From a virus, in IMG/VR virus record IMGVR_UViG_3300020455_000008, positions 1-64,000 of that record: 64,000 bases of DNA; one strand, written 5' to 3'. Under the pieces are notes generated by a model. It ran no database searches and had not been told where the DNA came from. It saw nothing but the letters and a program-made list of their open reading frames with translations. This document shows, in pieces, positions 1 through 64,000 of this stretch. Numbering within the stretch: the first letter of the stretch is position 1; every line of letters begins with the position of its first letter. The translations under genes and the position numbers were made by a program.

Positions 1-52
1 ACAGTGTTATACGATAGATAATAAATTTAGTTTTTAAAGAAAATAGACCCAC

Positions 53-1438
53 ATGATAGATCAACAAGAGTATGAGCAAAGATATTATGGCAAGTTCTAT
101 GGCAAGCGTAGGGCTATTGTAGTAGATAACCAAGACCCCGAACGCAGAGGTCGAATTCGTGTAGAGAATAGTGAGCTTTATGGGGTAAGTAAGTCTCCTT
201 GGGCTATGCCCTGCTTCCCTTTTTATGGGGGGCGAGACTGCGGTTTTTTTGCAGTTCCTCCAATAGGCACTTGTGTGTGGATTGAGTGTGAAGAGGGGTT
301 GCCCTCTTTTCCTATCTATTCGGGCGGTTACTTTGATATTGTGCGTGACGGTCACTTTTCGGATGGCTCAGAGATAGAAAGAAGCCCAGACTTTCAAGGA
401 GAGCCATCTACTGTACCTGCACATGGCAGGGGTGATTATGATGGCTCTGACTTTGGGGGATTAAAAGGGAGATATGGTGTGCCTTCAACCTCCTTTGAGG
501 GAGATTATGGTGAGGTGACGATTCTTCAAACCAAGACAGGTCACAAGCTAGAATTTGATGATACGGAGGGGGCAGAGCGTATTCAGATTCACCATGCTGG
601 TGGTGCTCATATTGAGATTATGCCCGATGGTTCAGTCAATATTGCTACAGAGGGTAAGATCTTAACTAGATCGGCATACCGAGAAGAGGTAGTTCTAAAT
701 AATAGAAGAGAGGTAGTGGGTGGGCATGAGGAGGTAGTAGAGGGGGATAACTCTGTGACGATTACTGGGAACTCATCTTCTACAGTAACAGGTGGATCAA
801 CCGTTAATCTTGGTCAGTTGACCACAGATATTAATGGCCCGCTAACTATGACCTCTAGTGTTCTAAAAGCTTCTGTAGATAACCTATTTGAGCTGAGTAC
901 AGGCGGAGATATATCCATGAACTCTTTTGGGGATATGGACTTAATCTCTGCGGGTACAGCACTTTTCAGTGCGTCTAATGCAGTTAGTGTTCCTTCGGGG
1001 TTGTTTATCGATGACTCGTTAGTCTTACAAGGGTTGAATGGTAACCTTACTCTATTTAGTTCAGATCATGGCGGTTTACAGAAGTATGGAGTTAATCTGA
1101 GGGGTGGTTTACCCGCAGCGAGTGGTGGTCATGTCTATTTAGGTAACTTAACGAGTACGGCTTCTCTTTTGGGAGTAACAAGTATACCATTGCTGAAAGA
1201 GCCAGTGGTAATGGGTACACAGTTACAGCTTTTCTTAGAAAGTATTCTAACGGCCTTAGACGCTTTCTTTGCGCTCACTAATACGGGTGGAAGTACTCCA
1301 GGCTTTGGTGGGCCTAATCCGATATTGGCCACAGCTTCGGTTACAGCGCAAACGGCCTTGACGACTGCGAGAACCACCTTTATGAATACAGCTAACCCAT
1401 TGATACTCTCAGAGTGTGTATATTTAAGTAAGGTTTAG
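53..1438 (+). CDS. Baseplate spike/hub protein (gp5 OB-fold, VgrG-like)
   Basis: Central puncturing spike of the baseplate, 461 aa. Residues about 15-95 look like the gp5/VgrG OB-fold (ERRGRIRVEN, then an aromatic, Gly/Pro-rich stretch ending SGGYF). A GHKLEFDDTEG segment near residue 165 and the IHHAGGAHIEIMPDGSV segment near 185 are typical of the hub-to-needle transition in VgrG and phage gpV proteins. Residues about 205-320 are Val/Thr/Asn-rich and repetitive, consistent with a beta-helical needle. No lysozyme domain is visible, unlike T4 gp5. It is the first gene of a dense rightward structural block. Family assignment comes from recalled motifs. Confidence 0.85.
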   Translation: MIDQQEYEQRYYGKFYGKRRAIVVDNQDPERRGRIRVENSELYGVSKSPWAMPCFPFYGGRDCGFFAVPPIGTCVWIECEEGLPSFPIYSGGYFDIVRDGHFSDGSEIERSPDFQGEPSTVPAHGRGDYDGSDFGGLKGRYGVPSTSFEGDYGEVTILQTKTGHKLEFDDTEGAERIQIHHAGGAHIEIMPDGSVNIATEGKILTRSAYREEVVLNNRREVVGGHEEVVEGDNSVTITGNSSSTVTGGSTVNLGQLTTDINGPLTMTSSVLKASVDNLFELSTGGDISMNSFGDMDLISAGTALFSASNAVSVPSGLFIDDSLVLQGLNGNLTLFSSDHGGLQKYGVNLRGGLPAASGGHVYLGNLTSTASLLGVTSIPLLKEPVVMGTQLQLFLESILTALDAFFALTNTGGSTPGFGGPNPILATASVTAQTALTTARTTFMNTANPLILSECVYLSKV

Positions 1439-1442
1439 AGAT

Positions 1443-1772
1443 ATGGCATTAAATGTAGATCAATTAGCGACTGCGCTTGCCCAAGTAGATATTAACTTAG
1501 TTAATCAAGCCTATATTGAGAAGGGTGTTACGCCCCCTACAATTGACTCGGCAACACAAGCGAGTATTGAAGCGAGAGCCGAAGGATATGCTCAAGCGAT
1601 TTACACTTGGATCTTAACGGCTACTGTCAACACTACGGTGAATACTAATCTCAGTACTTTGCACCCATCGGGTACGATTAATGTGGTGGGTACAGCCGCA
1701 GCCCAAACCAATCCTGCGCCTGTGGTAGGGAGTGGTACGGGAAGTGGTACTGGAGTGGGTACTCTTTCATAA
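1443..1772 (+). CDS. Small structural-block protein, unknown
   Basis: A 109-aa protein starting 4 nt after the spike gene, so almost certainly translationally coupled to it. The first 65 residues are predicted helical and Ala-rich. The C-terminal third is low complexity, with Gly-Ser-Thr runs (GSGTGSGTGVGTLS). I do not recognise the family. Its position directly behind the spike suggests a spike-associated protein such as a tip or chaperone; this is inference only. Confidence 0.6.
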   Translation: MALNVDQLATALAQVDINLVNQAYIEKGVTPPTIDSATQASIEARAEGYAQAIYTWILTATVNTTVNTNLSTLHPSGTINVVGTAAAQTNPAPVVGSGTGSGTGVGTLS

Positions 1773-1867
1773 GTGTATGCGCATAAAAATGTGTAACCCT
1801 ACTTTTAAATGCGCATAAAAGTGCATAAATGGCCTATAAATAGTTTTCAAAAACTTTGGTGTGTTTT
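1773..1867. promoter_or_regulatory. Intergenic control region with GCGCATAAA repeats
   Basis: This 95-bp gap carries GCGCATAAA at about 1780 and 1811 and a related GTGCATAAA at about 1821. A copy of the phage's dispersed 24-bp motif follows (1834-1857), just upstream of the next start codon. The + strand reading of that copy contains TATAAATA, the T4-type late-promoter word. Whether it acts as a promoter here is unknown. Confidence 0.4.
1834..1857 (-). repeat. Dispersed 24-bp motif, copy A
   Basis: On the + strand CTATAAATAGTTTTC then AAAAACTTT; 11 bp before ATG 1868. Exact reverse complement of copy F over the full 24 bp. Confidence 0.8.
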
Positions 1868-2179
1868 ATGAATGAGCTAGATATAAAAAAGATAGAAAAC
1901 TCTTTAGTTCCCCCTTGGGAAGCGAAGGGTTTAGGTGCTGAAGAATATGCCCATGACCTTACTGAGCGTTGGAAAGGAATTAATGATATAGTCAATGGTA
2001 GACGTGAGGACACTTCAATAGTAAAATCAACTATCCAAGACACTATAGAGTTTATAGTATGGGTCAGCGCCAAGAAGGAGTTATCTTCTGCGGTGGCTTT
2101 ACTAAGAGCGCAAATGATACAGGCAAGGTCAAAAAATGAGCATAAAATCACAAAAAAAGGGGCTATTGAGGGAAGCTAA
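1868..2179 (+). CDS. Small acidic/helical protein in the tail operon, unknown
   Basis: About 103 aa from ATG 1868; upstream TTG and GTG codons in the same frame (1856, 1859) are less likely because they lie inside the regulatory repeat. The protein is helical with a charged N-terminus (MNELDIKKIE) and a basic C-terminus. Its last 44 nt overlap the next gene in another frame. The family is not recognised. Its place between the spike and the wedge genes suggests a baseplate or assembly role. Confidence 0.6.
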   Translation: MNELDIKKIENSLVPPWEAKGLGAEEYAHDLTERWKGINDIVNGRREDTSIVKSTIQDTIEFIVWVSAKKELSSAVALLRAQMIQARSKNEHKITKKGAIEGS

Positions 2180-3668
2180 TTATGAAGACTATATAGAGAG
2201 CAATCCAAACTTTGAGGTAAAATGGGGCTTCAATACAGGAGATGGCTTAGAGCTGTTAGGATTAGATGGATTAGTAGACGCTACGTTAGATGTGATAAAT
2301 CCTTTTCTTACGGGTGTTAATACCTTTATAGAGTTATTAGATATAATAGTAGACTTATTAGGAACAGTAGCAGGGTTTTTGTTTGACGTATTTTTCGCAG
2401 TAACCTTAGCCATAAGAGAAGCCTTAGAGTCTGTTATAAACCTTTTTACGGGTTTATCTCTCAACTGCATTTTACACTTCCCTCAAACTACTAAAAGCCG
2501 AAGAAATCCCGATGAGATCATGTACGATCTTGGTATGGCGTACCTAGATCCGACAGATCCAAAAAGACCTATAACGGTTCAAGAGACTTTTGGTGTGGCG
2601 TTGGTTGCTTTATGGAGTTTGCCTAACCTAGATAGGTTAATGTTACAGTTTAATCGGATAAACAAGCTATTTAGTGGTGTGTTGGAAACTAACATACCGT
2701 TAGATACTCGATTCAGCGCTTTAGAATCAAGGTATCAAGATTTAATTTCTCCGAAAGAACATCCTATAGATTCGGATTCTGATACCCTATACTTTAGCTA
2801 TAAAGCTCACGATAACTTTATAGGAGCTTATGACGAGTATAAGGTGGTTGTGGCAAACAAAGAGATATTAACAGATAATCCTAAATGTTTTATTGCCAAA
2901 AGAGATGAACAAATAGAAAAGTACTATGTAGTGCTTGGCCCCATAACTCCAAACAAGAGTAACCTTGATGAAGAGTTATTTAATTTATCAGTGCTAGTTA
3001 ATAATGGGGCTTATACCGCACAGAGGTTTATTCCAAATGCTATGACAGACTCCGTTTTGAGCCATCTTACTTACTTAAACCCTAGTTTAAGTGGGCAAGC
3101 TCCCAACTTTTCTTTCGCACTTCAACTAACGCAACTATCTTTTATACAAACGACTGTTAATACTTTGGCGGGGTGGGCTTTAACTGTTGAAAAGGGTAGG
3201 TCTTATGCGGATAGGTACAGAGCAATACTTGAGGTGGCTCAGAGAAGATTAAATAGAATAGCTGACCAAACACAGCAGCTTGTCAATGCAATCTCTGCTC
3301 TAGCGGCATTTCTCTCCTTTGGTAGTGGGGCAAGCGTGGTGCTGTGTAGTGGCACTGGTAAGGCTCAAGATTTTGCTAATGCATTAATCAACTCACCCTT
3401 ACACCCTAACTACCCAAGAGGTGATTTATCGGATATTAACCACAATGTGTCCAAACAGTCTTCAGATGTTACCCGAGATATTGAGCAAGCCGCAAAACCT
3501 TTATTGTATAGCGGAGGGGCATTATTACACTTTGGAGTTTCTGACACAGGAACGGAGAGGATAGAAGCGCTCAATAAGCTGTTACGTGTAATGTTTAAAG
3601 AATTATCTGCTGCTGAGTTAAGGGATAATACGTTTGAGCCTATTGGTAGCCGTTTTCAAGATCTATAA
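2136..3668 (+). CDS. Baseplate-region structural protein, unknown family
   Basis: A 510-aa protein whose ATG is preceded by AAGG at a 7-nt distance. Residues about 40-110 are strikingly hydrophobic and helical (GTVAGFLFDVFFAVTLAI and neighbours), unusual for a virion protein. The middle is mixed alpha/beta. Around residues 360-420 there is a long amphipathic helix (RAILEVAQRRLNRIADQTQQ) followed by an Ala/Gly-rich hydrophobic stretch. It sits between the spike and the gp25-like gene, so a baseplate or tail-tube-associated role is likely. The hydrophobic N-terminal third could contact the host inner membrane during ejection; this is speculation. Confidence 0.6.
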   Translation: MSIKSQKKGLLREANYEDYIESNPNFEVKWGFNTGDGLELLGLDGLVDATLDVINPFLTGVNTFIELLDIIVDLLGTVAGFLFDVFFAVTLAIREALESVINLFTGLSLNCILHFPQTTKSRRNPDEIMYDLGMAYLDPTDPKRPITVQETFGVALVALWSLPNLDRLMLQFNRINKLFSGVLETNIPLDTRFSALESRYQDLISPKEHPIDSDSDTLYFSYKAHDNFIGAYDEYKVVVANKEILTDNPKCFIAKRDEQIEKYYVVLGPITPNKSNLDEELFNLSVLVNNGAYTAQRFIPNAMTDSVLSHLTYLNPSLSGQAPNFSFALQLTQLSFIQTTVNTLAGWALTVEKGRSYADRYRAILEVAQRRLNRIADQTQQLVNAISALAAFLSFGSGASVVLCSGTGKAQDFANALINSPLHPNYPRGDLSDINHNVSKQSSDVTRDIEQAAKPLLYSGGALLHFGVSDTGTERIEALNKLLRVMFKELSAAELRDNTFEPIGSRFQDL

Positions 3669-3682
3669 GATAGGAGAGTCAT

Positions 3683-4048
3683 ATGCCAAAGTTAAAGGGT
3701 TTATCCTTCCCCATAAAATTCTCTCCTAGAGGTTCATTAACCACTTCTGAGGGTGTTGATAAGATCAAAGAGAATATTAAGGCCATTGCCTTAACATCTT
3801 TGGGAGAAAGATTAATGAGTCCAAATGTGGGCACTATGGGTTATACTCACTTATTTAGAAATATGGGTGAGGGTGAAATCGGATTACTAAAACACCACCT
3901 ACGTCTAGGTATAGAAGCGGGTGAAAACAGGGTGACTATTTTAGATATAAATATCTCTCGCCCAGAGCAAGATGGGCAACTATTGGTAAGCCTATCCTTC
4001 CAAATTATAACAAGCACAGAATTTGATAATCTATCATTCTATATTTAG
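3683..4048 (+). CDS. Baseplate wedge protein, gp25/GpW family
   Basis: A 121-aa protein with the gp25/GPW lysozyme-like wedge signature: a start like FPIKFSPRG, the central SLGERLMSPNVGTMGYTHLF (usual form: GER.m.pefGt....lfe) and a C-terminal beta strand pair. It joins the baseplate wedge to the sheath initiator region. The length fits the family. ATG follows a GGAGAG ribosome-binding site. The gp6/J-like gene lies 10 nt downstream, the usual order in myoviruses (W then J then I). Confidence 0.85.
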   Translation: MPKLKGLSFPIKFSPRGSLTTSEGVDKIKENIKAIALTSLGERLMSPNVGTMGYTHLFRNMGEGEIGLLKHHLRLGIEAGENRVTILDINISRPEQDGQLLVSLSFQIITSTEFDNLSFYI

Positions 4049-4058
4049 GAGATAAGTC

Positions 4059-5951
4059 ATGCCTATAAGAAATCAGCCCACATCATTAGGTGGTTTACCC
4101 ATACAGATTGATTATACAGCTAGGGATTATGAAGCAATTCGTAATGAGTTATTAACCTTAGCTACACAGTTATCTCCCGAATGGACAGATCGACAGCCTG
4201 GGGATATAGGGGTGACTCTCTTAGAAGCAGTCTCTTATGTGACTGATATACTCTCTTATCAACTAGATCGAGTGCAAAATGAGTCGTATCTAGCCACTGC
4301 TCAAACAAGAGAATCGGTAGTCAATATATTAAGGCTTATTGGTTACGAGTTAAAACCTGCTACACCTGCGACTGTAAATATGGTGATTGTCACAAATCAG
4401 AATAATGTGACATTGCCTGCAACCTTTAGAGTATTCACAGATAGCACAGAACAAGTTGCTTCTTTAGAGTACCGTTTGAGCCAACCTGTTACCTTGGCAA
4501 CTGCTGGTATTCACTGTGTAAGTAGCGACTCAACTGCGGTTCAAAGGTTAGAGGGTATTCCTCCAACATCAACAAATCCCAACTTAGTCTTTACTGCGGG
4601 TCAACGAGTTACTGATAACCAGTCTAGTGACGGTACGGCCAATCAAGTATTTCTACTAAGTCAATCACCTGTATGTGTTGACGCTGAGGGTATTACAGTA
4701 CTTGTGGGCGGTGTTACCTACGAGGGTAGAACTTCATTTTTAGGTACAGATCCTAATGATGAAGTGTTTATTTATAAGTTCTTATCCACTGAAGAAGCTA
4801 TTGTCATATTTGGTGATGGTGTTAATGGTAAGATACCACCAAATACTCATAGTATCGCTATTACTTATAGAATTGATGGTGGTGAGGAGACAAACAGGGC
4901 AGGTGCTCGGACAATAAATCAGTTTGACTCGGTAAATGGAGTCGTCAGAGTTTATAACGTCAATCAACCATCGGGCGGGGCAGATCCCGAAGACATTATT
5001 AGTGCAAAGAAGAACGCTCCGTTATCATTAAGGGCTTTAGATCGTTGTGTTACGCTTGAAGACTTTGAAACAATGGCAAAGTTGACACCGAATGTGGGCA
5101 TAAGAACGGCTAGGGCTGTTCAAGGAAGCGGGCCATTAGAGGTTGAGGTGTATGTAGCAACCGAGGGTGACAATCCTATCCCTACGGGTGAGTGGTACTC
5201 TGAGTTACAGAATGGGCATGGAGATATAGGGGTAGTTGGTAGATGGTTAAACCAAAAGAAACCCGTACCTACTAAGCTATTTGTGTATGCGCCTACTCAA
5301 GTAAAGCCTTATTTTGAAGCTACCATATACGTCCATCAGAATCTTAGAAGAGATACTGTGAAGTCCGATGTTGACCTAGCACTTCAAGGATTATTTAACC
5401 AAATCACTAGTGACTTTGGCGAGGGGATTCCTTTGTCTGCTATCTTACAGACAGTAGAGAATACGAGGGGTGTAGATTATGTAACTGCTACTGCTTTCCA
5501 TAGGCTGCCCTCTATGCATTGGTTAAGTGGAGATAGACAAGCTTTTGATGACGCAACTTTTACTCTAAGTGGCTTAAATACACAGACCTTAAAACAGGAT
5601 TATAGAATAGAGTGGGTGAGTTCTACTCAGTATAGACTAAGGGCTATAGGCCAGGGCTTTATTAGAGATGTAAATGGGCAAGTCGTAGAGTATACTCAAG
5701 GTGCAAGCGCTTCAGTATCATTCTTTAATGATGAGAATAATCAAACATTGGCCACACGAGAGGTTCAGTTTACATTGAGTGTTAGTACGGGCACACCTAC
5801 ACCTAACGAGGGTGATATTTGGGAGTTCTCGGTTGATAACTACTTAGGTAATATTGAAGCAAAGCCACATGAGTTAATCGCTTCTCCTATTCAAAACGAT
5901 TTTACTCTAAATAGCGCTGAAATTGTTTTGAACTTTGAAGGAGGTATTTGA
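4059..5951 (+). CDS. Baseplate wedge protein, gp6/gpJ-like
   Basis: A 630-aa baseplate J-like protein. The N-terminal IDYTARDYEAIRNELLTLA and PEWTDRQPGDIGVTLLEAVS are the hallmark of this family (residues 18-60), followed by ILSYQLDRVQNESYLATAQ. The middle contains VIFGDGVNGKIPP near residue 250, the conserved FGDG..G..P element. It forms the iris-like ring of wedges that opens on sheath contraction. It is translationally coupled to the gene on each side. It is longer than P2 gpJ and closer in size to T4 gp6. Confidence 0.88.
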   Translation: MPIRNQPTSLGGLPIQIDYTARDYEAIRNELLTLATQLSPEWTDRQPGDIGVTLLEAVSYVTDILSYQLDRVQNESYLATAQTRESVVNILRLIGYELKPATPATVNMVIVTNQNNVTLPATFRVFTDSTEQVASLEYRLSQPVTLATAGIHCVSSDSTAVQRLEGIPPTSTNPNLVFTAGQRVTDNQSSDGTANQVFLLSQSPVCVDAEGITVLVGGVTYEGRTSFLGTDPNDEVFIYKFLSTEEAIVIFGDGVNGKIPPNTHSIAITYRIDGGEETNRAGARTINQFDSVNGVVRVYNVNQPSGGADPEDIISAKKNAPLSLRALDRCVTLEDFETMAKLTPNVGIRTARAVQGSGPLEVEVYVATEGDNPIPTGEWYSELQNGHGDIGVVGRWLNQKKPVPTKLFVYAPTQVKPYFEATIYVHQNLRRDTVKSDVDLALQGLFNQITSDFGEGIPLSAILQTVENTRGVDYVTATAFHRLPSMHWLSGDRQAFDDATFTLSGLNTQTLKQDYRIEWVSSTQYRLRAIGQGFIRDVNGQVVEYTQGASASVSFFNDENNQTLATREVQFTLSVSTGTPTPNEGDIWEFSVDNYLGNIEAKPHELIASPIQNDFTLNSAEIVLNFEGGI

Positions 5952-7189
5952 TGGCTACCCATGAGTATTGGCAATTTGCTTTTGTTGGGGAGTCTTACGC
6001 AGGTACGGAGTCTGTACCCAGCTTAGGTCGTAACGTACCACTAAGAGTTGAGGTTAGTAACTTACCCGATGGGACAGAGCTGATTGCTGATGATAACAAT
6101 GCACATACGGTGAGTGGTGATCATTTACGTGTGTACTATGCGATTCCATTACTTCCCGACCCTACAGGCTATGTTTTAACGGGCAAACTAAAGATATTAA
6201 GAAAGCTAAAAGAGTTCCCCAGAGCACACGATGACAGTGAAGCTGAAATAGTTCTAACGGAGGATAATACGAGTACTATTAGTACTCTTACTAGGGGTGA
6301 ATATCGTCTAAAACTAGACCAACTAGATGATATTGATTCTACTAAAGCAGATGTTTGGTATTACACTATTTTTTATGAAGCCGAAGATAGCCCCACAACT
6401 ACTACTTGGATTTACTCACCACTGAATGGGCATAATCGAGGATTTGCACTTAAAAATTTAAGTACGAGTACTTTTGGTGACCAGCTTTTCCGCTACTTCC
6501 CAAGTGGTCTTAGAGTCGTAGATAAAAAAGAAGGTAATGATACTCTATACAAGCTCTCTCAAATATTTGGTAGGGTGATTGATGAGGTCAGTGAGAGACT
6601 GGATCAATTTAGTCAAAAGAGATTTTTACCGATGGAGGTAGACGCTGCCTTTATTCCTTATATAGACCAATTATTAGGATGGCCTACTAACTTTGAGTTA
6701 GGCGAGTTAAGGAGAAGAAGGGAAACGCTTAATGCGATTAGTCTTTGGAAATCCAAGGGCACGAACAATGCGTTTGAGTTAGCCTTACAAGAGCTAACAG
6801 GGTGGAATGTAGAGCTATATAAAGGTTACGACTATGTGGTCACTACTGCAACCGTAGAAGATACCTTAGATCCAAACAATGCGCCTTTAGGTTGGGTTGA
6901 GCTAGAAGATGGGGTGTGGGCGAATCAAGTCAATGATATTGTTTTTAATGGTACACCAGACTTATCGGGTAGCCCCCCTCCTTTTACACAGGGTTCAAAA
7001 GATAATAATTTTAGGGTAATGTTTGATTCTACGAGTTGGGTAAATACCTATGGGGTACTTGTATATATGGTAGCCGCATTATCGAGTTCAGCATTACCTC
7101 AAGACTTAGCTTCTGCTAAGATTGTTCGTTTACTAGACTACTTAGCCATACATTATGCAAACTTTGAAGTACAGCAAGCACCAGCATAA
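5951..7189 (+). CDS. Tail protein I-like baseplate protein
   Basis: Start chosen at ATG 5951, behind a near-perfect AAGGAGGT at 5938-5945; the previous stop overlaps it. The 412-aa protein has an N-terminal beta-rich domain of about 150 residues. It then has the P2 gpI-like helical region: FRYFPSGLRVVD, IDQLLGWPTNFELGELRRRR and AISLWKSKGTNNAFELALQE, the usual RR....A...yr.KGT...l motif. It links the J-like wedge ring to the tail fibres, and this gene order (W, J, I, fibres) is standard. Confidence 0.85.
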   Translation: MATHEYWQFAFVGESYAGTESVPSLGRNVPLRVEVSNLPDGTELIADDNNAHTVSGDHLRVYYAIPLLPDPTGYVLTGKLKILRKLKEFPRAHDDSEAEIVLTEDNTSTISTLTRGEYRLKLDQLDDIDSTKADVWYYTIFYEAEDSPTTTTWIYSPLNGHNRGFALKNLSTSTFGDQLFRYFPSGLRVVDKKEGNDTLYKLSQIFGRVIDEVSERLDQFSQKRFLPMEVDAAFIPYIDQLLGWPTNFELGELRRRRETLNAISLWKSKGTNNAFELALQELTGWNVELYKGYDYVVTTATVEDTLDPNNAPLGWVELEDGVWANQVNDIVFNGTPDLSGSPPPFTQGSKDNNFRVMFDSTSWVNTYGVLVYMVAALSSSALPQDLASAKIVRLLDYLAIHYANFEVQQAPA

Positions 7190-7227
7190 AGGCAAAAACA
7201 AAGGTATCAGAAACTAGGAGTAACTAC

Positions 7228-10200
7228 ATGGCTTCCAAACCAAATATAAGTAATCCAAATTATGCTTTTAATAAAGATAAGCAGTACACACAGGTTGTTT
7301 TCCAACAGGGTAAGCCTATATTAGATGTAGATCTAAATGATATGAGTAATGCCCTTCATGCTCAGAATACCTCTGCCTTAGCAGAAAAGATGGGTTATGG
7401 GCCTTCTCAAATTGACTTTAGAGAATGGGCAATGACCGCAGTCGATACTAAAAACCCTCAAGATGACCGAAATAAGACAAACTTTGCGATTACTTTAGGA
7501 AGGCTTGATACTTACAAAGGTGTAATCGACTTACATGAGTTAAGGGCTGCTAACGTAGACTCAAGGGTGATCTTTGACTATGGGTTGATTGTTGATAATA
7601 GTGAAACAGATGGCGGAGATCGTGAGTATGCCAATTACATCCTTAAAGGAAGTGTAACTGCGGGAAGCTCAACTACTGTTATAAAAGATGAGCATAAGAA
7701 TTTTAAACCCGATCCCGTAAATGAAAATAAAGGATTAAGACTTACGGGATATACACATAATGAGACAATTGAACCGTATAGTACTATTAACCCTATTACT
7801 AATCCAAGCGAGTCTAGGAGCACTAAGTTTGCTAAGGTTACTCTTTCAGAGAGCGCTTGCCGACTTAGGTTTATAAGTGGGAATTTGGATGGTCAAGAAC
7901 AGTTAATTTCTGACGTTGCCGATGGTGAAATTACGGTGAGTGCTCCGTTTGGCGCTATTCCTAATGAGGGTTCACAATATGTGATATTACCGCCCAACAC
8001 TCTACAAGAATACCGAAATCTTTATAATGCAACGACAAGTCAAGCTACTAGTACCCACAAAGGTTTAAGTAACCTTCCTCAGTTGATCACCTATGTTCAA
8101 GTTTTTGAAGAGGATGTATCAGCAAGTGAGGACAGTAGTATTCAATCTAATGCATTAGGTGTAGAGACTACACATAGAACACAATTAAGATGGTGCGTGA
8201 GAGTCGCTAAACTGATCACTTCCCAAGAGGGAGATAATGACGGAACTAACTATCTAACTGACTTAAATATCGAGCATATATATACATTGCTTGAGTCCAA
8301 TCGTTTAGTAGAACACCAAGCACTTGCTGACGCTACGGACGATAAGGCTACTAACGAAGAGGGGGCACTACAGACTCAATATTGGCGGGAGTCTGTTGGA
8401 GCAACCGTCCCCACTGCTGCTAAGATCTTAAAAAGAGAGTCACCGTATCTTGAGCTAGGTTTAACTCCTGCTCACTTCTTTAACTCCGAAGAGTATACCT
8501 TAGATCGTTTATATTGGTCTTTCCTAAAGGCGCTCTTACTACAATCTAGTGGATTTAGTTTTAATGACTTTGTAGTCCTTAATGCATTTCATAGTGAGAC
8601 TAAAACTAATGCAGCCGCATTAGCGAATGATGAAACACTAAGTGAGTATTTTTATCCCGCAGCGCAAACGGATACTACTGCTAGTCCAATTGTTCATGCT
8701 TTCCTTTCAGTAGGAAATAGCTTTGTAAGGGCCACAAACGACACTAACGCACAACCAGCTCGTTTTATGTCTCCGCCAAGAGTGTTCCATACACACGCTG
8801 ACTTATCTGTAGATAATATGAAGAGTCGAACCCTTCATGGCTTACGAGGTGGGATTCTATATGGAGATAATGCGCCCTTAGTCTTTAACTCTCCTTCAGC
8901 CCACTTCTCATTTGTAGATCAGATGGTATTGGGCATGAGTGGTATTGGTTCTGCTTTAGGTGAAACGGCTGAGGGGTATAGAATCCCTTCTGCAATTGAT
9001 TATACATTAAATAACTCTAACGCAAGTGTAGCCCAAGCGGGTTATGGTGTGGGTGCAATCAAGATGTTGTCACCTATATCTGCGAGTACGATAAGCACAG
9101 GCCATGCAGATGGCACATTCTTAACAGGCTCATCTTCTTACCTTTTAAGAGACAAAGGGAACAGATCTTCACATACCGTTAATGCTACGGATAGTGACTT
9201 AGGTTGGTCTTTATATAAACAAGAGAATAGTAACTTAACAGCGAATACTTTGTCAGACTTCTCGATTAGAGGGTGGGATGAGGGTATTGCCCAAGCGATT
9301 GCTTTCCAACAAGGGATTAACTTTAGGAAGTTAGCGATTAAGACCACTGCTCATAAGAGCATGGATCTGTTTACGATTAGTGAGACACCGAGACAGCAAG
9401 CAGATCAGCATGATCAACTTGTAGTTAATACTTCTAGTACTGCCTTTCAAATTCCCGTTAATCAATCACAGACTAAAAATGGCAACTTGTTTTTAGATTC
9501 ATATAGTGGAAATGTATTGAATCCAAGTAACTTTATTCCTGCGAATATATCTCGATTTGATCCTAAGCCTTTATTACAGCAGTATCAAGCTACGGGTGGA
9601 ATTAAAGGATTTGATCAGTCAAGTGGTGCAGATATAAAATATGGGCCTTGGAATAGGTTTGATAGGGAAGATATAGGCACTCATTTAGACCCTGCACTAG
9701 ATGACGCTAATGCGCCTACGTATTCAATGGACTTGTGGCATAATCGATGTACGGCCATGAGACTAAGATACCATGTAGGAGACTTCTACCCAGGCGCTGA
9801 GGATGGCAGAGGAGTACCACGTAATGAGTTAGTGGACTCTTTAAACCTATTTGTGAAGGTAGAGCCTTTGAGCTTGGCTCATTGGATGACTATGCCTAAG
9901 CACCAACACTCTATCTTAGAGAACTCAATTAACTTTGCAGAGGGTATCGAAGCTTTACTAAAAGTATCTCACGGTCTTGGAGATACACAGAAATTGGTAA
10001 ATAGTAGTGGTGTGGCATTAATCCAACAAGACTCACCTATTAACAATGGGGAGTTCCCTTTGTACGTAAACCCCACGGTAGGTAACTCCGATCCAACCAA
10101 CTTACCATTTGAGCATTACAAGCAACCGTTCGTGCATTGGTATCACCCTGCTATGCATAAGATTAAGTCACCGCACCCCGATGATAATAATAATCCGTAT

Positions 10201-12150
10201 GACGCAAGCTATACAACAGATGTAACGGTCTATCCTAAGTTTGGTCGTAGGTCTTTGATTATCCCAGCTCTTGTACCTTCTAAGTTTGGAACGCACACCA
10301 CCACTAATCTTAATCCTGACATAACTGTGCCTATTACACAAAATCAACAAACAGGTGACGCTTATCCTCCGTTGGTTGGTACAGACACAGCGACTACGGT
10401 CAAAGGTCAATTAACTGTAGGGATTGAAGATGAAACACAACAGTTTACAGTAAGTAAGTCAATACTTCCTTATCCATATCATGGCTCAGAACCCGATGAC
10501 TTTGGGCTTCTCACGATTACTGCTGATGATAGTACTCAATTTACTTTTAGAAAAAATCAAATTACGTTTCCTGCTGTAGGTACAAATGGGGATGAGATAA
10601 CGCCTGGGCCTGTATTTTTACCCGCAAGTAGGTTGTATGCAGAGCAGTCGGGAGGTGATACTAAAGCTGAAGTAGGCTTTAATCCGTTCCTTACCAACTT
10701 CACTGAAACCATGTGGAATGATGTAAATGACTTAGAGGATAACTTTCCTTATGATGAAAGATTTACTCACTATCAAATGGAAGCGGGTGGAGCAAACAAC
10801 GTACCTGCTAACTTAGCTAGAGACTTTGATTCGTGGTCTGTGCCTGTTTTAAAGGCTGCTATTAATACGACTACCGTAGCAGGTATTGTAAAACTAGTAC
10901 GCACCTCTTTTACTACTGGATTAGCAGATACAACACTTAGCGCTGATTACTCAGAATTCTTTACTATGCCTACCAATGTATTTAACAACTACACAAGTGG
11001 GTATGACGCAAACCAAGTGCCTGCAATAGGGCCAGATAATCCTGTAGATACCTTATTTATGGGTGATCTCGGTACGGCACTAGGCGGATTTTCAAATAGA
11101 GAAGGTTTTATTAGTCCTTTGAACTTTGGAGTACCTATGCGTGTTAATGTAGGGGTAATGCCAAATGGAATGGTGGACTCCACAGTGAACGTAAGAGATT
11201 CTTTTGATCATGCAATTTTTTATATGAATTTTAATGAAAATATAACTCATTCGATAATAGATACCTTTAATGCTATACAAGAAATGGGTCTTCAACAGAA
11301 GTTGATGTGGAATTGCTCTTTCAGAGTTTTACATACTCGTCCAAGTGGTATGGAATCAAGTGTAACTTCTACTGCACCTAAGAGTATTACAGAGGTGTTC
11401 TTAGCGCATGATCGTACCAATGGTAATATGACTAAAATTGAGTTCCCTGCACCAAGCAATGTGCATAGAAAGCCCTTTATTCACTTAATGTCTATGCACC
11501 CCGCAACTTCAAATAATTTCCCTAATAAGGCTAAAATGAGTCACTTATACCCTATGGTCAGTGATTCTACGGGTGGGCCACATGGATCAACCCTTATAAA
11601 TGGTGATTATGCTTATACAGATAGTCAAGTTAAGACTGCTTCTATGGGTGATACGTATGCAGCAGACCCTTTTGATACAATGTTAAATGACGCTGTATTT
11701 GGTACAACCAACACGCCTATTAGAAGCACTGAGAACTTACAGAAAAATAGTGGTATTGAGATTGATCTTTTGAATGAGTTAAACACGATTCACGATACTG
11801 TGGGTCAGTATTCGCTTAATTTAACAGGAAATGTAAATTCTACACTTACTTCGATTAGCCAAACTATGCCTACTGCGAATGAGCTAACTCTGCCTGGTGA
11901 CCATGAGTTAGTCTTTGTTCTCTACACAGGGCATTATGGGGCTAAGATGTTTGATACTAATGATGAGGTAGATGTTCAATACATACCACCAGTTGCAGGC
12001 TGTCACTTAACCGCTACTCTTGAGATCAATCGTCCTTCAGAGAGAGTTAGTTCAACTGATGACAAGAACATCCACTACGGTGCGGTTATGAACACTACAA
12101 ATGATCCAATTAAAACTTATGCTATCCCTAGCACCAAATCATCTTCATAA
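7228..12150 (+). CDS. Giant baseplate/fibre-associated virion protein (1640 aa)
   Basis: The largest gene in the window. The N-terminus NKDKQYTQVVFQQGKPILDV followed by DLNDM is the element recalled from large baseplate proteins of phages and contractile injection systems (QYtrV.fqqGrpllDaDlNe). The remaining 1500 residues are Asn/Thr/Ser-rich with many short beta-type segments and few Cys, as expected for a fibre, but no simple repeat period is visible. It follows the gpI-like gene and precedes the lysis genes, so it is probably the proximal fibre or a baseplate-peripheral protein. No enzymatic motif was recognised. ATG follows GGAG. Confidence 0.7.
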   Translation: MASKPNISNPNYAFNKDKQYTQVVFQQGKPILDVDLNDMSNALHAQNTSALAEKMGYGPSQIDFREWAMTAVDTKNPQDDRNKTNFAITLGRLDTYKGVIDLHELRAANVDSRVIFDYGLIVDNSETDGGDREYANYILKGSVTAGSSTTVIKDEHKNFKPDPVNENKGLRLTGYTHNETIEPYSTINPITNPSESRSTKFAKVTLSESACRLRFISGNLDGQEQLISDVADGEITVSAPFGAIPNEGSQYVILPPNTLQEYRNLYNATTSQATSTHKGLSNLPQLITYVQVFEEDVSASEDSSIQSNALGVETTHRTQLRWCVRVAKLITSQEGDNDGTNYLTDLNIEHIYTLLESNRLVEHQALADATDDKATNEEGALQTQYWRESVGATVPTAAKILKRESPYLELGLTPAHFFNSEEYTLDRLYWSFLKALLLQSSGFSFNDFVVLNAFHSETKTNAAALANDETLSEYFYPAAQTDTTASPIVHAFLSVGNSFVRATNDTNAQPARFMSPPRVFHTHADLSVDNMKSRTLHGLRGGILYGDNAPLVFNSPSAHFSFVDQMVLGMSGIGSALGETAEGYRIPSAIDYTLNNSNASVAQAGYGVGAIKMLSPISASTISTGHADGTFLTGSSSYLLRDKGNRSSHTVNATDSDLGWSLYKQENSNLTANTLSDFSIRGWDEGIAQAIAFQQGINFRKLAIKTTAHKSMDLFTISETPRQQADQHDQLVVNTSSTAFQIPVNQSQTKNGNLFLDSYSGNVLNPSNFIPANISRFDPKPLLQQYQATGGIKGFDQSSGADIKYGPWNRFDREDIGTHLDPALDDANAPTYSMDLWHNRCTAMRLRYHVGDFYPGAEDGRGVPRNELVDSLNLFVKVEPLSLAHWMTMPKHQHSILENSINFAEGIEALLKVSHGLGDTQKLVNSSGVALIQQDSPINNGEFPLYVNPTVGNSDPTNLPFEHYKQPFVHWYHPAMHKIKSPHPDDNNNPYDASYTTDVTVYPKFGRRSLIIPALVPSKFGTHTTTNLNPDITVPITQNQQTGDAYPPLVGTDTATTVKGQLTVGIEDETQQFTVSKSILPYPYHGSEPDDFGLLTITADDSTQFTFRKNQITFPAVGTNGDEITPGPVFLPASRLYAEQSGGDTKAEVGFNPFLTNFTETMWNDVNDLEDNFPYDERFTHYQMEAGGANNVPANLARDFDSWSVPVLKAAINTTTVAGIVKLVRTSFTTGLADTTLSADYSEFFTMPTNVFNNYTSGYDANQVPAIGPDNPVDTLFMGDLGTALGGFSNREGFISPLNFGVPMRVNVGVMPNGMVDSTVNVRDSFDHAIFYMNFNENITHSIIDTFNAIQEMGLQQKLMWNCSFRVLHTRPSGMESSVTSTAPKSITEVFLAHDRTNGNMTKIEFPAPSNVHRKPFIHLMSMHPATSNNFPNKAKMSHLYPMVSDSTGGPHGSTLINGDYAYTDSQVKTASMGDTYAADPFDTMLNDAVFGTTNTPIRSTENLQKNSGIEIDLLNELNTIHDTVGQYSLNLTGNVNSTLTSISQTMPTANELTLPGDHELVFVLYTGHYGAKMFDTNDEVDVQYIPPVAGCHLTATLEINRPSERVSSTDDKNIHYGAVMNTTNDPIKTYAIPSTKSSS

Positions 12151-12161
12151 GGAGTTATATT

Positions 12162-12530
12162 ATGGAAGAGATAATGAAACATATCATTAGTGAAGTCATC
12201 CCAGTCTTGGGTGCGCTTCTTACAGCTTTAGCCACATATGGTGTATCTTTATTGACTAAGCGCTTTAAGATTCAACTGAGTGAAGAGCATAAGGTGCTCA
12301 CTCGAATCGCAGTACGCAAGGCCATAAGTGGTGCTGAAGAATGGGCATATCGTAAGGGTAAGATCGAAGACCGTTCAGTGAATGGCGCAGAGAAAGCTCA
12401 GTGGGTACATAACCGAGTCAAGAAAGCCTTCCCTAACTTAGCGAGTGATGAGTTAGATCTTCTAATCGATGAAGAGTTAGGCTCGATTAAGGGCGTAGGC
12501 TCAAGTGGCGAACAAGGGCTAGACGTTTGA
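12162..12530 (+). CDS. Holin-like membrane protein (LLH-type)
   Basis: A 122-aa protein with one N-terminal transmembrane segment (residues about 9-31, VIPVLGALLTALATYGVSLL). A long charged cytoplasmic region follows with VRKAISGAEEWAYRKGK, resembling the Holin_LLH/phage_holin_6 family (A...AV.aAEq...kG). Such holins permeabilise the inner membrane at lysis. It directly precedes the spanin pair, which supports a lysis role. ATG lies behind AAGGAG. The stop overlaps the next start by 4 nt. Confidence 0.65.
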   Translation: MEEIMKHIISEVIPVLGALLTALATYGVSLLTKRFKIQLSEEHKVLTRIAVRKAISGAEEWAYRKGKIEDRSVNGAEKAQWVHNRVKKAFPNLASDELDLLIDEELGSIKGVGSSGEQGLDV

Positions 12531-12745
12531 TTACTATACTAACTAGTATCTTCTCTACACTAATCCCTATTCTATTGAAGTATTTATCTGATAGAATAGA
12601 GACTCCGAGTGTTGAGGAGAAACAGAATGAAATCAAACAACTCTATAGAGCAAAAACAGTTACCCAAGTTGCTGTTAGTTGGAAGCGCCATGATAATGAG
12701 CTTGAGCGCTTGTTGCTTAAAGCCAAAACCAAACGTAGACGATAA
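12527..12745 (+). CDS. Inner-membrane spanin (Rz-like)
   Basis: A 72-aa protein with an N-terminal signal-anchor (ILTSIFSTLIPILLKYL, residues 3-20) followed by a short charged helix ending in KTKRRR, the i-spanin layout. It is short for the class. The evidence is mainly architectural: the gene overlaps the holin-like gene by 4 nt, and most of its second half is overlapped in another frame by a lipoprotein gene, as in Rz/Rz1. Spanins bridge the inner and outer membranes and fuse them in the last step of lysis. Confidence 0.6.
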   Translation: MITILTSIFSTLIPILLKYLSDRIETPSVEEKQNEIKQLYRAKTVTQVAVSWKRHDNELERLLLKAKTKRRR

Positions 12746-12890
12746 CGTAATAGTTATTGAAAACAATAGTATGGTAGCTAACCCCGATGGCACATTTACT
12801 GTGTCGAAGGGTTGGATGATTAAGCGCATGGAGATGGAGCGCAAACTAGGCGAAGCTTTGAATATGTGTATAGAAGGAGAGCAAGAATGA
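12627..12890 (+). CDS. Outer-membrane spanin lipoprotein (Rz1-like)
   Basis: Start taken at ATG 12627, behind GAGGAGA. The 87-aa product has a basic N-terminus, a hydrophobic segment LLLVGSAMIMSLSAC and a lipobox LSAC, giving a mature lipoprotein starting at Cys followed by CLKPKPN. Frame +1 relative to the i-spanin, overlapping it from 12627 to 12745. This overlapping arrangement is diagnostic of spanin pairs and implies a host with an outer membrane. One copy of the dispersed 24-bp motif (12750-12773) lies inside this gene just after the i-spanin stop. Confidence 0.7.
   Translation: MKSNNSIEQKQLPKLLLVGSAMIMSLSACCLKPKPNVDDNVIVIENNSMVANPDGTFTVSKGWMIKRMEMERKLGEALNMCIEGEQE
12750..12773 (+). 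repeat. Dispersed 24-bp motif, copy I (diverged)
   Basis: AATAGTTATTGAAAAC then AATAGTAT, starting 5 bp after the i-spanin stop but inside the o-spanin coding sequence. Confidence 0.5.
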
Positions 12891-13240
12891 TCTCGGGTAT
12901 CTATAACATGACGATTGAGCAAGGCTCGACTTTCAAACTAGCTTTATATTGGAAGAATAGTGCGAACCAAGCCATTTCCTTAACGAACTATACTGCCAAA
13001 ATGCAGATTAGGGCTTCAACGGGCGCAAGTGTTACTCTATTAGAGTTATCTAGTTCTGACTCGGATCAGATTCAGATCTATGGGAATCAAGGGGCAATAA
13101 ACTTAACGATTGGTTATGCCCAAACACAAAATTTACCACCCTCAGTAGCAGTTTATGACCTTGAGGTCACCTCACCAGAGGGGGTGCGAACTAAACTATT
13201 AAAAGGTCGATGTAGAATTGAGGGAGAAGTCACACGATGA
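12887..13240 (+). CDS. Ig-like/beta-sandwich virion protein, fibre cluster
   Basis: About 117 aa from ATG 12887 (AGGAGAG upstream; overlaps the spanin stop as ATGA). The sequence is beta-rich: IEQGSTFKLALYWKNSANQ, then YTAKMQIR and a C-terminal VYDLEVTSPEGVRTKLLKG. This pattern is common in small phage proteins encoded beside tail fibres, where an Ig-like or BppU-N-like fold is usual. The family is not named with certainty. The gene overlaps the following fibre gene by 4 nt, so it is probably a fibre-attachment or neck-type accessory. Confidence 0.55.
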   Translation: MISGIYNMTIEQGSTFKLALYWKNSANQAISLTNYTAKMQIRASTGASVTLLELSSSDSDQIQIYGNQGAINLTIGYAQTQNLPPSVAVYDLEVTSPEGVRTKLLKGRCRIEGEVTR

Positions 13241-14013
13241 AAGTAGACGTATATCCAAATATAAATAATGTTGAAGTGTATGAGAATCCAATCTCTGTAC
13301 CCGTAGAGGCCACATGGGAGAAGGCTACCTTTACAGTACCTACCCCAGTCGTCAGCACTTTTGATCTTGGTCGAGAGGTTGCGACTGATCGTGATGGAGA
13401 CTTCGTTCTCCAACTGACCGTAGATGGTGTAAATAAGACATATGGTACAGACTTTACATTTTCGGGTACTGTCTTAACATGGGTGAACGCAACCCCTTTG
13501 ACTGCGGGTGCAGTGTTGATTGTTTGGTACTCTCCAAAAAGTGCATATGGTAGTGTTCCAGGGTCGGGAGAAGTTACTTCCTTAACTCACTTAAACGATG
13601 TGACCATTACGGGTAGTTTAGCGGGTCAACTCCTTGTAAAGGATGGAAATGGTCAATTTGTAAATCGTTTCCTAACTGCGGGTAGTAATGTATCAATCAC
13701 TTCTGACGCAAATGCTGTGACTCTAAGTAGTAACCCAACTCTACCTATGTCTTTATTGACTGCCAATGTAACTGCTGAGGTGCAGAAGTCGTATCTAATG
13801 AACACTTCTGCTTCGGCATTAACAGTTACGTTACCAGCTACGGCTAATCTTGGAGATACGATTCAAATATCTAGGTTTGGCGGTGAAGATCTAACAGTGG
13901 CTAGGAATGGGCACAATATTAATGGAGCAACATCGGATCTCATCATAGTGAATCTGAATAGTGTTGTTCTAAGATATGCAGATCCCACCATCGGTTGGTT
14001 TCAAGTGATATAA
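13237..14013 (+). CDS. Tail fibre protein with shared C-terminal domain
   Basis: A 258-aa protein. Residues 20-110 form a beta-rich N-terminal domain (DGVNKTYGTDFTFSGTVLTW), similar to domains found in T4-type fibre accessory proteins. The middle has the LNDVTITGSLAGQLLVKDG segment shared with the long fibre at 14457. The last 75 residues (from SYLMNTSASALTVTLPATA to GWFQVI) match the ends of the proteins encoded at 14457 and 18299 in pattern, including ARNGHNINGA. It is probably a fibre subunit. Confidence 0.65.
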   Translation: MKVDVYPNINNVEVYENPISVPVEATWEKATFTVPTPVVSTFDLGREVATDRDGDFVLQLTVDGVNKTYGTDFTFSGTVLTWVNATPLTAGAVLIVWYSPKSAYGSVPGSGEVTSLTHLNDVTITGSLAGQLLVKDGNGQFVNRFLTAGSNVSITSDANAVTLSSNPTLPMSLLTANVTAEVQKSYLMNTSASALTVTLPATANLGDTIQISRFGGEDLTVARNGHNINGATSDLIIVNLNSVVLRYADPTIGWFQVI

Positions 14014-14058
14014 TCACAACTTATGTTATACTATGCGCTAAAATAATGGAGGACAGTT

Positions 14059-14445
14059 ATGCCCGCTAATAAAGTCAGTTACCCTACGCAAGAGGGTCGA
14101 TATAGAGCAGTACACGATATTACTGCAAATGCTTCTACCGATTGGACAGATATTTCTTCAGATGACTTCTACAGTATTGTATCGGGTCAAGCGATTGCTG
14201 CTGGTAAAGTCATGGTCACAATTAATATTGCAGTCGAAGGTACAGACCCTTTGTTTATTAAGTTTAGGCCAAGAACAGCCGCCAATGATAGCACCTCATA
14301 CACAGAAGGTGTGCTCAAGGTGCATAGCGGTTACCTAGACAACCCTGTAAACCTACATGGCGGGACTGTCAAAACTATCTCATACAAAAAAACTAATGCT
14401 AATACCTCCGCACAGATCATTTGCGGATTTGTTGATCTACCATAG
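14059..14445 (+). CDS. Small fibre-cluster protein, unknown
   Basis: A 128-aa, beta-rich protein with ATG behind GGAGGAC, lying between two fibre genes in the same direction. It has no transmembrane segment or Cys cluster apart from one Cys near the end. Features such as VMVTINIAVEGTDPLFIKF resemble receptor-binding or head-decoration folds but do not define a family. It is likely part of the fibre complex. Confidence 0.55.
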   Translation: MPANKVSYPTQEGRYRAVHDITANASTDWTDISSDDFYSIVSGQAIAAGKVMVTINIAVEGTDPLFIKFRPRTAANDSTSYTEGVLKVHSGYLDNPVNLHGGTVKTISYKKTNANTSAQIICGFVDLP

Positions 14446-14456
14446 GGAGCGCATAT

Positions 14457-17400
14457 ATGACTATTTATTTAACACCACCATCGGGCGGAGGTGCGGCAAG
14501 CGTACCTTCAGCTACCACGACTGTAGAGGGTAAAGTACGTTTAGCAACTACAACAGAAGCTCAAGACGTAAACAACGAAACCCTTGCTGTTACGCCAAAA
14601 GCTCTTAATGCACAGATCAACAGTGCGATTGTTGGCGGTATCGAATACAAAGGTTCGATTGACGCTGCTAACATACCCACTGCATTAGTTAATGCTAACC
14701 AAGGTGACTTTTATAAGATCAGTGTAGCCAATGCGAGTGTAGCGGGTACTGACTGGGATATTGGTGATAATCTTATCGTTAATACGGATATGGGTAGCAC
14801 ATTTGACGCTGCTAAAATCGATAAAATTGATAGTACAGACGCAGACTTAGCAACCGTAGCAACGAGTGGTAGTTTCGGAGACTTATTGAATGTACCAACT
14901 GCGTCTGCCACAGTTCAAGGTATTGTAGAGTTAGCTACAGATTCCGAAACAGCAACAGGTACAGATTCAGCAAGGGCAGTAACTCCTGCGGGTTTAAGCA
15001 GTGTTTTGGGTGATTACTCACAAACTTTGGAGGTGATTCCTACAACTAGTCATGTGTCCGCTACACTAAATAAGGCTTACTATATAACTGCAAGTGCAGG
15101 TGCGGCTGTCACTTTAACTTTACCATCTGTATCTTCTGCAAGTTCGGGTGACGTAGTTGTGGTGACTCGCAAAAATAGCGGTAACCTTACTATAGTCCAA
15201 AATGGAAGTGACACTGGTTCTCTTGTAAACTATGGTAGTACAGGAGGGGGTTCTACACACACTATTAGTAATAATGGGCAAGAGCTATTTATTCGATTTA
15301 ACTCTGTAGGTAGTAATTGGTTTATCTTTGAAACTGCAAACCATGCAGTCGCAACTAGTGGTGATTACACCGATCTTACGAATAAACCTACGTCAGATGA
15401 CATAACATCAGATCATACAGGCGTAAACTATACGGGTGCTCAAAATGCAAGTATCACTACACACCTATCGGGTATTGATCAAGCAATCGCTAACGCACTG
15501 GGTGGCACTTCAGACAAAATTGAAGAGGGGCAAGCTAAGGTAGAAGTTGTCGATACCGCAGGTAATGATGACGCTACTATTCAATTTTGGGCGGACCCAA
15601 ATAATGATGGCACAAGCGAAAAGATATGGGAGTTTGATAAGGATGGACATCTTATTCCCGATGTTAATGCTACCTATGATATTGGTAAAGCTGATAAGAA
15701 GGTTCGTCACCTATTCCTATCAGATAATTCTCTTCAGTTTGGTGCTTCCAACTCTAATGCAATTACAGGTACAGTAAGTGCAACGAGTACTCACCTAAAG
15801 TATAAAAGTGTAAACTTGGCTACTGAAGACTATGTAGATACTCAACTTGGTGATTATACAGAGTCTACCGCACTTGCTACAGTAGCAACGAGTGGTAGTT
15901 TTGCGGACTTATCGAACGTACCCACTGCTTCAGATTCAGCACAAGGTATCGTGGAGTTAGCAGATAATACCGAAACCGCAACGGGTACAAATTCAACAAA
16001 GGCCGTAACCCCTGCGGGTTTAACGCATAAACTAGGTGATTACACTCCTACTAGTGGTTTATCAACGGTAGCAACAAGCAACGATTATAATGATCTAGAC
16101 AATGAACCTACACTAGGTACGGCTGCTGCACTTGATCATGGTACAGGTGCTAATCAAATTGTTAAACTAGATGTTAACTCAAAACTGCCTGCTGTCGATG
16201 GTTCAGCTCTCATTAACTTACCAAGTGGTAGTAGCTTTAGTACTCGAATAGAATCGGGTGCTACTGTAACTGCGGTAGCAAATGAGTTCTTGTTCTTAAC
16301 AAATAATAGCTCTTCGGGAATAGATGTTACTTTACCAGCTAACCCAAGTGAGGGAGACTTTGTTGCACTCAGTAAACAAAGTTCAACTAACTCAAGTGCG
16401 AATGAAGATCCAACGGGTGGAACATCTGTTGTTGAGATATTTGAGGGAGCTACCAAGCTCAGAACTATAGACTTACCGAGTGGTCAAGGCACTGTCTTTA
16501 TTGTGTACGATAGCACTACCTCAGCATGGACTTTTCCTACCACTGGGTTAAATGTTGTTGAGGACTCAAATACTTTCGTAACTCCTTTTGCTACCGCCTT
16601 TGGGAATAAAGCATATATACTAACTCGTAATGGCAATGTGGAGTTTTATTGTCCACAAGCTTCTCAAGTCATAGAAGGCAGGAAGCAACGTATATATAAG
16701 GCTTATGCTGGCACATTAACTATTTTGAGTTATAACGGTTCTGCTACTGAGATTTACGATCCTTTAACCAACTCAAATGTAGCTTCATTAGTAGTTGCAG
16801 GCCATGGTTGCTTTGTCGATATTTTGAGAAACGCTAGTGGACAATATATTGTGAGTGCTCCTTTGCAGGGCGCTTTGCTCAAGGATATATCAAATGTAAA
16901 CATTACAAATATTCAAGCAAATCAGACGTTATCTTGGGATGGTACAAACAGTCAATGGATTAATAGTACAGCTTCATCGGGTGGGGCTTCACAACTCGAT
17001 GGCTTGAGTGATGTAACAATAACCTCAGCAAGCGCTGGGCAAGTTCTAAGGCACAATAACTCTAACTTTGTCAATGCTCAACTTGCATATTCTGACCTGT
17101 CGGGTACACCTACACTAGGTACGGCTGCTGAACTTGATCATGGTACAAGTGCTAACCAAATTGTTAGATTAGATGGTTCGGGTAAACTGCCCCAAGTAGA
17201 TGGTTCAGCTCTTACTAACTTACCTAGTGGTAGTAGCTTTAGCGCAAGAACTATTTCAAATAATGTAGCAATTACTGCCAACAAAAATGAGTTTATATTT
17301 TTTAAAGTCTCGGCTTGGATAACTCCGCATAATTTAACTTTGCCTTCTAATCCAAGTGATGGAGACTTTGTTGCTCTCAGTCGGCAAAGCTCGGATTTGT

Positions 17401-18260
17401 CTAGTGCAAATGAGGCCCCTCAAAATCATTCTTCTATTGTTGATATATATGAGGGTTCTACTAAACTTAGAACTATTAGTGTAGACGCAGATACGGGTAC
17501 GATATTTATCGTATATGATGGCGCTAGTGGCACTGGATGGAGGTTTCCTACTACTGGTACGGATGTTACAGAACATACAAGTCAAAGTGTCCTTAATTTT
17601 GGTTCTTTATTTGGTGCCTCCTTACAGCTTCTTACTTATAACGGGGATGTAACTTATAAGTTATATGACGCTAGTTACCTAATAGAAGGACGAAGACAAA
17701 GGCTTTACAAAACTAGACCAGGTAGTCTTACCATTGAGACTAACAATAGCTTGTCAAACATAATTTATGACCCAAATACTAATACATATGTGAATAGCGT
17801 GACGGTTGCGGGTCATGGTTGTTTTGTTGATATTTTTATAAATAAAGATAATCAATATATTGTGAGTGCTCCTTTGCAGGGCGCTTTGCTCAAGGATATA
17901 TCAAATGTAAATATTACAAATATTCAAGCAAATCAGACGTTATCTTGGGATGGTACAAATAGTCAATGGATTAATAGAACAGCGGGATGGAATTTTTCAG
18001 CTATCACATCAAATACAACTGCTCAAGCAGGCTATCATTACTCCTGTGGTGCGGGGGATGAAACATTTACAGTCACCTTGCCTAATTCAGGTGTTGTTGC
18101 AGGGCAAGAAATACGAGTAAAGAATGTAGGTACAGGGACGATTACTATAGCTAGGAATGGACATAATATTGAAGGCGCTGCTAGTAATTATACTTTAGAC
18201 GCTCAATTTAGTTCGATTACTTTGGTTTGGAATGGGTCTAACAATTGGGAGCTTGTCTAA
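14457..18260 (+). CDS. Long tail fibre protein (1267 aa) with internal repeats
   Basis: Modular fibre. The N-terminus (VEGKVRLATTTEAQDVNNE, AVTPKALNAQI) is the phage tail-fibre collar repeat. Related repeats recur near residues 155-185 and 495-525 (TASATVQGIVELATDSETAT and TASDSAQGIVELADNTETAT, each followed by AVTPAGL). Two roughly 1-kb units in the second half share TLGTAA.LDHGT and KLP.VDGSAL at their start and ALLKDISNVNITNIQANQ at their end. The C-terminal 85 residues share the domain seen in the neighbouring fibres. These repeats are usual for trimeric shafts and aid exchange of binding modules. Confidence 0.85.
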   Translation: MTIYLTPPSGGGAASVPSATTTVEGKVRLATTTEAQDVNNETLAVTPKALNAQINSAIVGGIEYKGSIDAANIPTALVNANQGDFYKISVANASVAGTDWDIGDNLIVNTDMGSTFDAAKIDKIDSTDADLATVATSGSFGDLLNVPTASATVQGIVELATDSETATGTDSARAVTPAGLSSVLGDYSQTLEVIPTTSHVSATLNKAYYITASAGAAVTLTLPSVSSASSGDVVVVTRKNSGNLTIVQNGSDTGSLVNYGSTGGGSTHTISNNGQELFIRFNSVGSNWFIFETANHAVATSGDYTDLTNKPTSDDITSDHTGVNYTGAQNASITTHLSGIDQAIANALGGTSDKIEEGQAKVEVVDTAGNDDATIQFWADPNNDGTSEKIWEFDKDGHLIPDVNATYDIGKADKKVRHLFLSDNSLQFGASNSNAITGTVSATSTHLKYKSVNLATEDYVDTQLGDYTESTALATVATSGSFADLSNVPTASDSAQGIVELADNTETATGTNSTKAVTPAGLTHKLGDYTPTSGLSTVATSNDYNDLDNEPTLGTAAALDHGTGANQIVKLDVNSKLPAVDGSALINLPSGSSFSTRIESGATVTAVANEFLFLTNNSSSGIDVTLPANPSEGDFVALSKQSSTNSSANEDPTGGTSVVEIFEGATKLRTIDLPSGQGTVFIVYDSTTSAWTFPTTGLNVVEDSNTFVTPFATAFGNKAYILTRNGNVEFYCPQASQVIEGRKQRIYKAYAGTLTILSYNGSATEIYDPLTNSNVASLVVAGHGCFVDILRNASGQYIVSAPLQGALLKDISNVNITNIQANQTLSWDGTNSQWINSTASSGGASQLDGLSDVTITSASAGQVLRHNNSNFVNAQLAYSDLSGTPTLGTAAELDHGTSANQIVRLDGSGKLPQVDGSALTNLPSGSSFSARTISNNVAITANKNEFIFFKVSAWITPHNLTLPSNPSDGDFVALSRQSSDLSSANEAPQNHSSIVDIYEGSTKLRTISVDADTGTIFIVYDGASGTGWRFPTTGTDVTEHTSQSVLNFGSLFGASLQLLTYNGDVTYKLYDASYLIEGRRQRLYKTRPGSLTIETNNSLSNIIYDPNTNTYVNSVTVAGHGCFVDIFINKDNQYIVSAPLQGALLKDISNVNITNIQANQTLSWDGTNSQWINRTAGWNFSAITSNTTAQAGYHYSCGAGDETFTVTLPNSGVVAGQEIRVKNVGTGTITIARNGHNIEGAASNYTLDAQFSSITLVWNGSNNWELV
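16842..16966 (+). repeat. 125-bp fibre repeat, copy 1
   Basis: First copy of a 125-bp segment inside the long fibre gene. The second copy (17853-17977) differs at two positions by eye, both silent-type C/T changes. Such identity at DNA level in a fibre shaft indicates recent duplication or gene conversion. Confidence 0.9.
17853..17977 (+). repeat. 125-bp fibre repeat, copy 2
   Basis: Second copy of the 125-bp repeat, 1011 bp after the first. It encodes the same peptide run through ALLKDISNVNITNIQANQ and the following SWDGTN. Confidence 0.9.
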
Positions 18261-18298
18261 GTTCGTTAACAAAATTTACAGACTAGGAGTCTATTTAA

Positions 18299-19159
18299 AT
18301 GAGTCACAATACAGTAAAAATAGGAACTTCTTCCCCTAACGCAACGGGATCAATTTCTCCATCTTTAAGCGACTTGTCACTTGGGTCAGCCGCTTCCTCC
18401 GATACTACTGACTTTTTACAGGTATCAAATAACTTAAGTGATGTAACGGCAGCCACCGCTAGGGGTAACCTCGGCCTTGGCTCTGCGGCCGAAAGTGCCA
18501 CTACTGACTTTTTAAGTGCTACGGGGCCTATTGCACTAGGTGGAAACTTAGATGTTGGGTCTAGTGATATAACTTCAAGTTCTAATGCCAATATTGAATT
18601 TGCTCCGCATGGCAATGGAAAAGTGACTATCAAGGGTAATACGGGTGGCAGTGGTCAAATTGTTCTCAATTGCGAGGACAACTCTCATGGAGTCACCCTA
18701 AAAGGGCCGCCACATTCAGCAAGTGCAACCTATACACTTACACTTCCTAATGCATTAGGAAGTGCTGATGATGTGTTGAAAACTGACGCTTCGGGCAATT
18801 TATCGTGGACTGCTCAAAGTAGTGGTGGTGGTGGAGGATCAGCACCTGTCGTTTCAGAGCAAAATAGCGCTGCAACTCTATCTGCGCCCGCTTCTAGTGG
18901 AATACTCGAACAAATTTACACGATAAGCAGCTCAAGTGCTGTAACGCTAACTTTACCTTCTGCAACATCAACAAATATGGGTGAGGGGTTTAAATACCAG
19001 TTCAAGCGGCTAGGTACAGGCGCTGTGACTATCCAATGTGCTACTAATGAGTTCATCGACCATAGTGCACAGACAAACTTCTCCATTGGTGCTCAATACG
19101 ACTCGATCACTCTAGTAGCAAATGGAACTAGTCCAAACGCTTCTTGGTTATTAATTTAG
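18299..19159 (+). CDS. Tail fibre protein with shared C-terminal domain
   Basis: A 286-aa fibre. The N-terminal half repeats LGSAASSDTTDFLQ and LGSAAESATTDFLS, a shaft-type pattern. The middle (SSNANIEFAPHGNGKVTIKG, then TYTLTLPNALGSADDVLKTD) is the common GNGKV.v.g/LP......L..d.~G.L.W fibre module. A Gly-rich linker (SGGGGGS) leads to the terminal domain (LEQIYTISSSSAVTLTLPSA to SWLLI) shared with the proteins at 13237 and 14457. Probably a distal fibre or adhesin. Confidence 0.75.
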   Translation: MSHNTVKIGTSSPNATGSISPSLSDLSLGSAASSDTTDFLQVSNNLSDVTAATARGNLGLGSAAESATTDFLSATGPIALGGNLDVGSSDITSSSNANIEFAPHGNGKVTIKGNTGGSGQIVLNCEDNSHGVTLKGPPHSASATYTLTLPNALGSADDVLKTDASGNLSWTAQSSGGGGGSAPVVSEQNSAATLSAPASSGILEQIYTISSSSAVTLTLPSATSTNMGEGFKYQFKRLGTGAVTIQCATNEFIDHSAQTNFSIGAQYDSITLVANGTSPNASWLLI

Positions 19160-19169
19160 GGGGTTATTT

Positions 19170-19637
19170 ATGTCGTATGTAGCACCCGATACAACAACAG
19201 GTTTTAGCACTAAAAGACTTCAAATTGCTGAGGTGGCAATTAGTGGACAGCCCACCGTTAATAATTATTTTACATGGCACAGTGTCGTTGCGGACTGTTT
19301 TGACGCTAGTCCAAACATTGATCCAAACGACAGTACCATCCTCATTTTAGACGCTGGTCACTACCTGGGGCGGGTTACACTAGCTATAACTAGGAGTGGC
19401 TATACTACATATGAGAACTATCAGTTTAAACTAGAAGCTGATGGAAGTCTGGTGGGCAGAAGGGGGCAAACATCGTGGCATGATAGTCACACAGCGGATT
19501 TTGCCGAGGCGGACTTTAGCAGCGGGCAGACCATACGTCTAAAGCTTAAATGTATAGATTACTTAAACAACTACCCTAGTTTATTAACGAATGGGGTCAA
19601 CGAATCAAGGTTATACTTATGGAGATCTGAACTATGA
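19170..19637 (+). CDS. Putative fibre-tip/receptor-binding protein 1
   Basis: A 155-aa beta-rich protein starting MSYVAP and ending LYLWRSEL. It is the first of three consecutive genes that share the start MSY, a similar length (148-168 aa), 4-nt overlaps and an end with a hydrophobic-Arg pattern. That suggests divergent members of one adhesin cassette at the distal end of the fibre cluster. ITRSGYTTYENYQFKLEADG is consistent with a jelly-roll or C1q-like tip, but no family was named. Confidence 0.55.
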   Translation: MSYVAPDTTTGFSTKRLQIAEVAISGQPTVNNYFTWHSVVADCFDASPNIDPNDSTILILDAGHYLGRVTLAITRSGYTTYENYQFKLEADGSLVGRRGQTSWHDSHTADFAEADFSSGQTIRLKLKCIDYLNNYPSLLTNGVNESRLYLWRSEL

Positions 19638-20080
19638 GTTATTTTTCTAATAAACTGCACTCAATCTCCCCATTTGCACAGGACTATATGTCCAGTTCGT
19701 GGCAATCAAATACTCAACAGTGGGATGTGTCTACTCAGACCTGGTTGAACACAAATGTTGGAGTTGGACATGGTTTCACAGGGAAGGGTTACGTTTGGGG
19801 GTTAATGTCGGGTGTACTGCATAATTTCGCATGGGCCAACTATACTGTTGCGGATTCTGTATCGGGTGGTGGTGGTGCGGGTCGGAATACGACCTCAACG
19901 GTAGATCAAAATTTATGGGGGTTATGTAGTAATCTTGCAAACTCGATGGCCCATGTAGGCGATCACACGTTTATGAATTACGGCTCAGATACCAGCTGGT
20001 GTCGTGTTTACTCATACTATTCAACAGCTCATGCTGCTGAGTCTGCCTCTCGTATTAATGTCATTAGGATAGAGCCATGA
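19634..20080 (+). CDS. Putative fibre-tip/receptor-binding protein 2
   Basis: A 148-aa protein starting MSYFSN and ending INVIRIEP, overlapping both neighbours by 4 nt (ATGA). It is rich in Trp, Tyr, His and Gly (HGFTGKGYVWGLMSGVLHNF), a composition common in carbohydrate-binding tips. Sequence similarity to the genes on either side is limited to the two ends and to size, so relatedness is an inference. Confidence 0.5.
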   Translation: MSYFSNKLHSISPFAQDYMSSSWQSNTQQWDVSTQTWLNTNVGVGHGFTGKGYVWGLMSGVLHNFAWANYTVADSVSGGGGAGRNTTSTVDQNLWGLCSNLANSMAHVGDHTFMNYGSDTSWCRVYSYYSTAHAAESASRINVIRIEP

Positions 20081-20583
20081 GTTATGTACCAAGTCATAGA
20101 GTAAGTGCATCAGAAGCCCTTGCGCCACCAAACGCCCTTGTTTACATTCCATCTACGACAAATACCTCGTATGTAACAACTGGGAACGTGCCACTAAACA
20201 CTCCTACTGTTTGGTTTGGCTCGTGGATGCCCTCGATAACAAATAATATTATAACGTTACCTAGCGGTTATTATTATTTTGTTGAATCTGCACAGGCTGT
20301 GTATTATGGCACATCAAAACACGCTTATATAAATATAAACGTTTATGATGAAACAAATAGCCAAAACATAGGGAACTTAGGTAAATGTGTTTACTGGGAT
20401 TTGGGTAGGCAGTCTAACAATAACAGAGATAACGCTGCTTTCGCATTTATAGATTGTGTGAGTTCGGGTATTGATATATCAATAAAAGCTCACAGCAACA
20501 ATGGTATATACTCAATCAATTATACAGATACCGTAGGTTATGCGGGCCTAGGTAGAACAATTATTTGGAGACTAGATCCTTGA
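20077..20583 (+). CDS. Putative fibre-tip/receptor-binding protein 3
   Basis: A 168-aa protein starting MSYVPS and ending TIIWRLDP, last of the three-gene tip cassette. It is Asn/Tyr-rich with alternating hydrophobic residues (YYYFVESAQAVYYGTSKHAY), consistent with a beta-sandwich adhesin. An 81-bp gap follows that contains a dispersed 24-bp motif. Confidence 0.5.
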   Translation: MSYVPSHRVSASEALAPPNALVYIPSTTNTSYVTTGNVPLNTPTVWFGSWMPSITNNIITLPSGYYYFVESAQAVYYGTSKHAYININVYDETNSQNIGNLGKCVYWDLGRQSNNNRDNAAFAFIDCVSSGIDISIKAHSNNGIYSINYTDTVGYAGLGRTIIWRLDP

Positions 20584-20631
20584 TAGATTACAGTGCTTTA
20601 GGATTGTTTTATATTTTTAATACGCATAAGA

Positions 20632-20655
20632 AAAGTTTTTGAAAACTTTTTATAG
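20632..20655 (+). repeat. Dispersed 24-bp motif, copy B
   Basis: Reads AAAGTTTTTGAAAACT followed by TTTTATAG. It lies 49 bp after the last fibre gene and 10 bp before the GTG of the next gene. Confidence 0.8.
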
Positions 20656-20664
20656 GGGGGTCTT

Positions 20665-21018
20665 GTGAGATATTGGAAGCCTTGGTTTTTTGAGAATAGT
20701 AAAATCCCCGTATGGTTAAGCAAGTTGACCCCCATTGAGATTAGTGCGATTACTTTATTCTGTTTTGTGTTCTCTAGGAGAGAGATCTCTGAAAGAACTA
20801 AACGGCATGAGACTATACATTTCCAACAGTTCCTAGAGACTGGTATTATTGGTTTTATCCTAATCTACTACACAGACTATCTTTTTAAGCTGATCAAATA
20901 TCGAGATGGCAAAAAGGCTTATCGTATGATCTGTTTTGAACAAGAAGCATATGATAATGACGACTATGAAGATTACTTAGATAGAAGAAAAAGGTTTGCT
21001 TGGTTAGGTCGTAAGTAG
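20665..21018 (+). CDS. Small HExxH metalloprotease-like membrane protein
   Basis: A 117-aa protein from a GTG start behind GGGGGG. It has the zincin-type sequence RHETIHFQQ (residues about 47-55), a following hydrophobic segment GIIGFILIYYTDYLFKLI and then CFEQEAYDND, giving a potential third Glu ligand. This H-E-x-x-H...E-x-E-A-Y layout is widespread in small bacterial and phage proteins of unknown substrate. Position just upstream of the endolysin suggests a lysis or envelope role; this is inference. Confidence 0.6.
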   Translation: MRYWKPWFFENSKIPVWLSKLTPIEISAITLFCFVFSRREISERTKRHETIHFQQFLETGIIGFILIYYTDYLFKLIKYRDGKKAYRMICFEQEAYDNDDYEDYLDRRKRFAWLGRK

Positions 21019-21114
21019 TTCTGAGATACTAGGGTCGCTCTTATATATAATATATAATATAAGATATACTTTATTATAAGGGAGAGCACTTCAGTTCTCA
21101 GAAAAGGAAAACCA
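21019..21114 (+). promoter_or_regulatory. AT-rich leader before the endolysin
   Basis: The gap includes an almost pure A/T run (about 21042-21080) with several TATAAT-like words, and an inverted repeat TTCTGAGA (21020-21027) / TCTCAGAA (21097-21104). A promoter for late lysis expression is plausible, but no -35/-10 pair stands out. Confidence 0.35.
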
Positions 21115-22044
21115 ATGTCATCTAGTGTTAGGCATACTAGAGCTTCGGCTTGCTCATATAATCTAAAGTCTTCAAAATCTATTGGTTGGTTATCTGCCAT
21201 GCCCGAAAGTGCAATGGACTGTTATCCAGGCTTAGGGGAAGATCCTAGTAGCAGTGAGTTAGCAGAAGCCGTAGAACAGTTTCAGCTTGAGAATGACCTT
21301 ATTGTTGATGGGAAGCTTGGGCGTGGTACTTGGGGCTTAATATTAAAAACCTTTAACCATATCGCAAATGAGGACTCCTTTTGGACGATTAATGACCAAA
21401 GGGTAGGGGTGCAGACTGACGACAGAGTAAAAATGGTCAATTTTGATCAACCCAAGGGTCTTGACCTGCATAGGTTTGGCCACTTCTCTAGCAGGAAGAG
21501 CAGGAATCCACACTTAATCGTTGTTCACTGGGGCGGTCTTGATCCTCATCACTGTTATCGAGTATTCAGTTCCCCCGACAGAGAGGTGTCTAGTCACGCA
21601 GGTATTGGCTTAGACATTGATGGGTCACCTACCATCTATCAATACCTCGACCTAAACCACAAGGCTTGGCATGGAGGATGGGTGAACTCTTACTCAGTGG
21701 GTATCGATATTTGCCAGCAACCCTCCCTCAAGTGGAAGGATCATTATGAAAAGAAGGGTTATATAGTTCCCGTAAAACAAAATGATACAGGTCGTGGCGA
21801 TAAACGTGTTCTAAGTCTTAGCCTTGGAGTTGCGCTTGCTACTAGAGAAGCAGTAAAGACCTTGTGTTCTGTTTTAGATATACCGTATCAGTTCCCTATG
21901 CACTCTGATGGGTCATACAACCATAATGTTCTTAGCAAGGACTATCTACTAAATGGTTTTACTGGTGTGGTAGGCCATCATCACTTAACTGCCAAAAAAT
22001 GGGATTGCGCTTGCTGGTGGGAGGATATATTCGATGAGCGTTAG
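21115..22044 (+). CDS. Endolysin: PG-binding domain + N-acetylmuramoyl-L-alanine amidase
   Basis: A 309-aa lysis enzyme. Residues about 30-85 form a peptidoglycan-binding type 1 domain (LAEAVEQFQLENDLIVDGKL then GTWGLI). The amidase_2 domain follows from about residue 130: HLIVVHWGG supplies a zinc His, HAGIGLDIDG and YLDLNHKAWHGGWVNSYSVG match the conserved core, and GHHHLTAKKWDC near residue 290 gives the C-terminal His. It cleaves the bond between MurNAc and L-Ala. The N-terminal binding domain is typical of phages of Gram-negative hosts. No signal peptide, so it relies on the holin. Confidence 0.88.
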   Translation: MSSSVRHTRASACSYNLKSSKSIGWLSAMPESAMDCYPGLGEDPSSSELAEAVEQFQLENDLIVDGKLGRGTWGLILKTFNHIANEDSFWTINDQRVGVQTDDRVKMVNFDQPKGLDLHRFGHFSSRKSRNPHLIVVHWGGLDPHHCYRVFSSPDREVSSHAGIGLDIDGSPTIYQYLDLNHKAWHGGWVNSYSVGIDICQQPSLKWKDHYEKKGYIVPVKQNDTGRGDKRVLSLSLGVALATREAVKTLCSVLDIPYQFPMHSDGSYNHNVLSKDYLLNGFTGVVGHHHLTAKKWDCACWWEDIFDER

Positions 22045-22297
22045 TGATGAGCAGTTAATAGCGAAAAGCGTTCAGTATTCAGCAAGCGGTTTTGTAAACA
22101 AGTTTGAAGAAGACTGTAATGCAAGTTTATTGAGTGTTACGACTTTGAATAAGATTAACTTTGAAAAGCAAAAGGATATTGTGGTCTTACACAAGATGGG
22201 CGGTGGGGCTTTACCCTATAAAGTAGGCTCTTGGGAACAGACTAGAGAAGTAAGAGGTTCACTTGTCTCAATTGGGGTGTATAAAAAACATAGATAA
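22034..22297 (+). CDS. Small unknown protein overlapping endolysin
   Basis: An 87-aa protein whose ATG overlaps the endolysin's last codons, with GGAGG 8 nt upstream. It is mixed-charge, with no membrane segment, and ends in a basic YKKHR. Not recognised. Coupling to the endolysin suggests late expression. Confidence 0.55.
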   Translation: MSVSDEQLIAKSVQYSASGFVNKFEEDCNASLLSVTTLNKINFEKQKDIVVLHKMGGGALPYKVGSWEQTREVRGSLVSIGVYKKHR

Positions 22298-22303
22298 ATT
22301 TTA

Positions 22304-22332
22304 TTGACGTTTTGTAGGCAAGGGTATATGTC
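22304..22332 (+). promoter_or_regulatory. Sigma70-like promoter of the replication block
   Basis: TTGACG (22304-22309), 17-bp spacer, TATGTC (22327-22332); TATATG at 15 bp is an alternative -10. It sits right after a stop codon and 35 bp before the first gene of the replication module, which makes an early promoter plausible. Confidence 0.5.
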
Positions 22333-22366
22333 TTTGGTTAGTCAAGGTTTCGACAAAGGAGAAGAC

Positions 22367-22588
22367 ATGGTACGCCTAGACAGTAAAAAAAATAAACTTG
22401 TGCTCGATCTTAAGCATGATACAGGTAAGCAACTTGCCGCAATGGTTCTGCAAGCCATTTACTTGTATGGCGCTGAATCTGAAGAGGACAAAGCTATCCT
22501 TCGGCAAATGGAGAGGATGATAAAGGGTGAAGAACCTTCAGTGACAGTTGATCTAAAAGATTACTTGAAGGGTGGTAAGAATGATTGA
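22367..22588 (+). CDS. Small unknown protein, first gene of replication block
   Basis: About 73 aa from ATG 22367, which has AAGGAGA 4 nt upstream; the same frame is open from 22304 but without a better start. It has a basic N-terminus (MVRLDSKKNKLVLDLK) followed by two amphipathic helices. The end overlaps the next gene by 8 nt. Function unknown; a regulator or replication accessory is possible. Confidence 0.55.
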   Translation: MVRLDSKKNKLVLDLKHDTGKQLAAMVLQAIYLYGAESEEDKAILRQMERMIKGEEPSVTVDLKDYLKGGKND

Positions 22589-23429
22589 GTTCTCTAGCCT
22601 AAGTGCTGAAGGGTTCCTGCCTGTCAGTCGAGTATTTCTTACTAATTATCGAAGTTTAAATATCAGTATGGAAGAAGCTATGCTGGTATTGCATTTATTG
22701 GATCATAGTTGGTTTGGTAACAGAGAGTTCCCTAGTGCAGAGTATTTTGCAAAGAAGACAGGTAAAAGTGGTCAAACAGTTAGGGCTTATCTTCGTTCAC
22801 TCAGTCACAAAGGCTACTTAATACCTATTCGCTCTGAAACAGGTGATAAGACCTTTGATTACAGTCCACTTCTAGGCGCACTAAAGGACTTAGCTGGTGT
22901 TCCCGTTGCTGAAGAAGAGAAGCCAAAACCTATGCATGACGAGTCTCCCAAAGATCCACTTAAAGAGCTGATAGATACGTCAATGGCTATGGCAAAAGAC
23001 AAGTCTAAGAAAAGAGCGCCTGTGCAGACGAAACCCGCACATTGGCGCAGATTGCAAGCGTTTAACGACAAGACTCCCGAACAATATAATGCTAAAGATA
23101 TGGAGTTTGTTATGGCTCAAGAATGGCGTAAGAAATGGCAGTCTCCGCCCCCACGATTCTTTGGTCGGGATATGAAGCATACCAAGGATCTGATCAGTAT
23201 TTATGGTGCAGATGTCGTTTCTGATGTAATCACTAAGTGTGTAGCTGACTGGGAGTCAATTGCGCCTAAGTTTAATATTAAGGGCTACCCTAGTATGCCC
23301 ATATTTTGGGGGTTTCGTAACTCCATATTCCCGTTAATGATAGATGGCGAACTTGACAACAAGCCCTCGTGGGGCAGTCAGTTTAGCGATACAGAAGACA
23401 CTCCCGATGGGGGTGAGATAGGATGGTAA
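22581..23429 (+). CDS. DnaD-like replication initiator / helicase-loading protein
   Basis: A 282-aa protein from ATG 22581. The N-terminal winged helix (FLTNYRSLNISMEEAMLVLH, then TGKSGQTVRAYLRSLSHKGY) resembles DnaD/RepA-N-type initiators. A Lys/Ala/Pro linker (residues about 105-155) leads to a helical C-terminal domain. The next genes encode a DnaC-like ATPase and a DnaB-like helicase, an arrangement seen where a DnaD-type protein marks the origin and recruits the loader. The exact family is inferred from layout plus the winged helix. Confidence 0.65.
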   Translation: MIEFSSLSAEGFLPVSRVFLTNYRSLNISMEEAMLVLHLLDHSWFGNREFPSAEYFAKKTGKSGQTVRAYLRSLSHKGYLIPIRSETGDKTFDYSPLLGALKDLAGVPVAEEEKPKPMHDESPKDPLKELIDTSMAMAKDKSKKRAPVQTKPAHWRRLQAFNDKTPEQYNAKDMEFVMAQEWRKKWQSPPPRFFGRDMKHTKDLISIYGADVVSDVITKCVADWESIAPKFNIKGYPSMPIFWGFRNSIFPLMIDGELDNKPSWGSQFSDTEDTPDGGEIGW

Positions 23430-23430
23430 A

Positions 23431-23718
23431 ATGTCTTTTACTGAAACACAAAAAATAGGAATTGTCGTTAATGATGATCCAACAAATCACCTACACCGTT
23501 TATATGCTATGCGGATAGAAGTCGGTGACAGATACAGTAAATATTTTATATTAGACCAAGTAAGAAGCGGCAAAAGAGCTACTCTCAGACGAGAGAGAGT
23601 ACTAACCGTTGACCTCCCAAGACAAGCAAGAGAAGCTGCAAGAAAGTGGCGTATTCTCAGACAAAATATCGAGGTGTTAAATGAGGACAGTGAATCCAAA
23701 ACCAAGAAATCTAAATGA
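23431..23718 (+). CDS. Small basic protein in replication block, unknown
   Basis: A 95-aa protein with an Arg-rich centre (RRERVLTVDLPRQAREAARK) and a charged tail. It overlaps the DnaC-like gene by 38 nt. It is possibly a DNA-binding accessory of the initiator and loader, inferred only from charge and position. Confidence 0.5.
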   Translation: MSFTETQKIGIVVNDDPTNHLHRLYAMRIEVGDRYSKYFILDQVRSGKRATLRRERVLTVDLPRQAREAARKWRILRQNIEVLNEDSESKTKKSK

Positions 23719-24304
23719 GGAAACTCTACACCGAATGAACATAGGTAGACGGTACTGGTCTGCTGAAATGTCACAGGTAGAAGAATCTCCCGCTAAAACT
23801 ATATTCAGACGCTATGCACAAGACCTTACAACTAACTATGACCAAGGTTGGGGGATTTTCTTATATGGTTCTAACGGTATAGGGAAGACATATACAGCCT
23901 GTGCCTTTTTGAAAGAGATACAAAAGAGAGGTTACTCTACCTACTGTGTTCTAGCCGATGTTCTGAAGGTTGCGTACATCGATGGTCAACGATTCGACCA
24001 AGACAACTCTGTTGTCCAGCGTGTAGAGTCAGTCGATTTTCTTCTCCTAGAGGATCTTGGGAAGGAGTATTCAGGTAAGGGGAGTGGTTTTGCTGAGTTA
24101 TGTTTTGAGAATATGCTCAGAAAACGCTCTAGGGAGTGCTTACCTACAATTGTGACCACCAACCTATCTCCCAAAGCCTTTCAAGAGCGCTACAAGCAAT
24201 CTGCGGCTTCTTTGGCTATGGAATGTATGGTTGCTTGTCAAATGAAGGGCGCTGATCGTAGGAAGGTTGCGGGTAGCGTCAAGACTCAGGAGCTATCTGT
24301 ATGA
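23681..24304 (+). CDS. DnaC-like helicase loader ATPase
   Basis: A 207-aa AAA+ protein. Walker A is LYGSNGIGKTYTA (residues about 62-74), Walker B is VDFLLLEDLGKE, and sensor-1-like PTIVTTNLSPKAF matches IstB/DnaC-type ATPases (tTN.....~). It loads the DnaB-like helicase encoded two genes downstream. ATG 23681 has GAGGTG upstream and overlaps the previous gene; the stop overlaps the next ATG as ATGA. Confidence 0.85.
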   Translation: MRTVNPKPRNLNEETLHRMNIGRRYWSAEMSQVEESPAKTIFRRYAQDLTTNYDQGWGIFLYGSNGIGKTYTACAFLKEIQKRGYSTYCVLADVLKVAYIDGQRFDQDNSVVQRVESVDFLLLEDLGKEYSGKGSGFAELCFENMLRKRSRECLPTIVTTNLSPKAFQERYKQSAASLAMECMVACQMKGADRRKVAGSVKTQELSV

Positions 24305-24651
24305 TGAGGGGTAACATAGCCAACACTGTTGTGCCCACCTTGTGGATTCACTCTGATTGTGTATTGGAATACACAGGGAGGTGGCTATACATTGGTACGA
24401 AACAGTATTCTAAGAAGAATGAAAGTTGGTTATGGGGCGTGAGCTACCTTCTTAGACCAGTTATTGTATACATAGACCAAGAACCTAATAAGTTGTTATC
24501 TGATTATGATAGCTTGCAATTCACGAACTTTAAAGAGTGTCGTGACACGCTAAGGCGTAATCACCGAGCAGTCGAAATGGTAGTGGCAGATCCTAACTTG
24601 GTCTGCTCTGAGACTGTATTATTTACATCAAGTTTGAAAAGATATTGTTAA
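24301..24651 (+). CDS. Unknown protein between loader and helicase
   Basis: A 116-aa protein with a Trp/Tyr-rich centre (EYTGRWLYIGTKQYSKKNES). It has no recognised domain. It is wedged between the loader and the helicase with 4-nt and 3-nt junctions, so it is co-translated with the replisome genes. Three Cys residues are scattered and do not form an obvious metal site. Confidence 0.55.
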   Translation: MMRGNIANTVVPTLWIHSDCVLEYTGRWLYIGTKQYSKKNESWLWGVSYLLRPVIVYIDQEPNKLLSDYDSLQFTNFKECRDTLRRNHRAVEMVVADPNLVCSETVLFTSSLKRYC

Positions 24652-24654
24652 GAC

Positions 24655-25881
24655 ATGGATATTGAAAAAAGAATCATCGACAAATGCGCTGAGTCACCCA
24701 AGCTGTATGCAGAAGCGATTGACATGGCAGTCATACCCGAAATGTTCAATGGGATGTATGCTGAGATATGGGAGTTCTCAGTCAACTACTTAAAAGTACA
24801 TGGTGTTGGGCCGACTGATGAAGCCATTAATAATCAGTTCAATGATTACATTTGGGATTTCCCTGCGCCTGAACCACTGACATACTACGTAGAGCAGTTA
24901 AAGAGAAAACACGCCTTTAATCTTACGCTAACTGGTATACAGAGTGCTTATGACAACCTAAATAAGCGAGAAGTAGAGAAGGCAGTCGATCACCTACGTG
25001 ACGCTCTTAGGAAGATCGAGGACGCTACCGCAAGTGAAGCAGATCTTGACTGGGGTGCTTCTGCTGAACAGCGATATAACGATTACCTAGAGATCCAAAG
25101 CAAGGGCGGTATTGATGGTTATCGAACCCCATTTAATACCTTGGATGAAGCTACCCAAGGTTGGCATGACGGTGAGTTTATTCTTGTTGTTGCAAGGCAG
25201 GGTGTGGGTAAGACCTGGTTGACCAACATTATGGCCCATAAGAACTATCGTGATGGTTTGAAGGTTCTATACTTCACAAAAGAAATGCCTAGTAATCAAG
25301 TTGCACGTCGCTTTGACGCTCTCGAATATAATCTCCCTTACCAAGATCTAAGAAGCGGTAAGTTAAACTCATTTAGGGAAGCTGAGTGGAGGGATAAGGT
25401 ACAAGAGGGTTTGCCCATAGGTCAGATGGTGATTGTAGGTGAGGAAACAGGCGGTGTCTCCCAAGTAGCCGCAAAGATCGAACGCCATAGGCCTGATATT
25501 ATTTTTATCGATGGTATGTATCTGATGGACGATGACCAAAGAGCTAGAGATAACTGGTTAAAGATCAGTAATATTTCAAGAGATATGAAGCGACTAGCTA
25601 AAAGAGTGATGATACCTATTATTGCTACGGTTCAGTTTAATCGTAGTGCAGACAATGCTAAGGGTGACGCTTCTAATATTGCTTATGGTGATATTGCTAA
25701 GGACGCAGATATTATATTGGGTTTATTCCAAGACGAAGACCAACGTCTTGATAAGCGTATGACACTACGTGTCCTAAAACAGAGAGAGGGTAGTAGACCA
25801 GAGATCGAGTTAGACTGGGATATGGATAATATGAAGTTTGCTGAGGTAGCCCAAGACCCATTCAAGGCGGTAGACTTCTAA
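24655..25881 (+). CDS. Replicative DNA helicase, DnaB-like
   Basis: A 408-aa hexameric helicase. The N-terminal helical domain (residues 1-120) resembles DnaB-N, and the C-terminal RecA-like domain has Walker A RQGVGKTW at residues 181-188. It continues with VLYFTKEMPSNQVARRFDA (DnaB motif 1a, fSLEM), IIFIDGMYLMDD (Walker B) and IIATVQFNR (motif 3). It unwinds the fork 5' to 3'. It is shorter than E. coli DnaB (471 aa). The stop overlaps the primase ATG by 1 nt, in keeping with a helicase-primase partnership. Confidence 0.88.
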   Translation: MDIEKRIIDKCAESPKLYAEAIDMAVIPEMFNGMYAEIWEFSVNYLKVHGVGPTDEAINNQFNDYIWDFPAPEPLTYYVEQLKRKHAFNLTLTGIQSAYDNLNKREVEKAVDHLRDALRKIEDATASEADLDWGASAEQRYNDYLEIQSKGGIDGYRTPFNTLDEATQGWHDGEFILVVARQGVGKTWLTNIMAHKNYRDGLKVLYFTKEMPSNQVARRFDALEYNLPYQDLRSGKLNSFREAEWRDKVQEGLPIGQMVIVGEETGGVSQVAAKIERHRPDIIFIDGMYLMDDDQRARDNWLKISNISRDMKRLAKRVMIPIIATVQFNRSADNAKGDASNIAYGDIAKDADIILGLFQDEDQRLDKRMTLRVLKQREGSRPEIELDWDMDNMKFAEVAQDPFKAVDF

Positions 25882-26846
25882 TGAGTAAACAAGAAACAGT
25901 ATTTGACATATTAACCAAGAGCAACTTTAGGCCAAAGTTGGGTGCTGAGAATATTAGTATCCCTTGCCCTCTAGCTCCGTATACTCCACTACATAAAAAC
26001 AATTATGACAGTAGACCTAGTATGGGTATCAGGGTAACCGATACCGCAGTTTTGGTGAACTGCTTTACTTGTGGGTTCAAGAGTGGACAGCTCTCCTATC
26101 TTTATAGCCGTTTAGCTCACCATGATAATAGCTGGCAACCTGCACTACAGGCTGTGCAAGATATGGAGTCTAAATATCTAGGAGATGGACTGAATAGTCT
26201 GAAGCATATGGGATATTATAAGCAGTCGGTACAAGAGGATAAACCTTTAGATGAATCTCTGTTTGAGCCTTACTCAAGAAAGTTTGCGCCTTATCTACAA
26301 AAGCGGGGAATCACGCTAGAAACGGGTAAGCGTTGGGGTGTTGGTGTTGACCGAGAACAAAAAAGGGCTGTAATACCCGTAAGGGATACACAAGGGCAAT
26401 TATGGGGTGCTGTAGGTAGGTCGTATAATGGCGCTAAACCGAAGTATTTAAACTACTGGGAGATGAAGAAGGGTGCTCATTTGTTGGGTGCTCAGTTGAT
26501 AACTCAGGCTAAGACTACTGTGATAGTCGAGGGTAGCCTAGACGCTATGTTAGCAGATCAAGCTCTGAGACAAGCGGGTTACGCAGACGATTATAACGTA
26601 GTAAGCATATTAGGTGCTTCAATGTCTGAAGCACAAGCCCATAAAATAGTAGCCTGTTCTAACGCCATAGTAGTTGCACTAGACGCAGACGAAGCTGGTC
26701 AACGTGGTGTTACTCGAATAAAAGACTTACTTGGTAGCAGATTACTCACTAGATATGCACACATAAGCTCTGTAAATAAGAAGGACTTTGGTGAGTGTTC
26801 GCCAAGTCAAATAGTAGAAGTTATTCTCGGAGCTTCTTTAATATAA
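25881..26846 (+). CDS. DNA primase (zinc finger + TOPRIM)
   Basis: A 321-aa primase. The N-terminus has a CHC2-type zinc site spread over PCPLAPYTPLH and VNCFTCGFKSG. TOPRIM motifs follow: VIVEGSLDAM (catalytic Glu) and IVVALDADEAGQRG (DxD). An RPD-like region with KRAVIPVRDTQGQLWG matches the DnaG/T7-type core. It synthesises RNA primers on the lagging strand. It is compact compared with DnaG, as in phages where the helicase-interaction domain is reduced. The dispersed motif begins at the base after its stop. Confidence 0.85.
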   Translation: MSKQETVFDILTKSNFRPKLGAENISIPCPLAPYTPLHKNNYDSRPSMGIRVTDTAVLVNCFTCGFKSGQLSYLYSRLAHHDNSWQPALQAVQDMESKYLGDGLNSLKHMGYYKQSVQEDKPLDESLFEPYSRKFAPYLQKRGITLETGKRWGVGVDREQKRAVIPVRDTQGQLWGAVGRSYNGAKPKYLNYWEMKKGAHLLGAQLITQAKTTVIVEGSLDAMLADQALRQAGYADDYNVVSILGASMSEAQAHKIVACSNAIVVALDADEAGQRGVTRIKDLLGSRLLTRYAHISSVNKKDFGECSPSQIVEVILGASLI

Positions 26847-26870
26847 ATTGTTTTTGAAAACTATTGATTA
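26847..26870 (+). repeat. Dispersed 24-bp motif, copy C
   Basis: ATTGTTTTTGAAAACT then ATTGATTA, starting immediately after the primase stop codon. TTGAAA at 26855 and TATTTT at a 16-bp distance could form a promoter for the SSB gene. Confidence 0.7.
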
Positions 26871-26929
26871 ATACCTATTTTGCGGGTACAAAGAAACCTC
26901 CACCAACATAGATGACGAAAGGTTCAGAG

Positions 26930-27703
26930 ATGAGTTGGTATAATAATGACGCTGGGTTCGTACAGAACCAACCTAAGAAATACACCAAACGATTTTGGAT
27001 GCCGAATAACACAGATCGTTTGATTACATTCATTGATACGCCCATAGTGGAGTTCGATGGCGTAAAAATTCAAACACCCTTCAAGTACAACGAGTACCAA
27101 ATACAGCTAAACGGCAGTTGGAAGAACTGGTTTACACAACCTATTGACCCTAGCCAAGATGTTCTGAAAGAAATGGGATATAAGGCAAGTAAAGTTGCAG
27201 TTCTTACTGTTATCGATCATGCCGAATGGACAGACCGAAATGGTGCGGTACATAAGGATGAGCTTTCTCTTTACGTTGTAAAGAGATCACAACCTATTTG
27301 GGCGCAACTCGAAAAGATCATTGCAAGAGAGGGTGACCTCAGTGGTAAGACCTTCAGAGTCCATCGTATGGGAGACAAAAGCCCTGGCAGTGGTTCAATG
27401 CTTGAGAAGTATGAACAAAACTTTCCATTAGACCCTAACGTACATAAGCCCTTCAACTACCTAGAGCTTCTAAAGCCAAAGAGTAAAGAAGAACTCGAAG
27501 CTTTATTTAACCCCGATATGAATGACCCATTCAAGCAGAGTTCTTCATCTAACTCTTCGGGTGCAGATTGGAGTCAAAGTACTAATAATAGTTGGAGTCA
27601 ACAAGGTCAGACTCAAGCCCAAAATGCTGGTTGGGGCACTCCCGATCAAAGTCGAGTGTTTGGCGCAACCAGCAATGGATCAAGTGATCCTATTCCCTTC
27701 TAA
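26930..27703 (+). CDS. Single-stranded DNA-binding protein
   Basis: Start at ATG 26930 (AAAGG upstream; an in-frame ATG at 26912 is weaker). The 257-aa protein has a basic aromatic N-terminal part (KKYTKRFWMPNNTDRLITFI) and an OB-like core. A Ser/Asn/Gln/Gly-rich linker (residues about 205-245) leads to a tip ending DPIPF, mimicking the acidic-hydrophobic tail (DDDIPF) with which SSBs recruit partners. Position between the primase and polymerase fits. It resembles phage replacements for SSB rather than bacterial Ssb in its core. Confidence 0.75.
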   Translation: MSWYNNDAGFVQNQPKKYTKRFWMPNNTDRLITFIDTPIVEFDGVKIQTPFKYNEYQIQLNGSWKNWFTQPIDPSQDVLKEMGYKASKVAVLTVIDHAEWTDRNGAVHKDELSLYVVKRSQPIWAQLEKIIAREGDLSGKTFRVHRMGDKSPGSGSMLEKYEQNFPLDPNVHKPFNYLELLKPKSKEELEALFNPDMNDPFKQSSSSNSSGADWSQSTNNSWSQQGQTQAQNAGWGTPDQSRVFGATSNGSSDPIPF

Positions 27704-27779
27704 GCTGCCTAGCTCATAGGTTTCTCCAACACTACAGGGGGGCATGGGTGTGCTTAGAATTTAGATGTCCCATCTATCC

Positions 27780-27791
27780 GCCCTTCGGGGC
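27780..27791 (+). ncRNA. 5'UTR hairpin with UUCG loop before polymerase
   Basis: GCCC-TTCG-GGGC: a 4-bp stem closed on a C(UUCG)G tetraloop, 23 nt before the polymerase start. It may tune translation or protect the transcript. The leader (27704-27813) contains no other feature except an AAAAGGAAT ribosome-binding site. Confidence 0.5.
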
Positions 27792-27813
27792 ATTTACCAT
27801 TAAAAGGAATCAA

Positions 27814-29640
27814 ATGCAGAGTTCTATACTGACCACAAGTTCTCAGATTGCAAATGTACTATCATTTATCGAGGGGCATACCGAGTTTGCCTTTGATACC
27901 GAAACCGATGGCCTTTCTTGGGATAGGCGGTGGATAGGTTTCAGTTTTGCAGTAAAAATAGGCGATGTATATACGGGCTGGTATATACCCCTTTACCATG
28001 AGAAGGGAGATGATCTATTTTCTCCTATTCCTAGTAATGCACCTCTTGATTGTGCAGACAAGCTTATACGTGAGATTTTTAAACCCGCAAATAAGGTGTG
28101 GATTCATAACGCTAAGTTTGATTTGAAAGTTTTACGCAACGAGGGCTATGATGTAGAAAATCTTTCATGTGAGATATTGGACACCATATGTGTGTCTTGG
28201 TTGCTTGAACCTGAGCGTATGGGAGGGCATGGCTTAAAGAGTCTAGTGCCCACCATATTACACAAAGATATGGGTTCATTTGAGCAGTTTAAGCTATACA
28301 AGAAAAACTCATACGCACCAATAGGTACGATGGGTAAATACGCAATAGAGGACGCTGTGCTTTTATTAGAACTAGCTCATGCTTTATACCCTTGTTTATC
28401 CGATCCATTAAAGAAGGTTTTCCATGAGCTAGAAATGCCTTTAGTTCTTATTATGGAAGAGGTGGAGCATTATGGGTTTAGGCTAGACGTAGATACCCTA
28501 AAAGAGCTAGGAGTTGCTTTGAAAGATAAAGTAGATCACATAGAAAAAGACTTTAAAAAACTTTTTGGAGATCATGCTCAGATTGCTTCTACTCAATGGC
28601 TATCTAATAATCTAGTTGGTAACATATGGGGTATCAGGGGGGAGCTTAGTAAAAATGGCAAATATTCAACGGACGCAAATGCGTTAGAAGCTTGGGCTTC
28701 GGGTGAAGTTGTGGGTACAAGTAAAGTTGGCAGTAAGGTTGCCAAAAAAGTATTAGAGTATAGAAAAGCTTCAAAGCTGTATTCTACCTACTGTAAAAAG
28801 CTTGTAGATACTGCCGACTCAAAAGGTAGGATTCATGGATCATTTAATCAGTGGGGTACGGGTACGGGTAGATTTAGCTCTAGTAAGCCGAACCTACAGA
28901 ATATCCCTAGTGGACGTAGCAAAGAAGGCGATCTAATCCGTAGAGCGTTTATCGCAGAAGATGGTTACAAGCTGATTGTAGCTGACTACTCACAAGTAGA
29001 GCTTAGGGTTACTGCCCATCTAAGCGGTGATCCTATAATGACTAAAATCTACCAAGAGAATGGCGATATACACCAAATGACAGCAGACGCTTGTAACTGC
29101 GCTAGATTTGACGCTAAGGCAATCAACTTTGGATTGATCTATAAAATGGGAGCTAAAACTCTTAGTGGTCAGATAGATAAAACACCAGCAGAAGCTCAAG
29201 ACTACATAGACAAGTACTTTGAGAACTACAGAGGTGTAGCCGAGTTCCAGGACAAGCTGATTGCAGAATGTCGTAAGCGAGGATACACTTGGACGATTAC
29301 TGGTCGTAGACGACCGCTTAGAAACATAGATAGTTCTAATTTTGGTCTAAAGAACGCAGATGAGCGTAAAGCGATTAATACACAAGTGCAGGGTAGTGCT
29401 GCTGATATTATCAAAATTGGTATGCGTAACTTCTATAGAACACTAAGAGAACAAGGTTATAGTTCTGAAGACTTCAGAATTATTGGTCAGGTTCACGATG
29501 AGGTGGTTGTAGAAGTTAAAGAAAACCTTGCTGAACTAGTGTGCAATACTTTGCAGCACGAAATGGAAAATGCCGTAAAGTTAAATGTACCTTTGATTGC
29601 TGAACCTAGTATTGGTGACTCTTGGGGAGAAGCAAAGTGA
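27814..29640 (+). CDS. Family A DNA polymerase with 3'-5' exonuclease
   Basis: A 608-aa replicative polymerase from ATG 27814 (AAGGA upstream). Exonuclease motifs: FAFDTETDGL (Exo I), WIHNAKFDLKVL (Exo II) and YAIEDAVLL (Exo III). Polymerase motifs: LIVADYSQVELRVTAHLSGD (A), the Lys of DAKAINFGLIYKMGAKTL (B) and GQVHDEVVVEV (C). The site is complete. There is no 5' nuclease domain, as in T7-like and many other phage Pol A enzymes. The stop overlaps the GTG of the downstream helicase. Confidence 0.95.
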   Translation: MQSSILTTSSQIANVLSFIEGHTEFAFDTETDGLSWDRRWIGFSFAVKIGDVYTGWYIPLYHEKGDDLFSPIPSNAPLDCADKLIREIFKPANKVWIHNAKFDLKVLRNEGYDVENLSCEILDTICVSWLLEPERMGGHGLKSLVPTILHKDMGSFEQFKLYKKNSYAPIGTMGKYAIEDAVLLLELAHALYPCLSDPLKKVFHELEMPLVLIMEEVEHYGFRLDVDTLKELGVALKDKVDHIEKDFKKLFGDHAQIASTQWLSNNLVGNIWGIRGELSKNGKYSTDANALEAWASGEVVGTSKVGSKVAKKVLEYRKASKLYSTYCKKLVDTADSKGRIHGSFNQWGTGTGRFSSSKPNLQNIPSGRSKEGDLIRRAFIAEDGYKLIVADYSQVELRVTAHLSGDPIMTKIYQENGDIHQMTADACNCARFDAKAINFGLIYKMGAKTLSGQIDKTPAEAQDYIDKYFENYRGVAEFQDKLIAECRKRGYTWTITGRRRPLRNIDSSNFGLKNADERKAINTQVQGSAADIIKIGMRNFYRTLREQGYSSEDFRIIGQVHDEVVVEVKENLAELVCNTLQHEMENAVKLNVPLIAEPSIGDSWGEAK

Positions 29641-30905
29641 AAGGTTGGGCATTAAAAAGATCTTGGACGGCCTTTGATCAAGAAGCTTTAACCTTTGGCG
29701 AAGCAGAGTATCGATGTGAGTGCTATATTGAGACAGATGAGGGCTTGCTCGTTCCAAGAGCATATGAGTCCTTCTCTAATCCCGATGATAGTATCACTCT
29801 AGGTGGCCAGTTAAGTGACTTATCTCCCATATCTTTAAGACCCGAACAAGTGCCCGCAGTCAACGCTATGCTAAAAGTGTTTCACGCTCCAGGCACAGGG
29901 GCTATATTGTTTGCTCCTTGTGGAAAGGGTAAAACGGTAATGGGTCTTGAGATATTAAGAAGACTAAAAAGAAAGGCTCTAGTGCTAGTCCATAAAAGCT
30001 TTCTAGTAGACCAGTGGGTAGATAGAGCAAAGACCTTTTTACCTAAAGCGAAAGTTGGGCTGTGGCAAAGAGATCAAGTGCCTACGGGTGATGAAGACAT
30101 TGTGATTGGGATGGTGCAGTCTATTGTAAACCCAAAGAGAGATTACCCATCTAACCTGTATGAGATGTTCGGCACATTGATTGCAGATGAAACTCATAGG
30201 TACGCAGCGCCCATGTGGCAAGAAGCAATTAGCAACTTTACTGCTAGTTATCGAATAGGTTTAACCGCAACTCCAGAGCGTAAAGATGGATTACATCATG
30301 TATTCTATTCACATATTGGTCCGATTGCTTACTATATGGAAGGTCATAAAAGGTTGCCATTAATATGGCGAATCGACACAGAAACGGTGTTTCCTCAGCG
30401 ATCCTATCTTTTGTATAATGGAGAAGTCAATACTTCTAAGCTTGTCACTATGATCTCACAAGTAGAGCCAAGGACAGACAGAATAGTAGATTTTGCAATA
30501 AGGGCCTTAAATAAGGGAAGAAAGGTGCTTATTCTCTCAGAGAGGGTTGCGCACACAAAGGAAATGAATGAGCTGTTAAAGAGCAAGCTGAGTGATGATA
30601 TGGCTAGTGCTTTATACATAGGAGGTATGAAGCAATCTGAGAGAGAAAAGGCAAGCGAAGCTGATGTGATATGCGGTACATATGCAATGGCGCAAGAGGG
30701 ATTGGATATACCAGCACTAGATACATTGATTCTAGCTACGCCCAAAACATCCATTACCCAAAGTGTGGGTCGCATACTCAGAGATTCTCCCGACAAGAAA
30801 GACCCAGTAGTGGTAGACTTTGTAGACTCTGCTATTCCAATTCTTATGGCGTATTGGGGCGCTAGAAAAAAGACTTACAAAAAATTAGGATATAATTTCT
30901 TTTGA
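29637..30905 (+). CDS. SF2 DEAD/DEAH helicase, UvsW-like
   Basis: Start taken as GTG 29637 (GTGA overlap with polymerase stop, GGGGAGAAGC upstream). The 422-aa helicase has Walker A FAPCGKGKTVMGLEIL near residue 90, motif II IADETHRYAAP, motif III GLTATPERKDGLHH, and a C-terminal half with VLILSERV, GTYAMAQEGLDIP and motif VI ITQSVGRILRDSPDK. Such helicases remodel R-loops and recombination intermediates. Next to Pol A, it probably serves fork rescue and origin R-loop clearance as T4 UvsW does. Similar to RadD/XPB-like forms. Confidence 0.85.
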   Translation: MKGWALKRSWTAFDQEALTFGEAEYRCECYIETDEGLLVPRAYESFSNPDDSITLGGQLSDLSPISLRPEQVPAVNAMLKVFHAPGTGAILFAPCGKGKTVMGLEILRRLKRKALVLVHKSFLVDQWVDRAKTFLPKAKVGLWQRDQVPTGDEDIVIGMVQSIVNPKRDYPSNLYEMFGTLIADETHRYAAPMWQEAISNFTASYRIGLTATPERKDGLHHVFYSHIGPIAYYMEGHKRLPLIWRIDTETVFPQRSYLLYNGEVNTSKLVTMISQVEPRTDRIVDFAIRALNKGRKVLILSERVAHTKEMNELLKSKLSDDMASALYIGGMKQSEREKASEADVICGTYAMAQEGLDIPALDTLILATPKTSITQSVGRILRDSPDKKDPVVVDFVDSAIPILMAYWGARKKTYKKLGYNFF

Positions 30906-30930
30906 CATACCATGTATTGGTATCTATGGT
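30902..30930 (+). promoter_or_regulatory. Strong sigma70-type promoter with internal operator
   Basis: TTGACA (30902-30907), 17-bp spacer, TATGGT (30925-30930). The spacer region contains an inverted repeat ATACCA-N5-TGGTAT (30907-30923) that could bind a repressor. It overlaps the helicase stop and precedes ATG 30951 with AGGAGAG. This is the clearest host-type promoter in the window. Confidence 0.7.
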
Positions 30931-30950
30931 GGTTGTGAAAGGAGAGTTTT

Positions 30951-31307
30951 ATGAAAGAACTCATTTACGAGTACCATGCGATTCAATCTCAAATAAGAGG
31001 TCTTGAGCAGAAAAAAAAAGACCTAAAGTTTAGGATTGACTTAGCGCTAAGTGCAGAAGACACAAACAAATATGAAGACAGTCATTATAGTGCTGTATTA
31101 TCTCAACACCAAAGAGTTAAGTATGACCTAGAAGGTATTGAGCACTTACTTTTACATAAAGGTATACCTGTTGATCGCTTTATTGAGACTAAAGTAGACC
31201 TAAAGAAAGTAGAATCTTTAATAGCAGAGGGTTATGTAGACCCTTCTGAGCTTGTAGACTTTGCCGAAGTCAAGACAATAAAAACATTAACAGTAAAGGA
31301 AACTTAA
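30951..31307 (+). CDS. Coiled-coil protein, unknown
   Basis: A 118-aa protein; residues 1-70 are a charged coiled coil (QIRGLEQKKKDLKFRIDLAL) and the end is IKTLTVKET. It resembles in layout small phage recombination-accessory proteins, but no family is claimed. It is the first gene after the promoter at 30902 and heads the RecA operon, so a recombination link is likely. Confidence 0.55.
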   Translation: MKELIYEYHAIQSQIRGLEQKKKDLKFRIDLALSAEDTNKYEDSHYSAVLSQHQRVKYDLEGIEHLLLHKGIPVDRFIETKVDLKKVESLIAEGYVDPSELVDFAEVKTIKTLTVKET

Positions 31308-31861
31308 TGTCTAAGGACAAAAGAGAATACCAGCGAGATTACTATGCTGAGAATAAAGATCGCATTAAAGCTCAGAGAAGAAATCGTTACAAAAGCGATG
31401 ATGAATATCGTGCAGAATTTAATCGCAAGCGAAGAATAAAAAGAAACAAAATGTTACTGCCCGAGAGTTACGACTCTCTATATGTAGAGGAAGAGGTTAC
31501 AGACGTGTCATTTGATTGTATGATGAAGGTGCTGAGTGCAGACCAAACCCAGTCCTGTGTATGTAAGATGTATACGATGAATGGTGTAGCGCTACAAGTT
31601 AGGGTCAACAAAGATAAGCTCGTACACTGGGTATATCTAAAGAAACTGCCTAATGCGAAATATAGGAATGGTAGTAACTGGAGACTCTACACTGAATATG
31701 AAGTAGAACTACTGAAGAGAGCATTTAAGCATTTCAGAAAGAAAGCTTCTTTAGATAATAGGAAGTTCACTCTGACCAAGGAGATGACTGCTTATATATT
31801 TAAAAAGTTTGACAGCTTAACGGGTGGTATACCCGAAGACAAATTTACAAAAGAAGGATAA
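31307..31861 (+). CDS. Basic DNA-binding-like protein, unknown
   Basis: A 184-aa protein with a very basic N-terminus (YQRDYYAENKDRIKAQRRNR and RKRRIKRNK), a pattern often seen beside HNH nuclease or zinc-finger domains, though no HNH is present here. The C-terminal half has WRLYTEYEVELLKRAFKHFR, suggesting a helix-turn-helix. A DNA-binding role is plausible. One-base overlap with the previous stop shows translational coupling. Confidence 0.55.
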   Translation: MSKDKREYQRDYYAENKDRIKAQRRNRYKSDDEYRAEFNRKRRIKRNKMLLPESYDSLYVEEEVTDVSFDCMMKVLSADQTQSCVCKMYTMNGVALQVRVNKDKLVHWVYLKKLPNAKYRNGSNWRLYTEYEVELLKRAFKHFRKKASLDNRKFTLTKEMTAYIFKKFDSLTGGIPEDKFTKEG

Positions 31862-31866
31862 AGACA

Positions 31867-32082
31867 ATGAGTAAAGATACAGTACAAGAGAAAGCAAAAG
31901 TTAGAGCTGGAGCTTCTATTAAAATTAACTTGGGTAACTATGAGAGCGCGGGTGTTGAAGCAAGTATTGAGTTGCCTTGTGATATACAAGATGTGCCTAA
32001 AGAGTTTGAACGTGCTTGGGCTGAGGTTTACAGGCAACTAGATCTAAGAGTCGCTGAAATTAAAAAAGGGCGTAACCAATGA
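31867..32082 (+). CDS. Small acidic protein before RecA
   Basis: A 71-aa protein with a beta-type core (ASIKINLGNYESAGVEASIE) and a basic tail. It overlaps the recA-like gene by 4 nt. The core resembles small conserved proteins in phage recombination clusters, with no known function. Not recognised further. Confidence 0.55.
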   Translation: MSKDTVQEKAKVRAGASIKINLGNYESAGVEASIELPCDIQDVPKEFERAWAEVYRQLDLRVAEIKKGRNQ

Positions 32083-33206
32083 GCTTTAAAGACTTAATAA
32101 AAAGTATTAACAAGCGCTATGGTGATGACTGTTTTGTGCAAGCGTCACAGTCAGAAAAGCTTAATACACGTAAGAGGATTGAAACTGGTATATTGTCTTT
32201 TGACTTAGCTTTAGGTGGTGGCATACCTCTTGGTACGATTATTACATTAAAAGGAGAATACTCAAGTGGTAAAAGCGCACTTGCTCATAGGATTGGTGCT
32301 AGTTTCCAGCGTACTTGTCGCAACTGCGGTAACCCTTTGGTACTGTGGAACGAGATTATACAAGATGGCGCTGAAGTAGCCTGTTGTGATAACCCCGAGC
32401 CTATGCGTGTGGTGTGGTTTGACGCTGAGGGTTCATATCAAAATGCATGGGCAGAACGACTAGGTATGGAGAGTGAGAATACTTATGTAATTCGTACCGA
32501 GTTTGCGGAGCAGGGCATTGATATTGCTGACTCTGTAATCAGAAGCGGTGAATGCGATTTGTTGGTTGTAGACTCAGTAGCGCACTTGACTCCCTCAGTG
32601 GAGATAGAGCAAAGCTCAGAAAAGTGGCAAATGGGTGTCCAAGCTCGATTGATGAACAAAGCTATGCGGAAATGGGTGTCTGCTCAAAATGCAGTTGGTA
32701 TGAGTCGAGTAGTACCTCCTACTATCCTACTTATTAATCAAATCCGTATGAAACTTGGGGTTGTGTATGGTTCTCCCGAAACTTCGCCTGGGGGGAAAGG
32801 TATAGACTTTGCGTCTAGCGTAATATGCAAAGTGAAACGCAAGGGTTTTATGGAAGACAAAAGTGGCTCTGCGCCCTTTGGACAAGACATGGAAGTTACC
32901 ATGCAAAAGAATAAGACAGCCCCCCCAAATAGATCCTGTCTGTTCAGTCTCTATTTTAGAGACTCTATGCCATATGTAGCTGGAGCGAGTAACTTTGCAG
33001 AGCAGCTTGTATCAGTCGGTGAATATTGGAAGCTGATTGAAAAAGGTGGAGCTTGGTACACACTACCAAATGGTGAAAAATACCAAGGTTTAACCAAGAC
33101 AGCCGAAGCGCTTGCTAATGACGAGCCTGTCATGTTCGATCTCAAGGACGAAGTATGGAGAAGAGAAGTCGATTGGATGGGTGGAGATTCTTATGAAGAA
33201 GACTAG
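32079..33206 (+). CDS. RecA/UvsX-type recombinase with Cys-rich insertion
   Basis: A 375-aa recombinase. Walker A is GEYSSGKSALAH (residues about 64-75); Walker B is CDLLVVDSVAHL near residue 150; PTILLINQIRMK corresponds to the L2-side strand, and TSPGGKGIDFASS follows. Between Walker A and the next strand it has an insertion with CRNCGNPL and VACCDNPEP, that is C-x2-C...CC, which could bind zinc. This is unusual for RecA. Lacks the C-terminal domain of E. coli RecA. It promotes strand exchange and recombination-dependent replication. Confidence 0.88.
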   Translation: MSFKDLIKSINKRYGDDCFVQASQSEKLNTRKRIETGILSFDLALGGGIPLGTIITLKGEYSSGKSALAHRIGASFQRTCRNCGNPLVLWNEIIQDGAEVACCDNPEPMRVVWFDAEGSYQNAWAERLGMESENTYVIRTEFAEQGIDIADSVIRSGECDLLVVDSVAHLTPSVEIEQSSEKWQMGVQARLMNKAMRKWVSAQNAVGMSRVVPPTILLINQIRMKLGVVYGSPETSPGGKGIDFASSVICKVKRKGFMEDKSGSAPFGQDMEVTMQKNKTAPPNRSCLFSLYFRDSMPYVAGASNFAEQLVSVGEYWKLIEKGGAWYTLPNGEKYQGLTKTAEALANDEPVMFDLKDEVWRREVDWMGGDSYEED

Positions 33207-33615
33207 TCTTGGATCTAAGCGGCCTATGCCAAATGTCTTTGATGATAACGAACCTAAGTGCAATAAGAGTCGATCAGTCGTACATGAAGATCGTTTGCAA
33301 GGGGTTCTTAGGAGCAAGTCTACACCTAACAGTGGGGCTTTGCCCGAAATTAGCTACAAAGGCGATCTTCAAGATGGCTTGTTTGTTTGGCAAGCAAAAC
33401 TAACAGATAAGGCTCGATTCACAATTACATCTGATGTACTTGTAGAGTTACAGAGACAGGCAAGCTTGAATTCTAAATGGCCTGGAGTTGCTTTGACCAT
33501 AGAAGGATTACCTAATCACATCGAGAAGGATTGGGTTATGTTACCCGCTTCAGTCTTCGGTGAGATTATTGACTTATACCACCAACACACTATCAATAGT
33601 TTTCAAAAACTTTAA
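33193..33615 (+). CDS. Unknown protein coupled to RecA
   Basis: Start chosen at ATG 33193 (GGTGGAG upstream), though the frame is open from 33112. The 140-aa product has a disordered, charged first half and an ordered second half (FTITSDVLVELQRQASLNSK, HIEKDWVMLPASVFGEII). The last codons overlap a dispersed motif copy. Function unknown; its tight overlap with recA suggests a recombination accessory. Confidence 0.55.
   Translation: MKKTSLGSKRPMPNVFDDNEPKCNKSRSVVHEDRLQGVLRSKSTPNSGALPEISYKGDLQDGLFVWQAKLTDKARFTITSDVLVELQRQASLNSKWPGVALTIEGLPNHIEKDWVMLPASVFGEIIDLYHQHTINSFQKL
33590..33613 (-). repeat. Dispersed 24-bp motif, copy D
   Basis: On the + strand CTATCAATAGTTTTC then AAAAACTTT, covering the final codons up to the first base of the stop-codon region of the preceding gene. 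Confidence 0.75.
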
Positions 33616-33626
33616 AAGGACAGACA

Positions 33627-34535
33627 ATGAACGTACAAGACATAAGCATACAAGATATAGATACTGACATTATTGTAAACTGCCGTAAAAACGTGTCAGT
33701 GGACGACTTGGTTGAGTCCATTCGAAAAACAGGGGTACAGATACCTATTGGTGTGTGTCTCCAAGAGAATGGCCGATATGGGCTAATTTATGGATTCCGC
33801 AGATATACTGCTTGCAACGAATTGGCTTTAGACACTATTCCAGCAAGAATTGTAGATAACCAAGAGCAAGCAGACTTGCTCGTCATGAATCTTCAAGAGA
33901 ATGTCAGTCGTAAGAACTTGACTCCGATGGAAGAAGCTCTCGCTATACAGCGTATAGTCAATGCGGGTCGTGATGTAGACCAATTCAGAACTGCGCTTGG
34001 TTGGTCGAAAACCATAATTACTCAGCGCCTTGGGTTGCTAGAGTTAAGCGCACCTCTTCAGTCAGCACTTGAGAAAGACTCAATCTCTGTTCGACAAGCA
34101 AATACTATTCAAGAAGCAGAGGAGAATATGCACCCTGAACTTATCGAGCTTGCAGAAAATGGCTGCACAGCAAGAGCTTTGAAGGATGAAGTCGATAGTC
34201 TTTCTTCTTTTGTACCCGTAGAAGACGATACACAAGAGCTTGTACTGAGCGATGATGATAATGAAGGAGATGACAACTACTTAAAAGAGATTGAGAAAGA
34301 AGACGCTAAAGCACTTTCAGAAGCGAACTCTAATCTAGTCAAGAGTAGTCTGCTAGATGTTGGTGCTAAGTGTATCGATGACCAACACGCTTGGTTTGCC
34401 TTTCAGATTGCTATTAACAGTATTGAGTTTGACCGATTGCCAAAAGCAGAACTTGGTGCATTAGTAAATGCGATGAACACCCTAGCGGGTGAGCATGGTC
34501 TTAACGCTTGGGGCGAAGGGTCTATGCGTAAATGA
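33627..34535 (+). CDS. ParB-like protein
   Basis: A 302-aa ParB/Noc-family protein. ParB-N domain (residues about 8-110) has YGLIYGFRRYTACNEL (the CTP-binding GxRR box) and NLQENVSRKNLTPMEEALAI (ENxxR.xLtp.eeA). A helix-turn-helix follows (ALGWSKTIITQRLGLLE) and an acidic stretch near residue 205. There is no ParA in this window. In phages such proteins may segregate an episome, act as regulators or work as nucleases; the three palindromes at 37272-37372 are candidate binding sites. Confidence 0.8.
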   Translation: MNVQDISIQDIDTDIIVNCRKNVSVDDLVESIRKTGVQIPIGVCLQENGRYGLIYGFRRYTACNELALDTIPARIVDNQEQADLLVMNLQENVSRKNLTPMEEALAIQRIVNAGRDVDQFRTALGWSKTIITQRLGLLELSAPLQSALEKDSISVRQANTIQEAEENMHPELIELAENGCTARALKDEVDSLSSFVPVEDDTQELVLSDDDNEGDDNYLKEIEKEDAKALSEANSNLVKSSLLDVGAKCIDDQHAWFAFQIAINSIEFDRLPKAELGALVNAMNTLAGEHGLNAWGEGSMRK

Positions 34536-35359
34536 GCTTAACCAATATCATTAAGAACCTTCACAACTCTGGTGGAAACCCTTCACTTTCTGCGGAGATT
34601 GAGAAGCACTTTCTCCGCAAAGCCAATGAGTTTGACCAAGATAGGTTTGAAGATAAACTTACACGCTTCCATCCAAGTCAGATTAGTTACTGGGGTGTGT
34701 GCCCAAGGGCTTATTATCTAACGATGAAGCGAGATGAGCTTGGTATTGCCATTAAACGCCCTGACCCCCATCCTACTTCTCTTCTTAGGATATTTGAACA
34801 TGGGCATAGTATACACGCCATGTATCAAGATAAGGTTCTTGGTCAAGCGGGTATATTGTATGGGAAATGGGAGCTTAATGGGGAAGTGATTGAAGGCTTC
34901 CAACCTTCCGAAGAATGGAAGTATGTAGAACCTAGAATATGGTGGACTGAGAAAAGAATATCGGGTTACTGTGATGGTTTTCTACAGATCAATAGTAAGT
35001 GGTACTTGTTAGAAGTTAAATCATCGGGAGATCAACCTTTTAGGTATCTAAAGCGAAGTGGTCAACCAAGAGAATATCATACTAGGCAAGCACAAATATA
35101 TATGAGTGCTCCGCATGACCTTCAGATTAAACCTAAATTTGAGGGTGCGTTTATCTTATACGTGAATAAAGACACTGGCGAAGAACTTGATCTATTTATC
35201 AAAAATGATCCAAGCCGAATACAGCCTTTGATGGATCAAATAGATGAAGCAATTGACTCTTTAGAACTGCCTACTATTCCTATGCGTGTCGATGATTGTA
35301 AGACTAGTAAATCAAAACGTGCTAAAGACTGCATTGCTTGTAGTGTATGTTTTACTTGA
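34532..35359 (+). CDS. Cas4/AddB-like Fe-S PD-(D/E)XK exonuclease
   Basis: A 275-aa nuclease. SQISYWGVCPRAYYLTMKRD is the Cas4-type N-terminal Cys with QxxxY-like neighbours. ISGYCDGFLQ then WYLLEVKSSG gives the D...ExK active site. The C-terminus has DCKTSKSKRAKDCIACSVC, providing the other Cys ligands for a 4Fe-4S cluster. It probably resects DNA ends for RecA, as with phage Cas4-like or RecB-like exonucleases. Not linked to any CRISPR array. It overlaps the ParB-like gene by 4 nt. Confidence 0.75.
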   Translation: MSLTNIIKNLHNSGGNPSLSAEIEKHFLRKANEFDQDRFEDKLTRFHPSQISYWGVCPRAYYLTMKRDELGIAIKRPDPHPTSLLRIFEHGHSIHAMYQDKVLGQAGILYGKWELNGEVIEGFQPSEEWKYVEPRIWWTEKRISGYCDGFLQINSKWYLLEVKSSGDQPFRYLKRSGQPREYHTRQAQIYMSAPHDLQIKPKFEGAFILYVNKDTGEELDLFIKNDPSRIQPLMDQIDEAIDSLELPTIPMRVDDCKTSKSKRAKDCIACSVCFT

Positions 35360-35367
35360 GGTGAGCT

Positions 35368-35832
35368 ATGGTAGATCAAAAAGTAATTGATTTTGGTACT
35401 CATAGTAGAGAGCTTCTATCTAGTTTAGGACTTCATGCACCCTCTCACCCTAGCACTGAATTAATATTCCCAAATGATCTAGGGAAGCTGAGTGATGACG
35501 AGGTAAGTGCTCATCTATCATACTGGGCAAGTATGACTGCTTACGCACATCAAAAAGTTTCTGTGCTTGAAGGGGCTTTGGTTTTAGCAAAGAGTGATTA
35601 TGAATTAGAATATGACCTAAGGTTATATAACAAGCCAGGTAACAGTGTTTCAGAACGCAAGATAGGGTTAGGTGCTTCCAAAGTTCTGAGAAACATGAAA
35701 GTACGTATCGCAGTTATCGAAGCCGATCTGAAGGTGTTAAAATCTATCCTAGTAGGGTATGATCTCAAGAACTCAGCAGTGAGTAGAGAAATTACAAGAC
35801 GTAACAACGAGAGGAACTTGAGGGATGGATAA
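35368..35832 (+). CDS. Helical protein in recombination cluster, unknown
   Basis: A 154-aa protein. The middle (LSYWASMTAYAHQKVSVLEG) and the following helices suggest a helical bundle or coiled coil. Similar layouts recur in phage recombination clusters next to Cas4-like nucleases, but I cannot name the family. It overlaps the SpoVS-like gene by 8 nt. Confidence 0.55.
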   Translation: MVDQKVIDFGTHSRELLSSLGLHAPSHPSTELIFPNDLGKLSDDEVSAHLSYWASMTAYAHQKVSVLEGALVLAKSDYELEYDLRLYNKPGNSVSERKIGLGASKVLRNMKVRIAVIEADLKVLKSILVGYDLKNSAVSREITRRNNERNLRDG

Positions 35833-36103
35833 TGACACAAAAGAGATAAACTTAAGAGTTGCGGGTCGTAGCGACCCTAGCTCAGTGGCGGGTAGTACCG
35901 TCAAAAACATAAATGAAAATAGAAGCGTAACACTAACTGCCATTGGTGCTGGTGCTGTTAATCAGATGTTAAAGGCTGTAACCATTGCACGTTCAATGGC
36001 AGCAAGCAGTGGCTCAGACCTTTACTTTACTAGTGGCTTTGCTACCGAAATTATAAATGGAGAAGAGAAGACTGCTATGCGGATCTTCGTAAAGAAAAGA
36101 TAA
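35825..36103 (+). CDS. SpoVS/Alba-superfamily protein
   Basis: A 92-aa protein with the full SpoVS pattern: SDPSSVAGSTV (usual SsPnsVAGAlA), TAIGAGAVNQMLKAVTIARS (usual AIGAGAlNQAvKAVAIARg), SGSDLYFTSGF and INGEEKTAMRIFVKKR (usual IdGeErTAIkLiVepr). SpoVS belongs to the Alba superfamily of small nucleic-acid-binding dimers and is known from sporulating Firmicutes and Thermus. In a phage it is unexpected. It sits next to the Cas4-like and ParB-like genes, suggesting a nucleoid or DNA-handling role. Confidence 0.85.
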   Translation: MDNDTKEINLRVAGRSDPSSVAGSTVKNINENRSVTLTAIGAGAVNQMLKAVTIARSMAASSGSDLYFTSGFATEIINGEEKTAMRIFVKKR

Positions 36104-36426
36104 TGTTTACAGTAACGTATAAAATGCAAATGCCTAGTGGTATTTTGATTTTCGAGATAGATCTAATGATAGAGCGTTTAAATGAGGGTGTAGGCTATGA
36201 AGCGCCACTTTTAAAACAAGCCCTAACTGATTGGTGGGAAGACCCTAACTCACCACGAAGAAGCCCTGAAGAGGCTTGTTTGGGAGCGTGGGCTACGGTC
36301 ACTGACCACCTAGTCGCTAAACGAGAGCACCCTAGAGTCCAGTGTTCTCGGATAAGCGTAGACACTTCAGGACAAAAAATAACCTTTCAACCCACAGAAG
36401 ACGTTTGGAGTGATGTAAATGTCTGA
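36103..36426 (+). CDS. Unknown protein, recombination block
   Basis: A 107-aa protein coupled by 1-nt and 8-nt overlaps to its neighbours. It contains DWWEDPNSPRRSPEEACLGA and a C-terminal beta strand pair. No domain recognised and no membrane segment. Confidence 0.5.
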   Translation: MFTVTYKMQMPSGILIFEIDLMIERLNEGVGYEAPLLKQALTDWWEDPNSPRRSPEEACLGAWATVTDHLVAKREHPRVQCSRISVDTSGQKITFQPTEDVWSDVNV

Positions 36427-36829
36427 ATACAGAGAAAATGACGATAATGTTGAAGTAGAAACTCTTGAGACTGCTTCTGAAGAGACACAAGAAGAGACAC
36501 AAGAGACAGACTTTAATCCTACTAATCCCGATCTCACTGAGAATCAGATTGACGATGACATTGTGACCGCAGTGTTACTTGTTAAAAATCGACAAGGGGC
36601 TGTGCTGCCAGTGACCAATCTTCAATCCCTGAAGATGGATAGGCAAGCTAATGCACATGAGGTTCTGAGAATGTGTGCAGATGTTCAAGATCAAATCAGT
36701 GCGATTCGAGTAGTTGGGGAGCTTGCCCAAATCTTCCAACATCTTAACCAGCAGAGTCTCAGCACAGTGGCTAATCTGTTAAATGTAAAAATGAATGAGA
36801 GTGTGGGTGCAACCAGCTCTGAGAGTTGA
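36419..36829 (+). CDS. Acidic protein, unknown
   Basis: A 136-aa protein. The first 45 residues are very acidic and Thr/Glu-rich (EETQEETQETDF), probably disordered or DNA-mimicking. The C-terminal 90 residues are helical (LRMCADVQDQISAIRVVGEL). It ends the operon that starts at 30951. Function unknown. Confidence 0.5.
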   Translation: MSEYRENDDNVEVETLETASEETQEETQETDFNPTNPDLTENQIDDDIVTAVLLVKNRQGAVLPVTNLQSLKMDRQANAHEVLRMCADVQDQISAIRVVGELAQIFQHLNQQSLSTVANLLNVKMNESVGATSSES

Positions 36830-36854
36830 TTGTAATATGCTATAGTGACATACT
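36826..36854 (+). promoter_or_regulatory. Sigma70-like promoter with TGACA/TGTCA operator
   Basis: TTGATT (36826-36831), 17 bp, CATACT (36849-36854). The -10 lies inside an inverted repeat TGACA-TAC-TGTCA (36846-36858). ATG 36872 follows with AGGAGG at 36861-36866. Confidence 0.5.
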
Positions 36855-36871
36855 GTCAATAGGAGGTCACT

Positions 36872-37261
36872 ATGGCAAAGAAATATAAAGATGAATGGTT
36901 TATTCCCCCACAGGGAGTACGCAACTCTGCTGAACGAGGTCTAAAGAACCGCAAAAAATATGGTAGGGGTGGACTCTCTAATAAACAGGCTTCAGAGCAA
37001 GGTATTGGCTCGGGTGTCCAACGTGCTGTCAATCTCAAGAATGGGAACAAGGTCTCTCCACAAACAATTAAGCGCATGAAAAGCTTCTTTGCTAGGCATG
37101 AGAAGAATAAAAACTCTCGTAAGCCCGATGGTACACCTGGTGCTGGGAAAATAGCTTGGGATCTTTGGGGTGGGAATCAAGGTAAGCGTTGGGCTGAATC
37201 TGTTGACCGAAAAATGAAAAGAGCAGATGAACAAGCTAAGAAGTCCAAAATTAAACGATAG
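36872..37261 (+). CDS. Basic conserved phage-type protein (WGG..G..W motif)
   Basis: A 129-aa, Lys/Arg-rich protein. The pattern QGVRNSAERGLKNRKKYGRG, TIKRMKSFFARHEKNK and KIAWDLWGGNQGKRWAES occurs in many phage proteins of unknown function, sometimes fused to head-morphogenesis or protease domains. It is a stand-alone version here. Basic charge suggests nucleic acid contact. It is transcribed from its own promoter and followed by a palindrome array. Confidence 0.6.
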   Translation: MAKKYKDEWFIPPQGVRNSAERGLKNRKKYGRGGLSNKQASEQGIGSGVQRAVNLKNGNKVSPQTIKRMKSFFARHEKNKNSRKPDGTPGAGKIAWDLWGGNQGKRWAESVDRKMKRADEQAKKSKIKR

Positions 37262-37271
37262 AAAGTATCTA

Positions 37272-37372
37272 TAAAATCTATCGATAAAATTTAACTAAGA
37301 ATTTTACGGTAAAATCTATCGATAGATTTTTTCATTTTGGTAACTTTGTATAAAATCTATCGATGAATTTTA
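37272..37372. repeat. Three phased palindromes AAAATCTATCGAT(A/G)NATTTT
   Basis: Copies begin at 37272, 37310 and 37351 (spacings 38 and 41 bp). The middle copy (37311-37330) is a perfect 20-bp palindrome centred on TATCGATA. The array fills the gap before the 37429 gene and abuts a TATAAT at 37384. It looks like an operator or ParB-type centromere cluster. Confidence 0.75.
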
Positions 37373-37383
37373 TACAAGCCGCT

Positions 37384-37428
37384 TATAATATATATATATA
37401 TATAAGATAAACTATATAAGAGTAGACA
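37384..37428 (+). promoter_or_regulatory. TATAAT-containing AT tract before 37429 gene
   Basis: TATAAT at 37384-37389 is followed by an alternating TA run to about 37403. The -35 position would fall in the third palindrome, so promoter use is probably controlled by whatever binds the array. Confidence 0.4.
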
Positions 37429-38811
37429 ATGAAAATTTATCTGAGTGGAGTAGTGAGGAAAGATCGCTTAGGTCTTTTGATTGAAGCTGGTATTCAAAAC
37501 GTGGTTATTGACTACTCAGTAGCTAAGGGCTTCTCAGTTCAAGAGTTTGAGCAGATTGCCAATCACTTTGATAGCATAATGTTAGAATATGACCTCTCCA
37601 GTCAGTGGTCTAAGATCAAATATCTGTGGACCAGCTCAGACTTACGTCATGCAAAAGATATTGAAAAGCATGGTTCACTAGAAGAAGCACAAACTTATCA
37701 CATACAGAGAATCACTAAACGTGTAGCAGATTACTTTATCTTTGCTCAGTCTATTCAGCACGTAGTGGACGTGGTATGGACACCCCATTTACCTATTGAG
37801 TATGAGTTTGAACCTAACGAAAGTATTGAACAGCAAAAAATAGGGAGACTAAAAAAAGTTTTCAAAAACTTTTCTGACTATATTTACAACTGTTCTCACA
37901 TAGGTATTCCCAATGATGTTGGGTTACAAGACGTTAAAGACGAAATAAAGCCCCATATTGCTTCTCTAAAGTCGTTTGGGATAAAAACACATAGGTGGGG
38001 TAGGGCTGACAAAGAAACAGCTCTCACAGGCCTATTTTGGAGTTCGTCCTCTTCTAACTGGGTAAGTGGGTCAAAACATGGGGTCACTTTTGAGTACGTA
38101 GGAAATCTAAAGCTAACTACGTATCATGGGTCTAAGGGTTCGGGTAAACAGATTAGAACTAAGCTCAAATCAAAATGTGAAACAATTGGACTTGACCACA
38201 ATCTCTTAATGAACGATGACCGTAAGACTGTAAATTTATGGAATCTACATCAATGGAAGCTTTTGTCTAAAGATGTAGATTTTGTTAGTGGGTACTGGTC
38301 GACGAGGGAGCGGGATGTGAAAGATAAACAGCTTAGTGTTATACAAAATAACTCAAATTCTCAGCTTGCAACTCAAGACCAAATTGGCTCATACTTACGG
38401 AATTGTAATTCATGCTACCTAAGCGCAACTTGCCCAGTATACGAGTCGGATTCGACTTGTAAGATAACGTCTACACCGAAGGTTGAGACACCTAATGACG
38501 TGCAGGCTCTACTCAATCAAGTGATTCAGATCCAAGGGGAGAGAGTTCTTTTTGCTTCTATGTCAGAGCGAATTCAGAACGCTGGAATCAACCCCGAAGT
38601 CTCCAAGGAAATGGAGACACTTACAAAACTAATGAAAGACGCTAAAGAGATCACCTCCGTTGGTGGGGGTGACGAAGTTACGATTCGAGCTAAGGGGTCG
38701 GGTGTCATATCGAGATTGTTTGGCGGATATGGGCGCAGTGGTGGTGGTTCAAAACCATCTACATCGGAGACTATAATAGATGTCTCCCCAATGGAGTCAA
38801 AGGATGACTAG
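37429..38811 (+). CDS. TIM-barrel-like protein, possibly TGT/DpdA-related (tentative)
   Basis: A 460-aa protein. The start MKIYLSGVVRKDRLGLLIEA and the segment GIKTHRWGRADKETAL followed by LFWSSSSSNWVSGSKHG recall the TGT-like family (usual giKvHgfG...l..yp.~SvDSssW..G), which inserts deazaguanines into DNA or tRNA. Residues about 315-345 add four Cys (NCNSCYLSATC, then C) as a likely zinc site. A Gly-rich basic tail follows. No other preQ0-pathway gene is visible in this window, so the DNA-modification idea is a hypothesis. A dispersed-motif copy lies inside (37850-37873). Confidence 0.35.
   Translation: MKIYLSGVVRKDRLGLLIEAGIQNVVIDYSVAKGFSVQEFEQIANHFDSIMLEYDLSSQWSKIKYLWTSSDLRHAKDIEKHGSLEEAQTYHIQRITKRVADYFIFAQSIQHVVDVVWTPHLPIEYEFEPNESIEQQKIGRLKKVFKNFSDYIYNCSHIGIPNDVGLQDVKDEIKPHIASLKSFGIKTHRWGRADKETALTGLFWSSSSSNWVSGSKHGVTFEYVGNLKLTTYHGSKGSGKQIRTKLKSKCETIGLDHNLLMNDDRKTVNLWNLHQWKLLSKDVDFVSGYWSTRERDVKDKQLSVIQNNSNSQLATQDQIGSYLRNCNSCYLSATCPVYESDSTCKITSTPKVETPNDVQALLNQVIQIQGERVLFASMSERIQNAGINPEVSKEMETLTKLMKDAKEITSVGGGDEVTIRAKGSGVISRLFGGYGRSGGGSKPSTSETIIDVSPMESKDD
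37850..37873 (-). repeat. Dispersed 24-bp motif, intragenic copy K
   Basis: Core AGTTTTCAAAAACTTT within the coding sequence of the 37429 gene. It keeps the core but not the ATAG end; it may be a chance AT-rich match. Confidence 0.4.
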
Positions 38812-41788
38812 AAAATACTTCAGAAACGATCTAGGAGAACTTGTTTATCTACGCTCATATGCACGTTGGCTTGAGTCTGAGCATAGACGAGAGACTTGGA
38901 ATGAAACCGTCAGTCGTGTAATGAGTTTCTTGTTTAAGGATTCACCCGTCCAGCAAGAAGAGATAGACCTCATCGAAGAAATGATTTTAGAGCAGCAAGT
39001 TATGCCTTCTATGCGTTCATTGTGGGCGAGTGGAGACTTTGCTTCTGTTGATAATACTGCAATCTATAACTGCTCATTCCTACCCATCGATAACCTAAGA
39101 GCCTTCTGTGAGTTAATATACATCCTAATGCAAGGTACAGGCGTAGGTTTTTCGGTAGAGGGTAAGTTTGTTAATAAGCTACCTACTGTAGCCCAAATAG
39201 ATGATACGCAGGTCGCTTCCCATCAAGTGGGGGATAGTGCTACTGGTTGGGCAGACGCAGTTTTTTTCGTAGTTACTCATGCGTGGAAGGGCTACGGCTC
39301 TATTGAGCTAGACTACTCACTTGTTAGGCCAAGAGGTAGTCGCTTAGTTACCAAGGGTGGAAGAGCAAGTGGCCCAGAGCCATTGAAAGCTGCCATCGAG
39401 TTCTTGATTGAGACTATCTACTCTGCTGAGGGAAGACAGCTCACAACCCTAGAAGTTTACGATATGTGTTGCTCTTTAGCAGAAGTAGTAGTCGTAGGGG
39501 GTGTTAGACGTTCAGCTATGATCTCGTTTAGCGATCCCGATGATGAGTCAATGCGTCACGCCAAAGATTGGAAACGAGGTAACTTCCCACTCAAACGATA
39601 TATGAGTAATAACAGTGCGTACTTCCAAGAAAGGCCAAGCAAAGAGGTCTTCGATAGGGAGTGGACACAACTCGCAGAGTCGGGGAGTGGTGAACGAGGT
39701 CTATCTATAGACAACTGGCATAGATATGCCCCAAGACCACAGGGTGGCACTCGATCTAACCCCTGCGTGACAGGCGATACTAGAGTTATGACAGAGGATG
39801 GCTTTATTCAGATAAAAGACTTCCTTAATGACCCTAAGACTTTAGTGATCGATTCTCGATTTGGTACTGAGAAGCAGGGTTATACTAGTGATAAAGGCGC
39901 TTTCATCACGGGTGAAAAGCAAGTGTTTAAATTAACTACAAAGCAAGGTTACGAAGTTAAGCTAACGGCAGATCACCGAGTTATGACCTCTAAGGGTTGG
40001 GTAGAAGCAAAAGATCTTGAGCTAGGTGATAAAATTCACATATGTAATAATGGCGGGATGTTTGGGTCTGAGGGCAATGAGGAGATAGGTGCTATTGCGG
40101 GGTGGTATGCAGGTGATGGAACTATTGCTGATGGAAGCCCAAGGTTATACTTCTACCACGAAGATAGAACTCTTACTTCTTACTTCAAGAGCTGCATAGA
40201 GAGCGTTGTGGGGCACGAGGTTAATATCTCTGAATATCTTCCTACCAAGCGAGAGCACATAGAATCGGCTTCTTTGAGAGACTACTTGCCTACTGATGAC
40301 CGAACTAAAGTTCCAGAGATAATTTGGAGAGGAACAGAAAAATGCCAAAAGTCTTATCTGTCGGCTCTGTTCTCAGCAGATGGCTGTGTGCTAGGCGACT
40401 TGAAAAAGGGCGCTTCCATTCGACTGCACTCAACTAAAATTGGTCATCTGAAGGACGTGCAGCAAATATTATTAAACTTTAATGTTTATTCAAAGATATA
40501 CACAGGTCGAATGAAAGAGGGCTTTAGGATAATGCCCGATGGTAAGGGGGGGTTGAAGAACTATTACTGTAAGGAATCAGCAGAGCTGATGATCTCTTGT
40601 AAAAGTTTGGTCACATTTTCACAAAGGATTGGGTTTATGCGACAGGATAAGCAAGAAGCCCTTAACTCGATTATTGACTCTTACAAGAGAAGACCTAATG
40701 CAGATAAGTTTGTCGCAGACTTTACGGGGCTTGAGCCTTTGGGGGTAGAGACTGTGTATGATTTGACTGAAGAGACTACACATTCCTTTATTGCAAATGG
40801 ATTAGTCGTCCATAACTGCCATGAAATTGGTTTAAGATTTAGAGAATCAAATGACCCTTGGTCGGGCGAAGGTGGGGGCGGTCAGTTCTGCAATCTCAGT
40901 GCTGTAGTTGTTCGCCCTGAAGACACATTAGATACACTAAAGCTAAAGGTGAGACTTGCTACGATCATTGGTTGTACTCAAGCTCAATTTACTAATTTTC
41001 CATATTTGCGCCCCGCCTGGAGAGAGCTATGTGAAGAGGATAGATTAATTGGTGTGGACCTAACTGGTCAATGTGACCATCCAACTCTGTTAGATAATGT
41101 AGAAAACCTATCCATATTAAACGATGTGGCAATCTCTACAGCTAGTGAACTTTCTGAAATGTTGGGTATTAATATGCCAGCAGCAGTAACTTGCGGTAAA
41201 CCAAGTGGCAACACCTCCCAAATGGTGGATTGTGCAAGTGGTTTCCATCCTCGTTACAGTGATTATTATTTTAGGCACGTTCGAGTTAGTGCAGATGATC
41301 CACTCTCAGCATTATTGAAGTCTGAAGGTGTACCTATGTTTCCTGAAGTAGGTCAAGAGAATCTTGATGAAAAAGATGTTAAAACATGGGTAGCACGTTT
41401 CCCCGTTAAGTCACCTAGTGGTTCGATGACTCGTAACGATGAGAGTTCATTTGATCAAATGGAGCGTTATCTGACAATAATGAAGGGTTGGTGTAGGGAT
41501 CGAGGTCACAATCAATCAGCTACCATTTATGTAAAAGAGGACGACTGGGGTAAGGTGGGTGAATGGGTTTGGGATAACTTTGACGACATCGTTGGGCTAT
41601 CATTCCTACCTTACGATGGCGGTAACTATAAATTAGCGCCCTACGAAGAGATCTCTCAAGATGAATATGAGGACTGCATATTAGACTTCCCAAATATTGA
41701 TTTCCAAAAGCTTTCTGAATTTGAAGATTTTGATCAAGGACAAGGTTCTACTGAGTTAGCTTGCACAGGTGGAACGTGTGAACTATAG
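38804..41788 (+). CDS. nrdJ: Adenosylcobalamin-dependent (class II) ribonucleotide reductase with intein
   Basis: Start chosen at ATG 38804 (GGAG 7 nt upstream, 8-nt overlap with the previous gene); ATG 38780 is an alternative. After removing the intein the enzyme is about 643 aa, a monomeric B12-dependent RTPR type: ATIIGCTQAQFTNFPYLRPA, AVTCGKPSGNTSQMVDCASG and RHVRVSADDP are family hallmarks. The exteins rejoin as RSNPC-HEI, the active-site loop. The C-terminus ACTGGTC supplies the redox Cys pair. It makes dNTPs from rNTPs for phage replication and depends on host cobalamin. Confidence 0.9.
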   Translation: MTRKYFRNDLGELVYLRSYARWLESEHRRETWNETVSRVMSFLFKDSPVQQEEIDLIEEMILEQQVMPSMRSLWASGDFASVDNTAIYNCSFLPIDNLRAFCELIYILMQGTGVGFSVEGKFVNKLPTVAQIDDTQVASHQVGDSATGWADAVFFVVTHAWKGYGSIELDYSLVRPRGSRLVTKGGRASGPEPLKAAIEFLIETIYSAEGRQLTTLEVYDMCCSLAEVVVVGGVRRSAMISFSDPDDESMRHAKDWKRGNFPLKRYMSNNSAYFQERPSKEVFDREWTQLAESGSGERGLSIDNWHRYAPRPQGGTRSNPCVTGDTRVMTEDGFIQIKDFLNDPKTLVIDSRFGTEKQGYTSDKGAFITGEKQVFKLTTKQGYEVKLTADHRVMTSKGWVEAKDLELGDKIHICNNGGMFGSEGNEEIGAIAGWYAGDGTIADGSPRLYFYHEDRTLTSYFKSCIESVVGHEVNISEYLPTKREHIESASLRDYLPTDDRTKVPEIIWRGTEKCQKSYLSALFSADGCVLGDLKKGASIRLHSTKIGHLKDVQQILLNFNVYSKIYTGRMKEGFRIMPDGKGGLKNYYCKESAELMISCKSLVTFSQRIGFMRQDKQEALNSIIDSYKRRPNADKFVADFTGLEPLGVETVYDLTEETTHSFIANGLVVHNCHEIGLRFRESNDPWSGEGGGGQFCNLSAVVVRPEDTLDTLKLKVRLATIIGCTQAQFTNFPYLRPAWRELCEEDRLIGVDLTGQCDHPTLLDNVENLSILNDVAISTASELSEMLGINMPAAVTCGKPSGNTSQMVDCASGFHPRYSDYYFRHVRVSADDPLSALLKSEGVPMFPEVGQENLDEKDVKTWVARFPVKSPSGSMTRNDESSFDQMERYLTIMKGWCRDRGHNQSATIYVKEDDWGKVGEWVWDNFDDIVGLSFLPYDGGNYKLAPYEEISQDEYEDCILDFPNIDFQKLSEFEDFDQGQGSTELACTGGTCEL
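39764..40816 (+). mobile_element. LAGLIDADG intein inside ribonucleotide reductase
   Basis: A 351-aa in-frame intein. Block A is CVTGDTRVMTEDGF, starting with the nucleophilic Cys. Block B is YEVKLTADHRVMTSKGW. Two LAGLIDADG motifs are IAGWYAGDGTI and YLSALFSADGCV. Block F/G is TVYDLTEETTHSFIANGLVV ending in His-Asn, followed by the +1 Cys. It is inserted directly before the Cys of the NPCxEI active-site loop, so the enzyme is inactive until splicing. The endonuclease motifs keep their Asp residues, so homing activity is possible. Confidence 0.92.
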
Positions 41789-41844
41789 AAACTGTAAGAA
41801 ATCTCAGTTATTATGCAACGTCAATATATTTTTGAGGTTGTGTA

Positions 41845-43266
41845 ATGAAATGGTTAAAAAAGAGACAGGCGGCTGAAGCACTAGGTATACCACCAAGACG
41901 TGTGAGGACTTTGGCAGACAAGGGAGCACTGCCTGTTCGATACGAAGGTCACCATAAATACTATGGTATTATTGATTCTAATGAAGATGTTGAAGAGATA
42001 GAAACTAAAGCTAAAGCAGAGTTTTTTGAAAAACCTTCAGACAAGTACATATTCGATACTTCCAGTGATACATACTTGTTTTTTGGTCTACCCGATCAGC
42101 CACCCGTTGTTCGTGTGAGTCGAGAAAGGGTAGACTCACTGATTAGAGATTATTCTAATGAAACTGGTGGCGCTACTATAAACCAACTTGCGGGAAAATA
42201 TGAGCTTTCAAGAGCTACAATAAAGTCTATAATTTCTTGGCTTGGTAAAACGCACGACTCTGCACCGTTTTCTGACGAGACTTTAGCTATGACAGAAGAA
42301 GATGAGTTAGCAACATCTGTCCTAAAGGCTAAAGAGCAACGTGTACTTGTGAAAGCGCAAAAAAAACGGTTACGAAGACATGAAGCAGTATTAGATAATG
42401 AAGATTGGATTCGCCATTTTCTCAAAGATTTGATGAATACTATACCTGAACACAAAGCTGCTAAACCTAAGAAAAAGAAAAGATCATCTAGTAACCCATA
42501 CATAGCTGTTTTGGGTTTAACAGATCTACATATAGGTAAGAGAGGGATTGATGGTTTCAACTCTCAAGTGGCCGCAGATAGAGCGATTAGAACTGTAACC
42601 GAAGCTGCGAAGTCTGCGAACTCTATGTGGGGCACTCCCGAGTACTTTGTGATAACGTGTGGTAGTGATATGTTGCACGTAGATAACTACCAGGGAACTA
42701 CCCAAAAAGGTACACCAATGGACACCGACATAGACGCTGTAGATATGATGTCTATCGCATATCGAACAATGGAGTATCTAGTGTTGCACTTACAGAGCTA
42801 CGCACCCGTAAAAGTTGTGGCTATGACAGGTAACCACGACCGTATGTTAAGCGCATTGCTAGGCATGATGATTGACGCTAGATTCCATGATGATGATAGT
42901 ATTGAAGTTTTAGACGGTAGTCGTGGAAGTGCATATATTCGGTATGGCGACTCGCTTCTCGGTTTCAATCATGGTGACTCTATCAAGCCCCATAATCTAC
43001 CTAGTGTAATGTCTGCTGAACGCCCAAAGGACTGGGGGGAGTGTGATGGTAACTGGGAATGGTTCTGTGGGCATTTACACTCATTAGTCTTAAGAGTTAG
43101 TGAGTATAATGGTTGTCGAGTGTGGACAATGCCCGCACTCAGTGGTACTGATAGATGGCATAAGTTAAACGGTTACTCCTTCAATAGAAAACAACTAGCT
43201 ATGTTTAGAGTAGAACCTAAAAATGGTGTGACCGCTATAGAATTAATTGAAGGTACTGATGAGTAA
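41845..43266 (+). CDS. HTH–calcineurin-like phosphoesterase fusion
   Basis: A 473-aa protein. Residues 1-45 resemble a MerR/excisionase winged helix (KRQAAEALGIPPRRVRTLAD). A second HTH lies near residues 95-130 (INQLAGKYELSRATIKSIIS). A basic linker KPKKKKRSSS follows. The C-terminal half has all metallophosphoesterase motifs: LTDLHIGKRG (DxH), CGSDMLHVDN, AMTGNHDRML (GNHD), NHGDSIKPHN and FCGHLHSLV (GHxH). It is an Mre11/SbcD-type fold targeted to DNA, probably a nuclease acting in repair or host DNA degradation. The stop overlaps thyX by 8 nt. Confidence 0.8.
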   Translation: MKWLKKRQAAEALGIPPRRVRTLADKGALPVRYEGHHKYYGIIDSNEDVEEIETKAKAEFFEKPSDKYIFDTSSDTYLFFGLPDQPPVVRVSRERVDSLIRDYSNETGGATINQLAGKYELSRATIKSIISWLGKTHDSAPFSDETLAMTEEDELATSVLKAKEQRVLVKAQKKRLRRHEAVLDNEDWIRHFLKDLMNTIPEHKAAKPKKKKRSSSNPYIAVLGLTDLHIGKRGIDGFNSQVAADRAIRTVTEAAKSANSMWGTPEYFVITCGSDMLHVDNYQGTTQKGTPMDTDIDAVDMMSIAYRTMEYLVLHLQSYAPVKVVAMTGNHDRMLSALLGMMIDARFHDDDSIEVLDGSRGSAYIRYGDSLLGFNHGDSIKPHNLPSVMSAERPKDWGECDGNWEWFCGHLHSLVLRVSEYNGCRVWTMPALSGTDRWHKLNGYSFNRKQLAMFRVEPKNGVTAIELIEGTDE

Positions 43267-43903
43267 TATTGAAGTTTTAGATAAAGGTTTTGTAAAACTA
43301 ATAGATGTGATGGGTTCGGATAAAAGCGTAGTCAACTCAGCTAGGATAAGCTTTGCAAAACAAGTAGAAGATATTGGTGCTAGGGATGAAAAACTCATTC
43401 GTTACCTATGGGAGCATAAGCACACTAGCCCCTTTCGTCATGCTACATTACAATTTCATATTAAAGCGCCGCTCTTTGTATTACGTCAGTGGATGAAACA
43501 CCAAGTGGGCTGCGCATGGAATGAAGTGAGTGGGAGGTATGTCGAGTTCAATAGTGAATTCTATCTGCCTAATAATTGGCGTGAGCAACATGAGTCAAAT
43601 AAACAGGGTTCAAAAGGATCTGTTGATGATCAAGAAAAAGCTGGGCTTACCTATGTTGACTCTATGCATTTCTCTATCAATCGTTACTTAGAGCTTTTAG
43701 ATCTAGGAGTGTGTAAAGAGCAAGCGAGGATGGTGCTGCCGCTATCGTTGTATACGGAGTGTTATTGGACCGCAAGTTTACAAGCAGTTATGCATTTCCT
43801 TGAGCTACGAGAGGACTCCCACTCACAGTGGGAGATACAGCAATACGCTAATGCAGTACGCTCTTTAAGTTCCTCTCATTTTCCAATAACTCTATCTCTG
43901 TAA
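43259..43903 (+). CDS. thyX: Flavin-dependent thymidylate synthase
   Basis: A 214-aa ThyX from ATG 43259. KHTSPFRHATLQFHIKAPLF and RQWMKHQVGCAWNEVSGRYV match the signature region. The usual RHR of the RHRx7S motif reads KHQ here. The C-terminal WTASLQAVMHFLELREDSHS followed by QWEIQQYA matches the family's R....aQ.EIr.yA element. It methylates dUMP using folate and FADH2, pairing with RNR for dTTP supply. Confidence 0.9.
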   Translation: MSNIEVLDKGFVKLIDVMGSDKSVVNSARISFAKQVEDIGARDEKLIRYLWEHKHTSPFRHATLQFHIKAPLFVLRQWMKHQVGCAWNEVSGRYVEFNSEFYLPNNWREQHESNKQGSKGSVDDQEKAGLTYVDSMHFSINRYLELLDLGVCKEQARMVLPLSLYTECYWTASLQAVMHFLELREDSHSQWEIQQYANAVRSLSSSHFPITLSL

Positions 43904-43943
43904 TCTGATAAAATCTCTCGTAACATTTTATGAGGGAGATTCT

Positions 43944-44819
43944 ATGTTTGATCTTGCACAACTAATTGTTGAACCTACAGAGATTGACCAATTTTATAGA
44001 ACGGGAGTGATTGAGAATACAGAAGCCAATGAGTTACCTAACTACTTTTTTTGTCTTCGTACAGAAGATGGTAAACAGAGTGCGTTAGGATACTACAATG
44101 ATGAGACTAGTTATTTAGAATTATTGAAGACAAAAGAGCTTCAGTATCAGGGTTTTAAACCAAGGGATGGAGCGCAATCTTGTCTATTTTGGGCATTGAA
44201 AAGGAATGATTTGATCGTAGGTCTTGGTAGTGCGGGTACGGGTAAAACGACAGTAGCCCTTGCATATGCATTAAATGAGTTACATCGTAATGCTAAGGAC
44301 ATTGTTTTGTGTAAGCCTACCACTTTTGTGGGGATGAAAAGCAATGCGATAGGTGCAATCCCAGGCGATCATAGAGAAAAGCTTGAGGGCTACATGGACA
44401 GTTATTTTACTGCTATGAAAAAGATTATGGGGGAGACATTCGAACATCACCTCTACCAGCTTGAAGAAGAGGGTAGGATTCTGTTTAAGCCATTCGAGTT
44501 GCTGAGAGGGCAGCACTTTGAGAATAGTGTCGTCATTATCGATGAAGCACAGAATACGACACCACATGAGTTATTAACAGCTATCTCAAGGGTAGGTGCG
44601 CATAGTACACTAATCATTCTTGGTGATCCTGATCAGATTGACTCGGGCTTAGGTCGTGAAGAAACTGGTCTATGGAAACTCATTCATAGTGACTCATTTG
44701 GTGAGTGTCCTTTTGCAGTCGGTATTAAGCTAACAGCGCAGTATCGCAGTGCAATGGCTCAATTAGCACAAGAGGTTATTGAAGAGTTAAGGGCTGAAAA
44801 AGAAGAGAATGAAAAATAA
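43944..44819 (+). CDS. phoH: PhoH-like ATPase
   Basis: A 291-aa protein. The C-terminal PhoH domain (from about residue 70) has Walker A GLGSAGTGKTTVALAYAL, IVLCKPTTFVGMKSNAIGAI, Walker B SVVIIDEAQNTTPHEL and TLIILGDPDQID. The N-terminal 65 residues are an extra domain of unknown function. PhoH is common in phages of marine and freshwater hosts; its role (RNA helicase or nuclease-associated ATPase) is unsettled. ATG is behind GAGGGAG. Confidence 0.9.
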   Translation: MFDLAQLIVEPTEIDQFYRTGVIENTEANELPNYFFCLRTEDGKQSALGYYNDETSYLELLKTKELQYQGFKPRDGAQSCLFWALKRNDLIVGLGSAGTGKTTVALAYALNELHRNAKDIVLCKPTTFVGMKSNAIGAIPGDHREKLEGYMDSYFTAMKKIMGETFEHHLYQLEEEGRILFKPFELLRGQHFENSVVIIDEAQNTTPHELLTAISRVGAHSTLIILGDPDQIDSGLGREETGLWKLIHSDSFGECPFAVGIKLTAQYRSAMAQLAQEVIEELRAEKEENEK

Positions 44820-44826
44820 ATTAAAA

Positions 44827-44850
44827 ATAGTTATTGAAAACTCTTTTTAG
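44827..44850 (+). repeat. Dispersed 24-bp motif, copy E
   Basis: ATAGTTATTGAAAACT then CTTTTTAG, beginning 7 bp after the phoH stop. TTGAAA at 44834 with TATCTC 17 bp downstream could serve as a promoter for the next small genes. Confidence 0.65.
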
Positions 44851-44895
44851 ATGGGGTATCTCTTGTAAGTCAACAGCGACAATCACTAACGATAA

Positions 44896-44907
44896 GACCT
44901 ACGGGTC
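44896..44907 (+). ncRNA. 5'UTR hairpin GACC(UACG)GGTC
   Basis: A 4-bp stem closed by a UACG (UNCG-type) loop, followed by AAGAAAGAGAA and the start codon 19 nt later. The next gene has the same leader with a compensating base pair. Confidence 0.6.
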
Positions 44908-44925
44908 AAGAAAGAGAACAAAAGA

Positions 44926-45153
44926 ATGATTGAGGTTTACCCAACTTTACAAGCCGTTATCTTTAACGGAAAAAACGGACTAAACAATAAACTTGTTTAT
45001 AACTATATTGTTCGCAATGAAGAGAAAAAGCTTACTTTTACTGAAATTTGTTCTGCTGTTTCTTCTGAATACTCAGGAGGTCGCAAAAAACTAACTCCTT
45101 TTAAAGTAGCACTTGCTATTCGTGCCCTACGCCAAGCGGGCCTAGTTACATAA
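44926..45153 (+). CDS. Small winged-helix-like protein
   Basis: A 75-aa protein. LTFTEICSAVSSEYSGGRKK then FKVALAIRALRQAGLVT looks like a winged helix-turn-helix DNA-binding domain. It is preceded by the UACG hairpin leader rather than a strong Shine-Dalgarno sequence. A small transcription regulator is plausible. Confidence 0.55.
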   Translation: MIEVYPTLQAVIFNGKNGLNNKLVYNYIVRNEEKKLTFTEICSAVSSEYSGGRKKLTPFKVALAIRALRQAGLVT

Positions 45154-45159
45154 AGAAAC

Positions 45160-45171
45160 AACCTACGGGTT
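45160..45171 (+). ncRNA. 5'UTR hairpin AACC(UACG)GGTT
   Basis: Same leader as at 44896; the outer base pair is A-T instead of G-C, so pairing is preserved. Followed by AAGAAAGAGAAAATAAG and ATG 45189. Confidence 0.6.
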
Positions 45172-45188
45172 AAGAAAGAGAAAATAAG

Positions 45189-45428
45189 ATGAAAAATACA
45201 AATTTACTAAAACAATATTATGCCGCAATGAAAATACTTGAAAAAGTAGGTGATGAAGAAACTCGTCAAGCCGTTGAACCGCTTCTACATTTATTGATTC
45301 AAAACGATAGTAAGCTAAAAAGGGTTCAAGGTCAGCTCAGAGACCTAATGGCTGCGGCTGGTATGTTTGAACATGAGGGTATGAAGTGTGACCTTATGGT
45401 CAGAGGATGGGAAAAGAAAGACAACTAA
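45189..45428 (+). CDS. Small helical protein, unknown
   Basis: A 79-aa, helical, charged protein (LKQYYAAMKILEKVGDEETR) with a C-terminal MKCDLMVRGWEKKDN. It shares its leader with the previous gene. Not recognised. Confidence 0.5.
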   Translation: MKNTNLLKQYYAAMKILEKVGDEETRQAVEPLLHLLIQNDSKLKRVQGQLRDLMAAAGMFEHEGMKCDLMVRGWEKKDN

Positions 45429-45472
45429 GACAAGAACCCGTAAGACAATAAAACAAATAGAAAGACACAACA

Positions 45473-45844
45473 ATGAATAACAAACAACTGACACCCAACT
45501 TGATTCCTTTATTACAGAAAAACTTAGGCGAAAACTTAGGAGGAGTAGGGTTTAGCCGTAAACGTAAATATAACCCTTTGGGTACGTATTCTAACGAGTC
45601 TAAATCATCTAACGAGTCTCTTATGGGTAGGCACTTCTCGTTCATAATAATAGCGGTAGACGCAGACAATAACTGTGTTTGGCTAGAAGGCCGAAGCAGT
45701 GAAAGTTCAAATACTCACAATAACCGTTATCATGGCAGTGTTTGCGTAGAGCTAGATGGTTGTATGTCGAGAAGAGATATAGCTCAAAGAGGTGCAGATC
45801 AATCCCCCGACTTTTACAAAGATGAAGTTGCTGGGTCATATTGA
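45473..45844 (+). CDS. Unknown protein, small-gene cluster
   Basis: A 123-aa protein with a beta-rich centre (HFSFIIIAVDADNNCVWLEG) flanked by Ser/Asn/Lys-rich disordered parts. Spacing to the preceding gene (44 nt) contains an A-rich leader but no clear hairpin. No family recognised. Confidence 0.5.
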   Translation: MNNKQLTPNLIPLLQKNLGENLGGVGFSRKRKYNPLGTYSNESKSSNESLMGRHFSFIIIAVDADNNCVWLEGRSSESSNTHNNRYHGSVCVELDGCMSRRDIAQRGADQSPDFYKDEVAGSY

Positions 45845-45866
45845 AAGTGTTGGTAAGGTAATGACA

Positions 45867-46409
45867 ATGTCGGTTAGCAAATATGATTCAAATGGTCTTT
45901 GCTGGCAAAGAGGTAGAGCTTTTGAAGATAATCTGAAGGATCTATTTATCAAAAAGGGCTACAAGGTTAGACCATCCACCCAGGAAGAGGACTATAAGCT
46001 TCATGCTGACTTTTGGGCATACTCAGACACATGGGGTAGGTGGTTAAGCGTGGACGCAAAAGCAATGAAGCGCATACAGAGAAATGGTGAGTTACAAGAT
46101 GAGTTCACATATGTAGAGTGGAAAAATACTGCGGGTTATGCGGGTTGGTTATTGTGCGGTGCCGATGTAGTTGCATTTGAGCGCAGACGCAGCATAGTTC
46201 TTGCAGTCAGACATAGGCTAAAGGATTGGTGCTCTGAGAGAGTAGATCGCAGTAAAACAGTAGACTCTCCAGCTCAATCATTATACTGTTCATACTCAAG
46301 AACTGGTAGGGAAGATGAGATCAGTATGATACGCATATCTGATATACCTATCGCCTTGACGACCATATGGATTACAGATGACAGAGAAGCCCCAAACGAT
46401 ATACCTTGA
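45867..46409 (+). CDS. PD-(D/E)XK nuclease-like protein
   Basis: Start set at ATG 45867 (AAGG 8 nt upstream); ATG 45861 and GTG 45792 are alternatives. The 180-aa protein contains GRAFEDNLKDLFIKKGYKVR, LHADFWAY and WLSVDAKAMKRI, which give the E...D...DxK pattern of a restriction-type nuclease or resolvase core, followed by FTYVEWKN. Located directly upstream of a cytosine methyltransferase, so it could be tied to modification, but it may equally be a resolvase. Assignment rests on pattern only. Confidence 0.45.
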   Translation: MSVSKYDSNGLCWQRGRAFEDNLKDLFIKKGYKVRPSTQEEDYKLHADFWAYSDTWGRWLSVDAKAMKRIQRNGELQDEFTYVEWKNTAGYAGWLLCGADVVAFERRRSIVLAVRHRLKDWCSERVDRSKTVDSPAQSLYCSYSRTGREDEISMIRISDIPIALTTIWITDDREAPNDIP

Positions 46410-46686
46410 ACCAAAAGAGACATACGATCAATGTATCCTCAAAATTGAGGATGGTATTGTTTATTACTGCGTAGACTCAATACTAAACATATTGACTGAC
46501 GATTTTGAGTCGTGGGTCAAAGACAGCCCAAGTTTCTCAGAACAAGATGAGAGTTACGAATATCAAGCTATAACACTAGCGTTAGAATGGTTTGATCACA
46601 ATATGCACAGTGCATATCTTGGTAGGTATTCACCTAGATATGTATTTAACACAGAAGACATGGAAAATAATGAATGTGGATCATAG
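46378..46686 (+). CDS. Small acidic protein overlapping methyltransferase start
   Basis: A 102-aa acidic protein (ILTDDFESWVKDSPSFSEQD) overlapping its upstream neighbour by 32 nt and the methyltransferase start by 17 nt. Likely co-translated. Function unknown. Confidence 0.5.
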   Translation: MTEKPQTIYLEPKETYDQCILKIEDGIVYYCVDSILNILTDDFESWVKDSPSFSEQDESYEYQAITLALEWFDHNMHSAYLGRYSPRYVFNTEDMENNECGS

Positions 46687-48034
46687 CGAAAAACTTACCC
46701 ATATATCCCTCTGCACAGGCTACGGGGGGATTGATCTTGGACTCAAACGAGCTATCGGATCAGTTAGCACAGTCTGTTATGTGGAGATCGAAGCCTTCGT
46801 CATCGAAAACTTGGTTGCGAAGATTGAAGCGGAAATCATCGACCCCGCGCCTATTTTCACAAACCTTAAAACCTTCCCTTGGGAACACTTTAGTGGACGA
46901 GTGGACATCCTCAGTGGAGGGTTTCCTTGTCAACCATTTAGTGCCGCAGGAAGAAGGGGCGGAGATGAAGATCCCCGACACCTGTGGCCATACATTGTCG
47001 ATGGAATCAAACGGCTTGGAAGACCTCCCATTGTTTTCTTCGAGAACGTGGAGGGAATCCTCAGCTCAAAGCTCAAGGGTGACCAATGGTCAGACCCCGA
47101 AGGAACACCCGTTTTGCTTCATGTCCATCGAGAGCTGGAAAGATTGGGTTACAGAGCAACGTCAAGCGTATTCTCAGCGGCTGAAGTTGGCGCAACACAC
47201 AGAAGAAAAAGGGTCTTTATTCTCGGTGTCAGAAATGACCTCTCAGACAAAGGTAGGGAATGGATCACTCAAAGCATGGGCAACACCAAGGGCGAGCAAA
47301 ATAGGTTCAGAGAACTTGGAGAAGTGGAAGAAGAGAGCAGAGAAAGGTCAAGTCAGCACAATGCCACTCGGTTTACAAGTGGAGGTTTCAGAACAGCATA
47401 CCCCGCACCAAGGGGAGCAGAGCAATACCCCTATGAGCCACCAAGAACTCAATTGGGCAACTCCCAACACGATGGATCACCTATCCCCGAAAAGTGCGGA
47501 AACCCTAATGAGACAGGCCACAACTGTCAGAAAGGGCCGCAAATATCCATCGAATCTGAGAGAGCAGGTCGATCCGAAGTCTATGCAAATATACAAGGAA
47601 ACGAACTGGGCAACCCCCACGTCAAGGGATTGGAAGGGGGCGTACTCAGAGGAGGGTCTGATCTTAAATCCAAAATGGGTTGCACTATTACCCGATCAAG
47701 TAAAAGAGAATCAGAAAATGTGGACAACCCCGATCAGTCGAGATTGTTACGAGATAGAAATGAAACAACAAATACCGAATCGGAAAGACGGGAAGACTCG
47801 CTTAGACACGATGCCGAGACAGATTCATCATCAAGAGGGGTACAAGGGGAAATTGAATCCGAGGTGGGTGGAAATGTTGATGGGTTTACCCATTGGATGG
47901 ACTATGCCGAGTTGTACGAATCCTGTGATAGTAGAATTGACGAGCTTAGGATGTTGGGAAACGGAGTTGTACCTGACACCGCCAAAAGAGCCTTCACAGT
48001 TTTGTGGCAAATCTTACGTAGAGGAAGATATTAA
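46670..48034 (+). CDS. dcm: C5 DNA cytosine methyltransferase
   Basis: A 454-aa enzyme from ATG 46670. Motif I SLCTGYGGIDLGL binds SAM; motif IV GGFPCQPFSAAG holds the catalytic Cys; motif VI is FFENVEG; motif VIII is EVGATHRRKRVFILG; motif X is MLGNGVVPDTAKRA. The region between VIII and X (residues about 205-415) is hydrophilic and low-complexity where a target-recognition domain is expected. This is the stretch most overlapped by the second frame. Probably protects phage DNA from host restriction. No cognate nuclease is certain, though 45867 is a candidate. Confidence 0.88.
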   Translation: MNVDHSEKLTHISLCTGYGGIDLGLKRAIGSVSTVCYVEIEAFVIENLVAKIEAEIIDPAPIFTNLKTFPWEHFSGRVDILSGGFPCQPFSAAGRRGGDEDPRHLWPYIVDGIKRLGRPPIVFFENVEGILSSKLKGDQWSDPEGTPVLLHVHRELERLGYRATSSVFSAAEVGATHRRKRVFILGVRNDLSDKGREWITQSMGNTKGEQNRFRELGEVEEESRERSSQHNATRFTSGGFRTAYPAPRGAEQYPYEPPRTQLGNSQHDGSPIPEKCGNPNETGHNCQKGPQISIESERAGRSEVYANIQGNELGNPHVKGLEGGVLRGGSDLKSKMGCTITRSSKRESENVDNPDQSRLLRDRNETTNTESERREDSLRHDAETDSSSRGVQGEIESEVGGNVDGFTHWMDYAELYESCDSRIDELRMLGNGVVPDTAKRAFTVLWQILRRGRY

Positions 48035-48056
48035 TGATAGTAATACTAATCAGTAG
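46674..48056 (+). CDS. Long frame (460 codons) overlapping dcm in +1 frame
   Basis: ATG lies 4 nt after the dcm start (ATGAATG) and the frame runs 22 nt past the dcm stop with no interruption. The product has repeated Trp-Ala-Thr-Pro units: KAWATPRASKIG, LNWATPNTMDH, TNWATPTSRDWKG and MWTTPISRD. Two LNP.WV units (LNPKWVALL, LNPRWVEMLMGLPIGWT) also occur. I recall these units (WPTPTA.DWKG and LNP.FVEWLMGFP.GWT) from other phage proteins in dcm loci. The N-terminal 150 residues look like a frameshadow of the conserved MTase core. Translation is unproven. Confidence 0.45.
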   Translation: MWIIAKNLPIYPSAQATGGLILDSNELSDQLAQSVMWRSKPSSSKTWLRRLKRKSSTPRLFSQTLKPSLGNTLVDEWTSSVEGFLVNHLVPQEEGAEMKIPDTCGHTLSMESNGLEDLPLFSSRTWRESSAQSSRVTNGQTPKEHPFCFMSIESWKDWVTEQRQAYSQRLKLAQHTEEKGSLFSVSEMTSQTKVGNGSLKAWATPRASKIGSENLEKWKKRAEKGQVSTMPLGLQVEVSEQHTPHQGEQSNTPMSHQELNWATPNTMDHLSPKSAETLMRQATTVRKGRKYPSNLREQVDPKSMQIYKETNWATPTSRDWKGAYSEEGLILNPKWVALLPDQVKENQKMWTTPISRDCYEIEMKQQIPNRKDGKTRLDTMPRQIHHQEGYKGKLNPRWVEMLMGLPIGWTMPSCTNPVIVELTSLGCWETELYLTPPKEPSQFCGKSYVEEDINDSNTNQ

Positions 48057-48111
48057 CTTAATGACGATACTCTTGTGTGCCGCAGTTCTAGCTGAATACC
48101 TAGACACCTAG
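48034..48111 (+). CDS. 25-aa transmembrane peptide
   Basis: A short frame with GAGGAAGA at 48021-48028 and an ATG overlapping the dcm stop (TAATG). It encodes MIVILISSLMTILLCAAVLA plus five residues, one hydrophobic span. Its stop overlaps the stop of the convergent membrane-protein gene. Strong RBS and coupling favour a real gene; function unknown. Confidence 0.45.
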   Translation: MIVILISSLMTILLCAAVLAEYLDT

Positions 48112-48449
48112 TCATCTTCATCTAAGTCCATATCAAAATCAACTTCATCTTGTAGCTCAATAATACCAACGTGCTCAAATTTATTGAGTTCTACCTCTTC
48201 GTAGATAATAACTTGCTTTAACTCTAACTCTTCTGCAATCTCTTCCATGACAGCTACACACCGATCTCTGTCATTAGAAATCATACACAGACCTTTTGCT
48301 ACGGGCTGGTAGAACAGATACAAATTAGCCCACATTGCTAACGGAACTATCAAAAACGCAGTGATCAGTGACGTGAATAAAATGCAGATGATCACATAAA
48401 TGACAAATAGAGCTTTTAGTAGATCGTCTTTATCAATATTAATCTCCAT
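48108..48449 (-). CDS. Two-TM membrane protein with acidic tail
   Basis: A 113-aa leftward gene. Hydrophobic segments cover residues about 12-47 (ALFVIYVIICILFTSLITAF and the next stretch), then a cytoplasmic helix (VMEEIAEELELKQVIIYEE) and a very acidic end (FDMDLDEDD). It overlaps the kinase-like gene start region by 11 nt. Function unknown; its placement beside a cyclase operon is notable. Confidence 0.6.
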   Translation of the reverse strand: MEINIDKDDLLKALFVIYVIICILFTSLITAFLIVPLAMWANLYLFYQPVAKGLCMISNDRDRCVAVMEEIAEELELKQVIIYEEVELNKFEHVGIIELQDEVDFDMDLDEDD

Positions 48450-49026
48450 CTATTACCTCCCGAATTGCTTTGAGAACTATAGGTTCAGCGTACGTAAACC
48501 ATTGGTCAAAATCATTTACTGCGGGTGCAATCTCTACTACCTTGACCCCCATTGCTTGCATACGCTCAAACCAGTCAATCAGTGCCTTAGACACTTCCAT
48601 CAATCCCTCTTCACCAATGATTTTACATACTGAATCTTCGGCTTCTAAGTTGTTTTGAGCTGCTGCTGGGATAGAATGGAAATAGACAATGAGATCGGGC
48701 AGCGGGTTAAGTTCCTCCATTCCAAGCGTCATGTCTTTGAACAAGTCAATCTCAGCCTGGGCAAGCTCATCTGTCTTAGCCAATGCTCTAGCGTAATCAT
48801 AACAAGCCCATACACTACGCTCATGTAGTGTAACTCCATTTGACTCTCTCCAGTTCTCCATATTCTGAGTAAGGGCGTAAGTCCAACTTTTGATTCCATT
48901 GAACGGTGGGGCGGCTACACCCACTTTTACAGTATCAAACTTAAAGTCACTCTCTGTAATAAACTTGTTAGTAAATTTTGGCATATTACTGCCCCATATC
49001 CCCTCAAACACAATACGCTTTGTCAT
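48439..49026 (-). CDS. Deoxynucleoside-kinase-like protein lacking the P-loop lysine
   Basis: A 195-aa leftward gene with deoxynucleoside-kinase layout: KRIVFEGIWGSNMPKF where EGNIGSGKST is usual, then LHERSVWACYDYARAL (the ERS box) and PLPDLIVYFHSIPA (usual PDLiiYL). The Walker A Lys and Ser/Thr are gone, and no Arg-rich LID is evident. It is therefore probably not an active kinase, and may be a regulator or decoy. A second protein of the same type is encoded at 52211-52801. RBS is AAGGAC. Confidence 0.6.
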   Translation of the reverse strand: MTKRIVFEGIWGSNMPKFTNKFITESDFKFDTVKVGVAAPPFNGIKSWTYALTQNMENWRESNGVTLHERSVWACYDYARALAKTDELAQAEIDLFKDMTLGMEELNPLPDLIVYFHSIPAAAQNNLEAEDSVCKIIGEEGLMEVSKALIDWFERMQAMGVKVVEIAPAVNDFDQWFTYAEPIVLKAIREVIDGD

Positions 49027-49054
49027 TACTTGTCCTTTTTAGGCTTTATTCTGC

Positions 49055-49083
49055 GTTTTAACGAATGTTTTAGGCTTAATCAA
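49055..49083 (-). promoter_or_regulatory. Leftward promoter candidate for 49026 gene
   Basis: On the minus strand TTGATT (49078-49083), 17 bp, TAAAAC (49055-49060). Weak -10; placed 29 bp upstream of the start codon. Confidence 0.35.
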
Positions 49084-49088
49084 GGTGG

Positions 49089-49102
49089 ATACACCTGTGT
49101 AT
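49089..49102. promoter_or_regulatory. Perfect palindrome ATACAC-CT-GTGTAT between divergent genes
   Basis: A 14-bp inverted repeat midway between the divergent kinase-like and Cys-rich/cyclase genes. A good candidate for an operator shared by both directions. Confidence 0.5.
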
Positions 49103-49176
49103 TAGATAACAGCCTTTAAAACTTAAAATATGAGTTTTTAAATAAGTAACAAATCATACTTCTTATTGATCTGTAT

Positions 49177-49185
49177 TGATATAAT
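49177..49185 (+). promoter_or_regulatory. Extended -10 promoter for the cyclase operon
   Basis: TGATATAAT, that is TGN plus a perfect TATAAT (49180-49185), without a good -35. It lies 20 bp before ATG 49205, which has GGAGGTG. Confidence 0.5.
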
Positions 49186-49204
49186 ACAATTTCGGAGGTG
49201 CATT

Positions 49205-49459
49205 ATGTATGATCTATCACATCTATCAACAGATAAATATGTAGTTGACAAACTTAGAGATTTTTCTGAAGAACTGGATCTTGATGAAACAATATGCGCT
49301 ATCTGCGGACTAAGCCCCGACAAATGCCCATGTTACGTACATCCACCTCACTCATGCACGTATGAAGACTGTGACTGTGCTTGTGATGACCCTGAGATAA
49401 CCTGTTCATGCTGCATAGTAGAACTATGTGATTGTGAGAAGAAAAATGGAGTTCAATAA
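49205..49459 (+). CDS. Cysteine-rich small protein
   Basis: Start at ATG 49205 behind GGAGGTG. The 84-aa protein has 13 Cys, mostly in pairs: TICAICGLSPDKCPC, then DCDCACDD and CSCC, LCDC. This suggests two or more zinc sites or a metallothionein-like fold. The C-terminal codons overlap the cyclase start by 14 nt, placing it in the same operon. No family recognised; it could be a regulatory partner of the cyclase. Confidence 0.65.
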   Translation: MYDLSHLSTDKYVVDKLRDFSEELDLDETICAICGLSPDKCPCYVHPPHSCTYEDCDCACDDPEITCSCCIVELCDCEKKNGVQ

Positions 49460-50294
49460 TAGAATTCTAGCAATTGTACTCTTAGATATTATCGGCAGCA
49501 CTGCGTTTGTAGAACGGTATGGCGCTAGAAAAGCAGCAGAATGGTTACAGTATCACGATAGACTCACTCGATCACTACTATATAAATTTAATGGTCGAGA
49601 GATAGATAGATCGGATGGATTCCTTCTTAGTTTTGATCGTCCTATAGACGCTGTTAATTTCTGCTTGCACTACCAGCAATCAATTCCCAAAAAAACTAAG
49701 TTGCAGACTCGTATTGGTATGCATTGGGGAAAAATTGTAGAAGTTGTTCAAGATGAAAAATTTACTAATGTTGGAGCTAAGAGCATTGAACTTGAAGGTC
49801 TAGCTAAAAATATTACTGCTCGTACTATGTCTTTGTGTGGAGCGGGTCAAGTTTTGTTGACTAAAGAAGCTATGATAGCTGTGCAGAGTAGAACTAATCG
49901 CTTTACTCCATCAGGTACACGTTATGCGTGTGTAGGTCTCTATCGCTTCAAGGGCGTAAAGAAACCACAACAGATCTATGCCGTGGGTGCAACGATTGAC
50001 TCTCTGCAACCCCCACCCTCTTCAGACAAAGTAAAGCGACTAGGTGGAGCTAAAAAGATCCGCAGCCGAATGAGAGATAGACAGTTAAAAGATCATATCT
50101 CTTGGGTATTTTACAGATTAGCCTTTATTTGTGCTATTTATTTAGGTCTATTCTTTTGGCCATTTATATCTACTGAAAGCGCAAGGATTACATGGGGTAT
50201 AGATCACATTTTTTGGTGGATAGATGATGTCAAGAATTTCTTTAGCATTGTCATCGAAGCATACAAAACAGTTAGAAGGGATCTAGGATTTTGA
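49446..50294 (+). CDS. Class III nucleotidyl cyclase with C-terminal TM anchor
   Basis: A 282-aa protein. The cyclase domain spans residues 5-180. It has metal Asp14 in LLDIIGSTAF, Asp57 in RSDGFLLSF, TRIGMHWGKI (88-97), and the catalytic pair Asn122/Arg126 in KNITARTMSL. CGAGQVLL and YRFKGVKKPQQIYAVG (166-181) complete the family pattern. The purine-selecting Lys expected just before Asp57 is absent. Residues about 221-241 form one TM helix. In bacteria, cyclase plus TM protein is the layout of Pycsar antiphage systems. Here it is phage-borne, and the next gene is a membrane protein. Confidence 0.8.
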   Translation: MEFNNRILAIVLLDIIGSTAFVERYGARKAAEWLQYHDRLTRSLLYKFNGREIDRSDGFLLSFDRPIDAVNFCLHYQQSIPKKTKLQTRIGMHWGKIVEVVQDEKFTNVGAKSIELEGLAKNITARTMSLCGAGQVLLTKEAMIAVQSRTNRFTPSGTRYACVGLYRFKGVKKPQQIYAVGATIDSLQPPPSSDKVKRLGGAKKIRSRMRDRQLKDHISWVFYRLAFICAIYLGLFFWPFISTESARITWGIDHIFWWIDDVKNFFSIVIEAYKTVRRDLGF

Positions 50295-50740
50295 TTGATG
50301 AACATGGTAATGATTTAGACCCCAAAGCTCGAAGAGGTTGGTGGTTCAGTGTGGTATTTTTACTTATCATTGTAGGCTTAATACTCTTCCTCACTTACGT
50401 CAAAATCGTAGACGAGAATCGTGATGTATTGATCGGCATTTTGGGTGTCTTAACTGGCTCTATCAGCTCAATGATGGCCATTGCCAGTGGTAGAGATCCA
50501 AGTGAAGTAGAAGAGTTGAAAGAGGAGCTGTCAAGAGCTAACGCAGACAGAGAAGCACTTATAGCCAGGCTAAGAGATTCACAGATCCAGCTTCAGATCA
50601 AAAATGAACAGATCGGTGACCTACAGACCGCAGTGATTGATAAGCTGTCTATGTTTGCGGGGGAGAAAGTCATACGTAAAAAAGCGCCTGAAGAAGTGAT
50701 ACTTGATCCTGACATTGAAGCATGGCTACCCAAGTCGTAA
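50291..50740 (+). CDS. Two-TM coiled-coil protein, putative cyclase partner
   Basis: A 149-aa protein from TTG 50291, overlapping the cyclase stop. TM1 is about residues 18-39 (FSVVFLLIIVGLILFLTYV), TM2 about 46-65 (VLIGILGVLTGSISSMMAIA). A long coiled coil follows (VEELKEELSRANADREALIA and on to about residue 120) and a charged tail. Coupling to a nucleotidyl cyclase suggests a membrane effector or scaffold, by analogy to PycTM; a holin-like role is the alternative. No nucleotide-binding motif is visible. The stop lies inside dispersed motif copy F. Confidence 0.6.
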   Translation: MIDEHGNDLDPKARRGWWFSVVFLLIIVGLILFLTYVKIVDENRDVLIGILGVLTGSISSMMAIASGRDPSEVEELKEELSRANADREALIARLRDSQIQLQIKNEQIGDLQTAVIDKLSMFAGEKVIRKKAPEEVILDPDIEAWLPKS

Positions 50741-50763
50741 AAGTTTTTGAAAACTATTTATAG
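50740..50763 (+). repeat. Dispersed 24-bp motif, copy F
   Basis: AAAGTTTTTGAAAACT then ATTTATAG. It starts at the last base of one stop codon and contains the TTA that is the stop of the convergent methyltransferase, so it makes up the whole junction. Confidence 0.8.
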
Positions 50764-52179
50764 TATACCTTTGAACAGTGGTAGGTCTTCTAAGTCTTTC
50801 TTCTTGACTTCGACTTCCTCAGCTTGACCACCCCAGTAAGCTATGCGCTTCTTAGCAATCTCAACGTACTCCTCGTTAAGCTCAATGCCAATCGCATTCA
50901 CTCCTTCTACAGCGCAAGCGCACAGGGTAGACCCACTGCCTAAAAATGGCTCTAAAACAGTGCCATCCTTTGGGCAGACTAAACGCAGGCAGTACTTCAT
51001 TAAATCAAGTGGCTTGACCGTTGGGTGGTGATTAGCCCTCTTACCCGATGGCGTTCTAGTTTTCTCTAACGACCCGTCTATACGACCATTTAATGTACCA
51101 AAGTTTTTCTTCTCTAAATCTTGTAGTCCAGCTTCTTTCTCTTTCTTACTTGCTTTCGATGTATAGAAGAACCTACTTGCCCCACCCTTATCTCCGTACC
51201 CTTCTGAACCATAAGCCTTCCAGCCTACACCATCCTCGACTGAGGAGAGCTGCCCCTTGCCAGCTACTCCCCAAGCCCGACTCTTCTTCCCAGCTCTACC
51301 ACTTTTCTGAATACCGCTTTGTTGATCGACCGCAAGTGCAGCTTCCTCATCTAGTATAACATTGGCAGGGAAACGACCTTTGGGTTTGTGCATTTGAATT
51401 TTACTACCGACTTTTGCTATGTGACCTGTCCACCCACTTTCCTTATAAGAAGCAGTTTTCTGTTCATGCATTTGGGTGAAGTCGATATTTTCACTGTTAT
51501 CATATTGCACTCTAGTATCATCGATATTGATTGCACCTACGCCCCACGTCATTACATTGTCTGCAATAGATCCTTCGGGTGGTTTTCTAATCATTATGAT
51601 GGGTTCATACGCTGGCTTGAGTGCAGTACCCCAACCCTCCCACTTCTCAGCTTCGGGGCATTTAGCTTGGTACTCTTCGACAGGATTTGACGTTAGTTTG
51701 TTTTTCTCTTCTACATCACTAGCTTGATACTGACTCGCAGTGGGGATTGCTCTACCCCTATTAGGGTGACCAAACTTCTTATCAATCGCTAATGATACGT
51801 TATGACTTTTTGGGAACCCACTGCCGTACAGGTACATCAAAGTATCCCTCACCTCGAACCCAGCTAAGCGCAAACTAATACTCATTAGGTCTTGGGTTCT
51901 TGAGGAAGCGAATACTAAACCATGCGCTCCAGGCTTTAGGACTCTGTATACTTCTTTCCACAAACTGGGAGGAGGCACCCAACTATCCCAAGACTTATTC
52001 ATAAACCCCTTACCCTTGGGTGTCCAAGACTCTCCACTTGTCCATGCTCTTAAGCAATCTTCTACATTCTTCGATGAGGTATTCCCCATACCGTAGGGCG
52101 GATCAGTGATTAAGCAGTCTAGTGAGTTGTCGTCTAATGTCTTAAGTATCTCTTCAGAGTCTCCATTTAGTATTTGCAT
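50758..52179 (-). CDS. N4/N6 DNA methyltransferase (DPPY type)
   Basis: A 473-aa leftward gene from ATG at 52179 (the frame is open to 52230). MQILNGDSEEILKTL and LITDPPYGMGN form the N-terminal catalytic motif IV. TVLEPFLGSGSTLCACAVEG and IGIELNEEYVEIAKKRI give the C-terminal SAM-binding motif I. The DPPY-before-FxGxG order is the beta class, which methylates adenine N6 or cytosine N4. The central 200 residues carry the specificity region. Typical of phage orphan methylases. It is read from a transcript that starts beyond 52801. Confidence 0.85.
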   Translation of the reverse strand: MQILNGDSEEILKTLDDNSLDCLITDPPYGMGNTSSKNVEDCLRAWTSGESWTPKGKGFMNKSWDSWVPPPSLWKEVYRVLKPGAHGLVFASSRTQDLMSISLRLAGFEVRDTLMYLYGSGFPKSHNVSLAIDKKFGHPNRGRAIPTASQYQASDVEEKNKLTSNPVEEYQAKCPEAEKWEGWGTALKPAYEPIIMIRKPPEGSIADNVMTWGVGAINIDDTRVQYDNSENIDFTQMHEQKTASYKESGWTGHIAKVGSKIQMHKPKGRFPANVILDEEAALAVDQQSGIQKSGRAGKKSRAWGVAGKGQLSSVEDGVGWKAYGSEGYGDKGGASRFFYTSKASKKEKEAGLQDLEKKNFGTLNGRIDGSLEKTRTPSGKRANHHPTVKPLDLMKYCLRLVCPKDGTVLEPFLGSGSTLCACAVEGVNAIGIELNEEYVEIAKKRIAYWGGQAEEVEVKKKDLEDLPLFKGIL

Positions 52180-52190
52180 TGTCTCTCTCA

Positions 52191-52214
52191 AAAGTTTTTG
52201 AAAACTATTTTTAG
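52191..52214 (+). repeat. Dispersed 24-bp motif, copy G
   Basis: AAAGTTTTTGAAAACT then ATTTTTAG. It includes the stop codon of the leftward gene 52211-52801 and ends 12 bp before the methyltransferase start codon. Confidence 0.8.
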
Positions 52215-52801
52215 GTGGTGGCCCGCACAAATGAGTAGATCTGCTCTAGTAGTTTCTCAGACCAATACTCTCTCTCAAGGCCCATGATTTTAGGGGATTG
52301 AACTCTAAGTACCTGAACGCCCTTAGACTCCATTAACCCTAGCCACGTTTCATACAATTCGTCAAGAGCCACAAACTGAGTATTCGATAAGGGTGAGTGA
52401 CTAGCCGCACACTCAAAATACACAATGAGCGTTGGGAGCTGTATATCATCTGACATAAGATTGTCATAAAACATCTTCAATCGCTGGTAGTCCTCATCAC
52501 TCATACCAAGTCTCTCTCTATACTCCCACAGCGCAAAGGTCATCGCTGACCATACAGATCTCTCATAGAATGTAATCGGCACATGAGATCCCCACTGCTC
52601 ACCTAAATGCCACTGAGAAAAAAGCGCAAGCATATAGCTCTCCCACTTCTCTATATCCCAATCTCCATCTAATACACTCTCCTCCTCTCCCCATATCAAA
52701 CGACTCACACCTAAGTTCTCCAGCTCCCACATAAATGCTCCCACTCCACTACCCACTATACCCTCAATCGAAATCCTAGAAAAAGCGCGCAAAGAATACA
52801 T
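52211..52801 (-). CDS. Second deoxynucleoside-kinase-like protein, degenerate P-loop
   Basis: A 196-aa leftward gene. RISIEGIVGSGVGAFMWELE stands where I.IEGNIGSGKSTll..L is usual, so the Lys is Val and the Ser/Thr is Gly. TFYERSVWSAMTFALWEYRE is the ERS box, shared almost word for word with the 48439 protein (ERSVWA/S). LPTLIVYFECAASHSP matches pdliVYl. The two are divergent paralogues flanking the cyclase and methylase genes. RBS is AGGGGG before ATG 52801. Its + strand is G-poor. Confidence 0.6.
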   Translation of the reverse strand: MYSLRAFSRISIEGIVGSGVGAFMWELENLGVSRLIWGEEESVLDGDWDIEKWESYMLALFSQWHLGEQWGSHVPITFYERSVWSAMTFALWEYRERLGMSDEDYQRLKMFYDNLMSDDIQLPTLIVYFECAASHSPLSNTQFVALDELYETWLGLMESKGVQVLRVQSPKIMGLEREYWSEKLLEQIYSFVRATT

Positions 52802-53410
52802 ATGACCCCCTAATAACTAATTATCTATACCCCAGTATACCATAAGACTAAATATCCCTTACCCTCATACATAAACACACTCATCACATACACTAAACAA
52901 TAATAACAACACTCTCACTCATACAATCATCATACACTCCTCAAATATACAACAATCCCCAACAAAACATACCCCAAACCCCCTACTATACATCATCCCA
53001 TAGAAAAACCAATCTCCCCATCGTAATATACATAACACCACCACTTGAGTGTTAGCGCCCTTCGCAAACCTTTGGAATCATTAAGTTTTTCGGAGTTGAC
53101 AAAAGTGTCAACCGATGAGGTGATTTTGGTGAGTTGGAGAGCTTTAGAAAAGTGAAAATCCTAACATTCAGTAACTCTCGAATATCGAATGTTAGGATTT
53201 CAAAAGTATTTTATGGCTCATCACCCAGCAAAACAGGTGCGAAATTGCCCCTAAACAGCAAAATGCTACTTATAAGTACCCATAAAACCATGATTCACCT
53301 AAAATAGGTGTATTTAAAAAACAGTGACTCTCACGACATCGAGTCTCCACTTTTACGGGGGGTAAATACAAGAAAAAATAGGGGGTTGTAGGTGTTTGTC
53401 CTACGTTACC
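52802..53410. other. Non-coding region, AC-rich then hairpin-rich
   Basis: From 52802 to about 53040 the + strand is almost free of G (A, C and T only in long stretches), with no open frame of note. From 53095 onward come stem-loops: GTTGACA-AAAG-TGTCAAC (53095-53112), a 14-bp inverted repeat (53156-53169 / 53187-53200) and CACCTA-AAA-TAGGTG (53296-53310). It separates two leftward operons; the hairpins may end the 54963-53411 transcript. Confidence 0.6.
53154..53201. terminator. 14-bp perfect inverted repeat with 17-nt loop
   Basis: AAATCCTAACATTC (53156-53169) pairs with GAATGTTAGGATTT (53187-53200). Only weak T-tracts flank it, so an operator is as likely as a terminator. It lies downstream of the leftward operon ending at 53411. 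Confidence 0.4.
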
Positions 53411-53647
53411 CTAAGCAGTGATCTTCCAGTGCGCTTCGCCTTCCTCATCGTAGCTGCGAGTGATTGAGTAATACTGCTCATCCTCATAGTACTCGACAAT
53501 AAAAGTCTCAGTGTGTTTGCGCTCTATGACTCTAACGAGTCTCCAATTAGGAAATGGATCAGACAGGTATGCTGCTAGAAAGCTTTCTAGCGCCTGTGTC
53601 TCTTCATAGTCTATCGTATACCGAGTGGTCACTAGTGTATCTCCCAT
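53411..53647 (-). CDS. Small acidic protein, leftward operon, unknown
   Basis: A 78-aa leftward gene (ATG 53647, overlapping the previous gene by 16 nt). Beta-rich core (WRLVRVIERKHTETFIVEYY) with acidic residues. Last gene of a four-gene leftward operon. No family recognised. Confidence 0.55.
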   Translation of the reverse strand: MGDTLVTTRYTIDYEETQALESFLAAYLSDPFPNWRLVRVIERKHTETFIVEYYEDEQYYSITRSYDEEGEAHWKITA

Positions 53648-54216
53648 GACTTTGGGATGAGAGGGTACAATCTCTCTACGGCTTCAGGGAATGTCATACC
53701 CCAGCTCCACTGAGAGGGTGCGATCTCAACGGCCCATCCATCTGAGTACCCTTGACTTACAGGCTCATCTATATCCATGCCATCGATGAGATCTTGAAGC
53801 TCATCTTCTGTAGTGTACCTTATGTGCTGAGTAGGTAGACATTCATCCTCTCCGACTACCAGTATCTCTTCGAATGTGATGATGGGGGTAAAGGGGAAGC
53901 CGCTTGCATAGAACTGAGATCTAATTGCTTGGTATACTGCATGAGCGATAGCGGTTTCTCTATCATGCCCGATTCCAACGTAGTGAGCGCCATCAGGGGT
54001 ATGGGTATATACGCCAAACCCTCTCATAGCTTCTATGAACTCTAGGCCACACTCATCCATCTCCTCTTGGGAGAGGGGGCGGTCATATATAAATATGTAA
54101 TGAGGGGGGAGGGCGTTGTCTTCGACAACGTGATATGTCCAAAGCTTCTCTAGCTCATCGCTGACCGCCATATTATCGATTAGCTTTAGGAACTGAGGGT
54201 GTATATTAAAGGTCAT
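53632..54216 (-). CDS. Acidic protein of leftward operon, unknown
   Basis: A 194-aa leftward protein, acidic and aromatic, with HYVGIGHDRETAIAHAVYQA near the middle and a C-terminal GWAVEIAPSQWSWGMTFPEA. The two segments look like repeated small alpha/beta units, as in DUF2591-type phage proteins, but this is not certain. GGAG precedes ATG 54216. Confidence 0.5.
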   Translation of the reverse strand: MTFNIHPQFLKLIDNMAVSDELEKLWTYHVVEDNALPPHYIFIYDRPLSQEEMDECGLEFIEAMRGFGVYTHTPDGAHYVGIGHDRETAIAHAVYQAIRSQFYASGFPFTPIITFEEILVVGEDECLPTQHIRYTTEDELQDLIDGMDIDEPVSQGYSDGWAVEIAPSQWSWGMTFPEAVERLYPLIPKSWEIH

Positions 54217-54485
54217 TACTTATTCTCCAGGTATGAGGGCTTCGGCATGAAGAGCCAAAAGGGAAAGGGTTGTGGTATCTCAAGTTTAGTCCAAGTGGAA
54301 TGGGCTTCAGTAGGGGTCATTTGTTCTACAAGTGCGAGGAGGTGTCTCCACAACTGGTGAGCGACAAGGTATGCGAGGTATGACTCCTCATTATCCTCTA
54401 CATCTGAGTAGCAAGTATTGAGTTGCGCCCATAGGTTGTCATTAGTGAGGTCTTCTACAAGTTCGTTTATTGTCATGTTATCCAT
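54216..54485 (-). CDS. Small protein of leftward operon, unknown
   Basis: An 89-aa leftward protein, helical and acidic at the start (MTINELVEDLTNDNLWAQL), aromatic at the end. ATG 54485 has GGAG 8 nt upstream; an in-frame ATG at 54476 is possible. Shares 1 nt with the next gene. Confidence 0.5.
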   Translation of the reverse strand: MDNMTINELVEDLTNDNLWAQLNTCYSDVEDNEESYLAYLVAHQLWRHLLALVEQMTPTEAHSTWTKLEIPQPFPFWLFMPKPSYLENK

Positions 54486-54486
54486 T

Positions 54487-54963
54487 TTAGAATCTCCAGT
54501 TAGGATATTTGATAGGGTGAGTTGGGTTTAGTTCTGTGATGAGCTTCATCATGCGCTCAGTGGTGTCTATTGAGTCAATGCCGCAGATGAAGCACTCGAT
54601 CATCTCTCTGCGTACACTCTCCTTCCATCCCTTCTGTAGAAGGATCTCTGACCAAGTGGCTCTTATGCCCTGCTCTGTTAGAGCGTATAATGTTTGTGCC
54701 ACTCTCTTGAAAGTAATTGCTCTACCGAACTCTCCACTCTCTGAGTAGAGTTTGTTGAGCGCCCAAAAGTGTCCAGCGACTGAGTGCTGGGATTCTAGTG
54801 TCCACTGACCGAACACTGAGGTGTTAGCCTGAACAGATCCACACTCAACTCTGTTACCAAGGAGGAGCGTAGTTCTGAAAGCTTCTCCCCATGTTATGTT
54901 GGGGTATGCTTTGCGGAGCTGGTGAGCGAAGCGATTGGTGTTAGCTGTAATGTGCTTTCTCAT
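54487..54963 (-). CDS. First gene of leftward operon, unknown
   Basis: A 158-aa leftward protein. The start FAHQLRKAYPNITWGEAFRT and a central helical part (GRAITFKRVAQTLYALTEQG) suggest a helical, perhaps DNA-binding, protein. It follows a promoter-like sequence at 55001-55029. No family recognised. Confidence 0.5.
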   Translation of the reverse strand: MRKHITANTNRFAHQLRKAYPNITWGEAFRTTLLLGNRVECGSVQANTSVFGQWTLESQHSVAGHFWALNKLYSESGEFGRAITFKRVAQTLYALTEQGIRATWSEILLQKGWKESVRREMIECFICGIDSIDTTERMMKLITELNPTHPIKYPNWRF

Positions 54964-55000
54964 TTTCTTGTCTCTTTCTGTGAGCCTTAACTACTTCTAT

Positions 55001-55029
55001 ACAATAACCTACCTATTAATAGTTTTCAA
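55001..55029 (-). promoter_or_regulatory. Leftward promoter overlapping dispersed motif copy H
   Basis: On the minus strand TTGAAA (55024-55029), 17 bp, TATTGT (55001-55006), 38 bp upstream of the 54963 start. TTGAAA is part of the dispersed motif (55013-55036). Confidence 0.5.
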
Positions 55030-55036
55030 TAACTAT
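55013..55036 (-). repeat. Dispersed 24-bp motif, copy H
   Basis: On the + strand CTATTAATAGTTTTC then AATAACTAT; here the motif's TTGAAA also fits as a -35 element for the leftward operon. Confidence 0.7.
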
Positions 55037-55885
55037 TTTCACATTCTGCAAAAAAAATACCACACCCCTTCGATGGTCGATGGGCGGGTAGTTGGGTAAG
55101 GTCAACCACTGGGTAGTGATGAGCCAACACTAAAAAAAGACCACCCCAGGGTAGAGGAGGTCATTACATATAAGACAGATGTTCAGTACTCAGATGAGCG
55201 CAGAGTAGTTTACCCATTTTCAAAATACCACCCATCCTTCCACCTACCTTTGGTAGAACAACCTCGATGAGGGGGTGAGGTTGCGTTATACGCTCATTTC
55301 TCTACCCCCGTTAATAGCCCTTGGATCTGTGGTCGGCTTAGACGAGCGCACAGGGCTAAATACGAACCCCACCAAAATCCACACTAGGGGTAAGGGTCAC
55401 TCATCGGTATACACAAGAGGGTACTGGGTAAGCGCCAAGTGGTGAGCAGCCATCACCCAAAAAATCCCATAGGGAAGGCCACCCCCTCCTCACCCTTCTA
55501 GGGATATGGATGAGAGGGGCTAAGGCCCAAAGGGCTAGAGAGGTGATTAGACGTTTCAAAGGCTTCCATATCTACTACTAACATAACTAGTTAAGCTCTC
55601 ATAGATGAGAGCGGGTTAATAATATATAACAGATGAGTCACCTCTCCACCCCCATAGAAACACAACCCTCTATGGGGCGCAACAGGAAACATACATACGT
55701 ATGATGAGTATACAGGGGGGAGGGTGTGATGAGCGCCGCCAAGGGTAAGGGCTAAAGGCAACCACTCACCTCAGCCCATAGGAGGTGTATACCGTATATA
55801 CACTAAAGGCAATAAGGCGCATAAAGGTGATGAGTGGATAACTCATCTACATACCAGTATCCCTCTATACACAGAGTGGATGAGC

Positions 55886-55922
55886 GCCCCGAAAAATTTT
55901 ACTAAGGGATTTAGCAATAAAC
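55886..55922 (+). repeat. 37-bp element, copy 1 (GCCCCGAAAAATTTT...GCAATAAAC)
   Basis: Starts GCCCCGAAAAATTTT and ends GCAATAAAC, same length and ends as the copy 99 bp downstream; the centre differs. Confidence 0.75.
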
Positions 55923-55984
55923 GGTACTAAGGGATAAACTCTAAGAATTCATAAGGGATGAGTCTATTTATCATAAGTCGTCAA

Positions 55985-56021
55985 GCCCCGAAAAATTTTG
56001 GAAGAGCTTTTTGCAATAAAC
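55985..56021 (+). repeat. 37-bp element, copy 2
   Basis: Second copy of the GCCCCGAAAAATTTT ... GCAATAAAC element, directly before the G+C-only stem. Confidence 0.75.
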
Positions 56022-56029
56022 AATTACGT

Positions 56030-56068
56030 GCGCGCGCCCGCGCCCGCCCGCGCCCGCCCAGGCGCGCG
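56030..56068. repeat. G+C-only tract with 8-bp GC stem
   Basis: 39 bp with a single A/T base: CGCGCGCC (56031-56038) pairs with GGCGCGCG (56061-56068), enclosing CGCCCG/CCCGC repeats. Extreme for an AT-rich genome. Confidence 0.85.
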
Positions 56069-56180
56069 TAGCAGCAGCCTTGGATGCCGTCATAGCGGGC
56101 TTTTTTGACGACACACCAGCAGCCCTAAAATAGCTTCGATGTCGTGAGAGTCGACGTTTGCGCACCAGTACTGAAAGGTC

Positions 56181-56194
56181 GTTCAGTACTGAAC
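56181..56194. promoter_or_regulatory. Palindrome GTTCAGT-ACTGAAC
   Basis: Perfect 14-bp palindrome. Half-sites recur at 55181, 56240, 56327 and 56353, with a second palindrome at 58779-58798. Likely operator of a phage repressor or initiator. Confidence 0.6.
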
Positions 56195-56326
56195 AAAATA
56201 CCATGTAAGACAAGAGACTACAAAGGGCCTGTATTACCTACTGAACAAGTAATCATGTAGTCTAGTCTCTCACCTTGTGACTATATAATTGATCTAAAAA
56301 GGGCCTGATCAAATTACTGTGTACTT

Positions 56327-56361
56327 GTTCAGTGTATCCACTTGTTCACACTACTGAACAA
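56327..56361. repeat. Inverted repeat TTGTTCAGT ... ACTGAACAA
   Basis: The arms (about 56325-56333 and 56353-56361) pair perfectly over 9 bp with a 19-bp loop that holds another TTGTTCA. Part of the GTTCAGT/ACTGAAC set. Confidence 0.6.
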
Positions 56362-56468
56362 AGAAACAGTAAAATATGGCATTTACTTCTGGAATTTCGT
56401 TATGTACCTTATGTTTATCAAGTTCACTGTGAGCTTGTCTAATACATTCATCCTTAAGGGGATAACAC

Positions 56469-56588
56469 ATGATAAAAGATCTTAAATACTCTCTCTCTCA
56501 CTTTGGACTAGTTCCCACACTAGTTTTTGTCTCGCTTTATGCGCTTGTTCTCTTTTCATGGGCCTATGGCCTTTACACTAGCCTTTAA
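56469..56588 (+). CDS. 39-aa transmembrane protein
   Basis: Begins MIKDLKYSLSHF, then one hydrophobic span (LVPTLVFVSLYALVLFSWAY) and ends LYTSL. AAGGGGA lies 8 nt upstream and the stop overlaps the AGGAGG of the next gene, so it probably opens the rightward operon. Function unknown; too short for routine gene callers. Confidence 0.5.
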   Translation: MIKDLKYSLSHFGLVPTLVFVSLYALVLFSWAYGLYTSL

Positions 56589-56598
56589 GGAGGCGATT

Positions 56599-56889
56599 AT
56601 GATAACAAGTAAAGGAAAACAACGGTTAAAGCGTCACAATGAAAAGAGCGCTTTTAAGCGCTCTACGTGGGTATCGTCTTCTCACTCTGTCAACTTAGAG
56701 CGAGGTAAAAAGTATCTAGTTAAAGCAGGGTATAAACTAGGAACTGCTAACGATGGGTATTTCACTGATCAAGTAAAATTCGATGATGGCGAGACTATCA
56801 TTTTATATACGTCTGTAGACGCATATAAAGCCTTATTTAAAGCAAATATTGTCGCTTGGGAATTACAAGGCTACAATTATGATTATTGA
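56599..56889 (+). CDS. Small basic protein, rightward operon
   Basis: A 96-aa protein from ATG 56599 behind TAAGGAGG. The basic N-terminus (KGKQRLKRHNEKSAFKRSTW) suggests nucleic-acid contact; the C-terminal half is beta-type. It overlaps the next gene by 11 nt. No family recognised. Confidence 0.6.
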   Translation: MITSKGKQRLKRHNEKSAFKRSTWVSSSHSVNLERGKKYLVKAGYKLGTANDGYFTDQVKFDDGETIILYTSVDAYKALFKANIVAWELQGYNYDY

Positions 56890-57604
56890 ACAATTGCGTG
56901 TCTTCGGAAACCTTGCGTTATTTGCACAAGCAAACAGGTTTAATAATAATCTTTCTAATCAGAAGATGAAAGCCGATCAATACAGCCTTGAAGGAGATTT
57001 CATTCAATATACTATTCTACCTCTTGAGCTTGTTAAATTAGGACAAATGAAGGGAAAAGGAATTACTCAATATGCACAAGATATAGCCTGCGCTTTAAGT
57101 TGTGAATTTACAGTCAGAAATGGGGGTGGCTGCTATGTCAACAATGAAATAAGAACAGCAATCAAAAGTGCGCATAAGGTACTTAATAGTCGTTCACTCA
57201 GTTTTAAAGCGTATAATCCTAAAATTCGCTTGACTGTTTGGGGTGATGTTGGGCGCTTAAACGCAGAGGGTAAAGCCTACATTTTAAACCTTGCTCAAAA
57301 TGCTGATAGACTAAGTTATACAGCTGATTTTCAAAAAGAAAGCATGCAAAAATTCAAGGGCTTTTTCTTGGCGAGTGTGCAGTCAATACCTCGGCTCTTA
57401 ACCGCTCAGTCGTTAGGATGGAAATCCTACATTGCAGATAGTGCGACTTATGAATTTGTAAAGGTTCAAGGAATTGAAAATTTATATAAATGTCCTCAAA
57501 ACAACAAGGGAGACGCGGTGAGATTCGGTTGTTCAACTTGTAAAATCGCGTGTAATGGCTTGCGATCTGTTGTCGCTTATAGCGTACACAGTCAAGCGTT
57601 ATGA
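56879..57604 (+). CDS. Phage protein with C-terminal Cys motif (DUF7227-like)
   Basis: A 241-aa protein from ATG 56879. Segments IRLTVWGDVGRLNAEGKAYI, LSYTADFQK, FLASVQSIPRLLTAQSLGW and a C-terminal KCPQNNKGDAVRF then CSTCKIACNG recall a widespread phage family (usual R..~GD.g..., YT..w, aSvds...a...Gw, CP.s......C..C.~C.G). The Cys residues probably bind a metal. Function in the family is not known. Sits in the rightward operon after the control region. Confidence 0.55.
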   Translation: MIIEQLRVFGNLALFAQANRFNNNLSNQKMKADQYSLEGDFIQYTILPLELVKLGQMKGKGITQYAQDIACALSCEFTVRNGGGCYVNNEIRTAIKSAHKVLNSRSLSFKAYNPKIRLTVWGDVGRLNAEGKAYILNLAQNADRLSYTADFQKESMQKFKGFFLASVQSIPRLLTAQSLGWKSYIADSATYEFVKVQGIENLYKCPQNNKGDAVRFGCSTCKIACNGLRSVVAYSVHSQAL

Positions 57605-57684
57605 GTACGCTTGAGATCGTCTTTACAATCGGTTTACTAATCACAGACTATAGACTCTTTTTATTATACCTAATACTTAGGTAA
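57601..57684 (+). CDS. 27-aa hydrophobic peptide
   Basis: ATG overlaps the previous stop (ATGA). Encodes MSTLEIVFTIGLLITDYRLF followed by LLYLILR, mostly hydrophobic with a mid Asp/Arg. Translational coupling supports it; there is no independent Shine-Dalgarno sequence. Confidence 0.35.
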   Translation: MSTLEIVFTIGLLITDYRLFLLYLILR

Positions 57685-57741
57685 ACACTTAAAAACACTA
57701 CACAAGGGCCTCGGCTGGAGGCTCCCCTTTAAGGAGGTAAC

Positions 57742-58104
57742 ATGAACACACTTTCGAGTAAAGCAATGAAGCGAGATCAAGACGAACTAAAACGAACTTT
57801 CGGAGGTGCTTTGAAGGGCCTTTATGAACTTGATTTTGATATGTATACTCAAGATGTGGAATTGTTGATTTGGCTATTTGAGCAAGAGAACGCAGAGGAA
57901 TTATATATTATCGAGTGTTTAACAAGCTTTGATATGTATGATGAGTATATAGCCGAATTACCCGAGGGCTATGAGGGAACAACCTCATACCCTAGATTGT
58001 CTATTCTTTGTTATTTGGGGAGGGTAATGACTAACGATCTAAGAAGAATGTTACTAAACGAACACTTTGCAGATATTAACAAGCGTAAAGCTATAAACAA
58101 CTAA
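57742..58104 (+). CDS. Acidic helical protein, unknown
   Basis: A 120-aa acidic helical protein (VELLIWLFEQENAEELYIIE) with the best Shine-Dalgarno in the window (TAAGGAGGTAAC at 57730-57741), so probably strongly expressed. A small stem GCCTC-GGCTG-GAGGC precedes it. The stop lies in an 8-bp tandem repeat. No family recognised. Confidence 0.55.
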   Translation: MNTLSSKAMKRDQDELKRTFGGALKGLYELDFDMYTQDVELLIWLFEQENAEELYIIECLTSFDMYDEYIAELPEGYEGTTSYPRLSILCYLGRVMTNDLRRMLLNEHFADINKRKAINN

Positions 58105-58139
58105 ACAACTAAACAACTAAACAAGGGCCCAAGGGCCCA
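58095..58139 (+). repeat. Tandem AAACAACT repeat and GGGCCC pair
   Basis: Three copies of AAACAACT (58095-58118) and a fourth variant AAACAAGG, followed by GGGCCC-AA-GGGCCC, which can fold as a hairpin. It forms the intergenic leader of the next gene. Confidence 0.7.
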
Positions 58140-58153
58140 AGAAAGAATTCATT

Positions 58154-58504
58154 ATGTTTATCTCAGCAAAACAACTTCAAAACATCATCGAAACAAACAA
58201 GCAGCAAGCGCAGCATATACAATATTTGACTACTCAAGTAGAAGCGCTTCAACACACAGTTAAAGAGCTAACAGAAGTTAGAAAGCTTCTTACTGATGAC
58301 GAGGTTGAGGCATTAACTGAACAACTCGTAAATAATGATGAATTTCAATACTCTTTGAGTGAATGGATTAATATATATCTCGGTGATAATATTGATGATT
58401 ATGTCAGTAGTTACATTGATAATCATCACTACATAATCACTGATCTAGTAGACGATAAAATAAACGAGATCTTTGAGGAGGTAACTATCAAAATAGAGAG
58501 ATAA
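58154..58504 (+). CDS. Coiled-coil acidic protein, unknown
   Basis: A 116-aa protein. Residues 5-50 are a Gln-rich coiled coil (AQHIQYLTTQVEALQHTVKE); the rest is very acidic (YLGDNIDDYVSSYIDNHHYI). Last gene before a strong terminator. An acidic DNA-mimic or inhibitor is possible but unproven. Confidence 0.55.
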   Translation: MFISAKQLQNIIETNKQQAQHIQYLTTQVEALQHTVKELTEVRKLLTDDEVEALTEQLVNNDEFQYSLSEWINIYLGDNIDDYVSSYIDNHHYIITDLVDDKINEIFEEVTIKIER

Positions 58505-58533
58505 CAAGCAAAACAAAGAAACGACCTTTCAGG

Positions 58534-58569
58534 CCCTTGCTAGTCTCCACACTAGCAAGGGTTTTTTTT
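58534..58569 (+). terminator. Strong rho-independent terminator
   Basis: CCCTTGCTAGT (58534-58544) and ACTAGCAAGGG (58551-58561) form an 11-bp stem with a CTCCAC loop, followed by eight T. It ends the rightward 56.5-58.5 kb operon. Confidence 0.92.
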
Positions 58570-58778
58570 GTCTTTTTGAATACCAACCCCCACCAACCCA
58601 CAAAAACCGTATTTTGCGTTTTAAGCCACGTTAAAACACTGGTCTATATCAATACAGTGGTTAGGTGGCTATCTTTCGTCTTACGTTAAAATATGAGCTA
58701 ATTTAACTATGTTCATTCTTTGGTTTGAGTCGGGCCTGTATGCTGCTAGCGATTAGAGAGAAGTTGACCCGTCAAACC

Positions 58779-58798
58779 AACTGAACAACTGTTCAGTT
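58779..58798. promoter_or_regulatory. Palindrome AACTGAAC-AACT-GTTCAGTT
   Basis: Perfect 8-bp arms with a 4-bp spacer (GAAC-N4-GTTC). Same half-sites as at 56181, so the 56.2-58.8 kb operon is bracketed by two of these palindromes. Confidence 0.6.
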
Positions 58799-58841
58799 GC
58801 CCCAAGACACCCATCCCCCATACCTGCGCAAGCAACTTTTA

Positions 58842-58975
58842 CACTAATGTAAATTGAGTTGGGTTATGTCCACTATGCACTAATGTAAACTGAGATGAGT
58901 TATGTCCAACCATTATGCACTAATGTAAATTGAGAGGGTTTATGTCCAACCATTATGCACTAGGGTAAATTGTGT
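58842..58975 (+). repeat. Iteron array: CACTAATGTAAATTGAG ... TTATGTCCAACCATTATG
   Basis: Direct repeats begin at 58842, 58878, 58918 and 58958 (periods 36, 40, 40); the fourth is partial. Units share CACTAATGTAAA(T/C)TGAG and TTATGTCC. Candidate initiator-binding iterons or an activator array for the 59057 operon. Confidence 0.8.
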
Positions 58976-59056
58976 TTGTATGATTGGGTATTGTGGGTTT
59001 GTGTGTATATATGTTTTATTAGTTGTGAGAATAGACAAGAGAGAGAGAGATAAGAT

Positions 59057-59932
59057 ATGATGACATTAAGAAGGGGAGACAAGGGTAGTTTTGTATTGTT
59101 TCTGCAAGAGCGATTGAATTTTCATGGTTTTTACACGAGTCAGGGTGGAGAGTTTAATGTGGGAACGGAGCGTACGTTAAAGGAGTTCCAGGTGTTATGG
59201 AATTTGGAGGTGAATGGTATATGTGGGGATGTGGAGTGGGGTTGTTTGTTGCAGAATTTTGGTTGGAGTCGTGGTGGTCATTTTGAGCGTAAGCGATTAC
59301 CTGAGTTATTATTGGAGCGAGTGGAGAAGGAGGGGGATGTGAGTGTGGAGTGTATGGGTGTATTGGGGGAGATGTTAGGATATTTGGGATGTGAGGAGCG
59401 TCCATTTGGTCGTAATCGTGGTAAGGAGGTATTGGAGTTGGTGCAGGGAACGTGTGTAACGGGTGAGCGTAGGTTATTGGGTAGTGAGTACAAGCGTCAT
59501 TGTGGTTTTAGTAATCTGAAGTATTTCCCATTATGGAGTGTGATTGGATTGAGTACGATCTTTGCGAAGTATTTTGAGGCGGATGATTGGAGTGAAGCGC
59601 CATTTGGTGATTGGTTGGGAACAGTAGACCAGTTATTGATATGGGGGGAGGGGCATGGTGTGTTGCGTGTTGGAGATTTGGGGTATTTGCGTCCAGGGGA
59701 GATCTTTGTGATAGGGATGGTGGATGTGGATTATAGTGTGCGTGGTTATGATGGGGGTGCACGTCCGAGGGGTGGTCATTGTGGTTTAGTGTTATGGGAT
59801 TGTGGAGATGGTACAGTGCAGACGGTGGAGTGTAATACAGCGAATGGTGTACGAGTGAGGAGGAGAAAGAAGTCTCAGTTGTATGGTGTGATCAATTGGG
59901 AGGGTGCATTGGAGGGGTTGGGATATGAGTGA
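59057..59932 (+). CDS. PG-binding + CHAP-like cell-wall protein
   Basis: A 291-aa protein. Residues 1-60 are a peptidoglycan-binding type 1 domain (GDKGSFVLFLQERLNFHGF, TLKEFQVLWNLEVNGICGD). The C-terminal half has YLRPGEIFVIG, GGHCGLVLWDCGDG and VECNTANGVRVR, the PGDI/H.GiV/tvEgN pattern of CHAP or NlpC-type endopeptidases. The expected WC catalytic site reads LWSVIGLS, so the Cys appears replaced by Ser. It may be an inactive or altered wall enzyme. Codons are extremely G/T-rich. Confidence 0.6.
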   Translation: MMTLRRGDKGSFVLFLQERLNFHGFYTSQGGEFNVGTERTLKEFQVLWNLEVNGICGDVEWGCLLQNFGWSRGGHFERKRLPELLLERVEKEGDVSVECMGVLGEMLGYLGCEERPFGRNRGKEVLELVQGTCVTGERRLLGSEYKRHCGFSNLKYFPLWSVIGLSTIFAKYFEADDWSEAPFGDWLGTVDQLLIWGEGHGVLRVGDLGYLRPGEIFVIGMVDVDYSVRGYDGGARPRGGHCGLVLWDCGDGTVQTVECNTANGVRVRRRKKSQLYGVINWEGALEGLGYE

Positions 59933-60290
59933 TTATATATATGATCGTGAGTTATGTAGGGAGCGAGCGATTTGTTTGAAGTTGGGTGGTTTAACGATAC
60001 GGGAGGTGATGTCCGTTTTAGCGGATGAGGGTTATATGAATAGAGATACGGGTCGTGGTTATGGTTATGAGAGGGTGAGAGTATGGTGCAAGGGTATCTG
60101 TGACCAGCGTGGTTACCGTCATGTGCATTTACGTGGTATGAGTATAGAGGAGCGTAAGTTACATGATGAGCGTCAGCATGAGATCCGATTGCAGCGTGTA
60201 CGTGATTGGCGTGAGCGCAATATGGATCGAGTAAGGGAGTATGACCGCTGGTACTATGAGAATTTTAGGCGTGTGTTTCGCAATTCTTAG
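59925..60290 (+). CDS. HTH-like small protein
   Basis: A 121-aa protein from ATG 59925, overlapping the previous gene by 8 nt. GLTIREVMSVLADEGYMNRD then YERVRVWCKGI is a resolvase-like helix-turn-helix. The C-terminal half is Arg/Glu-rich (ERQHEIRLQRVRDWRERNMD), probably a long helix. A DNA-binding regulator is likely. A dispersed motif follows its stop. Confidence 0.55.
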   Translation: MSDYIYDRELCRERAICLKLGGLTIREVMSVLADEGYMNRDTGRGYGYERVRVWCKGICDQRGYRHVHLRGMSIEERKLHDERQHEIRLQRVRDWRERNMDRVREYDRWYYENFRRVFRNS

Positions 60291-60313
60291 TACTTATTGA
60301 AAAGTATGAATAG
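60290..60313 (+). repeat. Dispersed 24-bp motif, copy J (diverged)
   Basis: GTACTTATTGAAAAGT then ATGAATAG, beginning at the last base of the stop codon; convergent with the leftward gene ending at 60325. Confidence 0.55.
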
Positions 60314-60324
60314 GGGTGTGTGTA

Positions 60325-60675
60325 TTAGTTATATTTGAGTTCTTTAAATACGGCCAGTTGGAAGAGAACGTCAGCGACTTCTGCGTCTTCATCATTGTGG
60401 ATGATGAGTTGCAGGTATGTGGGGTATTCTTTAGCCATGATATGTAGTGCTTGGTGTAGATCCTGTAGTGTGATGATATGTATTTTGTTGTCTTCTATTT
60501 CGTGAATGATGAGTGACCAGTCTTTATTGAGTTCGAGTAGGTTTTGTTCTTTTGGTATTTTGGTAGTGGCCCAGTATGAGATACCAGCTTCGATGGCAGT
60601 TTCTAGGACTTCAGCGATTCTGTAGTTGGGTATGGTGTATTGTATATGAACGGTGCATGATGTGTGTGTTGTCAT
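60325..60675 (-). CDS. Small protein, leftward GT-skew operon, unknown
   Basis: A 116-aa leftward protein with VHIQYTIPNYRIAEVLETAI and a C-terminal VADVLFQLAVFKELKYN. The domain (IPNYRIAEVLETAIE.GISYWA) recalls phage proteins annotated DUF-like of unknown function. Overlaps the upstream gene by 1 nt. Confidence 0.55.
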   Translation of the reverse strand: MTTHTSCTVHIQYTIPNYRIAEVLETAIEAGISYWATTKIPKEQNLLELNKDWSLIIHEIEDNKIHIITLQDLHQALHIMAKEYPTYLQLIIHNDEDAEVADVLFQLAVFKELKYN

Positions 60676-60974
60676 TAGTGTATGCCTTTAAGTATTTGGA
60701 TATAGTCTTGTTGTGTTTGTGTGTGTATTTGTTTGATTTGTTTGAGTACGGACTGTTTTTTATTGAGATGTAGGGTAGTGGGTAGTTTATGTTTAACTCT
60801 TTGGGCGCGCCATCGGTAGATATTGCTATCTAGGACGAAGAGGGCGAGTTGGTGTAGGTATGTTCGGTTGCTAGCGTGTGTATACTCTTGTGAGAAGGTG
60901 TGCCATAGATCTCGATCTTCGTGTGTCGTGTATTGTAAGAGTTCTTGGTAGTATTGTGTTTGTGTGTGTGTCAT
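60675..60974 (-). CDS. Small Thr/His/Gln-rich protein, unknown
   Basis: A 99-aa leftward protein (MTHTQTQYYQELLQYTTHED). Unusual richness in Thr, His and Gln follows from the A/C-rich coding strand rather than from function. No family recognised. Confidence 0.5.
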   Translation of the reverse strand: MTHTQTQYYQELLQYTTHEDRDLWHTFSQEYTHASNRTYLHQLALFVLDSNIYRWRAQRVKHKLPTTLHLNKKQSVLKQIKQIHTQTQQDYIQILKGIH

Positions 60975-60999
60975 GTTGTATATCCGTTAATAATGTCTT

Positions 61000-61353
61000 T
61001 TAGAGATACTGTAAGAGTTTAGCTCCGATTTCATGTGGGATGAGATCACAGGGCATAACGGTCATTGTTTCTTTGTGTGAGTGTGCTAGGTCATCGAGCC
61101 AACAGTTGTCTTCGATATACAGGGCACGATCGACAAAGAGGTGAACATCTACGCTGGTAAAGGATGTGGGGTAGAAGAAGAAGCTAATCTCTGTTCTTTC
61201 GTCATCTTTGTATGCAGTGATTCTGAGAGCTGGATCACTTGAGTCTCCTTGGATCTCAGTATTGATTTTTCCTGTGTAGTGTTGATTGAGGTATTCTACA
61301 ACTTCTTGTAGGAAGAGGTATTGCCCACTTTTCATATGATCTAGTAAGTTCAT
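61000..61353 (-). CDS. Small protein, leftward operon, unknown
   Basis: A 117-aa leftward protein with a central beta sheet pattern (ISFFFYPTSFTSVDVHLFVD) and Asp-rich loops. Overlaps the next gene by 4 nt. Not recognised. Confidence 0.5.
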   Translation of the reverse strand: MNLLDHMKSGQYLFLQEVVEYLNQHYTGKINTEIQGDSSDPALRITAYKDDERTEISFFFYPTSFTSVDVHLFVDRALYIEDNCWLDDLAHSHKETMTVMPCDLIPHEIGAKLLQYL

Positions 61354-61673
61354 TGTGCTTCATCCTTATTTGGGAAGTCGAAGCAGAGTGTAGACTTCGT
61401 GGGTGTATGTGTCATGGTGGTTGCCCCGTAGGGGTGGTTAGCGAGTCCAGAGATAGTTATGCCAGCCACAGTGGAGTTATATTTTGAGTTCCTTCTGCAT
61501 TTGATTTCGATGGTAGTATCGTTGACTTCAGATATTTTGACTTTCATTGCATTGGCGAGTGGTGTGATTGCTTCGACTAGGTGACCTTTAACGATAGTGG
61601 GATAGATCTCGTTAGGTGTTAAGCCTTGATCGATTAACTCATGTGCAGTGTGTAATAGGTGAGCGTATGACAT
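61350..61673 (-). CDS. Small protein, first of leftward operon, unknown
   Basis: A 107-aa leftward protein (ITPLANAMKVKISEVNDTTI) read from the promoter at 61724-61752. RBS AAGGAG. Not recognised. Confidence 0.5.
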   Translation of the reverse strand: MSYAHLLHTAHELIDQGLTPNEIYPTIVKGHLVEAITPLANAMKVKISEVNDTTIEIKCRRNSKYNSTVAGITISGLANHPYGATTMTHTPTKSTLCFDFPNKDEAQ

Positions 61674-61723
61674 TGTGTTCTCCTTAGAGAGTGTTTAGTA
61701 AAAAAGCACTAAGCTTGATACAA

Positions 61724-61752
61724 GATATACCCCACTATTTAAGGTAGGTCAA
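61724..61752 (-). promoter_or_regulatory. Strong leftward sigma70-like promoter
   Basis: On the minus strand TTGACC (61747-61752), 17 bp, TATATC (61724-61729), 51 bp before the 61673 start. One of the best matches in the window. Confidence 0.65.
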
Positions 61753-61782
61753 TAGGGAAAAATAAAAATATTTTATATTGGC

Positions 61783-62274
61783 TTAATCCTGTTCCATTTC
61801 TTCAAAGCATTTCTCTTGGTTGAAGTATAAAATATCTGTGTATATATCGATGATATGTTGTGCATAGTTGTACTCTGATCGACCTTGTTTGCATTTCCCT
61901 TTAAGCCCTCTGTTGTACTGGGCAAGTGCTTTGCATTTCTTTTGGTTATTAAGGTCTAGGAATTTCTTGAGTGCCGTTATCCCTGCTTTAGTATAGTTGC
62001 ACTCACCTTCTTTTGGGCAGTGGTATTGAGGTAGAACACCTAATGGGCCTTTTGCGCCTTTATGGCTTGTGATATTCTCGAATCGAGTCTCATCATATGC
62101 GACTGAGATGGCGAGTATGGGGTCTACCTTTTGTTTGATGGCTTCCTTAGCAACTTCTTGGCAGATTGCCATTCGTTTTGGGATAGTCTTAGAGATTTTC
62201 TTTTGGTAGCTGATCGAAGCATTAGGTGACATGATATTCATCATAATGATCCAGCATAGGTTTGTTACGTTCAT
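61783..62274 (-). CDS. Lytic transglycosylase-like protein (SLT type)
   Basis: A 163-aa leftward protein. PILAISVAYDETRFENITSH (catalytic Glu in the ..EtrF motif), GAKGPLGVLPQYH and LAQYNRGLKGKC then YAQHIIDIY follow the order E.....GA.G..Q..p......a.yN.G...Y..~i of SLT transglycosylases. The N-terminal 22 residues are hydrophobic and could export it. It would cleave peptidoglycan glycans, either at lysis or in tail-tip entry. Overlaps rusA by 4 nt. Confidence 0.75.
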   Translation of the reverse strand: MNVTNLCWIIMMNIMSPNASISYQKKISKTIPKRMAICQEVAKEAIKQKVDPILAISVAYDETRFENITSHKGAKGPLGVLPQYHCPKEGECNYTKAGITALKKFLDLNNQKKCKALAQYNRGLKGKCKQGRSEYNYAQHIIDIYTDILYFNQEKCFEEMEQD

Positions 62275-62663
62275 TGTGCTTCCTTTATTGTGACCTCAGT
62301 CCTTGGTTGGTTACTACGCTCTGCATAGTATTTGTATGCGTGAATGGTGCATACCTGAGCGTCATCTTTGAGTGTTTTATTAAGTGCGTCTAGTACGGCC
62401 TTGATGATATTGTCAAGGTCGGGTCTTTTAGTATGTTTGATGAGTCCATCGGGGTATTTCTTAGGCATAAGTCTTTGTGGTCTTGGGAAGACAGCAAGTA
62501 ATGTGACTTCTATAGGGCCTTGTATGTCTTGTTCTTTAATGAGTGCCTTGAGTGCGTTTTCGTAGTCCTTTGTTCTTTTGGGTGTGTATGCTCTACCGTT
62601 ACCGAATCTTGGTCTGCCTTTGGGTACAGGGGTGCCCATTAAGGTGATGGTAATAGGGTTCAT
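62271..62663 (-). CDS. rusA: RusA-type Holliday junction resolvase
   Basis: A 130-aa leftward protein. TPVPKGRPRFGNGRAYTP at the start, TKRPDLDNIIKAVLDALN with the catalytic Asp residues, and TLKDDAQVCTIHAYKYY are the full RusA signature (kPDlDNl.Ka.lDaLn....dDaqV). It cuts four-way junctions before packaging. Standard length. ATGA overlaps on both sides. Confidence 0.92.
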   Translation of the reverse strand: MNPITITLMGTPVPKGRPRFGNGRAYTPKRTKDYENALKALIKEQDIQGPIEVTLLAVFPRPQRLMPKKYPDGLIKHTKRPDLDNIIKAVLDALNKTLKDDAQVCTIHAYKYYAERSNQPRTEVTIKEAQ

Positions 62664-62881
62664 TCATTTTCCCACTTACGTACACCCCAGTATTGTCCAC
62701 CATTGGCTCTATCATCATCTAGGTAAACGATGGAATATCCGTTAGTGTTGAGGTAGGCGGTTGCAGCGTGGAAACAGTCAAAGTGTGCAAGTTGGTCTTT
62801 GTTTTCAGTATCGGGGTTATAAAGGGTAACCCATGTATATGGTCGGTCGGGTCTTGTGTCTTCAATAACTATTTCTTTCAT
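62660..62881 (-). CDS. Small protein, leftward operon, unknown
   Basis: A 73-aa leftward protein with TWVTLYNPDTENKDQLAHFD and a C-terminal GQYWGVRKWENE. Not recognised. Coupled by 4-nt overlaps. Confidence 0.5.
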   Translation of the reverse strand: MKEIVIEDTRPDRPYTWVTLYNPDTENKDQLAHFDCFHAATAYLNTNGYSIVYLDDDRANGGQYWGVRKWENE

Positions 62882-63066
62882 AGTTTGACTCGCTTTCTGA
62901 CCATGTATAACTTTTGCTGTGGACCACCTTTTTTGATCATAATTTGTTTATTTGTTTTGGAGAACTGGGTGCCGTAGCCACGTTCGAGCCAAAGTTGGAT
63001 TTCTTTTTTAGCTTCCATGTAGTTGGGGGTAATCAAAATGATCTCCCAAGGGTTTGACTTTTTCAT
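62878..63066 (-). CDS. Small basic protein, first of leftward rusA operon
   Basis: A 62-aa leftward protein (EIILITPNYMEAKKEIQLWL), basic at the C-terminus (YMVRKRVKL). It begins just downstream of a divergent control region. Not recognised. Confidence 0.5.
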   Translation of the reverse strand: MKKSNPWEIILITPNYMEAKKEIQLWLERGYGTQFSKTNKQIMIKKGGPQQKLYMVRKRVKL

Positions 63067-63202
63067 TTTTTTCCTTTCTGTGTGCGTACACTTATGGAAA
63101 TGTCTATAGCACTCATGTTGAATCTCTTCAAGATTTATTTCAACATACCAACGTGTGGGTTATAATATGTTAGATACTCACTAATACTTTTGGAGGTACG
63201 TA
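63067..63202. promoter_or_regulatory. Divergent control region with ATGTTGAA/TTCAACAT repeat
   Basis: Inverted repeat ATGTTGAA (63115-63122) and TTCAACAT (63139-63146) with a 16-bp spacer, followed by TATAAT (63161-63166) for the rightward genes. GGAGG precedes ATG 63203. Confidence 0.45.
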
Positions 63203-63463
63203 ATGAACGTCAATATGGACATGGTTTTTAAGGTGATGAGCGTAGGTTTGATTCCAGCTATGTTATGGGTCAACTCGCAGTCTGTAGATATTGCTTTGTT
63301 GAAGCGAGAGCTTGAGTCGAACAAGACTCGATTAGACAAGGTAGAAGCGCAACAATCTAAGATTTTACAGGGAGTCACAGATAATCAAATTGCTCTTAAA
63401 AGCATGACAGTGACTATGAACTTTATGAAAGATATTTTAACGGATATTAAAAATGCTAGGTAA
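63203..63463 (+). CDS. Membrane-anchored coiled-coil protein (holin/antiholin-like)
   Basis: An 86-aa protein: N-terminal hydrophobic segment (VFKVMSVGLIPAMLWV), then a coiled coil (IALLKRELESNKTRLDKVEA) and an amphipathic end. Layout resembles XhlA-type or phage small membrane proteins. Its role near a second set of wall enzymes may be lysis timing, but this is inference. Confidence 0.55.
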   Translation: MNVNMDMVFKVMSVGLIPAMLWVNSQSVDIALLKRELESNKTRLDKVEAQQSKILQGVTDNQIALKSMTVTMNFMKDILTDIKNAR

Positions 63464-63782
63464 CTTTTGGCGAGGTGTGGCATTGGTTGTTTTTTGGGTA
63501 TTATGTGCTTTTGTGTATCAGTCTTTGTTACATACAGACGATTACCAAAAGTCAGCCGCTAGTACAATGGATACCGCCCCTATGAAATCTGCTAAACGTG
63601 TTGTAAGGCGTAAGCGTAAGTTAAAGCGTAAACGTAAAACTAAGAAGCCGTATTTACTTGAAGTTAGAGTAAGGGACGCTAACCCTGTTGACATTCATCA
63701 AATGGAACAACAGTTAAATCAGATGAGTATAGATGTGATTGACCTAAAGGTTAGTCAGGGGATTCCCAATGGATATAAATGA
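63453..63782 (+). CDS. Single-TM protein with highly basic stretch
   Basis: A 109-aa protein. TM helix about residues 7-26 (GVALVVFWVLCAFVYQSLL), then RRKRKLKRKRKTKK around residues 53-66, and a C-terminal alpha/beta part. It overlaps its neighbours by 11 and 13 nt. The polybasic run could contact nucleic acid or phospholipid heads. Not recognised. Confidence 0.55.
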   Translation: MLGNFWRGVALVVFWVLCAFVYQSLLHTDDYQKSAASTMDTAPMKSAKRVVRRKRKLKRKRKTKKPYLLEVRVRDANPVDIHQMEQQLNQMSIDVIDLKVSQGIPNGYK

Positions 63783-64000
63783 GTATCAAAATAAAGCAAG
63801 AGAGACCGCCTTGTACCCTACAGAGCATGGGCTTACCTACTGTACTTTAGGTTTAGCGGGTGAAGCGGGTGAAGTTGCGGATAAGATTAAGAAGATTATT
63901 CGTGATAAGAACTGTGTGGTGAGTGAAGAAGACCGCATGGAACTAGCAAAAGAATTAGGTGATGTATTTTGGTATTTAGCAAATCTCTCCTTTGAGCTAA
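63770..64000 (+). CDS. mazG: MazG-like nucleotide pyrophosphohydrolase (partial, 3' end outside)
   Basis: First 77 codons of a gene cut by the window end. LGLAGEAGEVADKIKKI and ELAKELGDVFWYLANL are the MazG helix motifs carrying the metal-binding ExxE and ExxD residues. Such enzymes hydrolyse (d)NTPs or lower ppGpp-linked stress signals and are common in phages that reprogramme host nucleotide pools. Confidence 0.85.

What the first reader, a model, noticed from the sequence alone, without database searches (positions are those of the whole stretch)
46670..48056. Two >450-codon frames overlap over the whole cytosine methyltransferase gene
The dcm frame (46670) and a +1 frame (46674) start 4 nt apart (ATGAATG) and both stay open for over 1.3 kb. 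The dcm frame keeps all C5-methylase motifs including motif X at its end. The other frame has four Trp-(A/T)-Thr-Pro units and two LNP.WV units, which I recall as conserved in proteins from other phage dcm loci. The dcm region between motifs VIII and X, where a target-recognition domain should be, is low complexity, as if its sequence were shaped by the other frame. Either the second frame is a real protein, or programmed frameshifting mixes the two.
Basis: partly seen in the sequence, partly recalled or inferred. Interest (0 to 1): 0.75.

Follow-up and report, generated by a model that had tools for sequence, protein, structure and literature searches.

The report
Methyltransferase halves encoded in overlapping frames
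One 1.4-kilobase stretch of phage DNA is read in two frames to make two different proteins, most likely the catalytic and the target-recognising subunits of one DNA-methylating enzyme; the same frame arrangement recurs in hundreds of phage and bacterial sequences, where the second protein is often not annotated.

Summary
The dcm frame (f0, 454 codons) and the +1 frame (f1, 460 codons) overlap almost completely. In 99 non-redundant homologues f1 has 0 stops against 536 expected when f0 is held fixed; the third frame is at expectation (1661 vs 1742). f0-silent changes that alter f1 are about three-fold depleted relative to flanking control genes.

f1 is not an unrelated function. It carries what f0 lacks: W-x-T-P units where a target-recognition domain should be, and motif IX (LNPRWVEMLMGLPIGWT). 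f0 carries motifs I-VIII and X. Across about 270 loci (phages and bacteria of many phyla) motif IX lies in the +1 frame nearly always. Motif X lies in f0 or, in some relatives, in f1. Three relatives carry everything in one frame as a single-chain methyltransferase.

So this is a split C5-methyltransferase of the M.EcoHK31I kind (alpha I-VIII, X; beta IX), but with total overlap. In 77 of 103 relatives the two start codons lie 2 nt apart (ATGTG). Expression, heterodimer formation and DNA targets are untested. New variant of a known kind.

The parts
46662..46667 (+). Shine-Dalgarno-like GGAAAA shared by both starts (6 nt before the f1 ATG, 8 nt before the f0 GTG)
   Evidence: Read from the sequence; 80 of 103 relatives have an SD-like motif within 18 nt upstream of the f1 start. 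Function inferred.
46670..46678 (+). overlapping start cluster ATGAATGTG: f0 ATG 46670, f1 ATG 46674, f0 GTG 46676
   Evidence: Sequence; in relatives ATG(f1)/GTG(f0) 2 nt apart in 77 of 103 loci
46670..48034 (+). f0 (alpha): C5-cytosine methyltransferase with motifs I-VIII and X, without a recognisable TRD or motif IX
   Evidence: Pfam PF00145 8.6e-34, residues 10-228; phrog_363 1e-49; M.HhaI 6e-10
46674..48056 (+). f1 (beta): +1-frame protein, 460 aa, W-x-T-P unit array plus motif IX
   Evidence: phrog_1008 1.7e-12; no Pfam, NCBIfam or PADLOC family; homologues in 38 viral contigs in the first scan, mostly full length
46709..46741 (+). f0 motif I (LCTGYGGIDLG)
   Evidence: alignment A2
46916..46942 (+). 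f0 motif IV with catalytic PCQ (GGFPCQPFS)
   Evidence: invariant in A2
47033..47056 (+). f0 motif VI (ENV)
   Evidence: invariant in A2
47198..47218 (+). f0 motif VIII (HRRKRVF)
47277..47453 (+). f1 W-x-T-P unit 1
47454..47606 (+). f1 W-x-T-P unit 2 (WATPNTMDHL...NLREQVDP); found in 79 loci, in 40 of them beside a catalytic part under 45% identical to this one
47721..47852 (+). f1 W-x-T-P unit 4
47853..47903 (+). f1 motif IX (LNPRWVEMLMGLPIGWT)
   Evidence: Nearly invariant in A1/A3; in the +1 frame of motifs I-VIII in nearly all loci; same place in single-chain relatives
47954..47974 (+). f0 motif X (LGNGVVP), 101 nt after the start of motif IX in f1
   Evidence: C-terminal match of f0 to phrog_1008

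Best explanation
The locus encodes the two subunits of one C5-cytosine DNA methyltransferase in two overlapping frames of the same DNA. f0 (alpha) makes the catalytic domain (motifs I-VIII), a nearly unconstrained linker and motif X. f1 (beta), in the +1 frame, makes an N-terminal extension, an array of four W-x-T-P units that occupies the place of the target-recognition domain, and motif IX. Both start within 7 nt of each other behind one ribosome-binding site, so the pair is probably made together and assembles into a heterodimer that methylates the phage genome, protecting it from host restriction. Shown here by computation: both frames are kept open and f1 is under protein-level selection; f1 carries the elements missing from f0; single-chain relatives exist. 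Inferred: translation of both, heterodimer formation, units acting as recognition modules, and the anti-restriction role.
For: Conservation: 99 non-redundant full-overlap loci have 0 f1 stops vs 535.6 expected with f0 fixed; third frame 1661 vs 1742. Selection, motif I-VIII part: f0-silent changes that alter f1 relative to those that do not, raw SN/SS 0.26-0.37 (from the rates) against 0.81 [0.70-0.94] in flanking control genes; TRD part: f1 dNN/dNS 0.26-0.32, f0 dNN/dSN 0.90-0.94. The f1 start ATG, mostly with an SD-like motif, is conserved. Motif IX is in +1 phase to motifs I-VIII in 187 of 191 loci in which both were placed and in 80 of 83 in a second set. Motif X is in f0 in most but in f1 in L009, L059, L060, L193, L214, L215, L225 and others. 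Single-chain forms L075, L212 and L213 hold I-VIII, W-x-T-P units, IX and X in one frame. The AlphaFold model of L212 (pTM 0.75; motif IX/X regions confident) matches M.HhaI over the whole chain (E 3.4e-15). 15 f1 proteins carry W-x-T-P units downstream of motif IX, in several of them beyond the end of f0. Precedent: M.EcoHK31I has I-VIII and X in the large subunit and only IX in the small one (PMC3404938).
Against: No expression data. AlphaFold of f1 alone has low confidence (pLDDT 51) and the W-x-T-P region of L212 is also low, so recognition by the units is not shown structurally. The f1 N-terminal 190 residues are only moderately constrained: dNN/dNS 0.45-0.57 against 0.62-0.75 in ordinary genes. 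Most relatives are metagenomic contigs.
Confidence: 0.86

Rival explanations
1. Programmed ribosomal frameshifting joins f0 and f1 into a single chain.
For: Single-chain relatives show that the joined order I-VIII / units / IX / X occurs as one protein.
Against: Here two shifts would be needed (f0 to f1 for TRD and IX, back to f0 for X). The f1 start codon and the whole f1 5' part (about 190 codons) would then need no conservation, yet are open in all 99 loci and selected. f1 continues past the end of f0 in several relatives. No slippery-site search was done.
Confidence: 0.05
2. f1 is an accidental open frame produced by f0's codon usage and composition.
For: Synonymous permutation of f0 alone leaves only about 11 stops in 454 codons in that phase, fewer than usual.
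Against: 0 of 535.6 expected stops; SN/SS depletion against control genes; strong f1 constraint in the TRD part; motif IX exists only in f1.
Confidence: 0.02
3. Only the C-terminal part of f1 (units and motif IX) is functional; its N-terminal 190 residues are a tolerated leader that exists because f1 uses f0's ribosome-binding site.
For: In most bacterial and prophage relatives f1 opens only inside f0, often 70-190 nt in, so the first part is dispensable in the wider family; constraint on it is moderate.
Against: SN/SS depletion in exactly this part (0.26-0.37 vs 0.81 in controls); conserved full-length f1 N terminus in 103 loci.
Confidence: 0.3
4. f1 is an independent protein (for example an anti-restriction factor) that happens to be nested in dcm.
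For: It has no Pfam, NCBIfam or PADLOC family.
Against: f0 has no motif IX of its own; single-chain relatives; motif X moves between the two frames; the distance from IX (f1) to X (f0), 101 nt, is like the 37 residues of the one-frame L009.
Confidence: 0.05

Closest known systems
M.EcoHK31I (alpha/beta C5-methyltransferase, YGGCCR)
   Same: Two polypeptides; large subunit has motifs I-VIII and X, small subunit has motif IX (PMC3404938). From memory, not checked here: beta is read in an alternative frame inside the alpha gene (Lee, Kam and Shaw 1995).
   Different: Here f1 (460 aa) is as long as f0 and overlaps it from the start codon on; it carries an array of W-x-T-P units; no endonuclease was identified beside it. 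PMC3404938 assigns the predicted TRD of M.EcoHK31I to the large subunit; here the candidate TRD is in f1.
M.AquI (split C5-methyltransferase)
   Same: Split between motif VIII and motif IX, with variable-region sequence in the second subunit (PMC3404938).
   Different: In M.AquI motif X is in the small subunit; in the window it is in f0. Relatives such as L009, L060, L062, L214 and L268 do have the AquI layout, with f1 still overlapping part of f0's motif I-VIII region.
phrog_1008 / Paenibacillus phage Leyra gp61-gp62, Arthrobacter phage ArV1_067a/b
   Same: Annotated overlapping pairs of 'DNA methyltransferase' genes; f1 matches phrog_1008 at 1.7e-12.
   Different: The overlap there is partial or nested; no account of the arrangement was found in the paper on the Paenibacillus phages.
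Multispecific phage C5-methyltransferases (Trautner et al. 1996, cited in PMC12707154)
   Same: Several target-recognition modules in one enzyme; unit length here is about 44 residues, near the size recalled for those modules.
   Different: Single chain, single frame; module sequences were not compared here.
ShiLan out-of-frame HNH insertion in a phage methylase (PMC11855218)
   Same: Second protein in another frame of a phage DNA methylase gene.
   Different: That is a mobile insertion encoding an endonuclease; here the second frame is a part of the methyltransferase itself.

Membership tests
C5-cytosine DNA methyltransferase | Motifs I, IV (PCQ), VI (ENV), VIII in order | tested here: met
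   PF00145 8.6e-34; motifs located; invariant in A2
C5-cytosine DNA methyltransferase | TRD, motif IX and motif X in the same chain as I-VIII (usual monomeric form) | tested here: not met
   X is in f0; the W-x-T-P units and IX are in f1; met only in L075, L212, L213
M.EcoHK31I-type two-polypeptide C5-MTase | Large subunit with I-VIII and X, small subunit with IX | tested here: met
M.EcoHK31I-type two-polypeptide C5-MTase | Both polypeptides required for methylation | not testable with these tools
   Needs expression and assay
M.EcoHK31I-type two-polypeptide C5-MTase | Sequence homology of both subunits to M.EcoHK31I itself | not tested
   The M.EcoHK31I sequence was not at hand; the 1995 paper is not held
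M.AquI-type split C5-MTase | Motif X in the second subunit together with IX | tested here: not met
   Motif X is in f0 in the window; met in relatives L009, L060, L214 and others
Multispecific C5-MTase with several recognition modules | Several recognition modules in one enzyme, each with its own DNA target | tested here: inconclusive
   1-9 W-x-T-P units per protein, median 44 aa, same unit types at different positions and beside divergent catalytic parts; DNA recognition not shown
Programmed frameshift gene | Only one frame has its own start; the other frame is entered by frameshift | tested here: not met
   f1 has a conserved ATG, with an SD-like motif in most relatives, and is open from it

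The most novel reading that the evidence does not exclude
A double-coded, modular methylation system: one ribosome-binding site starts two frames (ATGTG) to give matched amounts of a catalytic subunit and a specificity subunit, and the specificity subunit is an array of exchangeable W-x-T-P units, each reading its own DNA target. Swapping a unit between phages changes both frames at once, which the unconstrained f0 linker tolerates, so total overlap and modular specificity go together.
Probability: 0.45. Interest if true: 0.88.

Novelty: new variant of a known kind. Interest (0 to 1): 0.74.

Why it matters
Overlaps of over 1 kb between two conserved proteins are rare in DNA genomes. This one is nearly total, recurs in at least a hundred phage contigs, and can be tested in a common laboratory strain. 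It implies that many dcm genes annotated in phages and prophages are half of an enzyme whose other half goes unannotated (Acinetobacter phage ABMM1, Salmonella phage S9-5 and E. coli PT62 list only f0), which would make methylation predictions and expression tests with f0 alone fail. The unit array offers a route to a code linking unit type to DNA target.

Tried and rejected
Pairwise BLOSUM shuffle test: rejected as evidence because the third frame also rose. Naive dNN/dNS for f1: control genes showed that this ratio is below 1 without any second gene (0.62-0.75), so SN/SS against controls is used instead. The C-part stop counts are partly true by construction (f0 is open by definition there); replaced by the landmark test, in which loci whose f0 ends before IX were set aside (4 of 103). 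AlphaFold of f1 alone: uninformative. First alignment for the fused protein misplaced the C fragments; replaced by A5. A profile from A5 against the PDB was degraded by gaps; motif IX alone finds nothing in the PDB. Literature searches found no account of this overlap in phages, but only open-access papers are held.

Full report
What is there. In the window the dcm frame f0 (46670-48034, 454 codons) and the +1 frame f1 (46674-48056, 460 codons) overlap almost entirely. The third frame has 32 stops. Synonymous permutation of f0 (5000 times) always produced at least 4 stops in f1, and permutation of f1 always at least 7 in f0; ten other long genes of the window have 6.6-10.4 stops per 100 codons in that phase with a longest run of 77 codons. 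f0 is a C5-methyltransferase by Pfam (8.6e-34) but only over its first 228 residues. f1 has no Pfam, NCBIfam or PADLOC match but matches PHROG 1008, 'DNA methyltransferase' (1.7e-12 over residues 59-410); the C-terminal part of that same profile is matched by f0, at motif X. That split match was the first hint that f1 and f0 share one enzyme between them.

Conservation of both frames. Scans of IMG/VR with each protein gave 47 contigs, and in nearly all of them both frames are open over about 1 kb or more in the same +1 phase. In 99 non-redundant loci of the full-overlap clade, between the start and motif IX, f1 has 0 stops against 535.6 expected when f0 protein and codons are held fixed; the third frame has 1661 against 1742. 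The reverse count (f0 0 vs 1230.5) is partly selected for, because 4 of 103 loci whose f0 ends before motif IX were set aside. Two loci, L011 and L046, carry an indel that shifts both frames at once and were left out.

Selection on the proteins. Substitutions were classed by effect in both frames, using independent pairs of loci and the same count on homologous flanking genes as control. In the motif I-VIII part f0-silent changes are rare if they alter f1 (0.215 per site against 0.819 if they do not; 0.436 against 1.175 in the more divergent bin), a ratio of 0.26-0.37; ordinary genes give 0.81 [0.70-0.94]. In the part between motif VIII and IX the roles are reversed: f1 is strongly constrained (dNN/dNS 0.26-0.32) and f0 is close to neutral (0.90-0.94; a by-product frame in that phase gives 1.1-1.3 in control genes). 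So f0 is the main frame for catalysis, f1 the main frame for the recognition part, and each is kept open where the other leads.

What f1 is. f1 contains W-x-T-P units (1-9 per protein among 104 proteins, median 44 residues, unit types recurring at different positions; 15 proteins have units after motif IX) and then LNPxWVExLMGxPxGWT, nearly invariant. The place and pattern of the latter fit motif IX of C5-methyltransferases (assignment by position and by the single-chain relatives, not by a profile match). In 187 of 191 loci in which it and motifs I-VIII were both placed it lies in the +1 phase, including loci from Clostridia, Paenibacillus, Alicyclobacillus, Acinetobacter, Actinoplanes, Verrucomicrobia, Planctomycetota, Spirochaetia and Nitrospirae; in a further set 80 of 83. 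These counts include some near-identical contigs. Motif X is in f0 in most loci and in f1 in others (L009, L059, L060, L193, L214, L215, L220, L225 and more), where f0 ends early. Three relatives are single-chain enzymes: Pelosinus L075, viral L212 and L213 hold motifs I-VIII, W-x-T-P units, IX and X in one frame. An AlphaFold model of L212 built with f0 and f1 fragments of relatives as its alignment reached pTM 0.75 with confident motif IX and X regions and aligns with M.HhaI over the full chain (E 3.4e-15); the unit region is of low confidence. Thus f1 is best read as the missing half of f0.

Starts. In 77 of 103 non-redundant relatives the f1 ATG and the f0 GTG are 2 nt apart (ATGTG), and 80 have an SD-like motif within 18 nt upstream; in 63 the f0 frame has only one ATG/GTG/TTG candidate before motif I. 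In the window GGAAAA (46662-46667) is 6 nt from the f1 ATG and 8 nt from the f0 GTG, so GTG 46676 may be the real f0 start. One ribosome-binding site therefore appears to serve two frames. In the wider family f1 opens later, often 70-190 nt inside f0; the total overlap is a feature of the clade to which the window belongs.

Units. Unit 2 of the window (WATPNTMDHL...NLREQVDP) is found in 79 loci, always in the +1 frame; in 40 of them the catalytic part is less than 45% identical to the window's while the best units are 60-66% identical. The unit thus behaves as a module that persists or moves independently of the catalytic part. That the units read DNA targets is inferred from their position between motifs VIII and IX and from multispecific phage methyltransferases (Trautner et al. 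1996, cited in PMC12707154).

Known precedents. M.EcoHK31I and M.AquI are C5-methyltransferases of two polypeptides; M.EcoHK31I has I-VIII and X in the large and IX in the small subunit, M.AquI has IX and X in the small one (PMC3404938). That the M.EcoHK31I beta frame lies inside the alpha gene is from memory; the original paper is not held. The layout in the window is that of M.EcoHK31I, and some relatives show the layout of M.AquI, but with total overlap, a much longer second protein and a unit array. Some phage genomes annotate both frames (Paenibacillus phage Leyra gp61/gp62, ArV1_067a/b, Catdawg 6/5); others only f0 (Acinetobacter phage ABMM1, Salmonella phage S9-5, and the NCBI annotation of E. 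coli PT62). No paper found here discusses the arrangement.

Limits. There is no expression or biochemical evidence. Most loci are metagenomic, although isolate phages and bacterial genomes agree. The role in protecting phage DNA is the usual one for phage orphan methyltransferases and was not tested.

Noticed in passing
window 38780-41788 (+): Class II (B12-dependent) ribonucleotide reductase-like protein interrupted by an intein with a LAGLIDADG endonuclease (PF14890, PF14528, PF17975).
   Followed up: no
window 49428-50294 (+): Protein with a weak match to the adenylate/guanylate cyclase catalytic domain (PF00211, E 5.8e-4, just below the curated cut-off) and a hydrophobic C-terminal stretch: a possible phage nucleotidyl cyclase.
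   Followed up: no
window 50758-52230 (-): A second DNA methyltransferase, N6/N4 type (PF01555 7.5e-28), on the opposite strand about 2.7 kb downstream, with a large insert between its conserved parts.
   Followed up: no
window 48439-49026 (-) and 52211-52801 (-): Two deoxynucleoside-kinase-like proteins in one phage (PF01712); only the second passes the curated cut-off.
   Followed up: no
window 45473-46686 (+): Three ORFs upstream of the pair overlap head to tail, the last ending inside the start region of f0 and f1, so that three frames are in use around 46670-46686; none has a Pfam or PHROG match.
   Followed up: partly
L213:2504-3727: Single-chain methyltransferase with W-x-T-P units both before and after motif IX in one frame.
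   Followed up: partly
L011 and L046: Single indels shift both frames at once: either assembly errors or mutants that lose both proteins together.
   Followed up: partly

Follow-up and report, generated by a model that had tools for sequence, protein, structure and literature searches.

A noncoding region with conserved repeat arrays in uncultivated tailed phages: a candidate cis-acting control region near a predicted replication origin

A noncoding stretch of about 1.5 kb in the genome of an uncultivated tailed phage is, on balance, probably a cis-acting DNA control region that is composed of arrays of putative protein-binding sites and lies about 3 kb to the left of a predicted replication origin (Table 1). 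Its sequence elements are conserved in related genomes, are restricted to a single locus and are arranged there in arrays.

The window analyzed here, 64,000 nucleotides in length, comprises bases 1–64,000 of an 84,945-base virus record; the phage is denoted Q below. The record carries identical 77 bases at both ends and therefore probably represents a circular map. Q encodes a contractile-tail baseplate, a family A DNA polymerase, a DnaB-type helicase, a primase, a replication-initiation/DnaD-like protein (22572–23429), a thymidylate synthase, a RusA-like resolvase and two predicted DNA methyltransferases (46674–48056 and 50758–52230); no lysogeny genes were recognized among the genes tested. 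The B12-type ribonucleotide reductase (38780–41788) contains an intein with a LAGLIDADG domain, and the protein encoded at 37429–38811 matches the queuine tRNA-ribosyltransferase family (phrog_887) and has a weak match to a small terminase family. No DNA relative of Q was present among 50,697 phage records, no DNA similar to the region was found in the phage or plasmid records searched, and GTDB genomes yielded no further relatives. The comparison thus covers four genomes, all of them fragments or single metagenome assemblies: Q, G1 (IMGVR_UViG_3300028388_002189, 81 kb, syntenic with Q along its full length), G6 (contig 3300025098_000171, 32 kb, L024/L034) and G7 (contig 3300017744_000003, 73 kb, L026/L037). 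In all three relatives, a noncoding locus occupies the same position and adjoins homologues of gene 54487–54963 that are 48–55% identical. The region is about 1.5 kb long in Q and about 2.4 kb in G6, and it is cut by the contig end in G1 and G7. The break in G7 sits in a visible tandem repeat, with about three copies of a unit of about 50 bp (GAGCCATAAAAAATACCAACCCCCGCCCCCCTTCGGGGTGGGGGT) at the contig end (L026:1-160), within the same noncoding region.

Table 1. Features of the noncoding region and of the predicted origin site in the window (coordinates are window positions).
Feature	Coordinates	Strand	Remarks
Noncoding, putative control region (whole)	54964..56468		ORF content; same place in G1, G6 and G7
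Promoter-like sequence, sigma-70-like, leftward	55001..55029	-	consensus match; conservation in four genomes, by eye
A-tract followed by CCAC-rich motif	55051..55069	+	related copies at 55132, 55218 and 55459; similar motif in relatives
Eleven exact same-strand GATGAG words	55118..55962	+	same-strand enrichment in three relatives
E element	55184..55399	+	~215 nt; cores CACCTACCTTTGG, then AATAGCCCTTGG, then GCGCACAG
Inverted repeat GCTCTCATAGATGAGAGC	55595..55612		not found at this place in relatives
Inverted repeat GATGAGTGGATAACTCATC	55829..55847		
P element, copy 1 (GCCCCGAAAAATTTTACTAAGGGATTTAGCAATAAAC)	55886..55922	+	37 nt
P element, copy 2	55985..56021	+	37 nt
G+C-rich alternating tract	56031..56070		likewise after P copy 2 in G6; absent from G1
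CTGAACA half-sites	56166..56372		at 56189, 56241, 56326 and 56354
CTGAACA palindrome ACTGAACAACTGTTCAGT	58780..58797		beside the predicted origin, outside the interval of the initial annotation
Four repeats at 36–40-bp spacing	58834..58976	+	CACTAATGTAAATTGAG...TTATGTCC; predicted replication origin, outside the interval of the initial annotation

The initial annotation described the 1.5-kb stretch as noncoding, and this was borne out. There are no convincing genes: the only open reading frame of at least 60 codons is a TTG-started frame of 80 aa (55971–56213, − strand). No tRNA was found in 54964–56468, and the region contains no Rfam family match at the gathering threshold; a sub-threshold match to the C/D-box sR33 (E 0.39) was judged to be due to chance. 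At the left edge, the promoter-like sequence upstream of gene 54487–54963 reads TTGAAA-N17-TATTGT in Q and TTGACC-N17-TAGAGT or TAGTGT in the relatives, at the same position and with the same 17-bp spacing. The predicted structure of the left neighbor is all-helical, with a pLDDT of 63, too weak for a fold search. The genes to the right of the region point rightward in Q, whereas the homologue of gene 56849–57604 points leftward in G1 and G6. Because the right-hand gene faces the region in these two genomes, the region is not simply a divergent promoter; the divergent layout is specific to Q, and the conserved promoter-like sequence is found on the leftward side. The product of gene 56849–57604, which is inverted relative to its G1 and G6 homologues, contains a GDxGRLN motif and a C-terminal GCSTCxIxCxG cysteine motif and weakly matches phrog_2554.

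The word GATGAG was reported in the initial annotation to occur eleven times on one strand, and this count was confirmed. On the + strand, the word starts at 55118, 55193, 55266, 55509, 55604, 55632, 55703, 55728, 55829, 55879 and 55957, as compared with two copies on the − strand (CTCATC at 55400 and 55842) in 54964–56468. Across 2000 dinucleotide-preserving shuffles of the region, GATGAG occurred 0.2 times on average and three times at most, and in none of the shuffles did any 6-mer reach 11 copies. The word is also strict. All 18 one-mismatch variants together account for only 7 occurrences, with zero copies of GATGAH and HATGAG, and the flanking bases are mixed in Q and not shared between copies. 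A recognition word would be expected to show such exactness, without near misses or common flanks, whereas decayed copies of a longer repeat would not. The regions of the three relatives contain 9, 4 and 3 copies, in each case more than in shuffled sequences and on the same strand as in Q; altogether, the four genomes have 27 copies on the + strand vs. 3 on the − strand. Three relatives thus keep the position, the shared elements and the same-strand enrichment of GATGAG, which supports the earlier claim that the region is under selection. No helical phasing of the GATGAG spacing was found. A role of the words as starts of tiny ORFs, in the form of ATGA stop-start overlaps, was considered and rejected, given that there is no consistent Shine-Dalgarno spacing and that the frames differ between relatives (by eye). 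A literature search retrieved no paper that links GATGAG with phage and repeats.

The positions of the individual words are poorly preserved. About half of them lie at 55509–55829, in DNA that cannot be aligned to any relative, and Q 55400–55870 as a whole has no alignable counterpart; therefore, turnover must be high, and many GATGAG words have been replaced. By eye, a few positions can be aligned across genomes; one such case is CTCGATGAG following CCTACCTTTGG. In addition, every relative over-represents words of its own, namely GAGGAG and GAGCGC in G1, GATGAT in G6 and GAGCCATA in G7, and a local amplification of words would fit these data as well. According to this explanation, GATGAG has no function of its own and spread neutrally or under weak selection in a tolerated spacer between a conserved promoter and regulatory sites. 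The location of the words largely in unalignable DNA and the longer tandem repeats that run in G7 agree with such a history, but the finding that all four genomes are enriched in this word on the corresponding strand does not, and the copies in Q lack the shared flanks and near misses, the traces that duplication and decay would leave. We consider this explanation rather unlikely. An initiator-binding array, as suggested in the initial annotation, or a regulator-binding array is possible. A more specific proposition is that a polar DNA-acting system of this phage group strictly recognizes GATGAG, which might serve an initiator or a packaging protein or provide a Chi-like signal of polarity, and that the words form, together with E and P, a type of control locus that has not been described before; this is doubtful at present.

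E, P, the CTGAACA half-sites and the leftward promoter-like sequence are all better conserved than GATGAG. One copy of E is present in Q and one in G6, and two copies each are present in G1 and G7; the conservation extends over about 150 nt across the six copies. P occurs in exactly two copies each in Q, G1 and G6, the genomes that include that part. In the available sequence of each genome, E and P are confined to the region locus, with E-values of 1e-48 to 1e-53 for E and 3e-6 to 2e-9 for P. The next matches are at noise level, with the exception of a single weak match to E in antisense orientation, which also lies in the region of G6. A pattern match for E (L041) was discarded as an unrelated G+C-rich sequence of coding-like appearance. 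E was rejected as a coding sequence because most copies have stops in every frame, and the periodicity of its conservation (0.46/0.27/0.43 for the three positions) is not a normal codon pattern. P was rejected as a dispersed promoter, since it occupies a single locus per genome and its other matches in viral contigs are single, weak and AT-rich. CTGAACA usually lies 60–80 nt upstream of E; this spacing, like the element boundaries and the promoter alignment, was determined partly by eye. Because the elements were defined after viewing the same genomes, the conservation of E, P and the half-sites is descriptive and does not represent an independent test.

In Q, the cluster of CTGAACA half-sites includes the palindrome GTTCAGTACTGAAC at 56181, and an additional half-site is located at 55180, upstream of E. 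Of the 13 half-sites in Q, 8 are in the block from 55 to 59 kb (5% expected from its length), and 9 of 10 are in the corresponding block of G6 (14% expected); in G1 the half-sites are scattered, with 3 of 12 in the corresponding block. Where Q has dispersed half-sites, G6 has a tandem array of units of about 18 bp (TACTGAACGCTTGTATAG / TACTGAACACTTGATCAG, L034:3685-3950). The CTGAACA pairs (55180 and 58780 in the window) in places form GAAC-N4-GTTC-like palindromes, such as GAACAAATGTTC in the relatives, which resemble the LexA box of Gram-positive bacteria.

The initial annotation also noted that several GATGAG copies form arms of stem-loops and suggested a family of small structured RNAs. 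Both of the hairpins quoted there are present, but "several" was generous, as just two clear stems contain the word; in the hairpin at 55595, the loop must widen to 4 nt, giving a 7-bp stem. A lack of both words and hairpins in relatives had been named as the outcome that would speak against the proposal: the words are kept there, but these hairpins are not conserved. The folding energy of the region is no better than that of coding DNA, with mean z-scores in 120-nt windows of −0.56 on the + strand and −0.79 on the − strand vs. −0.48 in the rest of the window. The covariation analysis across relatives that had been proposed revealed no significant pair in the six copies of E after correction for multiple testing (1081 segment pairs; six copies give low power). 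E, and perhaps the whole region, could nevertheless act as a structured noncoding RNA, or its + strand transcript could be a sponge in which GAUGAG titrates an RNA-binding protein or a small RNA. The conservation of six E copies over about 150 nt, the strand specificity of GATGAG and an RNAalifold energy of E below that of column-shuffled controls (z −3.4 on the + strand) are all compatible with an RNA. So are the complementary segments near columns 100 and 164 of E, which have the lowest total duplex energy among the pairs tested, but the p-value for this pair is 0.18. Moreover, a conserved promoter from which such an RNA could be transcribed was not recognized. With ordinary fold energies, no Rfam family and no significant covariation, the suggested family of small RNAs is unsupported, and we regard an RNA function in either form as quite improbable.

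Another suggestion of the initial annotation, that the region is an origin, is disfavored by the strand composition, which in three genomes points to a site 3 kb to the right. In Q, there is almost no GC skew between 55 and 58.9 kb, after which it leaps to 0.68. The detrended cumulative GC skew reaches its minimum at 58924 in Q and at 6330 in G6. The largest skew steps of the three genomes (58961 in Q, 6369 in G6 and 78612 in G1) all coincide with a TTTACACT/TTATGTCC site. This site is noncoding and harbors repeats with a left part TTTACACTAATGTAAA / TTTACACT / TTTACACTAATG and a right part TTATGTCC; there are four in Q, three in the same arrangement in G6, and one copy in G1. Directly to the left of the repeats, Q and G1 have a CTGAACA palindrome, which in G1 reads ACTGAACGTGTGTTCAGT, and G6 has a half-site. 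From 58834 to 64000, the skew is extreme, starting abruptly at about 58.96 kb regardless of gene direction and fading rightward. At third codon positions it amounts to 0.56–0.87 over 59.0–61.7 kb in genes of both orientations, declining to the right thereafter (0.3–0.87 over 59–62.7 kb on both gene strands), and G1 behaves likewise; in G6, the same jump is visible in plain GC skew. The transcription of the genes themselves does not explain the skew, because the + strand of leftward genes in this stretch is likewise rich in G and poor in C. A rightward fork that leaves the + strand exposed for a long time behind it would explain the skew. The combination of repeats with a switch in strand asymmetry that is independent of gene direction is as in a theta-type origin, and judging from composition, 58.83–58.99 kb is likely to be an origin, predicted consistently in Q, G1 and G6.

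Neither a GC-skew minimum nor a step of the kind seen at theta-type origins falls within 54964–56468, and with the largest steps in Q, G1 and G6 located 3 kb further right, the main origin probably lies outside the region. It could still be the origin itself, with GATGAG or CTGAACA as initiator sites and the AT-rich P pair as the unwinding element, in which case the 58.8-kb site would have another role or be a second origin. Repeat arrays, AT-rich elements and the tandem array of ~18-bp units in G6 are typical origin features, the contigs of two of the four genomes end inside the region, and the noncoding region that contains the origin of the ICP1 satellite measures 2.7 kb and comprises four repeat families (PMC7145576). 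Set against the near-zero skew over 55–58.9 kb and the location of the biggest step of each of the three genomes at the neighboring site, these features leave an origin within the region unlikely.

The reading that we prefer, a cis-acting control region, would combine these elements as follows. The arrays would consist of the strict, strand-asymmetric GATGAG words, one or two E units, most of them with a CTGAACA operator upstream, the P pair and the CTGAACA cluster, and proteins would bind to them. The conserved promoter at the left edge would serve the operon that starts with gene 54487–54963. A phage or host regulator that recognizes CTGAACA pairs would occupy the region as well as the palindrome beside the 58.8-kb repeats and could thereby couple the firing of the origin with early transcription in the leftward direction. 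GATGAG would be read by another factor, whose 6-bp specificity would be strict and polar. The GATGAG region is tied to the predicted origin by the CTGAACA sites common to both, and to the leftward operon by the conserved promoter-like sequence. The readings weighed here are not mutually exclusive, and their probabilities are not required to add up to certainty.

Taken together, the analysis maps conserved cis-acting sites and predicts an origin in a group of uncultivated phages for which the searched collections contain no close isolate. From 59 to 64 kb, the strand asymmetry is extreme and independent of gene direction, which makes one-way replication from a defined site testable. Should a dedicated reader of GATGAG exist, the word would add a new case of short, exact and polar DNA words being concentrated in a control locus of a phage.

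Several known systems share features with this locus. The pac site of phage P1 contains TGATC(A/G) hexamers that are also Dam methylation sites. As in P1 pac, a short segment of the phage genome contains several exact hexamers at scattered positions, and GATGAG might accordingly mark a packaging start read by the small terminase subunit. The exact array, at one place per genome and on the same strand, and the 77-bp identical ends of the record, which are consistent with a circular map, conform to this possibility. However, GATGAG is a different word and not a Dam site, the region is distant from the terminase genes (the gene for the large subunit is 9 kb away, at record position 65517), and a small terminase was not identified in Q; a pac site is thus very unlikely. 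In common with iteron-type origins, such as the O sites of phage lambda and the RepA iterons of P1, Q has short tandem repeats (four at 58.8 kb) beside AT-rich DNA and encodes a replication-initiation/DnaD-like protein, and G6 has tandem units of ~18 bp; in contrast to these origins, the repeats in Q lie away from the initiator gene, and the GATGAG words are dispersed and out of register. The RNA-based prophage origins of cluster A mycobacteriophages likewise involve a noncoding region implicated in replication without an adjacent rep gene, but they depend on an expressed noncoding RNA and belong to temperate phages (PMC7157519). The closest published layout is the noncoding region of PLE, the ICP1 satellite, which is a mobile element associated with a lytic tailed phage (PMC7145576). 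Only a single one of its four repeat families is a proved origin iteron (PMC7145576), a warning not to take each repeat for an initiator site. The PLE region holds a read-depth peak and RepA iterons (PMC7145576), whereas in Q the skew places the origin 3 kb away, at a noncoding site of its own, and a RepA_N gene was not identified. Nevertheless, both are kilobase-scale noncoding regions that are situated between operons and contain several repeat families (PMC7145576).
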